This document shows, one piece after another, positions 1 through 36,939 of a stretch of 36,939 nt of DNA. Below the pieces are notes generated by a model, which saw only the letters and a program-made list of their open reading frames with translations, had not been told where the DNA came from and made no database searches. Position 1 is the stretch's first letter, and the number at the start of each line of letters is the position of its first letter. The position numbers were made by a program, and so were the translations under genes. Source of the DNA: a virus; the IMG/VR virus record IMGVR_UViG_3300020193_000059, positions 1-36,939 of that record. One strand, given 5' to 3'.

Positions 1-225
1 GGAAAACTTTTCGACGTGATTCAGAAGTTTCCAGAAGTGAGAGAAGTTCCGCACTTCGACGTTGTTAAACTTTGGCCCTCTCACCGTGAGTCGCCACGGC
101 GAATCGAGGCGGGTGAAGTTGACGGTATAGGAAAACGCCCCTTTGCGAGCGGTTGCAGAAGTGAGAGAGAAAGGGTCAACTGCGAATCCGTATTCGGTGA
201 GTTGATTCGCTTCGAGTTCGTTCAT
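1..225 (-). CDS. Small phage accessory protein, copy 1 of 3 (3' end cut by window edge)
   Basis: The minus-strand frame is open from an ATG at 225 to the left edge, giving 75 residues with no stop. It is a diverged copy of the genes at 542-772 and 1528-1758. All share a start like MN(E/D)LEANQL, a central SLTSATARKG, and NFSHFWKLLNH near the end. A second ATG lies 12 nt upstream at 237, but the -10 box at 244-249 would place the transcription start near 237, so 225 is the likelier start. I do not recognise the family. Three retained copies with amino acid divergence suggest that the coding sequence is under selection. Confidence 0.7.
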   Translation of the reverse strand, partial: MNELEANQLTEYGFAVDPFSLTSATARKGAFSYTVNFTRLDSPWRLTVRGPKFNNVEVRNFSHFWKLLNHVEKFS

Positions 226-243
226 ATTTGATTTCATGTCTAA

Positions 244-271
244 AGTGTAGCAGGTTTTCCGCGTATTACAA
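244..271 (-). promoter_or_regulatory. Sigma70-type promoter for gene 1-225
   Basis: On the minus strand, TTGTAA (266-271) and TACACT (244-249) are separated by 16 nt, and a TG just before the -10 makes an extended -10. The same arrangement recurs before the two paralogous genes. Confidence 0.55.
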
Positions 272-324
272 GAAAAATCTTCAACTGAATTTCCCTGATA
301 GTCAAGGACTTACAAAAGGGGCGG
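271..324. repeat. Intergenic repeat, copy 1
   Basis: This is the first of five near-identical intergenic copies. It begins AGAAAAATCTTCAACTGAAT, continues through a TGATAGTCAAGG core and ends in a G-rich run. Copies lie upstream of the promoters of small minus-strand genes, and the -35 box can overlap the copy's edge. Role unknown; it could be a recombination or protein-binding site. Confidence 0.75.
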
Positions 325-357
325 CACGATAAGTATAACTACTTGCCCACCAACGGT

Positions 358-528
358 TTAGGCGGCTTCGTAAGCTCTCAGATGATACGACGCAAAGTTC
401 TCATTGGATTTTGCGGTCGCAATGAAACGGTTGGCATCGTCTTTGCTTTGGAATTGAATTGTGCGTCCATCGGTTAGAGTGACGACGTGAAGGACGATGA
501 TTTTGATTGTTTTATCGAGTTTGGTCAT
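358..528 (-). CDS. Small hypothetical protein (56 aa)
   Basis: ATG at 528 to TAA at 358-360. The product is a small protein with a strand-like first half (KIIVLHVVTLTDGRTIQF) and a helical second half (DDANRFIATAKS). It lies 13 nt downstream of the gene at 542-772 on the same strand and is probably co-transcribed with it. The pattern of a beta strand followed by 'F.SKDDANRFI.' resembles small phage proteins of unknown function; I do not recognise a named family. No clear ribosome binding site is visible. Confidence 0.6.
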   Translation of the reverse strand: MTKLDKTIKIIVLHVVTLTDGRTIQFQSKDDANRFIATAKSNENFASYHLRAYEAA

Positions 529-541
529 GTGCGGGATAAGT

Positions 542-772
542 TTAGAGAATGGAAAACTTTTCCATGTGATTCAGAAGTTTCCAGAAGTGAGAGAAGTTCC
601 ACACTTCAACGTTGTGAAACTTTGAACCTCTCCTCGTGAATCGCCACGGCAATTCGAGGCCGGTATAGTTCACAACGTAAGTGAACTGCCCTTTGCGAGC
701 GGTTGCGGAAGTCAGAGAGTAAGCGATGTCGAATCCACGTTCAGCGAGTTGGTTGGCTTCAAGGTCATTCAT
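542..772 (-). CDS. Small phage accessory protein, copy 2 of 3
   Basis: 76 residues, starting MNDLEANQLAERGF and ending NHMEKFSIL. It is closely similar to the copy at 1528-1758 and more distantly to the partial copy at 1-225. It contains a predicted beta-rich centre (QFTYVVNYTGLELPWRF) and an aromatic-rich tail (VEVWNFSHFWKLL). The promoter is 16 nt upstream with a very short leader. The function is unknown. It forms the 3' part of a direct repeat of about 0.7 kb (541-1253 against 1527-2242). Confidence 0.75.
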   Translation of the reverse strand: MNDLEANQLAERGFDIAYSLTSATARKGQFTYVVNYTGLELPWRFTRRGSKFHNVEVWNFSHFWKLLNHMEKFSIL

Positions 773-787
773 GTTTGATTTCTCTAA

Positions 788-815
788 AGTGTAGCAGATT
801 TTGCGCGCATTACAA
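788..815 (-). promoter_or_regulatory. Sigma70-type promoter for gene 542-772
   Basis: TTGTAA (810-815), 16 nt spacer, TACACT (788-793) on the minus strand, with TGC before the -10. The predicted start leaves a leader of roughly 9 nt. Confidence 0.55.
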
Positions 816-900
816 GAAAAATCTTCAACTGAATTTCCCTGATAGTCAAGGACTTACAAAAGGGCGGGGGGCACGTTTGTAACTACTTGATAGTAAAGGG
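815..900. repeat. Intergenic repeat, copy 2 (long form)
   Basis: The common core is followed by a G-run and a block ending ACTACTTGATAGTAAAGGGG. The long form is shared with copies 4 and 5 and leads into the 3' end of the MINQ-type genes. Confidence 0.75.
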
Positions 901-901
901 G

Positions 902-1177
902 TTACTCATCCCCACAGAAACCCTCATCGTTGTCGCCGAAGTAGCCATAATCCTCATCCGTGCCGTAACCCGCAGAAGCGAGCGTCATTGCGTCAGCCTC
1001 GACATCGGAAAGTCCATCGTCGTTGAACGGGACATCGCGGTTATCGCAAGCAGCCTCATCGCAAGGCGCGGGTTCATCGTTGAATTCGCTCATGTCGTCA
1101 CCTGTCTCTCCATAGCCCATTTGAGCGAGCGGAGTGATTTCGGATTCAGAAGGTAGGAACTCGAATTGATTTATCAT
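902..1177 (-). CDS. Highly acidic MINQ-type protein, copy A
   Basis: 91 residues, of which about 26 are Asp or Glu against a single Arg and no Lys, so the protein is strongly negative. It has four cysteines and glycine/tyrosine pairs (GYGT, YGYF). It is identical to the protein at 1891-2166. Its first 11 residues (MINQFEFLPSE) and last 8 residues are shared with the otherwise unrelated protein at 2288-2629. An extended -10 promoter lies directly upstream, which supports this strand over the overlapping plus-strand frame. Small acidic phage proteins are sometimes DNA mimics (Ocr and ArdA are examples), but that is only a suggestion here. Confidence 0.7.
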   Translation of the reverse strand: MINQFEFLPSESEITPLAQMGYGETGDDMSEFNDEPAPCDEAACDNRDVPFNDDGLSDVEADAMTLASAGYGTDEDYGYFGDNDEGFCGDE

Positions 1178-1183
1178 GCAGAA

Positions 1184-1211
1184 AGTCTAGCATAAACCGT
1201 CTATGTGTCCA
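1184..1211 (-). promoter_or_regulatory. Sigma70-type promoter of acidic gene copy A
   Basis: TGGACA (1206-1211), 16 nt spacer, TAGACT (1184-1189) with TGC upstream of the -10 on the minus strand. It is repeated exactly before copy B and almost exactly before the gene at 2288-2629. Confidence 0.6.
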
Positions 1212-1264
1212 GAAAAATCTTCAACTGAATTTCCCTGATAGTCAAGCACTTACGCAGGGGGCGG
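1211..1264. repeat. Intergenic repeat, copy 3
   Basis: The core matches the other copies up to TGATAGTCAAG, then diverges (GCACTTACGCAGGGGG). Confidence 0.7.
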
Positions 1265-1338
1265 GCTGGCAAGAAGCGTACCAAGTGTCTCTGAAAAAAC
1301 GCTTGGCGCAACTTTTTTTCTTGAAAAGCTGGCCTTGC

Positions 1339-1494
1339 TTACAATCCGCAAGCGGCAAGAAATTTTGCTTTATTGAAGCGGGGATTTAGATTAGCAAATT
1401 TGCCCGCATTGAATTCGGCCATCTTGCGTCGTTCATCGAGATTCTCGATGCGTTTGATAATTTCAGCGACTAGGATGAAATGTTTGCGTGTCAT
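1339..1494 (-). CDS. Conserved small phage protein, MTRKHF type (51 aa)
   Basis: ATG at 1494 to TAA at 1339-1341. The protein begins MTRKHFILVAEIIKRI, has a central helix with ERRKMAEFNAGKFA, and ends NPRFNKAKFLAACGL. Small proteins with this layout (MTRK.F..IA..I at the start and NPRFD...F..AC near the end) are, to my knowledge, very widespread in phage genomes with no assigned function. It lies downstream of the gene at 1528-1758. Its 30-nt leader closely matches the leader of the gene at 2686-3018. Confidence 0.8.
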   Translation of the reverse strand: MTRKHFILVAEIIKRIENLDERRKMAEFNAGKFANLNPRFNKAKFLAACGL

Positions 1495-1527
1495 AGGTTT
1501 TTTTATTTGATTTGTCGTGCTGATATT

Positions 1528-1758
1528 TTAGAGAATGGAAAACTTTTCCATATGGTTAAGGAGCTTCCAGAAGTGAGAGAAGTTCCACACTTCAACGTGG
1601 TGAAACTTTGAACCTCTCCTAGTGAATCGCCACGGCAATTCAAGCCCTGTGTAGTTCACGACATAGGAAAACTGCCCTTTGCGAGCGGTTGCGGAAGTGA
1701 GAGAGCAAGCAACGTCGAATCCACGTTCAGCGAGTTGGTTGGCTTCAAGGTCATTCAT
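1528..1758 (-). CDS. Small phage accessory protein, copy 3 of 3
   Basis: 76 residues starting MNDLEANQLAERGF and ending MEKFSIL, nearly the same as 542-772. An in-frame ATG 12 nt upstream (1770) would add MKSN. I prefer 1758 because it aligns with the other two copies and because the -10 box at 1777-1782 would put the transcription start at about 1770. The function is unknown. This gene and the acidic gene at 1891-2166 form the second copy of the 0.7-kb direct repeat. Confidence 0.75.
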   Translation of the reverse strand: MNDLEANQLAERGFDVACSLTSATARKGQFSYVVNYTGLELPWRFTRRGSKFHHVEVWNFSHFWKLLNHMEKFSIL

Positions 1759-1776
1759 GTTTGATTTCATGTCTAA

Positions 1777-1804
1777 AGTGTAGCAGATTTTGCGCGCATT
1801 ACCA
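1777..1804 (-). promoter_or_regulatory. Sigma70-type promoter for gene 1528-1758
   Basis: TGGTAA (1799-1804), 16 nt spacer, TACACT (1777-1782) on the minus strand. The -35 differs by one base from the paralogous promoter at 788-815. Confidence 0.5.
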
Positions 1805-1889
1805 GAAAAATCTTCAACTGAATTTCCCTGATAGTCAAGGACTTACAAAAGGGCGGGGGGCACGTTTGTAACTACTTGATAGTAAAGGG
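1804..1889. repeat. Intergenic repeat, copy 4 (long form)
   Basis: Matches copy 2 over essentially its full length at an offset of 989 nt. Confidence 0.75.
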
Positions 1890-1890
1890 G

Positions 1891-2166
1891 TTACTCATCC
1901 CCACAGAAACCCTCATCGTTGTCGCCGAAGTAGCCATAATCCTCATCCGTGCCGTAACCCGCAGAAGCGAGCGTCATTGCGTCAGCCTCGACATCGGAAA
2001 GTCCATCGTCGTTGAACGGGACATCGCGGTTATCGCAAGCAGCCTCATCGCAAGGCGCGGGTTCATCGTTGAATTCGCTCATGTCGTCACCTGTCTCTCC
2101 ATAGCCCATTTGAGCGAGCGGAGTGATTTCGGATTCAGAAGGTAGGAACTCGAATTGATTTATCAT
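1891..2166 (-). CDS. Highly acidic MINQ-type protein, copy B
   Basis: The product is identical over all 91 residues to the protein at 902-1177, and the flanking DNA is also nearly identical, so the duplication is recent or kept uniform by recombination. It is a soluble-looking, strongly acidic protein with no membrane segment or signal peptide. The same promoter (TGGACA at 2195-2200 and TAGACT at 2173-2178) lies upstream. No function is known; see copy A for the DNA-mimic possibility. Confidence 0.7.
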   Translation of the reverse strand: MINQFEFLPSESEITPLAQMGYGETGDDMSEFNDEPAPCDEAACDNRDVPFNDDGLSDVEADAMTLASAGYGTDEDYGYFGDNDEGFCGDE

Positions 2167-2172
2167 GCAGAA

Positions 2173-2200
2173 AGTCTAGCATAAACCGTCTATGTGTCCA
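2173..2200 (-). promoter_or_regulatory. Sigma70-type promoter of acidic gene copy B
   Basis: TGGACA (2195-2200), 16 nt spacer, TAGACT (2173-2178) on the minus strand, an exact repeat of the promoter at 1184-1211. Confidence 0.6.
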
Positions 2201-2286
2201 GAAAAATCTTCAACTGAATTTCCCTGATAGTCAAGGGCTTACAAAAGGGCGGGGGGCCACGTTTGTAACTACTTGATAGTAAAGGG
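2200..2286. repeat. Intergenic repeat, copy 5 (long form)
   Basis: The core and the G-run block match copies 2 and 4 with a one-base insertion in the G-run. It leads into the 3' end of the gene at 2288-2629. Confidence 0.75.
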
Positions 2287-2287
2287 G

Positions 2288-2629
2288 TTACTCATCCCTA
2301 CAGAAACCCTCATCGCATTTGTAGTCCGTGCCTGTAAGTGTAAACGAACCGTCCTTTTGTTTTACGATAAGAGCATCGAATCCATCCTTTGCCCAATCAT
2401 GGTATATATTTTCTGCCGTTGATTCCTCAAATTCTAGAACCTTTGGATTTCTGACCTCAATGGAAAACTTTGCGACTACACCGCCCTTCTTATCAGCATA
2501 ACTCTGTGCGAGCTTCTTTGAAGAAGCAAACCAGTCGGATTTGACGGTCAATTCACCTTTTGTAAGGCCTCGATAAAGCGTTAGCTTTCCGATAAATTCA
2601 GAAGGTAGGAACTCGGATTGATTTATCAT
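2288..2629 (-). CDS. MINQ-type protein with ADP-ribosyltransferase-like middle
   Basis: 113 residues. The first 11 residues (MINQSEFLPSE) and last residues (DEGFCRDE) match the acidic proteins at 902-1177 and 1891-2166, but the centre is different. It has LTLYRGLTKGEL (an R that could be the NAD-contacting Arg), then SDWFASSKKLAQSYADKKGG, then a strand pair (VVAKFSIEVRNPKVLEF), then GFDALIV. This order (YRG, aromatic-x-S with a following A..YA helix, V.N P, G.DA.I) resembles small ART-fold ADP-ribosyltransferase domains seen in phage and polyvalent proteins. The catalytic Glu is not clear to me. If active, it could modify a host protein early in infection; that is inference. Confidence 0.65.
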   Translation of the reverse strand: MINQSEFLPSEFIGKLTLYRGLTKGELTVKSDWFASSKKLAQSYADKKGGVVAKFSIEVRNPKVLEFEESTAENIYHDWAKDGFDALIVKQKDGSFTLTGTDYKCDEGFCRDE

Positions 2630-2635
2630 GCAGAA

Positions 2636-2663
2636 AGTCTAGCACAAACCGTCTATGTGTCCA
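2636..2663 (-). promoter_or_regulatory. Sigma70-type promoter for gene 2288-2629
   Basis: TGGACA (2658-2663), 16 nt spacer, TAGACT (2636-2641) on the minus strand. A truncated piece of the intergenic repeat (AGAAAAATCTTC) follows at 2663-2674. Confidence 0.6.
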
Positions 2664-2685
2664 GAAAAATCTTCTTCGCTTGGCT

Positions 2686-3018
2686 TTAGCGCAGAGCGGG
2701 TTCGATTATCAAGGCCATGACGAACCATAGGACAATCATTAACGCGAGTGTTGCGAAAAGGAATTCATGATTCGGCATGATTGCAAGTTTAAAATCGGGA
2801 CGATGAACGCAACGGTCTAAACGAAAGCTACGAAACTTTTCATCCCGATTTCGGACGGGAAGGGTAAAGTATCTATTCCCTTCCGCACTACGCAGGATGG
2901 CTTTTTCAGGATTGCCGATGACTTGGTAACTTTGCAAAGCTCCATTGCCATTTTCTGACTTTTCGGGAATGTAAAGCACGTTGTAAGTTGGGGTGAAGTA
3001 TTTCGTTAGGTTTTTCAT
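2686..3018 (-). CDS. Small protein with C-terminal membrane anchor
   Basis: 110 residues from ATG 3018. An ATG at 3030 would add MKNL, but the 3018 start aligns with the start of the gene at 1339-1494 through their shared 30-nt leader. The N-terminal part is soluble, with a segment EKAILRSAEGNRYFTLPVR followed by KFRSFRLDRC, which recalls the small SH3-like end of WYL-type proteins. The C-terminal segment FLFATLALMIVLWFVMALII is a clear membrane helix ending three residues before the arginine tail. The role is unknown; it may be a host-takeover or membrane-associated accessory protein. Confidence 0.6.
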   Translation of the reverse strand: MKNLTKYFTPTYNVLYIPEKSENGNGALQSYQVIGNPEKAILRSAEGNRYFTLPVRNRDEKFRSFRLDRCVHRPDFKLAIMPNHEFLFATLALMIVLWFVMALIIEPALR

Positions 3019-3048
3019 TAGGTTTTTCATTTCGTTTGTCGTGCTTAC

Positions 3049-3076
3049 ATTGTGACAGATTTTAGAGTAATTGCAA
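3049..3076 (-). promoter_or_regulatory. Sigma70-type promoter for gene 2686-3018
   Basis: TTGCAA (3071-3076), 16 nt spacer, CACAAT (3049-3054) on the minus strand with TGT before the -10. Confidence 0.5.
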
Positions 3077-3183
3077 GCTCTTTTTTTTAATTATTTTTAA
3101 GTATTTTCGTGATACAAGTGGTTGATATACAATGACTTGCGTGTGCGGCCTGCCGCTTCTACAACCTATTGTGGATGAAGAAC

Positions 3184-3402
3184 TTAGCTCCTCCACCATT
3201 GAGTTTCCACATCGTCAGCAAGGACTTGCTGAAAATCCACATTCCCGCCCGAAAGGTCACGGAAAAGCTCACGGGTTACTCCGTTGATGGTCTTTTGTCC
3301 TGTAAGGCGTTGAATTAATTGCGCGTCGTCTTTGTCAACGACGTATTCAAGACGCTTGCCATAGACTTCACGGGCGACGAATTTGATGATTTTCTTTTTC
3401 AT
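3184..3402 (-). CDS. Conserved small phage protein, FVAREVYG type
   Basis: 72 residues beginning MKKKIIKFVAREVYGKRLEY, followed by a helix (DDAQLIQRLTG) and QKTINGVTRELFRDL. The pattern 'K.v.REVYG..l.Y......A..i..LTG.KT' is, from memory, a recurrent small phage protein of unknown function, usually 50-70 residues. It is the most upstream gene of the minus-strand cluster and has the best promoter of the region. It is probably an early-expressed protein. Confidence 0.75.
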   Translation of the reverse strand: MKKKIIKFVAREVYGKRLEYVVDKDDAQLIQRLTGQKTINGVTRELFRDLSGGNVDFQQVLADDVETQWWRS

Positions 3403-3412
3403 TGTGAGAAAA

Positions 3413-3440
3413 GATTACTACACATCGCTTAGTTTGTCAA
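3413..3440 (-). promoter_or_regulatory. Strong sigma70-type promoter for gene 3184-3402
   Basis: A consensus TTGACA (3435-3440), spacer of 16 nt as counted, and TAATCT (3413-3418) on the minus strand. It points host RNA polymerase into the leftward cluster. Confidence 0.65.
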
Positions 3441-3713
3441 CATTTTTTTTACATGGGGGGTATGCCTATTTTTGAAAAAATTTCAAAAAGCAAGAGTAAA
3501 AAAACGTGTCAGGGGGTTGTGTTCAGTCTCCCGGTTTAATTTTAAACAAAAAACCAAAAAAAACAACAAAAAACCAAAAAACAACAAAAAAAACAACAAC
3601 AACTAAACAATAGTTCATTTACTTCCTTGTCTTTCCTAATACTCAAAAAAAAAGAATAGATACATAGTACATAGTATGTAAATTTATATTTATGTACCCT
3701 TTTTATTAATAAA

Positions 3714-3721
3714 GTGTAATA
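3714..3721 (+). promoter_or_regulatory. GTGTAATA motif (putative late promoter) before 3729
   Basis: GTGTAATA ends 7 nt before the ATG at 3729. No Shine-Dalgarno sequence lies between, so a transcript from this site would be leaderless or nearly so. Confidence 0.55.
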
Positions 3722-3728
3722 TTAAATA

Positions 3729-4409
3729 ATGAAAGCTCCGATTTGGGCATTTTTCATACTTTTAGGTGGTATTTTGATGGGATGTTCAACGATAAAAAGT
3801 CCATCAAATCAAATTAGGGTTGCTCCACCAAAACCCTTGACAACCCAAAGACAAGAGACATTTGATATAAAAATCCTTCGGGAATTTAATCAATCAGAAC
3901 GTGAAGGTGGTATTTTGATAGGATGTTCAACGATAAAAAGTCCATCAAATCAAATTAGGGTTGCTCCACCAAAACCCTTGACAACCCAAAGACAAGAGAC
4001 ATTTGATATAAAAATCCTTCGGGAATTTAATCAATCAGAACGTGAATTAGCTATTCAGGCTTTAAAAATGGTGTCTTCTATTGACGGTTCTCAAATATAT
4101 CCCTATTTACCACAACAGCTTTATTGGGCTGATATGCCATTATTTTATGGATTAACAATTACTCAAGACGCCATTCCCTTCTATACAAACAAAATAATTT
4201 TATTAGATTTTAGACAGACTCGCCCAAAAGAAACTAATGACGTGCATCAAATGCTATTTTTTGGAGCAATCCTGTCGCACGAACTTCATCATTATTTTCA
4301 TAATTCAATTGACCCAGACACAAAAAACAAAACAGATGCCGAAATATATAAAAGAACCCAACAAAATCCCCAACTCCTTAATAATCTTTTAAGCAATTCA
4401 AAAAAATAA
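3729..4409 (+). CDS. Putative lipoprotein zinc metallopeptidase with internal duplication
   Basis: 226 residues. A hydrophobic N-terminus leads to a lipobox-like LMGC with Cys19, so export and lipid anchoring are likely. Residues 13-59 are repeated in tandem as 60-106 with one substitution (M to I), so the second copy also carries an IGC motif. Without the insertion the protein would be about 179 residues. HELHH (184-188) fits the HExxH zinc motif of gluzincin or other zincin-like peptidases. A third metal ligand is not obvious. A phage envelope protease could act in lysis or on host surface proteins; that is inference. The gene starts a plus-strand run with 4440 and 4691. Confidence 0.65.
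   Translation: MKAPIWAFFILLGGILMGCSTIKSPSNQIRVAPPKPLTTQRQETFDIKILREFNQSEREGGILIGCSTIKSPSNQIRVAPPKPLTTQRQETFDIKILREFNQSERELAIQALKMVSSIDGSQIYPYLPQQLYWADMPLFYGLTITQDAIPFYTNKIILLDFRQTRPKETNDVHQMLFFGAILSHELHHYFHNSIDPDTKNKTDAEIYKRTQQNPQLLNNLLSNSKK
3765..4046 (+). repeat. 141-bp near-perfect tandem duplication
   Basis: The copies are 3765-3905 and 3906-4046, differing at one base (G or A in the GAT.GG triplet region). 141 nt is 47 codons, so the reading frame is preserved and the lipobox region of the lipoprotein is duplicated. Confidence 0.95.
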
Positions 4410-4425
4410 CTTACAGAACTTTAAC

Positions 4426-4433
4426 GTGTAATA
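4426..4433 (+). promoter_or_regulatory. GTGTAATA motif before 4440
   Basis: The motif ends 6 nt before the ATG at 4440, with no visible ribosome binding site. Confidence 0.55.
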
Positions 4434-4439
4434 TAAATT

Positions 4440-4688
4440 ATGGACGAACCCAAAAAATACACAAGAGAAGAGCTTGAAGAGGCTAAAAATCAAGCCATTA
4501 AATCTGAAAAGTTGGACTTAGTATTGAGAGATGTATCAGAAATCAAAAAACTGCTCGAAACCAACTACGTCAAGCAGGATGAATTTAAACCAGTTAAATC
4601 TATAGTTTATGGAATGGTTGCGACTATTCTTTTGGCTGTATTAAGTGGTTTGGTTTTGTTAATAATAAAAGCTCCTGTTATCCCATAA
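4440..4688 (+). CDS. Holin-like small membrane protein
   Basis: 82 residues. A charged helical N-terminus (EELEEAKNQAIKSEKLDLVLRDVSEIKKLLE) resembles a short coiled coil. It is followed by one membrane helix (VYGMVATILLAVLSGLVLLII) and a short tail. The layout of coiled coil then C-terminal helix is the layout of XhlA-type phage lysis proteins and related holin-like proteins. It lies between a lipoprotein protease and a polytopic membrane protein, which fits an envelope or lysis module. No endolysin was found in this window, so the assignment remains tentative. Confidence 0.6.
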   Translation: MDEPKKYTREELEEAKNQAIKSEKLDLVLRDVSEIKKLLETNYVKQDEFKPVKSIVYGMVATILLAVLSGLVLLIIKAPVIP

Positions 4689-4690
4689 TA

Positions 4691-5365
4691 ATGAAAAATA
4701 AATTGATAAAATTTTTCACCCCTGGGTCTTTAGTTCTGGCCGAAGAATTTTGTAAAATGTTAATTCCTTTTGTTATTTTGCTTGTATCGTTAATAACCCT
4801 TTATGGATGGATTACAAAACAAGAAATCTACACAAAATGGTTGGATTCTGGTGAAAGCATGAAGATATTTACGGCGGTTTCTTTTATTTTAAGTTCTATT
4901 ATTTTGATTCGCTCTAGCGAGCTACAACACAAGAAAAACAAATTTTGCGATATTATTGTTTCTATATGTTCAAATTGGTTGCTATTTATAGTTGGTGGAT
5001 TGTCTATTTTTTCTTTTTTTGATTTTCCTTCTAATTTAGAAAATATTGTTGCCCCGCAATTACCTTCGCTTTTTGCTTTGGTTGGGATATTTCTTATTGC
5101 ATTAAGTGGATTGATTATTTGTTTTAATACAGATAAAAAATATAAAAGACTGCAATTTATTGGTTCTTTAATTTATTCTCTTGGAATGTGTGGATTTATT
5201 GGGTATCTTTTTGATTTACCTTATCTTTATGGACATTTTAATAAATTTTTTCATGGTATGGCATTTCATACTTGTTTGTTGTTTATTTTATATGCAATAG
5301 GACTTAGATTAAATTGTTACCCGAAATCTATCGAAGCAAAAGCTAAAGAAATTATTATAAAATAA
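4691..5365 (+). CDS. Polytopic membrane protein, sensor-domain-like
   Basis: 224 residues with about six predicted membrane segments (for example MLIPFVILLVSLITLYGW, IFTAVSFILSSIILI, LPSLFALVGIFLIALSGLII and MAFHTCLLFILYAIGL). The last part, GYLFDLPYLYG followed by a segment starting MAFHTCLLF, resembles the N-terminal membrane domain of some bacterial sensor histidine kinases, but no kinase domain follows. It starts 2 nt after the upstream stop and so is translated with it. It may be a stolen host membrane-sensor domain or a lysis/superinfection protein. I do not assign a function. Confidence 0.6.
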   Translation: MKNKLIKFFTPGSLVLAEEFCKMLIPFVILLVSLITLYGWITKQEIYTKWLDSGESMKIFTAVSFILSSIILIRSSELQHKKNKFCDIIVSICSNWLLFIVGGLSIFSFFDFPSNLENIVAPQLPSLFALVGIFLIALSGLIICFNTDKKYKRLQFIGSLIYSLGMCGFIGYLFDLPYLYGHFNKFFHGMAFHTCLLFILYAIGLRLNCYPKSIEAKAKEIIIK

Positions 5366-5366
5366 A

Positions 5367-6023
5367 ATGATAAATTTCGACGACATTAAGACTAATTCCC
5401 CATATTTTAAGTATTTATTGGCGACTTTAAATAAAAATACCCAATCGCGGGATAATATTTTTTTGGAGACATTAAATCTATTTAATGAAAAACCAATTAG
5501 AATTTTGGAAATTGGGTCGATGACTGCTATAGATGGTCGCTGGGGGAATGGGAATAGCACAATGTTTTGGTTAATGTATTTAGCCAAATATGGAGGGGAG
5601 TTAATTACTACTAATATTAACCAACAACATTTGGATGAGTGCAAGAAAGTAGTGGAAACCTTCGAAACTCCTGTAAATGTTCATTACGTATTAAGAAGGG
5701 GCGAGGAAATTTTGGAAAAAGATAATTCTTTCGATTTGGTATATTTAGATGGAGCGAACGCAGCCGAAGAAATGTTAAATCAATATAGAATGTGCCATGA
5801 TGACTCATATGTTCTTTGCGACGATTTTACAACTAAAGGAACAATGGTTAGAAATCTAGGGTTACATCATAAACTATATGTTTTTGCGGGGGGACATCAA
5901 ATGGCTTTATTTCATAAGAAGAACATACAAACTAATGTTGTAAAAAATATTCTACGTAATCCTACGGATAGAGAGATGTCTTGGGAAGCATTTTTGGCAA
6001 CACACCGAATCGCGGCCAAATAA
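5367..6023 (+). CDS. Class I SAM-dependent methyltransferase-like protein
   Basis: 218 residues. RILEIGS (around residues 44-50) fits motif I of Rossmann-fold methyltransferases. It is followed by a strand-helix (LITTNINQQHLDECKKVVE), a further strand (VNVHYVLRRGEEIL) and FDLVYLDGANAAEEM with DDSYVLCDDF, which fits motifs IV and V of the Methyltransf_24 type. The usual GxGxG is loosened by an insertion after EIGS, so cofactor binding is not certain. The substrate is unknown; a small molecule or sugar is as likely as DNA. It starts 1 nt after the upstream stop. Confidence 0.6.
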   Translation: MINFDDIKTNSPYFKYLLATLNKNTQSRDNIFLETLNLFNEKPIRILEIGSMTAIDGRWGNGNSTMFWLMYLAKYGGELITTNINQQHLDECKKVVETFETPVNVHYVLRRGEEILEKDNSFDLVYLDGANAAEEMLNQYRMCHDDSYVLCDDFTTKGTMVRNLGLHHKLYVFAGGHQMALFHKKNIQTNVVKNILRNPTDREMSWEAFLATHRIAAK

Positions 6024-6102
6024 GGGCTTGCGAGCGCGAAATAATGGGAGAAAAAAGTAATAAGTCAATTATAAAATTTTTTGGTTTTTAAATAGATGAT
6101 AC

Positions 6103-6110
6103 GTGTAATA
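6103..6110 (+). promoter_or_regulatory. GTGTAATA motif upstream of phoH
   Basis: The motif lies 69 nt before the PhoH start and 25 nt before the ATG of a 15-codon frame (6136-6183). Confidence 0.5.
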
Positions 6111-6135
6111 TACGTTGTGAAGCAATCATAATTCG

Positions 6136-6183
6136 ATGGGAGCCTATTATATGATGGGCTCCTTTTGTATTTATAACATATGA
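6136..6183 (+). CDS. Possible 15-residue leader peptide ahead of phoH
   Basis: ATG at 6136 opens a 15-codon frame (MGAYYMMGSFCIYNI) whose TGA overlaps the PhoH ATG as ATGA. A hairpin lies inside the frame (6139-6144 pairing with 6157-6162). The position after a GTGTAATA motif and the exact stop-start overlap suggest translational coupling or attenuation. A frame this short can arise by chance, so confidence is low. Confidence 0.3.
   Translation: MGAYYMMGSFCIYNI
6139..6168 (+). terminator. Hairpin with T-rich tail before phoH (attenuator-like)
   Basis: GGAGCC (6139-6144) pairs with GGCTCC (6157-6162) over a 12-nt loop, followed by TTTTGT. It lies between the promoter motif and phoH, so it could act as an attenuator. 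The stem has only 6 pairs, so it is weak. Confidence 0.4.
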
Positions 6184-6911
6184 AACAACAAAAAGACACA
6201 TCTCCTCATGTTTATCAAAGAGATAAAATTAAAAATCAACTTTCAATTAAGGAACTCCAATGGTCAGAAAAACAAAAAGAATTTATTAAAATTATTTCAA
6301 ATAAAGAAACCAAACTTGTATTTCTTGGTGGCCCGGCGGGGACAAGTAAAACGTTAATGGCTGTATATGCAAGCCTTAAACTTCTTTCAGATAAAAAAGT
6401 TTCAGACATTATTTATTTGAGGTCTGCTGTAGAAAGTTCAGATGCCAAAATAGGATTTTTACCGGGTGATGCGTCTCAGAAATTGCATTTTTATAATTTG
6501 CCTTTTTATGAAAAATTAGAAGAATTGTTATCTCGTCCAGAAATTGATAAATTAGAAAAAGAAAAAAGAATTTCCGCTTTTCCCATTAATTATGCGAGAG
6601 GATTAAATTGGAGCGCGAAGGCCATTATTCTTGATGAGGCCCAAAACTCTACATACAAAGAAATTATTACAATTCTTACAAGGCTTGGTCATTTTTCCAA
6701 ATGTTTTGTATTAGCAGACCCAATGCAAACGGACTTAACAAATGGAAAGGTTGGAGGTTTTGAAAGATTACAAGGGCTTTTTAACGATGAACTAAGTAAA
6801 GAAATGGGAATATATTCTTTTAATTTTAACGAAGAGGATATTAAGCGTTCTGAATTAGTCAAATATCTTGTTAAAAAAATAAATGACCCCGCATCGAAAC
6901 AACTTCATTAG
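6180..6911 (+). CDS. phoH: PhoH-like ATPase
   Basis: 243 residues with a P-loop NTPase core of the PhoH family. Walker A is GGPAGTSKT (50-58), VSDIIYLRSAVE follows, then FLPGDASQKL, and Walker B is AIILDEAQN (148-156). VLADPMQTDL matches the sensor region usual in PhoH proteins. PhoH proteins are common in phages and bind ATP; some are RNA helicase-like, and the phage role is not settled. The gene stands alone on the plus strand. Its 3' end overlaps the convergent gene 6871-7338 by 41 nt. Confidence 0.9.
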   Translation: MKQQKDTSPHVYQRDKIKNQLSIKELQWSEKQKEFIKIISNKETKLVFLGGPAGTSKTLMAVYASLKLLSDKKVSDIIYLRSAVESSDAKIGFLPGDASQKLHFYNLPFYEKLEELLSRPEIDKLEKEKRISAFPINYARGLNWSAKAIILDEAQNSTYKEIITILTRLGHFSKCFVLADPMQTDLTNGKVGGFERLQGLFNDELSKEMGIYSFNFNEEDIKRSELVKYLVKKINDPASKQLH

Positions 6912-7338
6912 CTTTTGATAAAAATAAGTCTTTTGGAATAATAGACGTCTTTTCTCCACGCAAAAACATAACATAGTCTACTTCTTCAAATGGTTTGATG
7001 AAACTTTGTAGATTATCTGGAGTAGGTTTGGCGACTAAAAAACTTATCAAAACACAATTACCATTTGGGATATAAGTAGAATTTTTTGCGCGTTTATATT
7101 CTTCAATCACATCGTTAGGGTTATCAATGCTAATTCTGTTATACAATAAACACATCGAATCAGTTACTAAAAATGCTCCAGAATATGTATCTATCGATTT
7201 TTTAAAAAAGTTTAATTTTTCTTCAAGTTTTTCGTGAGTAACGATAAAACGGCTTTGTGGATAATTTTCCAAAAGAAGATACTGGCACTTTACGAAAAAA
7301 TCAATTTTTTCTTGAATATTTAGTTCCTTAAATAGCAT
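6871..7338 (-). CDS. Hypothetical protein at the end of the glycosyltransferase operon
   Basis: 155 residues. The start ATG at 7338 lies 2 nt after the stop of the GT2 gene, so the two are translationally linked. The protein has alternating helices and strands (FFVKCQYLLLENYPQSRFIVTHEKLEEKLNFFKK, then GAFLVTDSMCLLYNRI, then NCVLISFLVAKP and VDYVMFLRGEK). The last strands and the Arg-Gly near the end vaguely recall a small acyltransferase or phage structural fold, but I recognise no family. The convergent overlap with phoH suggests a compact insertion of this operon. Confidence 0.7.
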   Translation of the reverse strand: MLFKELNIQEKIDFFVKCQYLLLENYPQSRFIVTHEKLEEKLNFFKKSIDTYSGAFLVTDSMCLLYNRISIDNPNDVIEEYKRAKNSTYIPNGNCVLISFLVAKPTPDNLQSFIKPFEEVDYVMFLRGEKTSIIPKDLFLSKANEVVSMRGHLFF

Positions 7339-7340
7339 AA

Positions 7341-8456
7341 TTATTTTAATTTATCTAGGGCAAATTGTAAATTTTGTTGGATTCTGTTTTTGTATGAGTC
7401 TGGTAATTGAGGGCATTTTAATATACGAAGACAAGCATCACGAGATTGTCCATAATATCCCGCCCAATATGCTGCAATAGAATATTCGTCTAAAAGCCCA
7501 TAATCATAAATCCATTTTTCTATGAATAAACCATCGTGGACTTTTGGTAAAGACAGGGCGTGTTTGCCGAGAATATATCCTTGATGATTTCTTCCATTCA
7601 GTCTGCATAATCTAATTGCTCCATGTAGCGATTCTATTCGTTCTGGACATATTTCATAAGCCCTAAGATAAGATTGGATTATGTCATCTAATGGATGTTT
7701 AAGATTTTCTTTAAGTTTGGCTATTTGATATGCGGCCCAGAATCTTTCTTGTTCCCAAAACTTGAGATTTAATCTCTGTTCATAATATTTAATAGCTTCT
7801 CCATCTTTTCTCGCATCCCTTAAAGACTGAGCCAAGTAAAAACAATATCTTGAAATTAAAAACTCGTCCTTTTCTGTAAGTAGAGCATTTCGCAATAACT
7901 CAGCGTCTTTTTGAAATTTTATTCCAGATTGATTTCTGGCGCTATCTTGCATTGGCATATTAAAGAATCCAAGAGCTTTGCCTCGAGAACTAATTGGTTC
8001 TTGGCAGTCTAAAAATTCATGCACAATTCCGCGATAAATAAATGGTTTTGTGTTGCTGCATATTTGTGGTCTTGAATATTCTGTGGCTCCATAATTTGTA
8101 GTAATATTGTATATATCATCTTTAAGGTTTTGCTTAAATTTAATAGGGTCAAATCCGTCCTCGAAAATTAATACTTCATCGGCATCTATCATTAATACGT
8201 AATCTATTTCTTTTAGTTTTCTGATTTCTGTCAAAACAGAAGTTCTATTTGTTGCAAAATCTTTCCATTCTTCCAAAAGTATTTGCCCCTGTATTTTATT
8301 TTCATGCATCCATTTATAGATAACCGAGAGTGTATTATCAGAAGAGCCAGTATCTATTATCAATATATAATCAATTAAATTTTTGACACTATTTAGGCAA
8401 CGCGTGATAACGTGCGCCTCATTTTTAACAATCATTCCTAGTGCTATTTTTTTCAT
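7341..8456 (-). CDS. Family 2 glycosyltransferase with helical repeat tail
   Basis: 371 residues from the ATG at 8456, whose ATGA overlaps the stop of the upstream GT9 gene. A longer frame from 8513 exists, but it would overlap that gene by 61 nt and adds an atypical N-terminus. MKKIALGMIVKNEAHVITRC and LIIDTGSSDNT (32-42) are typical of GT2 enzymes, and DAD (91-93, in VLMIDADEVL) is the metal/nucleotide-sugar motif. Residues after about 180 are helical, with DAEL..ALL, FLISRYCFYLAQSLRD and similar segments resembling TPR repeats. It likely transfers a sugar to phage or host glycans, or to a virion protein. Confidence 0.85.
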   Translation of the reverse strand: MKKIALGMIVKNEAHVITRCLNSVKNLIDYILIIDTGSSDNTLSVIYKWMHENKIQGQILLEEWKDFATNRTSVLTEIRKLKEIDYVLMIDADEVLIFEDGFDPIKFKQNLKDDIYNITTNYGATEYSRPQICSNTKPFIYRGIVHEFLDCQEPISSRGKALGFFNMPMQDSARNQSGIKFQKDAELLRNALLTEKDEFLISRYCFYLAQSLRDARKDGEAIKYYEQRLNLKFWEQERFWAAYQIAKLKENLKHPLDDIIQSYLRAYEICPERIESLHGAIRLCRLNGRNHQGYILGKHALSLPKVHDGLFIEKWIYDYGLLDEYSIAAYWAGYYGQSRDACLRILKCPQLPDSYKNRIQQNLQFALDKLK

Positions 8457-9361
8457 TTCAATTTTTGAATTAGGGCATCGTAAACTTGTTCGACGCTGAT
8501 TTTGGCCATACATTCATGTTTTGGAGCTTCATATGTTTGATTTGGTGGATTTTCACAGATTCCATTTGAAGCTTTAGAAATCCAAGGGTTTTCTTTAAAG
8601 CATGGCTGACATTCAAGATTTAAACTTATGTTGATGTTATGTGGATAGCCAGATGCAGAAGCCTGCGTCGAACCAAAAAGAATAATTGATTTTGTTTTTT
8701 GATTTTTATTTAGCCAAAATATATTAGAAGTATGATTAAAAACTGAATCTACGCCCAAATGCGCTTGCGCCCATGCTTGGGCGGCTAAATTTGTTTCAAA
8801 TGAATCTCCCAAAAAATACCCATCAATATTTTCTATTTTTTTGTCTTTTGCTCCTCCTATTTGATATATTTCTATGTCACTTCTTTCTTTTTTAATTTTA
8901 TCAGCGAGCAGTTGCCATCCCCACCATTCTTTGTAAATTGACCAGCCTGTGTTGGTCTGAATTGTGATATAATATGGGCAGTTTTTGTTTTTAATTTTAT
9001 TGGGGATTTGTGGCGTGGTTAATTCTAAATCATTAAATGAAAAATCTAATTTAAGTTCATCAAAAAAATATTCTACTAGGTGTTTCCTCATCGGTTTTGA
9101 TGGATAACCCTCTTGTATTGGGTATCCAATTAATCTTATCCAATTTTGGTAGTCTGAAGCTTGAAATTTTGACAAATCATAAACTTCTTTTGTTATTTCG
9201 TTGTTTATAAGGAATTCTCTAAGAATATCTACATAAGAAATGTGACAAAAATAATGAATATCAGAGTATTGTTGCTTGAGTTTTTTGCAACAGTTTAATG
9301 TCATTATTATATCACCCAATGCGCCGGGGCGATATAATGCAATTGTGTTTTTATTGTTCAA
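8453..9361 (-). CDS. Family 9 (heptosyltransferase-like) glycosyltransferase
   Basis: 302 residues. The start is a TTG at 9361 overlapping the end of the small gene 9351-9521. The start of the protein (IALYRPGALGDIIMTL, GD at 16-17) is the usual N-terminal signature of GT9 enzymes. The second half has YYITIQTNTGWSIYKEWWGW, IEIYQIGGAKD, then GVDSVFNHTSN, and a Cys-containing end (CQPCFKE, CENPPN, HECM) as in many GT9 relatives. GT9 enzymes act on LPS core heptoses or related sugars. In a phage it may change host surface glycans and so block superinfection; that is inference. Confidence 0.85.
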   Translation of the reverse strand: MNNKNTIALYRPGALGDIIMTLNCCKKLKQQYSDIHYFCHISYVDILREFLINNEITKEVYDLSKFQASDYQNWIRLIGYPIQEGYPSKPMRKHLVEYFFDELKLDFSFNDLELTTPQIPNKIKNKNCPYYITIQTNTGWSIYKEWWGWQLLADKIKKERSDIEIYQIGGAKDKKIENIDGYFLGDSFETNLAAQAWAQAHLGVDSVFNHTSNIFWLNKNQKTKSIILFGSTQASASGYPHNINISLNLECQPCFKENPWISKASNGICENPPNQTYEAPKHECMAKISVEQVYDALIQKLK

Positions 9362-9521
9362 TTGGTTGTGGTGGCGTACGTTCTATTTCTTTTAATAATT
9401 GATAAGCAAGCTGATTTATTTTAATAAATCCATGCGATATATGGTTACTATCATGTTTACAGAACTCTATAGATAATCGAAGAATTTCTTTTAGATTTTT
9501 GATTTCTCTTGATTCGTTCAT
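9351..9521 (-). CDS. Small hypothetical protein leading the GT operon (56 aa)
   Basis: ATG at 9519-9521 to TAA at 9351-9353. The product is a mostly helical, charged protein (MNESREIKNLKEILRLSIEF..., ending ERTPPQPIEQ). Its stop lies inside the start of the GT9 gene, an overlap typical of coupled translation, which supports it being real. I do not recognise the family. Confidence 0.6.
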   Translation of the reverse strand: MNESREIKNLKEILRLSIEFCKHDSNHISHGFIKINQLAYQLLKEIERTPPQPIEQ

Positions 9522-9544
9522 GTTTATAATATGTTATTTAATGA

Positions 9545-9560
9545 GTTTTATTTATAAAAC
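9545..9560. promoter_or_regulatory. Palindrome in divergent intergenic region
   Basis: GTTTTAT and ATAAAAC, separated by TT, form a perfect 7-bp inverted repeat. It sits between the leftward GT operon (start 9521) and the rightward gene at 9587. It is a candidate operator, but AT-rich palindromes also occur by chance. Confidence 0.35.
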
Positions 9561-9586
9561 TTACATGGATTTTATTATTATGAGAT

Positions 9587-10027
9587 ATGCCAGCTAATTA
9601 TTGTCACAATTGCGGAAAGAAAGCTCTAAGTATTTCATCAAAATTTTGCTCTGAATGCGGAACAAATCTTGCCTCCCTGTCTTCTTCTCCTCCACCTCTT
9701 AAAAAATTGCCCTCTTATAAATCTAATAAAACTTTTGTTCCGAAAATATCGGCAATAAATAAAGATGGCGACAAATATGAGTCAATTGACCCAGATGACG
9801 GACATAGCGTTGATGAATTTTCAGTTGAAATGGATGAATTACAATTTGAAATGGACGAAAGACAATCCAATAAGGAAACACTTAAACAAATGCTGGCGTC
9901 TCCATGTCCCCCACAGTCATACCCAACAGAGCCCCAAGAAATACCTTATGATGAAAAAACATTTAGAGCCGAATTTATGAAAGAAGCCGGAACTACTAAA
10001 ATTTCAAAGGAAATAAATGGAGACTAA
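9587..10027 (+). CDS. Zinc-ribbon protein
   Basis: 146 residues. The N-terminus has two CxxC pairs (C6, C9, C21, C24; CHNCGKK and CSECGTN), which is a classic small zinc ribbon. A proline/serine linker and an acidic helical region (MDELQFEMDERQSNKETLKQML) follow. Its end overlaps the sigma-like gene by 11 nt, so the two are probably co-translated and may work together in transcription. No catalytic motif is visible. Confidence 0.75.
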   Translation: MPANYCHNCGKKALSISSKFCSECGTNLASLSSSPPPLKKLPSYKSNKTFVPKISAINKDGDKYESIDPDDGHSVDEFSVEMDELQFEMDERQSNKETLKQMLASPCPPQSYPTEPQEIPYDEKTFRAEFMKEAGTTKISKEINGD

Positions 10028-10697
10028 GCCAAAATTCGATGACTATATAGAAATTATTGACCAAGAAATTATTAAACGGAAGAATAAGTGGGCGTTGACA
10101 TCCCTTCAGTGGTTGGATTTTGAAGATGTTGCTCAAATTATTAGAATACATATATTCAAAAAATGGGAACAATATGATTCTTCCAAACCCATCCAGCCTT
10201 GGTTAAATAGAATTATTACCAACCAAATTAGAAATATAATTCGTAATTCTTATAGTAATTTTGTTAGACCATGTTTAAGATGTGCGGCCGCGCTTCCAGA
10301 TGACGGATGCTCCATTTATATTGAACAATGCAGTAGATGTCCACTTTATCAAACATGGGAGAAAAAGAAAAAAAATGCCTACAATATAAAAATTACTGTT
10401 CCAATGACCAGCCATGAACATGAGGTTAAAGAAAATTGGGAAGAGGGTATTGATATAGAAGCTTCGGCACAAAGACTTCATAAGCGCATGAAAGTCATAC
10501 TCAAGCCGTTAGAATGGAAAGTTTATGAAGCTTTATTTATAAATAATGAAGATGAAAAAAAAGTAGCAGAACGTCTAGGTTACATTACAAATGAAAAAAA
10601 TAGACACCCCGGCTATAAACAAATCAAAAACATAAGAAAAATAATCATTGATAAAGCAAAAAAAATCATATCAGATGACCAAGTAGATATTATTTAA
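10017..10697 (+). CDS. Phage sigma-70-like factor with cysteine cluster
   Basis: 226 residues. Residues 33-78 (LDFEDVAQIIRIHIFKKWEQ..., PWLNRIITNQIRNIIRN) fit sigma region 2, which opens the -10 element. A Cys cluster follows (C86, C89, C98, C105, C108), suggesting bound zinc. The C-terminus (LKPLEWKVYEALFINNEDEKKVAERLG then YKQIKNIRKIIIDKAKKII) fits a region 4-like helix-turn-helix. The layout resembles late sigma factors such as T4 gp55. It lies just upstream of packaging genes and is the natural candidate to recognise the GTGTAATA motif. Confidence 0.75.
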   Translation: METKPKFDDYIEIIDQEIIKRKNKWALTSLQWLDFEDVAQIIRIHIFKKWEQYDSSKPIQPWLNRIITNQIRNIIRNSYSNFVRPCLRCAAALPDDGCSIYIEQCSRCPLYQTWEKKKKNAYNIKITVPMTSHEHEVKENWEEGIDIEASAQRLHKRMKVILKPLEWKVYEALFINNEDEKKVAERLGYITNEKNRHPGYKQIKNIRKIIIDKAKKIISDDQVDII

Positions 10698-10698
10698 T

Positions 10699-11787
10699 AT
10701 GGACGAAGAGCTTCAATTATCAGAAGAACAAAAGGTAAAGCTATTAACCTCTTGGAATAATTCTGCCTCGCCTCCAGCCCTCAAAGATTTGACAATAGAA
10801 ATATTTGGACACGAACTTGACGGCCGCTCAAAAGAAGGCAGAGCTATTAAAGCCTTTCTTGCAACGCATAGTTTAAAACCAAGACCAGCGCAAGAACACA
10901 TTCCTAAAGAAAAATTAACTCTTAGCCTTGAGCAAATGGAATATATATCTAAGAATTGTAATACAATGACCTCCTTGGATATGGCAAGGATATTATTCAA
11001 AAATACCTTATTAACAAATCTAAATCAAGAAACCAGAGTAGTCAATGAATATGCTAAAACCTTAGATAAAAAATTGACCTATGGAGATGCGGAAGATGTG
11101 CCTTCTGGAGATTGGAGCCCACCAAAAAGTTTAATTACTGCAATAGCTAGAGTCAATAAATATTTACATCACGGCATTGATAAAGATAAAATTACAGCAA
11201 AACAGAGAAAAGATTTAGAATCTTTAATTGGGTATCTTCATACGTTTCGATTTAGGCATCAGATTAACAATTTTGAAACTGATACGGATAGACAACTTTT
11301 TGAATCTACATTTATTCGTTATACTTATGATAAATCTGATTTGACTCAGGAGGAGGTTGACCAATTTATTCTTTTAGCTAATGAGATAGTTATGGCATCT
11401 ACTATTCAAAGAAGGTCTGAAAGATTACAGGTGCTACTTGATGAATCTTCACAATCCGGCGAAGATAATGTGCGAATTGCAATGTCTCTAGTGGAAGCGA
11501 TAGGAAAGGCCCAAATAGAATATAACGCCTGCGTTAAAAGACAACAAGACCTAACAAACAGTTTAAAAGAAAAAAGAAGTGATAGATTGGGCAAACAATT
11601 AAAAGATAATGCAAGTATTTTGAATCTTGTCCAGTTGTGGAAACTTGAAGAAACTCGTAATAAAATGATTAAACTTGCCCAATTGCAAAAACTAGCCGTT
11701 AAAGAAGAAATTGATAGGCTTATGAGTATGGAGGAGTTAAAATCTAAAATTATGGGCCTATCAACAAACGAAGCTCTAAATGGATAA
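10699..11787 (+). CDS. Putative small terminase or packaging-linked DNA-binding protein
   Basis: 362 residues, starting 1 nt after the sigma gene's stop. The N-terminal part (LTIEIFGHELDGRSKEGRAIKAFLATHSL) reads like a helix-turn-helix. The rest is almost all helix, including a long coiled-coil-like stretch near residues 250-345 (DNVRIAMSLVEAIGKAQIEYNACVKRQQ). It lies two genes before TerL, where small terminase subunits usually are. It is longer than most small terminases, and no sequence signature fixes the call, so the role is inferred from position. Confidence 0.5.
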   Translation: MDEELQLSEEQKVKLLTSWNNSASPPALKDLTIEIFGHELDGRSKEGRAIKAFLATHSLKPRPAQEHIPKEKLTLSLEQMEYISKNCNTMTSLDMARILFKNTLLTNLNQETRVVNEYAKTLDKKLTYGDAEDVPSGDWSPPKSLITAIARVNKYLHHGIDKDKITAKQRKDLESLIGYLHTFRFRHQINNFETDTDRQLFESTFIRYTYDKSDLTQEEVDQFILLANEIVMASTIQRRSERLQVLLDESSQSGEDNVRIAMSLVEAIGKAQIEYNACVKRQQDLTNSLKEKRSDRLGKQLKDNASILNLVQLWKLEETRNKMIKLAQLQKLAVKEEIDRLMSMEELKSKIMGLSTNEALNG

Positions 11788-12724
11788 TATATCAAATGAA
11801 AAAATTTGCCAAATTTGTAAACAAGAATTTACAGATAAGGTATTATTGCATAAGCACATAAAGACTCACGGACATAGAATAGTTTCTTATTATCAGTCTT
11901 GTTTTCCAAAATATGATTTATACGATAACAAAATTATTGCCTTTAAAAGTGAAGAACAATACTTTAATAGCGATTTTAATAACAAAAATCACTTACGCTT
12001 TTGGCTTAGAAAACAAAATAAGGAAACGGCACAAAAATACTGCAAAAATTTATTGGAAAGAAGAATCAAGCTTAAAAAGCTGAATTTTGCGCCGTGTCAA
12101 GTCGAACTTAGGTCACTCTTAATTCCTTCTATCAATTATTATGATGAATTATTTGGGGATTATTATTTATTTTGTAAAAATGAATTAAATATTTCATCAA
12201 AATATGAACGAATAGAAATGTCCAATATTTTAAATCCAAACGATGTGATTCAAATAGACACCAGAGAACAAACCCCATTAATTTTCAAAAATTTACAATC
12301 CGTTAAGCTTGCTTTAAAATTTGGAGACTATACCCTAAATGATAAAGATGTTTGTCAGAATAGTTTTATAGAAAGAAAATCATTGGCAGATTTCTATGGA
12401 ACAATGAGCGGAGGAATTGAAAGGTTTAAAAGAGAATTGTTAAAAGCGAAAGATGCCAAAGCGGAAATTTTAGTCTTAATAGAGAGCGATTTTAATAATG
12501 TAGCGCGATTTAAATATCTGAGAGCGGCATACTCAAAAGTTAGGGCGTCTCCAGATTTTGTATTGCATAATATGAGAGAAATTATTAATCAGTTTCCTTT
12601 TGTTCAGTTTTTGTTTGTAGATGGGAGAGAAGAAGCGGCTAGAATTGTGGAAATCATATTAACTTGTAAAGGTTTATGGAAAAAGGCCGATTTACAGCTA
12701 TTATATGATACAGATAAGTTATAA
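11780..12724 (+). CDS. C2H2 zinc finger-ERCC4 nuclease fusion
   Basis: 314 residues, overlapping the upstream gene by 8 nt. The N-terminus holds a C2H2 finger (C10, C13, H26, H30). After a helical spacer, residues 157-290 form an XPF/MUS81 (ERCC4) nuclease domain. DTREQTP starts at D160, GDYTL at G182-D183, and ERKSLAD at 198-204 gives the GD...ERKxxxD active site. These enzymes cut branched or flapped DNA. Its position directly before TerL suggests removal of branches from replicated concatemers before packaging, the role T4 endonuclease VII plays by another fold. That is inference. Confidence 0.85.
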   Translation: MDNISNEKICQICKQEFTDKVLLHKHIKTHGHRIVSYYQSCFPKYDLYDNKIIAFKSEEQYFNSDFNNKNHLRFWLRKQNKETAQKYCKNLLERRIKLKKLNFAPCQVELRSLLIPSINYYDELFGDYYLFCKNELNISSKYERIEMSNILNPNDVIQIDTREQTPLIFKNLQSVKLALKFGDYTLNDKDVCQNSFIERKSLADFYGTMSGGIERFKRELLKAKDAKAEILVLIESDFNNVARFKYLRAAYSKVRASPDFVLHNMREIINQFPFVQFLFVDGREEAARIVEIILTCKGLWKKADLQLLYDTDKL

Positions 12725-12726
12725 AT

Positions 12727-14577
12727 ATGTGGAGTTGTCCTCAAAAATATGAAACCAATTTAGAAGATTTAAATGAAACTTATCTTAAAACTTTGGTAGG
12801 GGAACTATCCGATGAAGAAGCAAGATTAAGTTTGATTAAATTTTTGCGCCACAATTTAACTTTCACAGTTGAGTTATTAACTGGAATTAAAATATCTCCA
12901 TTTCAAGAAATAACTTTAAGAGGGATGTTGAACAGAAATTATACGATGTGCGTATGGGGTAGAGGATGTGGGAAAACATTTATTGCGGCGGTTTTTTGTA
13001 TTCTTCAATCTATTTTTTATCCCGGTTCAAAAATTTTAATTGCCGGGCCGACATTTAGAACTTCTCGGTTTATTTTTAATAAAATAGAAGAAATTTCAGA
13101 AAGAAAAGATGCTGTATTATTTTTTCAAGCCGTAGGAGCAAAAATTAAACGTAATGACATCCACGAATTGAAGATTAATGAAGGTTCTATTATCGCCATA
13201 CCTCTCAACGGAGAAAAAATTCGAGGTTTTAGAGCGAATATATTACTTATTGATGAATATTTGTTAATGAGCAAAGAAATCGTAGAGACTGTCCTTATGC
13301 CATTTCTAGCTGCGCCACAAGACATGGAAGAGAGAATTAAAATTAGAAACATAGAAGACTCTTTGATTAAACAGGGGCTTCTTTCAGAAAAAGAAAGAAT
13401 CAAATTTGAAAATACAACAAAATTTATAGCTTTATCTTCAGCTTCATATACATTTGAGAATCTATATCTAACTTATTGCGAATGGATAAGCAAAATCAAC
13501 AAACCCCCAGAAGAGATAGAAGATGCTAAATATTTTATTTCTCAATTGTCTTGGGAAGCTCTCCCCCCGCATATGATAAATAAAACGGTTATTGAAGAAG
13601 CGGAAAGCGGCGGGGCCTCCAATGCTATTTTTCTTAGAGAGTATTGCGCTAGATTTACAGATGGCAGCGAAGGATATTTCGCGGCAAAAAAAATGTTTAA
13701 CTGCACAATCCCTCACTCTCAACTACCTCATACTTTAGTTAAGGGGCTACCAGATAAAAAATACATTTTAGCAATAGACCCAAGTTTTTCAAATAGTCCG
13801 ACCTCTGATGATTTTGCAATGGCCCTTTTAGAATTGGACGAGGAAAATAAACAAGCGATATTGGTTCATGCTTACGGAGAGCATGGGAAAGACCTAAAAG
13901 AACATATTCAGTATTTTTATTATTTGTTGACTCATTTTAATATTGTATTTATTGTAATTGACAATGCTGGATATAACTTTATTGATGCCGCAAATGAACA
14001 TGAACTTTTTGCTAAAAACAAACTCAATTTAAAATGGATGAACTTTGAAAGTAGTCTTGATGAGCCAGATTATTCAAAAGAAATAAAATCGGCCAAACGC
14101 CAGCATAACTTAGAACATAAAAGAATTGTTTTTAAACAGGTATTTGGAAGCAACGATTTTATACGAAAGGCCAACGAGCATTTACAAGGAAATATTGATT
14201 TTAAAAGGATTTGGTTTGCATCGAAAAGTGCCGGAAATGCTTCTGCATTTGACAGGGCTTTGACCGCTGGAATAAATTTTGATGTAGTTAAAGGAATTAT
14301 ACATGATGTAGAAACAGTGGGTGATTTTGTAGAATATTTGGACTCAATGATTGATTTGACAAAGATTGAATGTGCGCTAATTGAAGTTGGAACTAATGCC
14401 AGAGGGACACAAAACTTTGATTTGCCTTCTCATTTAAATAGGGAAACCACAGAAAATAGAGCTAGAAAAGACAATTATACGGCGCTTTTATTAGGAAATT
14501 GGGCTGTAAAAATTTACTACGATATGATAAATACTCCAGATGAACAGTTCGAAACGTTCGTTCCGACAATGATTTAA
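12727..14577 (+). CDS. Terminase large subunit (TerL)
   Basis: 616 residues. The ATPase domain has Walker A WGRGCGKT (77-84), Walker B ILLIDE (172-177) with catalytic E177, and FIALSSAS as the coupling motif. The RNase H-like nuclease domain has metal-binding acidic residues at D351 (ILAIDPSF), D412 (FIVIDNAGYN) and D509 (AFDRALTAG). TerL drives DNA into the prohead and cuts the concatemer. It starts 2 nt after the ERCC4 nuclease gene and is followed by a GTGTAATA motif that starts the fibre gene. Length and motif order are normal for the family. Confidence 0.93.
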   Translation: MWSCPQKYETNLEDLNETYLKTLVGELSDEEARLSLIKFLRHNLTFTVELLTGIKISPFQEITLRGMLNRNYTMCVWGRGCGKTFIAAVFCILQSIFYPGSKILIAGPTFRTSRFIFNKIEEISERKDAVLFFQAVGAKIKRNDIHELKINEGSIIAIPLNGEKIRGFRANILLIDEYLLMSKEIVETVLMPFLAAPQDMEERIKIRNIEDSLIKQGLLSEKERIKFENTTKFIALSSASYTFENLYLTYCEWISKINKPPEEIEDAKYFISQLSWEALPPHMINKTVIEEAESGGASNAIFLREYCARFTDGSEGYFAAKKMFNCTIPHSQLPHTLVKGLPDKKYILAIDPSFSNSPTSDDFAMALLELDEENKQAILVHAYGEHGKDLKEHIQYFYYLLTHFNIVFIVIDNAGYNFIDAANEHELFAKNKLNLKWMNFESSLDEPDYSKEIKSAKRQHNLEHKRIVFKQVFGSNDFIRKANEHLQGNIDFKRIWFASKSAGNASAFDRALTAGINFDVVKGIIHDVETVGDFVEYLDSMIDLTKIECALIEVGTNARGTQNFDLPSHLNRETTENRARKDNYTALLLGNWAVKIYYDMINTPDEQFETFVPTMI

Positions 14578-16449
<1,872 letters not shown>

Positions 16450-16456
16450 TAGCCAC

Positions 16457-18310
16457 ATGAAAAAAAGCAAAACAATAAAAAAAACCAAAGAATTAGACTC
16501 ATTACCTTTGGTCACTGAAGCGTCAGACAAGACAAGAAGAAATGTTGCTGGTGTAATAGAAAGGACAGATAGATTTAGTAATATCCAAGATGGAATAGTC
16601 CCATTTAAAGAAAGTAGCAAACAGGGAAGTTCTACAATTACGGTTAGAGATGCGGTTGTTCTATGTCAAAAGGCTTATTATAATTTTTCTGTATTTAGAA
16701 ATGTTATTGATTTAATGACCGAATTCTCAACTACAGACATATTTTTCAAGGGAGGAAATGAAAAGTCTCGCAGTTTTTTTGATGCATTTTTCAAAAAAAT
16801 AAACAGTTGGGATTTGCAGGATAGATTTTATAGAGAATATTATCGTTCTGGAAATGTTTTTTTGTATAGATTTGAGGCAACCCTTAAATCGGAAGATGTT
16901 AATAAAATCACACAAGTATATGGAATTTCTCATGCGGGAAAGAAGGTGTTACCTTTTAAATATGTCATTCTCAATCCTGCCGACATTGCATTGACTGGAA
17001 CAATTAATTTTGGCTCTGGTATTTATTCTAAAATTTTGTCTGATTACGAATTGGCAAGATTGAGAAAACCACAAACCGATGAAGATAAAGAATTCCTTGA
17101 CAGTCTTCCGAAAGAAGTTAGAGACGCTATCTCAAAAAACACCAACCTAACAGTCCTCATACCATTAACAGCAGATAATGTTTGCGTTGTGTTTTATAAA
17201 AAACAAGATTATGAACCATTCTCTGTTCCAATGGGTTATCCAGTCCTCGAAGATATAAACGCAAAATACGAAATGAAAAAAATAGATATAGCTTTGGCTA
17301 GAACTATACAACAAGTCGTTTTATTAGTCACTTGTGGGACAGAGCCGGAAAAGGGAGGAGTAAATCCTAAAAACGTTGCTGCTTTACAAAAGATATTTGA
17401 AAATCAATCCGTTGGAAGAGTTTTGGTTGCTGATTATACAACAAAAGCAGAATTCATAATTCCTAAAATCTCAGAACTTCTTGACACTAAAAAATATGAA
17501 ATCATTGATAAGGATATTAATGTTGGTTTGAATAATATTTTTGCTGGTGGAGAGAAGTTTGCAAATCAAACGGCAAAAGTAGAAATTTTTGTGTCAAGAT
17601 TACGTCAGGCTCGCGCAGCGTTTATTAATAACTTTTTGGAGCCAGAGATTAAAAAAATTTCAAAAGAGATGGGATTCAAAACCTATCCTACACCATATTT
17701 GGAAGAAATAGATTTAAAAGATGACGGAGTTTATGCCAAAATTTATACTCGTTTGGCTGAACTAGGAATTATTACTCCAGAAGAAACAATTAGAGCCATT
17801 GAGACAAATAGACTGCCAGACCCAGAGGAGTCCATAGATTCACAAATGACATTCAAAAAACACAAAGGGGATGAACTTTATATCCCTCTTATTGGGGGCT
17901 CTCAACCCAAAACAAAAGACGCATCAAGCGGCCGTCCATCTGGGACAAAGGGTATTCCCCAATCAACAAAAAATATTTCCCCAATTGGAGCATCTCAAAA
18001 GAATTTTAGCGTTTCAAAAATAAAAGAAAATTTAATTCTTAGTCAAGAATTAGAAGAAGTGGTTACTAAAATTTTCAAGAAAAAATCCAAACTTAAAAAA
18101 ATAGGAGAAGTAGAACAAAAAGTAATTGAGGCAGTCAGCCAAACGATAATGGCAAATGAAACGTCAGATAAATGGATTTCTAGCGCAGAAAAATATTGCG
18201 AAAACCCTACTGATACAAATAAAGACCGTTTAAATGAAATTAGCGAAATCGCCGCAGCACATAATCTTGATTTTTATTTAGCAACCGTATTATTAAATAG
18301 CAAGATTTAA
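16457..18310 (+). CDS. Portal protein
   Basis: 617 residues. A segment near residues 60-140 (DAVVLCQKAYYNFSVFRNVIDLM, then FKKINSWDLQDRFYREYYRSGNVFLYRF) follows the pattern of phage portals. The stretch GGEKFANQTAKVEIFVSRLRQARAAFINNFLEPEIKKI matches the long helix before the crown, and ITPEETIRAIE is usual near the end of the core. The C-terminal extension is lysine- and serine-rich. The portal forms the dodecameric vertex for DNA passage. An intervening fibre gene separates it from TerL. There is no GTGTAATA motif, so it is likely read from the upstream unit. Confidence 0.85.
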   Translation: MKKSKTIKKTKELDSLPLVTEASDKTRRNVAGVIERTDRFSNIQDGIVPFKESSKQGSSTITVRDAVVLCQKAYYNFSVFRNVIDLMTEFSTTDIFFKGGNEKSRSFFDAFFKKINSWDLQDRFYREYYRSGNVFLYRFEATLKSEDVNKITQVYGISHAGKKVLPFKYVILNPADIALTGTINFGSGIYSKILSDYELARLRKPQTDEDKEFLDSLPKEVRDAISKNTNLTVLIPLTADNVCVVFYKKQDYEPFSVPMGYPVLEDINAKYEMKKIDIALARTIQQVVLLVTCGTEPEKGGVNPKNVAALQKIFENQSVGRVLVADYTTKAEFIIPKISELLDTKKYEIIDKDINVGLNNIFAGGEKFANQTAKVEIFVSRLRQARAAFINNFLEPEIKKISKEMGFKTYPTPYLEEIDLKDDGVYAKIYTRLAELGIITPEETIRAIETNRLPDPEESIDSQMTFKKHKGDELYIPLIGGSQPKTKDASSGRPSGTKGIPQSTKNISPIGASQKNFSVSKIKENLILSQELEEVVTKIFKKKSKLKKIGEVEQKVIEAVSQTIMANETSDKWISSAEKYCENPTDTNKDRLNEISEIAAAHNLDFYLATVLLNSKI

Positions 18311-18319
18311 GATGAATAT

Positions 18320-18934
18320 ATGGGTTCACCTTATAATTTTCTGCAAAAACTATCTGTTGATATTTCTTCAAGAGAAATTGGCGTAGATAAATTCCATCCA
18401 TACACATTTGGAAGTGAAACTTGTTTTTCTAAATTTACATTAAGTGGTATAGTTTATGGAGGGCCAAGTGATTCTGGAAAATTAGACTTTGTTTTTAAAA
18501 GTGGTTCGCTTATTGCTTGTCCCATCGACAGTGGTGTTTATACAGTAAATCTGACCGGGGGCTTTTTCCCTGCCGATGGCGATTTAAATATTTATAATTT
18601 TCTTTTAAGTGGAGAATTGTTTGGAGAGTCAGACATTTTATCTGGAGTAGATGTTGTAATTAGTGGAGAGTGGTCTGGACTTGTATCTGACGTTAGTGAA
18701 ATTAATTTTGCATTTAGTGGAGAATGGCAAGAAGACGTAAGAGAAACTGGAAGATTTTCAGTAGCCTTTCCTTCGGGTAATATAATTGGGCTTTATCAAG
18801 ATAATTGTGATGTAGATTTATTTTTATTTACGGGCGTATATGTATCTGGATTTATGACTTTCAATAGGCCAATTACAGGAGAGGATTTGGTAAATTTAAA
18901 TTTGTTTATTTTTACGGGTTCTTATCAGGGGTAA
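18320..18934 (+). CDS. Virion protein made of short beta repeats
   Basis: 204 residues. After about 30 residues, the protein is a string of about eight units of 18-27 residues, each ending in a strand such as FTLSG, FVFKSG, VNLTG, FLLSGE, VVISGEW, FAFSGEW, FLFTG and FIFTG. This spacing suggests a beta-solenoid or repeated small sandwiches. It lies between the portal and two fibre-like proteins, and these share the same Ser/Thr-Gly habit, so it is probably a virion surface or tail protein. I recognise no family. Confidence 0.65.
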   Translation: MGSPYNFLQKLSVDISSREIGVDKFHPYTFGSETCFSKFTLSGIVYGGPSDSGKLDFVFKSGSLIACPIDSGVYTVNLTGGFFPADGDLNIYNFLLSGELFGESDILSGVDVVISGEWSGLVSDVSEINFAFSGEWQEDVRETGRFSVAFPSGNIIGLYQDNCDVDLFLFTGVYVSGFMTFNRPITGEDLVNLNLFIFTGSYQG

Positions 18935-18976
18935 TAATCTTGAAAAATTCAAAAAAAGAAATTATAATAAAATTAA

Positions 18977-18984
18977 GTGTAAAT
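18977..18984 (+). promoter_or_regulatory. GTGTAAAT variant of the late motif before 18994
   Basis: A one-base variant (GTGTAAAT) ends 9 nt before ATG 18994, similar to the spacing at other sites. Confidence 0.4.
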
Positions 18985-18993
18985 CAATGATAT

Positions 18994-21684
18994 ATGGATA
19001 TGCGAACGCAATTGGAATACGGCTTAGAAGGAGCTTTCAAGGTAGATATTTTTGATAAAGATGGCAAATTGCTTGAAACTACAGATTATTTTTCCAATTT
19101 CATTACTCAAACAGGGCTTTTGTATCCATTAACTTATGGTTTTGCAGATTGTTTTAGATTTTTGTCTATAGGCAGTTCGTCTTCCGCTAATACTTTAAAT
19201 ACTACTGGACTCGTTTCTCCAATTACGACAATTCAAACAAATGGTTCCCCATCAGTTCAGGATGGTAGATATTTAAATAAAAACGCCTATCATGGAGGCC
19301 TAGATGGAGCCTGTGGAACAATTATAGCTCGTTCTGGCCCAATTATGTATCGTGGTTGGAATATCCCAAGTGGGGGGGCATTAACTACTGCCGCAGTAAA
19401 TATTAATGAATTTATGGTTTCGCCGAGCTCTGGCACAGACCCAAGTGGTAAATATGCTTTTAGCAGAGTAGTTAAGTCTGTCACGATTCCAGCTAATACT
19501 CGTTCTATTATCTCTTATCAATTGCAGATTAAAATACTAAACACTGGGATAACTCATTTTTATTCAGGAGCATTTAAAACTGGTAATGCAAATGTAGAAA
19601 ATGATTTATCTATAGTCAAAGAATGGGAAACTCTTTCTGGCTATTATAGACAGGTTTATCATGGTTTAAGATGCGTGGACGTTGAGGGAGCTACATTTGT
19701 GCCTAAATATGGTGATGGCATGGAACCCGGTAAAAGAGATTTATCTTTAATCAAAATATATTTTTCTCCAGATAATAGTCAATTTGACGTTTCTAAATCA
19801 GGCGGCTCACAGTCTAATGAAACTAAAGCTTATGCCGCCGATGGACTTTATCAATTGTCAGTTGGTCATAATTTGAGACAAACTGCGGGCCTTTCTGAGT
19901 CTGAATTTTACAATAATTTTAATTTAACACCTTCGGATATTCCTGATGATGCTGACCCAAATGCCTTAAAAGTAGATATACGTCTAAATGGTGTAGCTGT
20001 TCCAAAAACTTCAAATTATACACAGTCAGTTGCGGGTATAAATTACAACAATACGGTTTACGATTATTTAACTAGGGAGACTCCTATCTCTATCGCCACG
20101 CAGGGCGCGACTGGAATAGATGATTCGGTAATTGATTTAGGAAACAGAAGGGTGATGTCTTCATTGACGATTAATATTCCATTTAATTATTCTGCGTTGA
20201 CAACCGGAAGAAAGAAAACCTTAACAAGAAAATTATTTTTTCCTCCGGTCAATAATTTAGGAAAAAATTCTAGGTTTGGGGCCTTTGTCTGCGCTTTTAA
20301 AAATGGAAATACATATTGGCCAATGGTGGATTGTCTTTTATATGACAATTCTGGACGCGCATTGATGCAGCATTATAGAAGCATAGATGGAGCCCATTTA
20401 ACTGAACGTGGAACAGGAGTTATTGATGGATATTTTCATTCTGCACCAGTTGGTTCTGGTAATTTTTTGGTTAGATTTGTTAATGGGCCGGGAAGTGGTG
20501 CATTTAACCATATTGGTGCATTTGACCATATTTTATTTTCTGGTATTTCTGGTAATCCTGCTTATGGCATTTTTACTAGTGGAGTAAATATAGGAACTGG
20601 AGTTTATGGTTCTACTGGCACGGCTTTCTCCGGATACTCTAATGGTTGGGGAGCAGTTTATGGACATGAACGATTCAGTGGCGTGGAGTATGGTATTGTT
20701 GACCATTCTCTTACTGCCAACACTCCTCCATCTCGTTCTGGAGTCTTATATTGGCCAACTATACAAGGCGGTAAGTCTCAAATGGGTTTTGCTGTCTCCG
20801 GATTAAAATATCTTAAAACTGGCATAGGAGTTATATCTGACCCAGAGTTTTATTTTAATAGCAGCCGTCAGATGGTTAATAACATTGTTTTTGCTCCAAT
20901 TGCTTCTGGAACTTTGGCTCCAACTGGGTTGGATTGGTTTTTGAATACTGTTGATTCTCCATTATCTTTTACTGGTAATAGTGAGCCTATTATTTATAAT
21001 GGATATTTTCTAACAAACACAAGATATACAGGAACTAAAGAGGCCACAGAAAACTTAAATGAGGATAATTTTATAAACGAAATTTCTTCGGACGTTTTTG
21101 TGAGCGGAAAAATCTCAGGGTATATTTATCCATTAACAGGATTCACTGGAACAATAGAAGGATTAACAATCACAAGTGGGTTCCCAACTACTTATTATCC
21201 ATTTACTGTAAATACTGGTTTGTTAAATGTTACTTATGTAAGTGGGTTCAGTGAAGTATCTCGCAACGTAATAAGAGTAAATAGTCTTTTCGCAAGTGTG
21301 ACAGAAAGATTATCTGGCCTCGGTTTTAACGCCTCCTCTGGGGAACGCTTCGGTGTGTTCTTCTCTGGAGCTTACGGAACAGGAGTTCCAATTTATTTAA
21401 GTTATATGTCTGGCGCTCAGGCGGAAGGATATAATTGGCACGCTCATTCTTATCTAACTGGGTCTGTTAATATGACTGATTTCTTAGCTCCTACTGGAGT
21501 ATTATTACATTCTGAAGCGTTTCGATTGTTGCCAAATCACGGTTATCCACAAATGGGAGAAAATTATCCAGTTAATTTTGGAGGGACATATCCTGCATTA
21601 AGTTTTGATAATACATTAGAAATGTATATGGATTTAATTTGGTCTGCAAATTGTGCGGGCGTTGCAGGCTGCATAGACCCTTAA
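18994..21684 (+). CDS. Large adhesin-type tail/virion protein
   Basis: 896 residues. The N-terminal third (GAFKVDIFDKDGKLLETTDYF, SNFITQTGL, GFADCFRFLSIGS) and the C-terminal end (a PALSFDNTLEMYMDLIWSANC-type motif, then GC near the end) are shared with the protein at 21695-23062. The large middle (about residues 410-840) is unique and rich in S/T-G pairs and aromatic residues, as in receptor-binding fibres. It is most likely a tail-tip or fibre protein. It heads a two-gene unit with its paralog 10 nt downstream. Confidence 0.7.
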   Translation: MDMRTQLEYGLEGAFKVDIFDKDGKLLETTDYFSNFITQTGLLYPLTYGFADCFRFLSIGSSSSANTLNTTGLVSPITTIQTNGSPSVQDGRYLNKNAYHGGLDGACGTIIARSGPIMYRGWNIPSGGALTTAAVNINEFMVSPSSGTDPSGKYAFSRVVKSVTIPANTRSIISYQLQIKILNTGITHFYSGAFKTGNANVENDLSIVKEWETLSGYYRQVYHGLRCVDVEGATFVPKYGDGMEPGKRDLSLIKIYFSPDNSQFDVSKSGGSQSNETKAYAADGLYQLSVGHNLRQTAGLSESEFYNNFNLTPSDIPDDADPNALKVDIRLNGVAVPKTSNYTQSVAGINYNNTVYDYLTRETPISIATQGATGIDDSVIDLGNRRVMSSLTINIPFNYSALTTGRKKTLTRKLFFPPVNNLGKNSRFGAFVCAFKNGNTYWPMVDCLLYDNSGRALMQHYRSIDGAHLTERGTGVIDGYFHSAPVGSGNFLVRFVNGPGSGAFNHIGAFDHILFSGISGNPAYGIFTSGVNIGTGVYGSTGTAFSGYSNGWGAVYGHERFSGVEYGIVDHSLTANTPPSRSGVLYWPTIQGGKSQMGFAVSGLKYLKTGIGVISDPEFYFNSSRQMVNNIVFAPIASGTLAPTGLDWFLNTVDSPLSFTGNSEPIIYNGYFLTNTRYTGTKEATENLNEDNFINEISSDVFVSGKISGYIYPLTGFTGTIEGLTITSGFPTTYYPFTVNTGLLNVTYVSGFSEVSRNVIRVNSLFASVTERLSGLGFNASSGERFGVFFSGAYGTGVPIYLSYMSGAQAEGYNWHAHSYLTGSVNMTDFLAPTGVLLHSEAFRLLPNHGYPQMGENYPVNFGGTYPALSFDNTLEMYMDLIWSANCAGVAGCIDP

Positions 21685-21694
21685 AAAATGAACT

Positions 21695-23062
21695 ATGTCA
21701 TTAGATATAAAACTTCGGGGGCAATTTAAAATAGATGTATTTAATTCAAGCGATGAATTAGTATCTACTTCTGATTTTTTTGACAATTTTATAACTTCTA
21801 CTGGTTTGAGTTATATTTATGACACCGGATTTGCAGATACGTTTCGTTTTCTTTCTATTGGAAGTGGGACTGGACAAAATACTTTATATACAACCGGATT
21901 AGAATTTCCATATTCAGGATATTCTTATTTGAATGATTATGTAGGTGGAGCCTGCGGATATACAGAATTAACAAGCGGTTTGAGGCTTTATCGTGGGTGG
22001 CGTGTGCCTGATACAAGTTATTTGACTGAACCATTAGACATACAAGAATTAATGGTATCTCCTGATAGAGATAATACTTCAGGAAAATTTGCATTCTCCA
22101 GAATTTTAAAATCTTTTATGATTCCATCTGGTGACTATTCTGTTATTACTTATCGTTTAGGGATAACTGTGCCGACTGGAATTAGGCATTTTGCCAACAT
22201 AATAGACGCGAGCCAAGTTAATACAGACCCTTCAACTTGTAAAACATGGGGTAAATTATCTGGTCGGTATTCTCAGATTCATCATGGTCTTAAATTAATT
22301 ATTGGTGAAGACGTGTTCATTGGTTCGGCGGGTGGAGAAAATGGAGATAGTTTTACTCCTGAGCCATTTGGTTCTCCAATGGAGCCGTCCACTCCAGAAG
22401 GAAAATTAGTTTGTTATTTATCTACAGACGGTTATCAATTTCTAGTTAATAGTTTTTCTGGTGGAAAAATCTTTACTGGGGCTTTCAATCCTTATTACAA
22501 TGGAGTGGGAGCAAAACCATTTGGGAGTGGAGTTTGCACGTATCATTATAACATTTTTTCTCAGGATAATTTCGTTGTTACTAATAGCCTTTTAGATATT
22601 AGAAACAGTCGCCGCGGGACAACAAACACGGTGCCGATTCCAGTTCCAAACTCCTCTGATTTTAAGGAAGAAACTCCAACTATTGTTTTTACACATGAAG
22701 CACAAAATGTAGAAATTACCCCATTAAGTTTTGTGGCTACTGGAAGAAGTCGTTCTTTAGTTAGAGAAATGGGTTGGAACAGCGTCCAAAATAATTTCAT
22801 TGATGAAGAAGGAAACCCGCGAAGGTTAAAGTCATTAGTTTTGGCACAAAAAAATGAAGATAGTTCTTATCCGCTTGTAGATATGCTATTTGCCACAAAT
22901 GCGAGAGAACTTTTACCGAGCATCAACACTGGTGCTTTTACTTATAATCCAGACTCAATTACTGGAGAATATCCTTATGTTGACCTATTTGATAATTTAA
23001 CTTTGACTTTCAAAATGATTTGGTCTTCTGATTGTCCATCTGATGTGTCTGGGTGTGATTAA
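21695..23062 (+). CDS. Shorter adhesin-type virion protein, paralog of 18994-21684
   Basis: 455 residues. It has the same start pattern (GQFKIDVFNSSDELVSTSDFFDNFITSTGL, then GFADTFRFLSIGSG) and the same end pattern (FDNLTLTFKMIWSSDC...GC) as its larger neighbour, but lacks the long middle. Residues about 90-220 also align (YRGWRVP against YRGWNIP; FAFSRILKSF against YAFSRVVKSV). The pair arose by duplication, with later gain or loss of the middle. It probably assembles on the same tail or head site as the larger protein. Confidence 0.7.
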   Translation: MSLDIKLRGQFKIDVFNSSDELVSTSDFFDNFITSTGLSYIYDTGFADTFRFLSIGSGTGQNTLYTTGLEFPYSGYSYLNDYVGGACGYTELTSGLRLYRGWRVPDTSYLTEPLDIQELMVSPDRDNTSGKFAFSRILKSFMIPSGDYSVITYRLGITVPTGIRHFANIIDASQVNTDPSTCKTWGKLSGRYSQIHHGLKLIIGEDVFIGSAGGENGDSFTPEPFGSPMEPSTPEGKLVCYLSTDGYQFLVNSFSGGKIFTGAFNPYYNGVGAKPFGSGVCTYHYNIFSQDNFVVTNSLLDIRNSRRGTTNTVPIPVPNSSDFKEETPTIVFTHEAQNVEITPLSFVATGRSRSLVREMGWNSVQNNFIDEEGNPRRLKSLVLAQKNEDSSYPLVDMLFATNARELLPSINTGAFTYNPDSITGEYPYVDLFDNLTLTFKMIWSSDCPSDVSGCD

Positions 23063-23081
23063 TTTGACTGACGAAAAGACC

Positions 23082-23101
23082 CTATCCCTTTAGGGTAGCG
23101 G
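23082..23101 (+). terminator. Weak hairpin after the adhesin unit
   Basis: ACCCTA and TAGGGT pair over a 6-nt loop between the adhesin gene and the DUF1501 gene. There is no U-run, so intrinsic termination is uncertain; it might act as a processing site. Confidence 0.3.
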
Positions 23102-23138
23102 TTATTGACAGGAATCTCTTCAAATTATTTTGGTTTGA

Positions 23139-23146
23139 GTGTAATA
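23139..23146 (+). promoter_or_regulatory. GTGTAATA motif before the DUF1501 gene
   Basis: The motif ends 6 nt before ATG 23153, the same layout as at 3714 and 4426. A TTGACA at 23105-23110 lies further upstream with no good -10 at the right distance. Confidence 0.55.
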
Positions 23147-23152
23147 TAAGAT

Positions 23153-24544
23153 ATGAACAAGTTATTTTGCAACCAAAACGAATTGTCTTCTAAGGATTTT
23201 TTTCATACGCGTAGAGAGTTTCTGCAAAAAAGTGCAATGGGCATGGGTATTTTGGGCTTGGCTCCTCTTTTAGCTCAAGCCGATGGTCTTTCAACTAAAA
23301 ACCCACATTTTCCAGCTAAAGCAAAAAGAGTAATCCATATTTTCTTTGGGGGTGGTCAATCTCACATTGATACTTGGGACAATAAACCAGAGCTAGTCAA
23401 ATTAGATGGTTCTCAACTTGGTAATGGTATGAATGGTTTGGCTTGTGGTTCGCCATTTAAATTTAATAAAATGGGAAAAAGCGGAATAGAAGTTAGCGAA
23501 GTTTTTGAAAATATAGGTAAATTTATTGATGATGCCGTAGTTATTAGGTCAATGAACACGGATATTCCAGCGCATGAATTAGCTACTCTCATTATGAATA
23601 CTGGGTCTGCCAGATTTGTTCGGCCAAGTGTCGGCGCATGGGTTTGCTATGGTCTTGGAGGCATAAATCAAAATATGCCCGCTTTCGTCTCGTTAAGGTC
23701 GGGTGGAATTCCACTAGGCGGGACTCAAAATTTTGGAGCAGCATTTTTGCCGGGCGTCTATCAGGGAACTTCAATTAACACAACTCTTAATTCGGTAGAT
23801 AAGATGATTGAAAATATTAAATCTCAATATGTTTCTTTAGACGAGCAAAGAAAACAATTAGATTTACTCCAAAAGCTTAATTCAATTCATTCTCAAAATT
23901 TACAAAAAGAATCTGATTTAGAGGCTAGAATTGAATCTTTTGAAGTGGCGTTTAGGATGCAAGCGGAAGCCACAGACGCTTTTGATGTTTCTAAAGAAAC
24001 AAAAGAAACTAGAGAAAAATTTGGCGATACTGCTCAAGGTAAACAGATGTTATTGGCACGACGTTTGATTGAAAGAGGGGTGAGGTTCGTTCAAGTATTC
24101 ACGGGTGGTTGGGACACCCATGATGGACTTTCTCGTTCTTTGAGGAGTGCGGCAAACCAAGTAGATAAACCAATTGCAGCCCTCATTTCAGACCTTAAAG
24201 AAAAAGGGTTATTAGACAGCACACTTATCGTAATGAGCGGTGAATTTGGGAGAACTCCGCAACGAGATGGTCAAGGTGGACGCGATGGATTTGGAAGGGG
24301 ACACTGGAGCCAAGCTTTTAGTTCAGTTCTTATTGGCGGCGGTATCAAAGGCGGCACCGTATATGGCGCAACCGATGAATTTGGAGCGAAAATCATAAAA
24401 AACAAAGTTCACGTTCACGATTTACACGCTACTATATTAGCATTATTAGGATTTGACCATACAAAATTGACTTACTCATACAACGGAAGAGAATTTAGAC
24501 TTACCGATGTTCATGGTAATGTGGTTAAAGACATAATTGCATAA
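23153..24544 (+). CDS. DUF1501 family protein with Tat signal
   Basis: 463 residues. A twin-arginine signal (TRREFLQK, R20-R21, hydrophobic stretch, AQA-D site at 43/44) predicts folded export. The mature part has the marks of DUF1501 proteins, distant relatives of sulfatases and alkaline phosphatases: FFGGGQSHIDTWDNKP, GGWDTHDG (D321, H323), SGEFGRTP (362-369) and HVHDLHATIL (H420, H422, D423, H425). The length is normal for the family. In PVC bacteria such genes are commonly paired with PSCyt1/DUF1553 genes, as here, though the reaction is not known. It starts just after a phage-type promoter motif, so it looks domesticated. Confidence 0.88.
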   Translation: MNKLFCNQNELSSKDFFHTRREFLQKSAMGMGILGLAPLLAQADGLSTKNPHFPAKAKRVIHIFFGGGQSHIDTWDNKPELVKLDGSQLGNGMNGLACGSPFKFNKMGKSGIEVSEVFENIGKFIDDAVVIRSMNTDIPAHELATLIMNTGSARFVRPSVGAWVCYGLGGINQNMPAFVSLRSGGIPLGGTQNFGAAFLPGVYQGTSINTTLNSVDKMIENIKSQYVSLDEQRKQLDLLQKLNSIHSQNLQKESDLEARIESFEVAFRMQAEATDAFDVSKETKETREKFGDTAQGKQMLLARRLIERGVRFVQVFTGGWDTHDGLSRSLRSAANQVDKPIAALISDLKEKGLLDSTLIVMSGEFGRTPQRDGQGGRDGFGRGHWSQAFSSVLIGGGIKGGTVYGATDEFGAKIIKNKVHVHDLHATILALLGFDHTKLTYSYNGREFRLTDVHGNVVKDIIA

Positions 24545-24545
24545 T

Positions 24546-27322
24546 ATGATGAAATGGGTAATTTTTGTTTTAATTTTTCTTGCAGTTAATGTTTTTGGCG
24601 CTCAGAAGGAGGATTATACATTTTTTGAGCAAAAAATCAGACCCATTCTATCTTCTCATTGTTATAGTTGCCACAGCAAGTCTGCTGAAAAGATAAAAGG
24701 CGGGCTTTTATTAGATTCAAAGGCCGACTCATTAAAGGGTGGAGTAACGGGGCCAGCTATAGTTCCCAAAAATCCAGAAAAATCTTTAATTTTAAAAGCT
24801 TTGGCATATAAAGACAGCGACCTACAAATGCCCCCAAAGGAAAAACTATCTGATTATGTTTTGGCTGATTTTGAAAAGTGGATTAAGATGGGCGCGCCAG
24901 ACCCAAGAACAGGCACCAATAACGCTGTATTTTCAGTCATAGAATCAAGAAAAAATCACTGGGCATATCAACCTATTCCAAAAGTAGAAATACCTAAAGT
25001 AAAATCTGTAAAGTGGCCATCGAATCCAATTGATAATTTTATTCTTAATAAACTCGAAGAACAAAATATGCGTCCGTCTCTCGCGGCTTCAAAAGAAGTT
25101 TATATCAAACGCGTATCAATAGACCTACTTGGAATACCGCCAACTTATCAAGAAGTTCAAAATTTCATCAAAGACCAATCTTCTAATTCGTATGAAAAAT
25201 TGGTAGACAGGCTATTGGCTTCTCCGCTATATGGAGAAAGATGGGGTAGGCATTGGTTAGATGTCGCTAGATATGCAGATACTTCTGGCTCTGTCAGAGC
25301 CAATACAGAGGGACGATATACATATTCTTATACTTATAGAGATTATGTTATTTCTGCTTTTAATGAAGACAAACCATTCAATGAGTTTGTTATTGAGCAA
25401 CTTGCGGCAGATTTATATAAACCAGAAAATAAAAAATCTTTGGCCGCGCTAGGATTTCTTACTTTGGGTAAAAATTCAAACAATAATAATGATGTAATTG
25501 ATGATAGAATTGACGTTATAACTAAGGGTTTTCTTGGTGCAACTGTTGTTTGCGCTAGATGCCATGACCATAAATTTGACGCAATAACAACAAAAGATTA
25601 TTATGCGCTTCATGGTATTTTGAATAGTTGTTTTATTCCCGAAGAAAAACCTATCATTTCGGAAAGTAGATTTCCTAATTTATTTCAGGATTATCTGGCG
25701 CAAAAAGCAAAAACCGAAAAAGAAATTGAGGATTTCATAACCAAAAGATATAATGAAGCATTTTTAAATTTTACAACAAATACTGTAAAGTGCTTGTATG
25801 GTAATCACGCCCTCGAAAACATAAAACAAGAAGGAAAACAAGATTTCATAAGAACAAATGCGCTGAATCCAAAAATGATTAAAAAATGGACTGACGCAAT
25901 GAAGACCACCAAAAAGCAAGAGCTTGAAACTTCAATTTATGCCCCTTACTTAAAAGCCACAAAAATTACAAATAATTTCCGCATGGAATTTAAAAAATAT
26001 GTAGAAGAAAATGAAAAATCCATTCATCCTTATGTATTTAGGTATGTCAAAAATGCAAACACATTTCTTGATGTATGTTCTGGGTATTATGCCGCAGTTT
26101 CAGATTCCCAACGCCATTCTGTCAAAACTACAAATGAAGATGAGAAATAGATTCCCAACGCCATTCTGTCAAAACTACAAATGAAGATGAGAAATCCTTC
26201 TATAATGTAATTTTTTCAAATGGCGGGCCACTTGATTTTACTAGAGAAAATTTTGCTAGATTCTTCGCTGATAATGGGCAAACGATGAACTATGACAATG
26301 AACTTCGCAGAGAAAGAGGCAAGCTAATAACTCTTGAATTATCGCATCCAGCGGCAATACCTAGAGCTATGGCTATTTATGATAAAACTACGCCTCAAAA
26401 TTCTCCCGTGTTTATAAAAGGCGACCCTAATTCTCGCGGCCCAATTGTCTCTCGTCGTTTTATAGAAGTGCTTGCTTCAACAAACAATCTCTATACCACT
26501 AATGGGAGCGGAAGATTAGACTTAGCAAAATCCATAATAGACTCCAAAAATCCATTAACCCCGAGAGTGTATGTTAATAGAATTTGGCAACATCATTTTG
26601 GTGTTGGTTTAGTCAATTCGCCAGACGATTTTGGCGTTCAATCAGAGTCTCCAAAGCATTTGTCATTATTGAATTGGTTGGCTAATGATTTTATTTCTAA
26701 TGGATGGTCAACAAAACATACTCATAAATTAATAGTTATGTCTAGCACCTATGGACAGTCCTCAATTGCAAATGCAAAATACCAATTAAAAGACCCAGAA
26801 AATTTATTTTATTCCAAAATGAATCTAATTAAATTAGATTTTGAAGCGATGAGGGATTCTTTATTAGCCGTAAGCAAAAGGTTAGATTTTGCTATGGGTG
26901 GACAACCAGTAGATTTAATGAAGTCTGATACATATAGAAGAAGCATATATGGTCTTATAGATAGAGGTCGTTTTCCAGATTTATTTACGACGTTTGACAT
27001 GGCGACTCCAGAAATGCCAACTGGAAAAAGATTCAATACAATTGTCCCAAAACAAGCTTTATTTTTAATGAATGGAGAGTTTATGATTCAAAATTCAATA
27101 GCCATTGTCTCCACAAAAGAGTTTGAATCACTCAAGCTAGATAAAGAAAAAATTGAATATCTATATAAAACCATCTATCAACGCATGCCTAATCCAATTG
27201 AAACAAAAATTGGATTAACGTTTATTACTGAAAACTCTAAAGATTTAAAAACCAAACTTACTCCTTGGGTTAAATATACTCAAACTATGCTTTTGGGCAA
27301 TGAGTTTGTTTTTATTAATTAG
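24546..27322 (+). pseudogene. PSCyt1-DUF1549-DUF1553 (planctomycete cytochrome) gene, frameshifted
   Basis: Removing one copy of a 47-bp tandem duplication (26102-26148/26149-26195) gives one frame of 909 residues; as it stands the first frame stops at 26150. The start is ATG 24546, directly after DUF1501. A signal peptide (residues 1-19) precedes a PSCyt1 domain with CYSCH (C39, C42, H43) and MPP. DUF1549 has PIDNFILNKLEE, LLGIPPTYQE, GERWGRHWLDVARYADTSG and a second haem-type motif CARCH (336-340). DUF1553/PSD1 has VYVNRIWQHHFGVGLV, DDFG and FDMATPEMPTGKR then QALFLMNGEF. These proteins are predicted exported multidomain cytochromes of unknown reaction. The break may be a real mutation, a slippage switch or an assembly error. 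Confidence 0.85.
26102..26195 (+). repeat. Exact 47-bp tandem duplication (frameshifting)
   Basis: 26102-26148 is repeated without mismatch as 26149-26195. 47 is not a multiple of three, so the second copy shifts the frame and brings TAG at 26148-26150 into frame. Confidence 0.97.
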
Positions 27323-27344
27323 TAGTATAATTTTAAGTAATTCT

Positions 27345-27352
27345 GTGTAATA
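27345..27352 (+). promoter_or_regulatory. GTGTAATA motif before 27363
   Basis: The motif ends 10 nt before ATG 27363, marking the start of the capsid unit. Confidence 0.55.
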
Positions 27353-27362
27353 ATTATAAAGC

Positions 27363-27887
27363 ATGAACAATTTTGAAGTTGATTTTTTCGTAACTAAAGA
27401 AAAGTCTGATTCATCAGATTTGTGCAACGCTTGTTCAAAATCTCCAACTAAATGTCAATGTGCTGCAATTGCCATGTCAAATGCCTTGCTTAATTGTTTG
27501 ACAGATAAAGCCAAACTTCATAACTCAATAAATGATAATAAAGTCAGCGTCGCTCAATTAAAATTGCTTTTAATTCATGCTGAAGAGCTTTTTAGAGATG
27601 ACGCACGCAATAAGGATATTTCTTTGACAGAATATTCTTTAGCGTATGTTTGCTCTTATTTAAAGGCAATAGAAAATAATTTAACTGGAGTAGCGAAAAG
27701 AATAAAAAAACTATCATCTTGGGCGGATATTAAATTTGAAATTTTAGAAGAGGATATTTCTGTTGCTAGAAAGGACGTTTCTAATTTTAAATTGAATATT
27801 AGTTGTGATACTTTTGAATCTCTTTATCTTGATGATGAAAAGCGCTTAAAAACTCAGATTGCAGAAAGAATTGATACCTTAATTTAA
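27363..27887 (+). CDS. Hypothetical helical protein with N-terminal cysteine cluster
   Basis: 174 residues. An N-terminal cysteine cluster (CNAC, then CQC about eight residues later) could bind a metal. The remainder is helical (LKLLLIHAEELFRDDA, YSLAYVCSYLKAIENNL). It is the first gene of the capsid unit and ends 8 nt before the protease/scaffold gene. No family recognised. A role as a head-assembly cofactor is possible from position only. Confidence 0.65.
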   Translation: MNNFEVDFFVTKEKSDSSDLCNACSKSPTKCQCAAIAMSNALLNCLTDKAKLHNSINDNKVSVAQLKLLLIHAEELFRDDARNKDISLTEYSLAYVCSYLKAIENNLTGVAKRIKKLSSWADIKFEILEEDISVARKDVSNFKLNISCDTFESLYLDDEKRLKTQIAERIDTLI

Positions 27888-27895
27888 CACTACAT

Positions 27896-29311
27896 ATGAA
27901 AGATTTTAAATTTAAAACTGCATTTAGTTCTGTGATAAGACCACTTATTTCAGAAGAAAAAGATAAATATTTAGCAATGGCATCATTGATAGACGTAGGC
28001 AATTTTATTCCAAACATTGATACGTCTAAAAATTATGATTTATTGCCTATCGCTTTTAATGCTTTTGTAGTTAATAGGGTCAATAAAAATGGAGATGTAA
28101 TTGACACTCCAACCGCGCTTGCGATTGTTGAAAATTTTATCAATAAACCAATCAATATTGAACATAATAGAACAAATGTAATTGGTGTTATTTTAAATGC
28201 TGGTTTTAGTGAATTTGGTTCAGACCTACCATTGAAAGAGGAAGATGTTAAATCTTCAAATAAGCCATTTAATGTAACTCTCGGGGGCGTGCTATGGAGG
28301 GTTGTTAATGCTGATGTGGTAGATGAACTTGAAGAATCTACAGACCCGACAAGTGAAAATTTCGGAGGTTTTTCTGCAAGTTGGGAACTTGGCTTTAATG
28401 ATTTTAAAATTGTAGCCACTCATACCGATTCTAAAAATTTAGAAGATTGTCAAGATTTAGTCGGAAATTTAGAAGAAAATGCAAAAAATTTAAAAGCTTT
28501 TGGTGGGTCTGGAGAGATGGATGGAAAAAAGATATATAGACAACCAATAGGAGAAGTGCTTCCCCTTGGCATAGGTTTAACCTCTTGTCCAGCCGCAGAA
28601 GTGCGAGGAATTGCCTCTAAAAAAACCGAATTACCTGAAAAAAATATTTCACAATCTATAGAATCTGCTGTAAATGAAAATAGACGAAACATGAAAATCA
28701 CTAAAGTTCAAGACATTACCGATGAGACTTTAAAGCAAGTTACTGCGTCTGCCATAACAGAATTTCTCGCAGAGCAAATCAAAGATGCCTCAAAACAATA
28801 TGAGGTCGAAAGGGACGCTCATAAGAATTTTACTGAATTAGCAAAAAAGGTTCAAGAAGAGCTCCAAGCCGAAGTAAAGAAAAACGAAACTGAAGTAAAA
28901 ACCCTTAAAGAAAAAGTAGAGGCTTTTGAAAAGCAGGAAGAAGAAAGAGCAAAGGTTTTGCAATTTAATTCTCGCATGGAAGTTTTGGAAAATGAATACA
29001 ATTTGACCGAAGAAATTCGACCAATTCTTGCTTCGCAAATTAAAACTCTTGACAAAGATGAAGATTTTGTTTCTTGGAAAAAGAATATGGATGTTTTTCT
29101 AAAGCCATTTTCTAAGGCAGAAGCCGCGAAAAACAAAGCTTCAGATAATCAAGATGATAAGACAAAAAATTCAAAAGCGTCCGCAGTAGATGATGCAATT
29201 GACAATGCAGAAAAGGAAAAGAAAGCTCTTGCAAATTCTTCTGGCTCCGCAAAGAGCGGCTTAGACAAATGGAAAGACGCCCTTGCAGAAGGAACTTTTG
29301 AGATAAAGTAA
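27896..29311 (+). CDS. Prohead protease fused to a scaffold-like coiled coil
   Basis: 471 residues. The N-terminal half resembles prohead proteases: FINKPINIEHNRTNVIGVI around H90 fits the usual 'kpv..eH....iG.v' motif, and GGFSASWEL (157-165) supplies serine candidates. After about residue 250 the protein is charged and helical, with a coiled coil near 290-390 (QEELQAEVKKNETEVKTLKE). That is typical of the internal scaffold that the protease later degrades. The end (GLDKWKDALAEGTFEIK) may bind capsid protein. The next genes, decoration protein and capsid, fit the usual head-module order. Confidence 0.75.
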   Translation: MKDFKFKTAFSSVIRPLISEEKDKYLAMASLIDVGNFIPNIDTSKNYDLLPIAFNAFVVNRVNKNGDVIDTPTALAIVENFINKPINIEHNRTNVIGVILNAGFSEFGSDLPLKEEDVKSSNKPFNVTLGGVLWRVVNADVVDELEESTDPTSENFGGFSASWELGFNDFKIVATHTDSKNLEDCQDLVGNLEENAKNLKAFGGSGEMDGKKIYRQPIGEVLPLGIGLTSCPAAEVRGIASKKTELPEKNISQSIESAVNENRRNMKITKVQDITDETLKQVTASAITEFLAEQIKDASKQYEVERDAHKNFTELAKKVQEELQAEVKKNETEVKTLKEKVEAFEKQEEERAKVLQFNSRMEVLENEYNLTEEIRPILASQIKTLDKDEDFVSWKKNMDVFLKPFSKAEAAKNKASDNQDDKTKNSKASAVDDAIDNAEKEKKALANSSGSAKSGLDKWKDALAEGTFEIK

Positions 29312-29324
29312 ACAAAAACACAAA

Positions 29325-29348
29325 ATTTAAACAAAAATCAAATAGGAG
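29325..29348 (+). promoter_or_regulatory. A-rich leader with AGGAG ribosome binding site (decoration gene)
   Basis: TTTAAACAAAAATC then AAATAGGAG. AGGAG (29344-29348) lies 6 nt before ATG 29355. The same leader type precedes the capsid and tail-tube genes. Confidence 0.7.
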
Positions 29349-29354
29349 AAAATT

Positions 29355-29894
29355 ATGCCAACACTAAGACCATTTAGAGATTATGACGAAAAGGATGTAA
29401 TTAATTTATTTTCCTTTTCTGGAAGCGTTCCAACCAACAAAGGTACATTAGTAAAGATTGTCGGTTCGGGCTTCTTGCCAACCGACCAAGATTCACTTGA
29501 AATGCTTGGCAATGTTGGCGAGGGCTATCGCAACACTGTTTCGCAACGATATGGAACTCCATATAAGGTTGCCGCAGCCGGAACGGGCGACGCCGTTGCA
29601 GGTATGATGTTGTTTGACGTTAGGGAAACTGATGAAAACGGCGAGCAATTGAAATTTAATCCACGCAAGGCCGCAGAAATGGAAGCCGTATTGAGTGGAC
29701 AAGTTGTTCCTCTTGTTACCCGTGGTATTTTCATGGTTAGCGGAGTAGTTGGTTCGCCTACCGCTGGCGCTCCACTGTATATTGGAGCGGCAGGAGCCTT
29801 CGATACAACTCAGAATAATGGAGCAGCAAAGGTGGGTCAAGCACTTAGCGCAAAGGATAGCCTCGGCTATGTTACAGTAAGACTTGACATCTAA
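29355..29894 (+). CDS. Capsid decoration/stabilisation-like protein
   Basis: 179 residues, beta-rich and glycine/alanine-rich, with conserved-looking VSQRYGTPYKVAAAGTGDAVAGMMLFDVRE and VPLVTRGIFMVSG. Codons are visibly more GC-rich than in neighbouring genes, as expected for a very highly expressed protein. It lies between the protease/scaffold and the major capsid gene and has a strong ribosome binding site, which fits a head decoration or stabilising protein present in many copies. A minor tail role is possible but less likely. Confidence 0.65.
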   Translation: MPTLRPFRDYDEKDVINLFSFSGSVPTNKGTLVKIVGSGFLPTDQDSLEMLGNVGEGYRNTVSQRYGTPYKVAAAGTGDAVAGMMLFDVRETDENGEQLKFNPRKAAEMEAVLSGQVVPLVTRGIFMVSGVVGSPTAGAPLYIGAAGAFDTTQNNGAAKVGQALSAKDSLGYVTVRLDI

Positions 29895-29910
29895 TCAGCA
29901 TCAACAAAAA

Positions 29911-29930
29911 ATTTAACAAAAAAATAGGAG
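29911..29930 (+). promoter_or_regulatory. A-rich leader with AGGAG ribosome binding site (capsid gene)
   Basis: TTTAACAAAAAAATAGGAG, with AGGAG at 29926-29930, 9 nt before ATG 29940. Confidence 0.7.
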
Positions 29931-29939
29931 AAATACAAT

Positions 29940-31064
29940 ATGAATTTTAAGCTTACTCTAAAAGAAACACCAGAGCAAGTAGCTCTTGTCGAAGCTATCG
30001 GTTCCAGAAATCTTCAAGTTTCAATGGAGGCCCAAGAAGCTCTTGCAGCATTTTTGGGGCCAGTGATTGAGAAGGTTCTTTTGACCAAGGGAACTGTAAG
30101 TGCAATTTATAACACTGTTGAATTTGACGAAGATGATTCGCCAAGTTATCCTCTTGACCTTTATTATGGGGAACAGGATGGTTTTGTAACAGTATGGAGT
30201 CAGAACATGGCTGGCGGATTGCCAACGAACCAAATCGAAGGCATCAAGGAAATGAAGATTAGCACATATCGTCTTGATAGTGCCGTATCTTTTAACAAGC
30301 GTTATGCTCGCAAACATCGTCTTGATGTTGTTAGCAAGGCGGTCGAACGGTTGTTGAATGAAGTTCTCATTAAACAAGAAAAAAATGGTTGGGCAGTCCT
30401 TTTGAAAGCGTTGGCCGAAGCCTCAACTACGCCAAAGGGCGGCTCTGCGCTAAAGCACGTTATTGCTGCTGCAACAGCCAATAGCTTTAATTTGGCTGAT
30501 TTAAACAGTCTGATGACTCGCCAAGTCCGTATTAATGAATCTTATTCGGGCAATACTCCTGATGGCGTATATAGCAATGGCCCAACCGATTTGTATGTAA
30601 GTCCAGAAATCAAAGCCCAAATTCGTGCGTTTGCGTTCAATCCAGTTGATACAAGCGCTTCTAATACGGCACAAAATCTTCCAGAGGGACTCAAGATGGA
30701 AGTTTGGAAAAATGCCGGAATGCAGAGCATCTTCGGCGTAAATATCAATCAACTCGTTGAACTTGGTATTAGTAAGAAATACAACGTGTTGTTTCACTCC
30801 TTTACTGCTGGCAATAGCGTCCCCGGCACAAGCAGCGGGGCATGGGCTGGCGCAGGAACGGACGAAGTGATGATTGGTATTGACAATTCTCGTGGCGCGT
30901 GTGTGCGTCCAGTTGCTCGTCAGGCTGATGGCGGCGGCACATTTAGGGTTATGCCAGATGACCAGTTTAACCTTTCTAGGGTTGACAAGGCTGGATTCTG
31001 GGGTTATCTTGAAGAAGGTCGCGTAGTGCTTGACAGCCGCGCAATATGCGGCATTGTTGTCTAA
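29940..31064 (+). CDS. Probable major capsid protein
   Basis: 374 residues. The evidence is position (after protease/scaffold and decoration protein, followed by a strong terminator), a strong ribosome binding site and optimised codons. The segment KVLLTKGTVSAIYNTVEFDEDDSPSYPLDLYYGEQDGFVTVWS, then RYARKHRLDVVSKAVERLLNEVLIKQEKNGW (long helix) and TPDGVYSNGPTDLYVSPEIKAQIR, fits the layout of HK97-fold capsids. I cannot align it by eye to a named family. It forms the shell with the protein at 29355-29894. Confidence 0.8.
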   Translation: MNFKLTLKETPEQVALVEAIGSRNLQVSMEAQEALAAFLGPVIEKVLLTKGTVSAIYNTVEFDEDDSPSYPLDLYYGEQDGFVTVWSQNMAGGLPTNQIEGIKEMKISTYRLDSAVSFNKRYARKHRLDVVSKAVERLLNEVLIKQEKNGWAVLLKALAEASTTPKGGSALKHVIAAATANSFNLADLNSLMTRQVRINESYSGNTPDGVYSNGPTDLYVSPEIKAQIRAFAFNPVDTSASNTAQNLPEGLKMEVWKNAGMQSIFGVNINQLVELGISKKYNVLFHSFTAGNSVPGTSSGAWAGAGTDEVMIGIDNSRGACVRPVARQADGGGTFRVMPDDQFNLSRVDKAGFWGYLEEGRVVLDSRAICGIVV

Positions 31065-31091
31065 TCAACAATCACAAATCAATTCAAAGTT

Positions 31092-31127
31092 AGGGAGAGA
31101 AGAAATTCTCTCCCTTACTGTTTTTTT
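31092..31127 (+). terminator. Intrinsic terminator after the capsid gene
   Basis: AGGGAGAGAA (31092-31101) and TTCTCTCCCT (31106-31115) form a perfect 10-bp stem closed by a GAAA tetraloop, followed by TACTGTTTTTTT. It separates capsid from head-completion genes. Confidence 0.85.
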
Positions 31128-31155
31128 AGACATAGTTGGTATAGACAAGTATTAT
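31127..31155 (+). promoter_or_regulatory. Possible sigma70-type promoter before 31181
   Basis: TAGACA (31127-31132), 17 nt, TATTAT (31150-31155), directly after the capsid terminator. A shared TAAAACATAT(A/T)GG follows here and at 35018-35030, upstream of the tail-tube gene. Confidence 0.4.
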
Positions 31156-31180
31156 AAAACATATAGGTAAAAGGATTGTT

Positions 31181-31540
31181 ATGCCAAGAAAAAAGAAAAA
31201 ACTCGAATCGGTGCATCAAACCCACGCAAAAGACGAAGAGGCAGCTAAGTTTGTACCGCAGACATTGGAGCAGATTTGGGGAGACGATGGCTCTTCAAAA
31301 TATGGGACAATGGATACGGAACAATATGAGGAATTTTTAATGAATTGCAGTCGCGCCGAACTTCATAGACACGCTGTTAAAGTTGGAGGAATTGTTCCTA
31401 TTGATAATTTGTCTCTAATGAGAGATAAGTTACTTAAAGAATTTCGTAAGCACGTTAATTCTTTTAAAGCTCCTCCCGTCACAAAAAAACCTCTCAAAGT
31501 CTCAAAAGAAGTTCAAACGATTCTCGACGAAGGAAAATAA
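31181..31540 (+). CDS. Small basic head-associated protein, SAP/Rho-N-like
   Basis: 119 residues. A lysine-rich start (MPRKKKKLE) is followed by an acidic middle and a helix-turn-helix-like segment (NCSRAELHRHAVKVGGIV, then NLSLMRDKLLKEFRKHV) that resembles SAP or Rho-N type nucleic-acid-binding helices. It is the first gene after the capsid terminator. Such small proteins between capsid and connector genes are common in phages with no set function. It may bind packaged DNA or act in head completion. Confidence 0.6.
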   Translation: MPRKKKKLESVHQTHAKDEEAAKFVPQTLEQIWGDDGSSKYGTMDTEQYEEFLMNCSRAELHRHAVKVGGIVPIDNLSLMRDKLLKEFRKHVNSFKAPPVTKKPLKVSKEVQTILDEGK

Positions 31541-31564
31541 TCTACAGTCATAAATGCTCCATCT

Positions 31565-31572
31565 GTGTAATA
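31565..31572 (+). promoter_or_regulatory. GTGTAATA motif before 31583
   Basis: The motif ends 10 nt before ATG 31583. TAGGGAG between them could be a ribosome binding site. Confidence 0.55.
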
Positions 31573-31582
31573 AATAGGGAGC

Positions 31583-32248
31583 ATGAGTAAATTCAATTTA
31601 ATTCAAATTGACCAAGTTTATCGGCCAGATTTTTCTGGATATATTCTTAGTGTCGTAAGTCCTTATACTGGTTTTAAGCAGACTCCAGCAAGCGGCTCTT
31701 CTAAACAAATACAATTTAATAAAAGCGGTTACCTTGCGGGTTCTGAATTGTATTATAATTTTGAAAATGGAAGATTTGGTTTCGGAACACAAAGTCCGAT
31801 TTTTGATTTTCATTTATCTGGGAAAAATCTAAGACTGGATGCTGGAACTGGATATTTTGCTCACGCCTTTGTCGGAACAGAAAGAGTTATAGGATTTTAT
31901 GAACTGTTTATGACAGGAGTGGCTTTATCAGGAAGTCTTGTTGCTACTGGAGCTTATTTAGATTCTAATATAAATAAAATTAATTCTTGGACGGGAACAA
32001 CAACTGGATTATATTATCCCTTTAGACAAAATCCAAGTGGGTATGTTACAAATGATTCTACTGGCGTCTTTTATGAAAAATCAAATCCATCTGGTTTTAT
32101 TACTGGTGTTAAAATTATAGAAGCGACAATAACTGGCTCATATAGCTCTGGTGTAAAAGGAGATATTGCATTTGATTTTAATTATTTATATCTTTGTGTT
32201 AGTGGAAATTTCTGGAAAAGGATGATGCTTAATACGGGTATATTTTAA
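31583..32248 (+). CDS. Fibre-type virion protein
   Basis: 221 residues. The N-terminus (FNLIQIDQVYRPDFSGYILSVV) resembles the N-terminus of the collagen-like fibre at 14611-16449. The middle (FENGRFGFGTQSP, FDFHLSGKNLRLDAG) is typical of phage fibre shafts. The end, KGDIAFDFNYLYLCVSGNFWKRMML, is a motif common at the C-terminus of phage tail and fibre proteins. It probably sits at the same virion site as the collagen-like fibre through the shared N-terminus. Confidence 0.7.
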   Translation: MSKFNLIQIDQVYRPDFSGYILSVVSPYTGFKQTPASGSSKQIQFNKSGYLAGSELYYNFENGRFGFGTQSPIFDFHLSGKNLRLDAGTGYFAHAFVGTERVIGFYELFMTGVALSGSLVATGAYLDSNINKINSWTGTTTGLYYPFRQNPSGYVTNDSTGVFYEKSNPSGFITGVKIIEATITGSYSSGVKGDIAFDFNYLYLCVSGNFWKRMMLNTGIF

Positions 32249-32255
32249 CTTTGGG

Positions 32256-32263
32256 GTGTAATT
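32256..32263 (+). promoter_or_regulatory. GTGTAATT variant motif before 32283
   Basis: GTGTAATT ends 19 nt before ATG 32283; a second partial match, GTGTATAT, lies at 32266-32273. Confidence 0.4.
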
Positions 32264-32282
32264 ATGTGTATATGGCCGTATT

Positions 32283-32621
32283 ATGACTATTTTAAATTTG
32301 GATATAACTCAGGGGGATAAATATTTCAATAGATTGACTGGTATTAATACTAATGGTGACACGTTAAATTTAACCAATCATAGCGCGAGCGGTTTTGTGC
32401 GTTACCAGTATGGGTCAAGTGGTATATTGTGTAATTTGAACCCCACGGTTCATGCTTCATATATTAGTGGTTTAATTGATTTGAATTTAAATGCGACAGG
32501 AACGGCCGCATTACCAGTAGGTAAATTCGTTTATGATATTGAGGTTTTTAGCGGAAGTATTACTGGGGCATTTAAAGTTTTTAAGGGGACGGTTTCAGTA
32601 AATCCAGAAGTAACATACTAA
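32283..32621 (+). CDS. Small beta-rich virion protein
   Basis: 112 residues. It begins MTILNLDITQGDKYFNRLTG and ends with a strand set (LPVGKFVYDIEVFSGSITGAFKVFKGTVSVNPEVT). The pattern of ITQGD near the start and 'lp.G.y.YDIev..g....~..G.~.v.pevt' near the end is a common small phage virion or baseplate-associated domain, as found at the N-terminus of some baseplate and upper-fibre proteins. It lies 8 nt before the connector gene. Confidence 0.65.
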   Translation: MTILNLDITQGDKYFNRLTGINTNGDTLNLTNHSASGFVRYQYGSSGILCNLNPTVHASYISGLIDLNLNATGTAALPVGKFVYDIEVFSGSITGAFKVFKGTVSVNPEVTY

Positions 32622-32629
32622 TTAAAATT

Positions 32630-33115
32630 ATGAAAGTCGTAACAATAGCTGACCAAATTTTTAAAGAACTTGATGAGCCTAGTGATTTAAGTGTCCCGGC
32701 CATAGCATATTGGGTTAGGAATAAGGTTGGAGAACTTAATGATTTGATTTTTACATCTTTAAAAGTGAACGAGACAACTCTTGAGATTGTTGATGAAAAT
32801 GGCGTGGAAATTTCAGAAAAGGCAGCGGCCATTTTAAAAAAAATGTATTCTGTTCACCGTTTGAATTCTAAAATTAGAGCAAGGATTTTGTCTTTGGAGT
32901 CCAATTCGGTTATCGAGGTTACCGATGCCGGAGCAACAGTTAGAATGATAAACAAAAACGAAATCATAAAATCTCTTTCTTCTCTAAAGAAACAAGAAGC
33001 TGATGAACTTTATAAATTAGTTAATGGGTTTTTGCTTGGAGATTCTACTCCATTGCAAGTCGCTGGGGATGATACTGAAAGCCATAACAATTTTGCAAAA
33101 TTTTATAGAAGATAA
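32630..33115 (+). CDS. Head-tail connector (adaptor-like) protein
   Basis: 161 residues, mainly helical (IADQIFKELDEPSDLSVPAIAYWVRNKVGELNDLI then ISEKAAAILKKMYSVHRLNSKIRARI). The order and size (helical protein before stopper and tail-completion genes) match HK97 gp6 or SPP1 gp15-type adaptors that dock under the portal. Its stop overlaps the start of the next gene by one base, so translation is coupled. Confidence 0.65.
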   Translation: MKVVTIADQIFKELDEPSDLSVPAIAYWVRNKVGELNDLIFTSLKVNETTLEIVDENGVEISEKAAAILKKMYSVHRLNSKIRARILSLESNSVIEVTDAGATVRMINKNEIIKSLSSLKKQEADELYKLVNGFLLGDSTPLQVAGDDTESHNNFAKFYRR

Positions 33116-33561
33116 TGCCTGATTTACTTACATCTACCGAAAGGGCTGCGATTACTGGCGGTTTTGTGGATAACTTTGATACATTTTCAAGGTCTATTAC
33201 GATATTTAAAGAGCCAGTTAAGATTATCGTATCTGCGCCTTCTGCAAATACTGTATTTGGCTATGAAGATAACCAAAACGTTGTAAATTATACATATCTT
33301 CCCGTTTCTGGCGTGTTTAATGCAAGAGTTATTTACAATAGAAAAGGCAAAATGGATGATAAGGTTTCAGAAATCGAAAGCGCCTATACCGATGGCGATT
33401 GTTCTATAAAAGTTAAAGAAAATTGTTTGTCATTTATTCAAAGTGGACAAACAGAAAAAATTAATTTTGACGATAAATTTTGGAAGATTATAGGTGGGCC
33501 TAAAATCCAAAATTTTCTTGGTTTAAAGCTTTTTGTTTTTTCTTTGGATGAGATAAATTAA
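33115..33561 (+). CDS. Head-tail stopper-like protein
   Basis: 148 residues, beta-rich, with VNYTYLPVSGVFNARVIYNRKGKMD and CLSFIQSGQTEKINFDDKFWKIIGG. A small beta-barrel protein directly after the adaptor is the expected stopper (HK97 gp7 or SPP1 gp16 type). The gene is joined by one-base stop-start overlaps to the genes on both sides. The call is mainly from gene order. Confidence 0.6.
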   Translation: MPDLLTSTERAAITGGFVDNFDTFSRSITIFKEPVKIIVSAPSANTVFGYEDNQNVVNYTYLPVSGVFNARVIYNRKGKMDDKVSEIESAYTDGDCSIKVKENCLSFIQSGQTEKINFDDKFWKIIGGPKIQNFLGLKLFVFSLDEIN

Positions 33562-34154
33562 TGATTCTTGATGTAAAAATTGATAAATTAGCAATAGCTA
33601 AAAAAATAGCTAACTCCAACTCTTTGCAATCAAAGGGTTGGCAATTGGCTGAACGTAGAGCCGGAACGATATTCCTGTCAAGAAAAAACGCAATGCTTCA
33701 TGCCTTTTCTAATCATCCGGTTACTAAAGAAATTGATGGTGGAAACACGTCCGCAAACATTAGTAGAACATTAAATGGACATGGCAATCTTTTTAGTTTT
33801 ATTGGTTTTGAAGATGGAACCGAGCCAACTAAAGAGCTTTATAATCTTCTTGCTGAAGACGTTCAGTTAAGAAGGGGCAATGCTTCTCGATTAAGTTGGG
33901 TGTTTAAAATTAGTTATCCAAGCCAAGCAAAGATAGAACAATTGACGCCCCTACCTTGGGAAAGAGGAAATAGCTGGGCTTATGGTATTGAAAAAGGTAT
34001 ATCTGGCTTTGGACAATATGTTAAAAGAAGCTCAATCAGGTCGCGTTCTGGCGGCGGGCTGCAATCTTCATCAACCCTACGTCTTCAGTCTTTTAATAAG
34101 ACCCCATACATTTCTGATATAATAGAAAAGTTCAAAAACTCCTTTAAAAAATAA
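33561..34154 (+). CDS. Tail-completion-like protein
   Basis: 197 residues. It starts with a helix (IDKLAIAKKIANSNSLQSKGWQLAERRAG) followed by a beta-rich segment with FIGFEDGTEPTKELYNLL and a C-terminal serine/arginine-rich part ending FKNSFKK. The helix-then-strand pattern and position after the stopper fit HK97 gp10-type neck proteins. It is translationally coupled with both neighbours by one-base overlaps. Confidence 0.55.
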   Translation: MILDVKIDKLAIAKKIANSNSLQSKGWQLAERRAGTIFLSRKNAMLHAFSNHPVTKEIDGGNTSANISRTLNGHGNLFSFIGFEDGTEPTKELYNLLAEDVQLRRGNASRLSWVFKISYPSQAKIEQLTPLPWERGNSWAYGIEKGISGFGQYVKRSSIRSRSGGGLQSSSTLRLQSFNKTPYISDIIEKFKNSFKK

Positions 34155-34978
34155 TGAAAAAGCAATTTGAACATTCTCTTTTATCTAGTTTTTTGTTATT
34201 TGTTGACCATGAGATTCTAACAAAAGGCGATGCTTTTACGAATCATAGTGGTTTTTTTTATCCTTCTATTAATAGGTATCAATCTAGGGTTACTTATGCT
34301 GCTCCATTTAAACAGTTTGTTAATGATTTTTCTGTTTCTGGGGCCAATGTGATGACTGGTATATATTTGAATAATTCTTTTACAGCAATAGGCCAAAATA
34401 ATCTTTTAGCTATCAATCATTATCATGGAACTTGCGATTTTTCAACAAATCAGTCTGCGACTATAAGCGGTAACTATGCCCTAAAAGATGTCAATGTTTA
34501 TATGACTACTGACCCAGATGAAACGGTGGTTTTTGAAAAAAAGTTCTTTACAAACCCGAAGTATCCCCAAACTCTTAGTGGCTTGGCTCCTGATACCTAT
34601 GTAGTCCCCGCTGTATTTATTAAGAAAAGGGGTGGGGAAAATAAACCATTTGCTCTTGGAGGCATTGATAATACCTCTATGGATGTGAGGGCAATTATTA
34701 TTAGTGACAATACTTATACTTTAGATGCTGTCGCCGGTATTTTAAAAGACACAAACTTAAAGACTTTTAATTTTGTTGATTCTGTTCCTTTTGATATTCG
34801 TGGCGCTTATACGGGCCTAGCCTATAACTATAATACTTATGCAACGGGCCAAAAAACTACTATCTGGAAGGTTTCGGAATCTAGGATTTTGCCGAATCCA
34901 CAAATTAAAAATATTGCTGATAATTTGTATGTTTCTTTTATTGATTTTGAGCTTTCTACATTAAGGTCACATGGATAA
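34154..34978 (+). CDS. Tail or neck protein of unknown type
   Basis: 274 residues. An amphipathic start (KKQFEHSLLSSFLLFVDHEILTKG) is followed by beta-rich sequence with repeated S/T-G pairs (FSVSGANVMTGIYLNN, TISGNYALKDVNVYMT). The end, IADNLYVSFIDFELSTLRSHG, is helix-poor. Position between the neck gene and the tail-tube-like gene suggests a tail terminator or neck protein, but I recognise no family. Confidence 0.55.
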   Translation: MKKQFEHSLLSSFLLFVDHEILTKGDAFTNHSGFFYPSINRYQSRVTYAAPFKQFVNDFSVSGANVMTGIYLNNSFTAIGQNNLLAINHYHGTCDFSTNQSATISGNYALKDVNVYMTTDPDETVVFEKKFFTNPKYPQTLSGLAPDTYVVPAVFIKKRGGENKPFALGGIDNTSMDVRAIIISDNTYTLDAVAGILKDTNLKTFNFVDSVPFDIRGAYTGLAYNYNTYATGQKTTIWKVSESRILPNPQIKNIADNLYVSFIDFELSTLRSHG

Positions 34979-34994
34979 ATTAGAAAGTTTTAAT

Positions 34995-35023
34995 TTCACA
35001 ATGAAGCTTTTTCTCTGTAAAAC
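34995..35023 (+). promoter_or_regulatory. Possible promoter before the tail-tube gene
   Basis: TTCACA (34995-35000), 17 nt, TAAAAC (35018-35023). The match to consensus is poor, but TAAAACATATTGG resembles the sequence at 31155-31167. Confidence 0.3.
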
Positions 35024-35034
35024 ATATTGGACAC

Positions 35035-35050
35035 GTTTAACAAAATAGGA
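35035..35050 (+). promoter_or_regulatory. A-rich leader with AGGA ribosome binding site (tail tube gene)
   Basis: GTTTAACAAAATAGGA, with AGGA 8 nt before ATG 35059, the same leader type as the decoration and capsid genes. Confidence 0.6.
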
Positions 35051-35058
35051 CTAAAATT

Positions 35059-35895
35059 ATGCCAGCAAGAACACTTTATTCAAGTCAACTCGCAATTATA
35101 GATGGAAGAACATATCCAGTTCAGTCTGCTTCGTGCGAAACAACCATTCCAATTGAAGACATTTCTATTTTAGGAAAACTTGGTTCAGCAGGACGTTTCC
35201 AAAAAGAAGTAGCAACCTGCAAATCAGACATAAAAATTTTCTTAACAAGTGGAAGTGGCAAATCCCATACATTAACGGCGGCCCATATTAATGACTGGAC
35301 AGGTAAAGCTATGGAAGGAAAAGTTTCTGATATTAGAGTTGAGCCTAATGGGTTTGCTCTATCAGGTATTTTGGCAAGCCTAAACATTGATGCTTCAAAA
35401 GGAAATTTTGTGATGGTCGACATGAGCTTCGTTGGGGTTGGAGAGCCAACTTATGAAGCAGTTCCCTTAAAAGTTGGTGGTGGTCAATACACAGGCAGCG
35501 GAACTCCCCTAACTACCGTGACTCCAATTATTAATCAAATTTCTTTGACTGCGACGGATGGCAATTTTAATACTTGTCCTAGCTCGGCGAAATTCTCGTT
35601 TGATATGCCAAATGAAGTTATTTCGTGTATTAATTCTGTTATCAGCGGAACGCAAGATGCAGTCTCAGGTACAAACGTTCAAGTTGCCAAGCCGCCGTTT
35701 AAGGGGACAATTACTGTTGAAGGAACATCTGCCGAACAAGCAAGTGGTATTCAGTTTGGTCACTTAAAATGCACAATCAGAGATTCAGCGTTAATAAGCC
35801 GCAGTTTTAATCAAGCGGCCGGTGAGGTCGGTGCAACTTATAATTTCACATCAGAGGGAGTAGATGTTGTTTTTACTGACGAAACAAGTCTCTAA
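35059..35895 (+). CDS. Tail tube-like protein
   Basis: 278 residues. It starts MPARTLYSSQLAIIDGRTYPVQSASCETTIPIEDISILGK, a pattern of strand, loop and 'G.....v' typical of tail-tube proteins, and has alternating strands through to YNFTSEGVDVVFTDE. A strong leader and terminator make it a single highly expressed gene, as for tail tubes. The gene lies after the neck genes and before likely tail chaperones, which supports the call. No sheath protein was identified here, so it may be a siphovirus-type tail; that is open. Confidence 0.7.
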   Translation: MPARTLYSSQLAIIDGRTYPVQSASCETTIPIEDISILGKLGSAGRFQKEVATCKSDIKIFLTSGSGKSHTLTAAHINDWTGKAMEGKVSDIRVEPNGFALSGILASLNIDASKGNFVMVDMSFVGVGEPTYEAVPLKVGGGQYTGSGTPLTTVTPIINQISLTATDGNFNTCPSSAKFSFDMPNEVISCINSVISGTQDAVSGTNVQVAKPPFKGTITVEGTSAEQASGIQFGHLKCTIRDSALISRSFNQAAGEVGATYNFTSEGVDVVFTDETSL

Positions 35896-35920
35896 TTTTT
35901 TAAAAATAATCCAAAAAAAC

Positions 35921-35955
35921 TCCCGCGCTTGGAGCTTCCATCGCGGGAATTTTTG
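35921..35955 (+). terminator. Intrinsic terminator after the tail-tube gene
   Basis: TCCCGCG (35921-35927) and CGCGGGA (35942-35948) form a 7-bp GC-rich stem, with a small inner TGGA/TCCA hairpin, followed by ATTTTTG. Confidence 0.8.
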
Positions 35956-35962
35956 TGTAATC
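35955..35962 (+). promoter_or_regulatory. GTGTAATC variant motif before 35979
   Basis: GTGTAATC starts inside the tail of the terminator and ends 16 nt before ATG 35979. Confidence 0.4.
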
Positions 35963-35978
35963 ATATCTGGAACAAGGT

Positions 35979-36299
35979 ATGGAAAATTATACTTCTCAGG
36001 AACAGGGCGTGCATAATAGAGATTTTGTTACTTTACAGGTTCATCAATCTGTCATTCGTCTTTTTAAATATTATTTAAATCTCTTAGATAATTTAAAAAA
36101 AGAAAACAAAATTTCTCCAGAAAAAGCAGAACAGTTTAGAAAAAAAATACTCGACGCTGGAAATGAGTGTTCTAGGGAAATTACTGGATTATTAGATGTT
36201 TTTGATTTTTATATTAATCCAGAAAGACTAAAGATTGCACATGAACAGCGGAAAGTTATTAAAAAAACTGTATCAAACGCCATTCTCACGATAGAATAA
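35979..36299 (+). CDS. Small tail-associated helical protein
   Basis: 106 residues, mostly helical (HQSVIRLFKYYLNLLDNLKKE, then SPEKAEQFRKKILDAGNECSREITGLLDVFDFYI). It lies between tail tube and the gene at 36319, where tail assembly chaperones usually are, but nothing in the sequence fixes that role. Confidence 0.6.
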   Translation: MENYTSQEQGVHNRDFVTLQVHQSVIRLFKYYLNLLDNLKKENKISPEKAEQFRKKILDAGNECSREITGLLDVFDFYINPERLKIAHEQRKVIKKTVSNAILTIE

Positions 36300-36318
36300 A
36301 CTAGGTAAAGGGAAAATT

Positions 36319-36939
36319 ATGGACATGAATAATAAATATCTTTGTGATTTTGTAGTTAAAAAACAAATTGAAGAAAAAATTACAGAAAAAAAGACCGAAG
36401 ACGGCAAAGAGGTTGAAGTTACTAGGTCTGTCAAAAAGACTAAACCATTCAAAGTTAAGATTATTAAGCCAACGCGCAAAATAAGAGAAGGTGCAGAAAC
36501 ATTTTATGCCAAATGCCTTTCTCAATTTATGAAGGATGGACTTCTGAGCCTTCACATGATTGCAAAAAGATATGATAATGACGGTGGAGCCCTTAATGAT
36601 GATGAAAAGAAAACCATTGAGCTTTTACAATTAAAACGTAGAGACCTTAATAAAGAATTACTCGAATTAGTCGCCACAGCTTCAAAAACTCCAGAAATCG
36701 AAAAAAGGGAAACTGATGTTTTATTACAACTTCAAGATACGCAACAACAAATTGACGCTATCCAAAGCCCTTATTACGCTATTTTTAACCAAACAGCCGA
36801 AGTAAAAGCTAGGAATAAATTGGTTTTTTGGTGGACTTTACATTTGGGAGTTCTTGAAGACGAGAAAGGAGAATTTAAACAAATTTTTTCAGGAGAATCT
36901 TATGAACAAAAATTGGATTCTTATGATAAAATAGAAGAA
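36319..36939 (+). CDS. Putative tail assembly protein (3' end cut by window edge)
   Basis: Open from ATG 36319 to the right edge (207 codons, no stop), preceded by AGGTAAAGGG as a possible ribosome binding site. A lysine-rich N-terminal part (CDFVVKKQIEEKITEKK, KVKIIKPTRKIREGAE) is followed by helices (KKTIELLQLKRRDLNKELLELVATAS, DTQQQIDAIQSPYYAIF) and WWTLHLGVLED. Placement before an expected tape-measure gene would suit a tail assembly chaperone or a tail-associated scaffold. I recognise no family. Confidence 0.65.
   Translation, partial: MDMNNKYLCDFVVKKQIEEKITEKKTEDGKEVEVTRSVKKTKPFKVKIIKPTRKIREGAETFYAKCLSQFMKDGLLSLHMIAKRYDNDGGALNDDEKKTIELLQLKRRDLNKELLELVATASKTPEIEKRETDVLLQLQDTQQQIDAIQSPYYAIFNQTAEVKARNKLVFWWTLHLGVLEDEKGEFKQIFSGESYEQKLDSYDKIEE

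Follow-up and report, generated by a model that had tools for sequence, protein, structure and literature searches.

The small-gene region at the left of a viral contig is best explained, with a probability of about two in three, by recombination of cassettes between repeated intergenic elements together with one in-frame replacement of the middle of a gene. The window, that is, the whole stretch of DNA analysed, is the IMG/VR virus record IMGVR_UViG_3300020193_000059 (36,939 bases, positions 1 to 36,939), and comes from a large tailed phage with a recombination-driven small-gene region at the left of this stretch. A cassette would be composed of one small gene preceded by an intergenic element and a promoter-like sequence, with about 6 bases separating the -10 box from the start codon. 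Whole cassettes would be duplicated, moved and evened out by recombination between the repeated elements, and the tandem units formed by an acidic gene and an 80-aa gene would be the product of such element-to-element events. Once, the joints would have fallen inside the coding sequence, replacing in frame an acidic-type middle by an ART-PolyVal-like segment, or the reverse, and the resulting chimera would begin with the 11 residues and finish with the 8 residues that are typical of this locus. Direct observations are the tandem repeat, the blocks shared between genes, the tract of identity with its borders in the element, and a gene turnover restricted to the array; recombination between repeated flanks is well supported, with a single chimera in one metagenome contig. 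We infer that the exchange went through homologous recombination, that the promoter-like sequences are functional and that the chimera is expressed.

The chimeric gene and the tandem units

The features of the region are the following:

1..240, minus strand: third copy of the 80-aa gene, truncated by the contig start (83% nucleotide identity)
269..320, minus strand: copy of the intergenic element
358..528, minus strand: 56-aa gene, whose orthologue in the closest relative (G009, see below) adjoins the 80-aa gene
541..1253, minus strand: tandem repeat unit 2, without differences from unit 1 between one element and the next
542..772, minus strand: 80-aa gene copy 2 (95% amino acid identity to copy 1)
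813..864, minus strand: copy of the intergenic element
902..1177, minus strand: second copy of the acidic gene, without differences from copy 1
1209..1253, minus strand: copy of the intergenic element
1339..1494, minus strand: 51-aa gene between the two tandem units, with an orthologue in G009 in a different order
1527..2242, minus strand: tandem repeat unit 1 (716 bp), with an acidic and an 80-aa gene
1528..1770, minus strand: 80-aa gene copy 1, which follows acidic copy 1 and has an orthologue in G009
1802..1853, minus strand: copy of the intergenic element
1891..2166, minus strand: acidic gene copy 1 (91 aa), with a stretch (residues 24-83) that resembles acidic proteins of other phages and includes the tail motif ASAGYGTDEDYG
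2198..2315, minus strand: 3' constant block (last 8 codons, stop and intergenic element)
2200..2249, minus strand: copy of the intergenic element, with a CTTGACTATCAGGGAAATTCAGTTGAAGATTTTTCT core
2288..2629, minus strand: chimeric ART-like gene (113 aa), with acidic-gene ends and an ART-PolyVal-like middle
2316..2595, minus strand: unique middle of the ART-like gene
2596..2674, minus strand: constant block at the 5' end of the ART-like gene, with promoter-like TGGACA-16-TAGACT, the ATG and codons 1-11
2686..3030, minus strand: 114-aa gene of the array, with no relative in G009
3184..3402, minus strand: 72-aa gene opening the array, with orthologues in G009, L108 and L109

The three open reading frames at 902-1177, 1891-2166 and 2288-2629 were confirmed on the minus strand. 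The first-pass annotation had described them as sharing their promoter region, an 11-residue start, an 8-residue end and the downstream DNA around unrelated middles, a description borne out by two DNA blocks, both 97.5% identical. The 5' block (2674-2596 against 2211-2133, 79 bp, E 4e-34) spans the -35/-10 region, the ATG and codons 1-11, encoding MINQ[F/S]EFLPSE, and the 3' block (2315-2198 against 1918-1802, 118 columns, E 1e-52) spans the final 8 codons, which encode DEGFC[G/R]DE, together with the stop codon and intergenic DNA. Start and end peptides differ by one residue each between the ART-like and the acidic proteins, and the frame is kept at both joints, with the two middles (280 bp in the ART-like gene, 214 bp in the acidic one) giving no significant protein match to each other. 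Upstream of the ART-like gene, DNA is shared only from GAAGATTTTTCT onward, the upper part of the element not being included. In the window and the relatives' DNA examined, the MINQxEFLPSE start and the DEGFCxDE end occur only in these three genes, and both middles have relatives elsewhere carrying different ends, which indicates that the constant ends belong to the locus and not to either middle. Since the acidic genes in the 716-bp tandem repeat are copies of each other with 100% identity, only a single independent chimera can be counted; the three genes do share their ends, as first noted, but the acidic pair counts as one data point.

The middle of the chimera matches positions 30-100 of the 140 of the ART-PolyVal ADP-ribosyltransferase profile (PF18760, E 5.6e-5), with a score of 24.4 bits against a gathering value of 31.2, and so below the Pfam cut-off. 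Profile positions 101-140 are unmatched, leaving the chimera without the C-terminal strand and the acidic motif at the C-terminal end of ART-PolyVal domains, which is catalytic. Unlike the chimera, two viral proteins found elsewhere (L230, above the cut-off, and L231, below it) continue their ART-PolyVal matches into an EYxxVFDPxxIK-type end, where the chimera shows KDGSFTLTGTDYK followed by the constant tail DEGFCRDE. The simplest reading of these alignments would be an ART fragment fused to locus-specific ends. The resulting protein is probably inactive, and its effector activity seems doubtful because the domain is sub-threshold and devoid of its usual C-terminal part. The proposed standing system for swapping effectors under one expression unit is therefore the weaker part of the interpretation, and the searches turned up no second phage that carries these ends around a different middle. 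The flank DNA pattern gave no match in viral_contigs, and homologues of the ART-like protein were found neither there nor among phages or plasmids. Its sole genome match, L098 (Aquimarina), was set aside as a chance match in a long membrane-transporter-like reading frame, and a single-sequence AlphaFold model of the protein reached a pLDDT of 43 with designed proteins as best matches, so these fold matches were discarded.

Units 1 and 2 of the tandem repeat show zero differences over 2235-1804 (432 bp), whereas their remainder, mostly the 80-aa gene, differs at 23 of 274 columns (Fisher p = 1e-7); many of these changes are silent, as the 80-aa proteins are still 95% identical. Both borders of the identical tract fall inside the repeated intergenic promoter element. 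Because the acidic tract is identical and its 80-aa neighbour has diverged, the acidic cassette was probably copied after the duplication of the unit, the copied tract starting and ending in the element. The third copy of the 80-aa gene is cut at the contig start, and thus the contig begins inside a repeat.

The intergenic element and the comparison with relatives

By large-terminase comparison, the closest relative is IMGVR_UViG_3300023208_000004 (G009; 164,097 bp), with 87% identity in this protein. The terminase relatives of the window are environmental viral contigs, and known phages match only at about 26% identity (Bacillus phages), along 62% of its length. All tested genes of the window between 3.7 and 35.9 kb are collinear with G009 at 52-92% amino acid identity, except 5367-6023, which had no match there in the gene-by-gene comparison. 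To the left of 3.7 kb, the two genomes have four genes in common (the 72-, 80-, 51- and 56-aa genes), in a changed order. When the array genes were compared with G009, the acidic, ART-like and 114-aa genes had no orthologue, and G009 carries different small genes where the window has these three. Gene turnover relative to G009 is therefore restricted to the small-gene array. This restriction and the element-to-element identity tract agree with the earlier suggestion of cassette exchange between constant flanks, of which the part that concerns gene middles has one chimera in one genome behind it.

Several other features of the two genomes stand out. Within ORF 3729-4409, a near-perfect 141-bp tandem duplication (3764-4045) doubles the N-terminal part of the protein, and the G009 orthologue is without it. 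The adjacent genes 18994-21684 and 21695-23062 encode paralogous proteins that cross-match at about 32% identity, and both are conserved in G009 and in other relatives. Amid phage structural genes, positions 23153-27322 hold DUF1501, PSCyt1/PSCyt2 (DUF1549) and PSD1 (DUF1553) genes, which are typical of Planctomycetota and their relatives; they occupy the same position in G009 (92, 78 and 76% amino acid identity, with PSCyt2 and PSD1 as separate reading frames in both genomes) and are thus phage-borne. In G009 itself, a GP88 (PF17338) gene at 148541-149110 (L095) and a second stretch at 161119-160550 (L097) share 68% nucleotide identity, and reading frames of similar sequence occur in L108 and L109.

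The window contains five copies of the intergenic element. In G009 it recurs between genes at several places, clustered at 144-164 kb and with about 75-88% identity; the G009 copies are not homogenised (77-88% identical to each other), a point against the proposed explanation. A relaxed palindrome search with the core TTGANNNTCAA or -G found 39 sites in G009, of which 18 fall at 140-150 kb, and G009 was the sole match in a scan of IMG/VR with the element pattern. In L108, a further related phage, positions 3700-13700 contain about 14 copies of an unrelated intergenic inverted-repeat element (AGAGTTGCA, about 25 bases, TGCAACTCT), which lies in the same position as that of the window, directly upstream of the promoter-like boxes of small genes. 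The recurrence of this architecture with an unrelated sequence indicates that the element sequence is lineage-specific, as expected of operator-like sites.

In the window, the repeated element adjoins promoter-like boxes upstream of different genes, before the -35 box. A promoter scan of the whole region found 6 sites against 4.7 expected, not above chance, and the predicted promoters are assigned from their position and from similar boxes recurring ahead of many genes. In most of the small genes examined, 5-10 bases separate the end of the -10-like box from the ATG, a distance so short that it suggests leaderless or near-leaderless messages. Terminator-like sites numbered 2 against 4.2 expected in the regional scan, with none in the element copies.

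Two known systems resemble this locus. Mobile regulatory cassettes of T4-type phages, the so called PeSLs (Arbiol et al. 2010 and Comeau et al. 2014, as cited in PMC4503421), are described as promoter-bearing repeats between small early genes, dense at sites of gene turnover and proposed to promote shuffling by recombination. As in that description, gene turnover in the window is concentrated at repeats (four shared genes in the array, collinearity elsewhere), and recombination joints lie at repeats, in one case, the acidic identity tract. Unlike PeSLs, the window repeats have no detected stem-loop terminator, the phage is not recognisably T4-like by its terminase, and joints fall inside coding sequences too. 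The SAS/ESAS repeats of Cluster K mycobacteriophages are lineage-specific sequences that precede small non-structural genes belonging to various families. An SAS is an asymmetric repeat of 13 bp located at the ribosome-binding site, with 3-7 bp between it and the start codon, and ESAS are extended copies with an inverted repeat thought to bind a protein (PMC3203893). Many copies of a lineage-specific repeat upstream of dissimilar small genes are also seen here, and the L108 inverted-repeat element, like ESAS, may bind a protein, whereas the window element lies farther from the gene, some 35-90 bp upstream of the start codon and before the -35 box. The locus thus resembles PeSL shuffling and, in its layout, SAS, and it lacks some of the defining features of each.

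Alternative explanations

The constant ends might be functional tags, selected for localisation, partner binding or stability during the exchange of middles, in which case the locus would be a true effector swap system. This is compatible with both joints being in frame and with the one-residue difference at each end. However, identity at the DNA level extends through the non-coding flanks (45 bp upstream and about 90 bp downstream), which fits a recent copy without selection on the peptide, and none of the other proteins examined, relatives of either middle among them, carries these ends. We hold such tags to be unlikely; most likely, the ends were kept for the promoter, start, stop and downstream signals they contain, and not for a function of the end peptides.

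A further concern is assembly from short reads, which is difficult across repeats such as the tract of 432 identical bases: reads joined through repeats of 79-432 bp could have created the chimera or the tandem copies as artefacts. The perfect identity of the 432-bp tract, a contig start within a repeat copy and the lack of a second contig with the joint in viral_contigs, from which near-identical records may be omitted, all go in this direction. On the other hand, the shared blocks differ (F/S, G/R and further bases), the 80-aa copies differ at 8% of sites and are thus distinguishable, and the ART-like reading frame is open and in frame through both joints, which makes an artefact quite improbable. 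Programmed diversification, in which a diversity-generating retroelement or a site-specific cassette system would replace the middles, is very improbable indeed. Its likeness to the locus, constant flanks around a variable core, is superficial: the middles are different families instead of point-mutated copies of a template, as the variable repeat of a diversity-generating retroelement would be, the flanks consist of normal coding and promoter sequence and contain no attC-like sites, and no integrase or reverse transcriptase was found among the subset of window proteins scanned with Pfam. Cassette recombination between the repeated elements, with one replaced middle, is the explanation retained.

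A tail motif on small phage proteins

Residues 24-83 of the acidic protein align with proteins of five other loci (L007, L011, L026, L028 and L130; GDDMSEF...DVEADADTLASAGYGTDEDYG), whose ends differ. An outward search from the acidic protein reached 63 loci, and a degenerate DNA pattern for AG[YFW]GTDEDYG reached at least 119. The tail motif ASAG[YFW]GTDEDYG is found in at least 156 distinct viral proteins (L007-L229), near the C-terminus and behind dissimilar heads, and was not found in G009; reversed-pattern controls gave no match in the records tested. Among the matches listed, these proteins have a median length of 83 residues and a median net charge of -19, and the median distance from motif to C-terminus is 16 residues (11-20 in 133 of 156). 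The consensus of the tail reads D/S-M/D-D-G-D-x-x-S-A-L/M-A-S-A-G-[YFW]-G-T-D-E-D-Y-G-Y-[YF]-G-[DE]-[DE], and conservation extends outside the ten searched residues (S at 96% and A at 85% immediately before, L or M at 97%, and mostly YYG[DE][DE] after). Synonymous codons vary freely in the motif, and it is therefore the peptide that is conserved, not recently copied DNA.

The N-terminal parts of the tagged proteins form 66 similarity clusters (E 1e-3) among the matches listed, many of them low-complexity singletons that may be diverged rather than unrelated. A head of the CEDYPxCGH type is tailless in G009 and L108 and tailed in L174, L182 and L192, and the L048 head resembles tailless proteins of Providencia phage PS3 and Escherichia phage SYGMH1. 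Most of the 51 records tested, the majority chosen for having the tail, carry one copy, and G000, G036 and G038 carry two. None of the tagged proteins scanned was named by Pfam or NCBIfam. The C-terminal half of PHROG 36991 (phrog_36991), a function-unannotated family, matches the tail of the acidic protein and those of unrelated tagged proteins, its match to the acidic protein being limited to the tail part. When the tail peptide alone or the tagged proteins L058 and L009 served as tblastn queries against phages, there was no match, which low-complexity masking may explain, and no description of the sequence or of this kind of tail was found in the open-access literature. Tentatively, and at somewhat less than even odds, the tail could be an exchangeable C-terminal module on many unrelated small phage proteins, reaching one conserved partner in the infected cell.

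The small-gene region is of a known kind, comparable to the PeSL-type shuffling of T4 phages, and what is unusual in it are the in-frame joints inside genes; the tail motif is the more novel outcome. If it is true that one conserved partner is bound, the tail would offer a direct handle on many unannotated phage genes. The locus, for its part, displays three stages in the origin of small genes: duplication, cassette copying between repeats and in-frame replacement of a gene middle.
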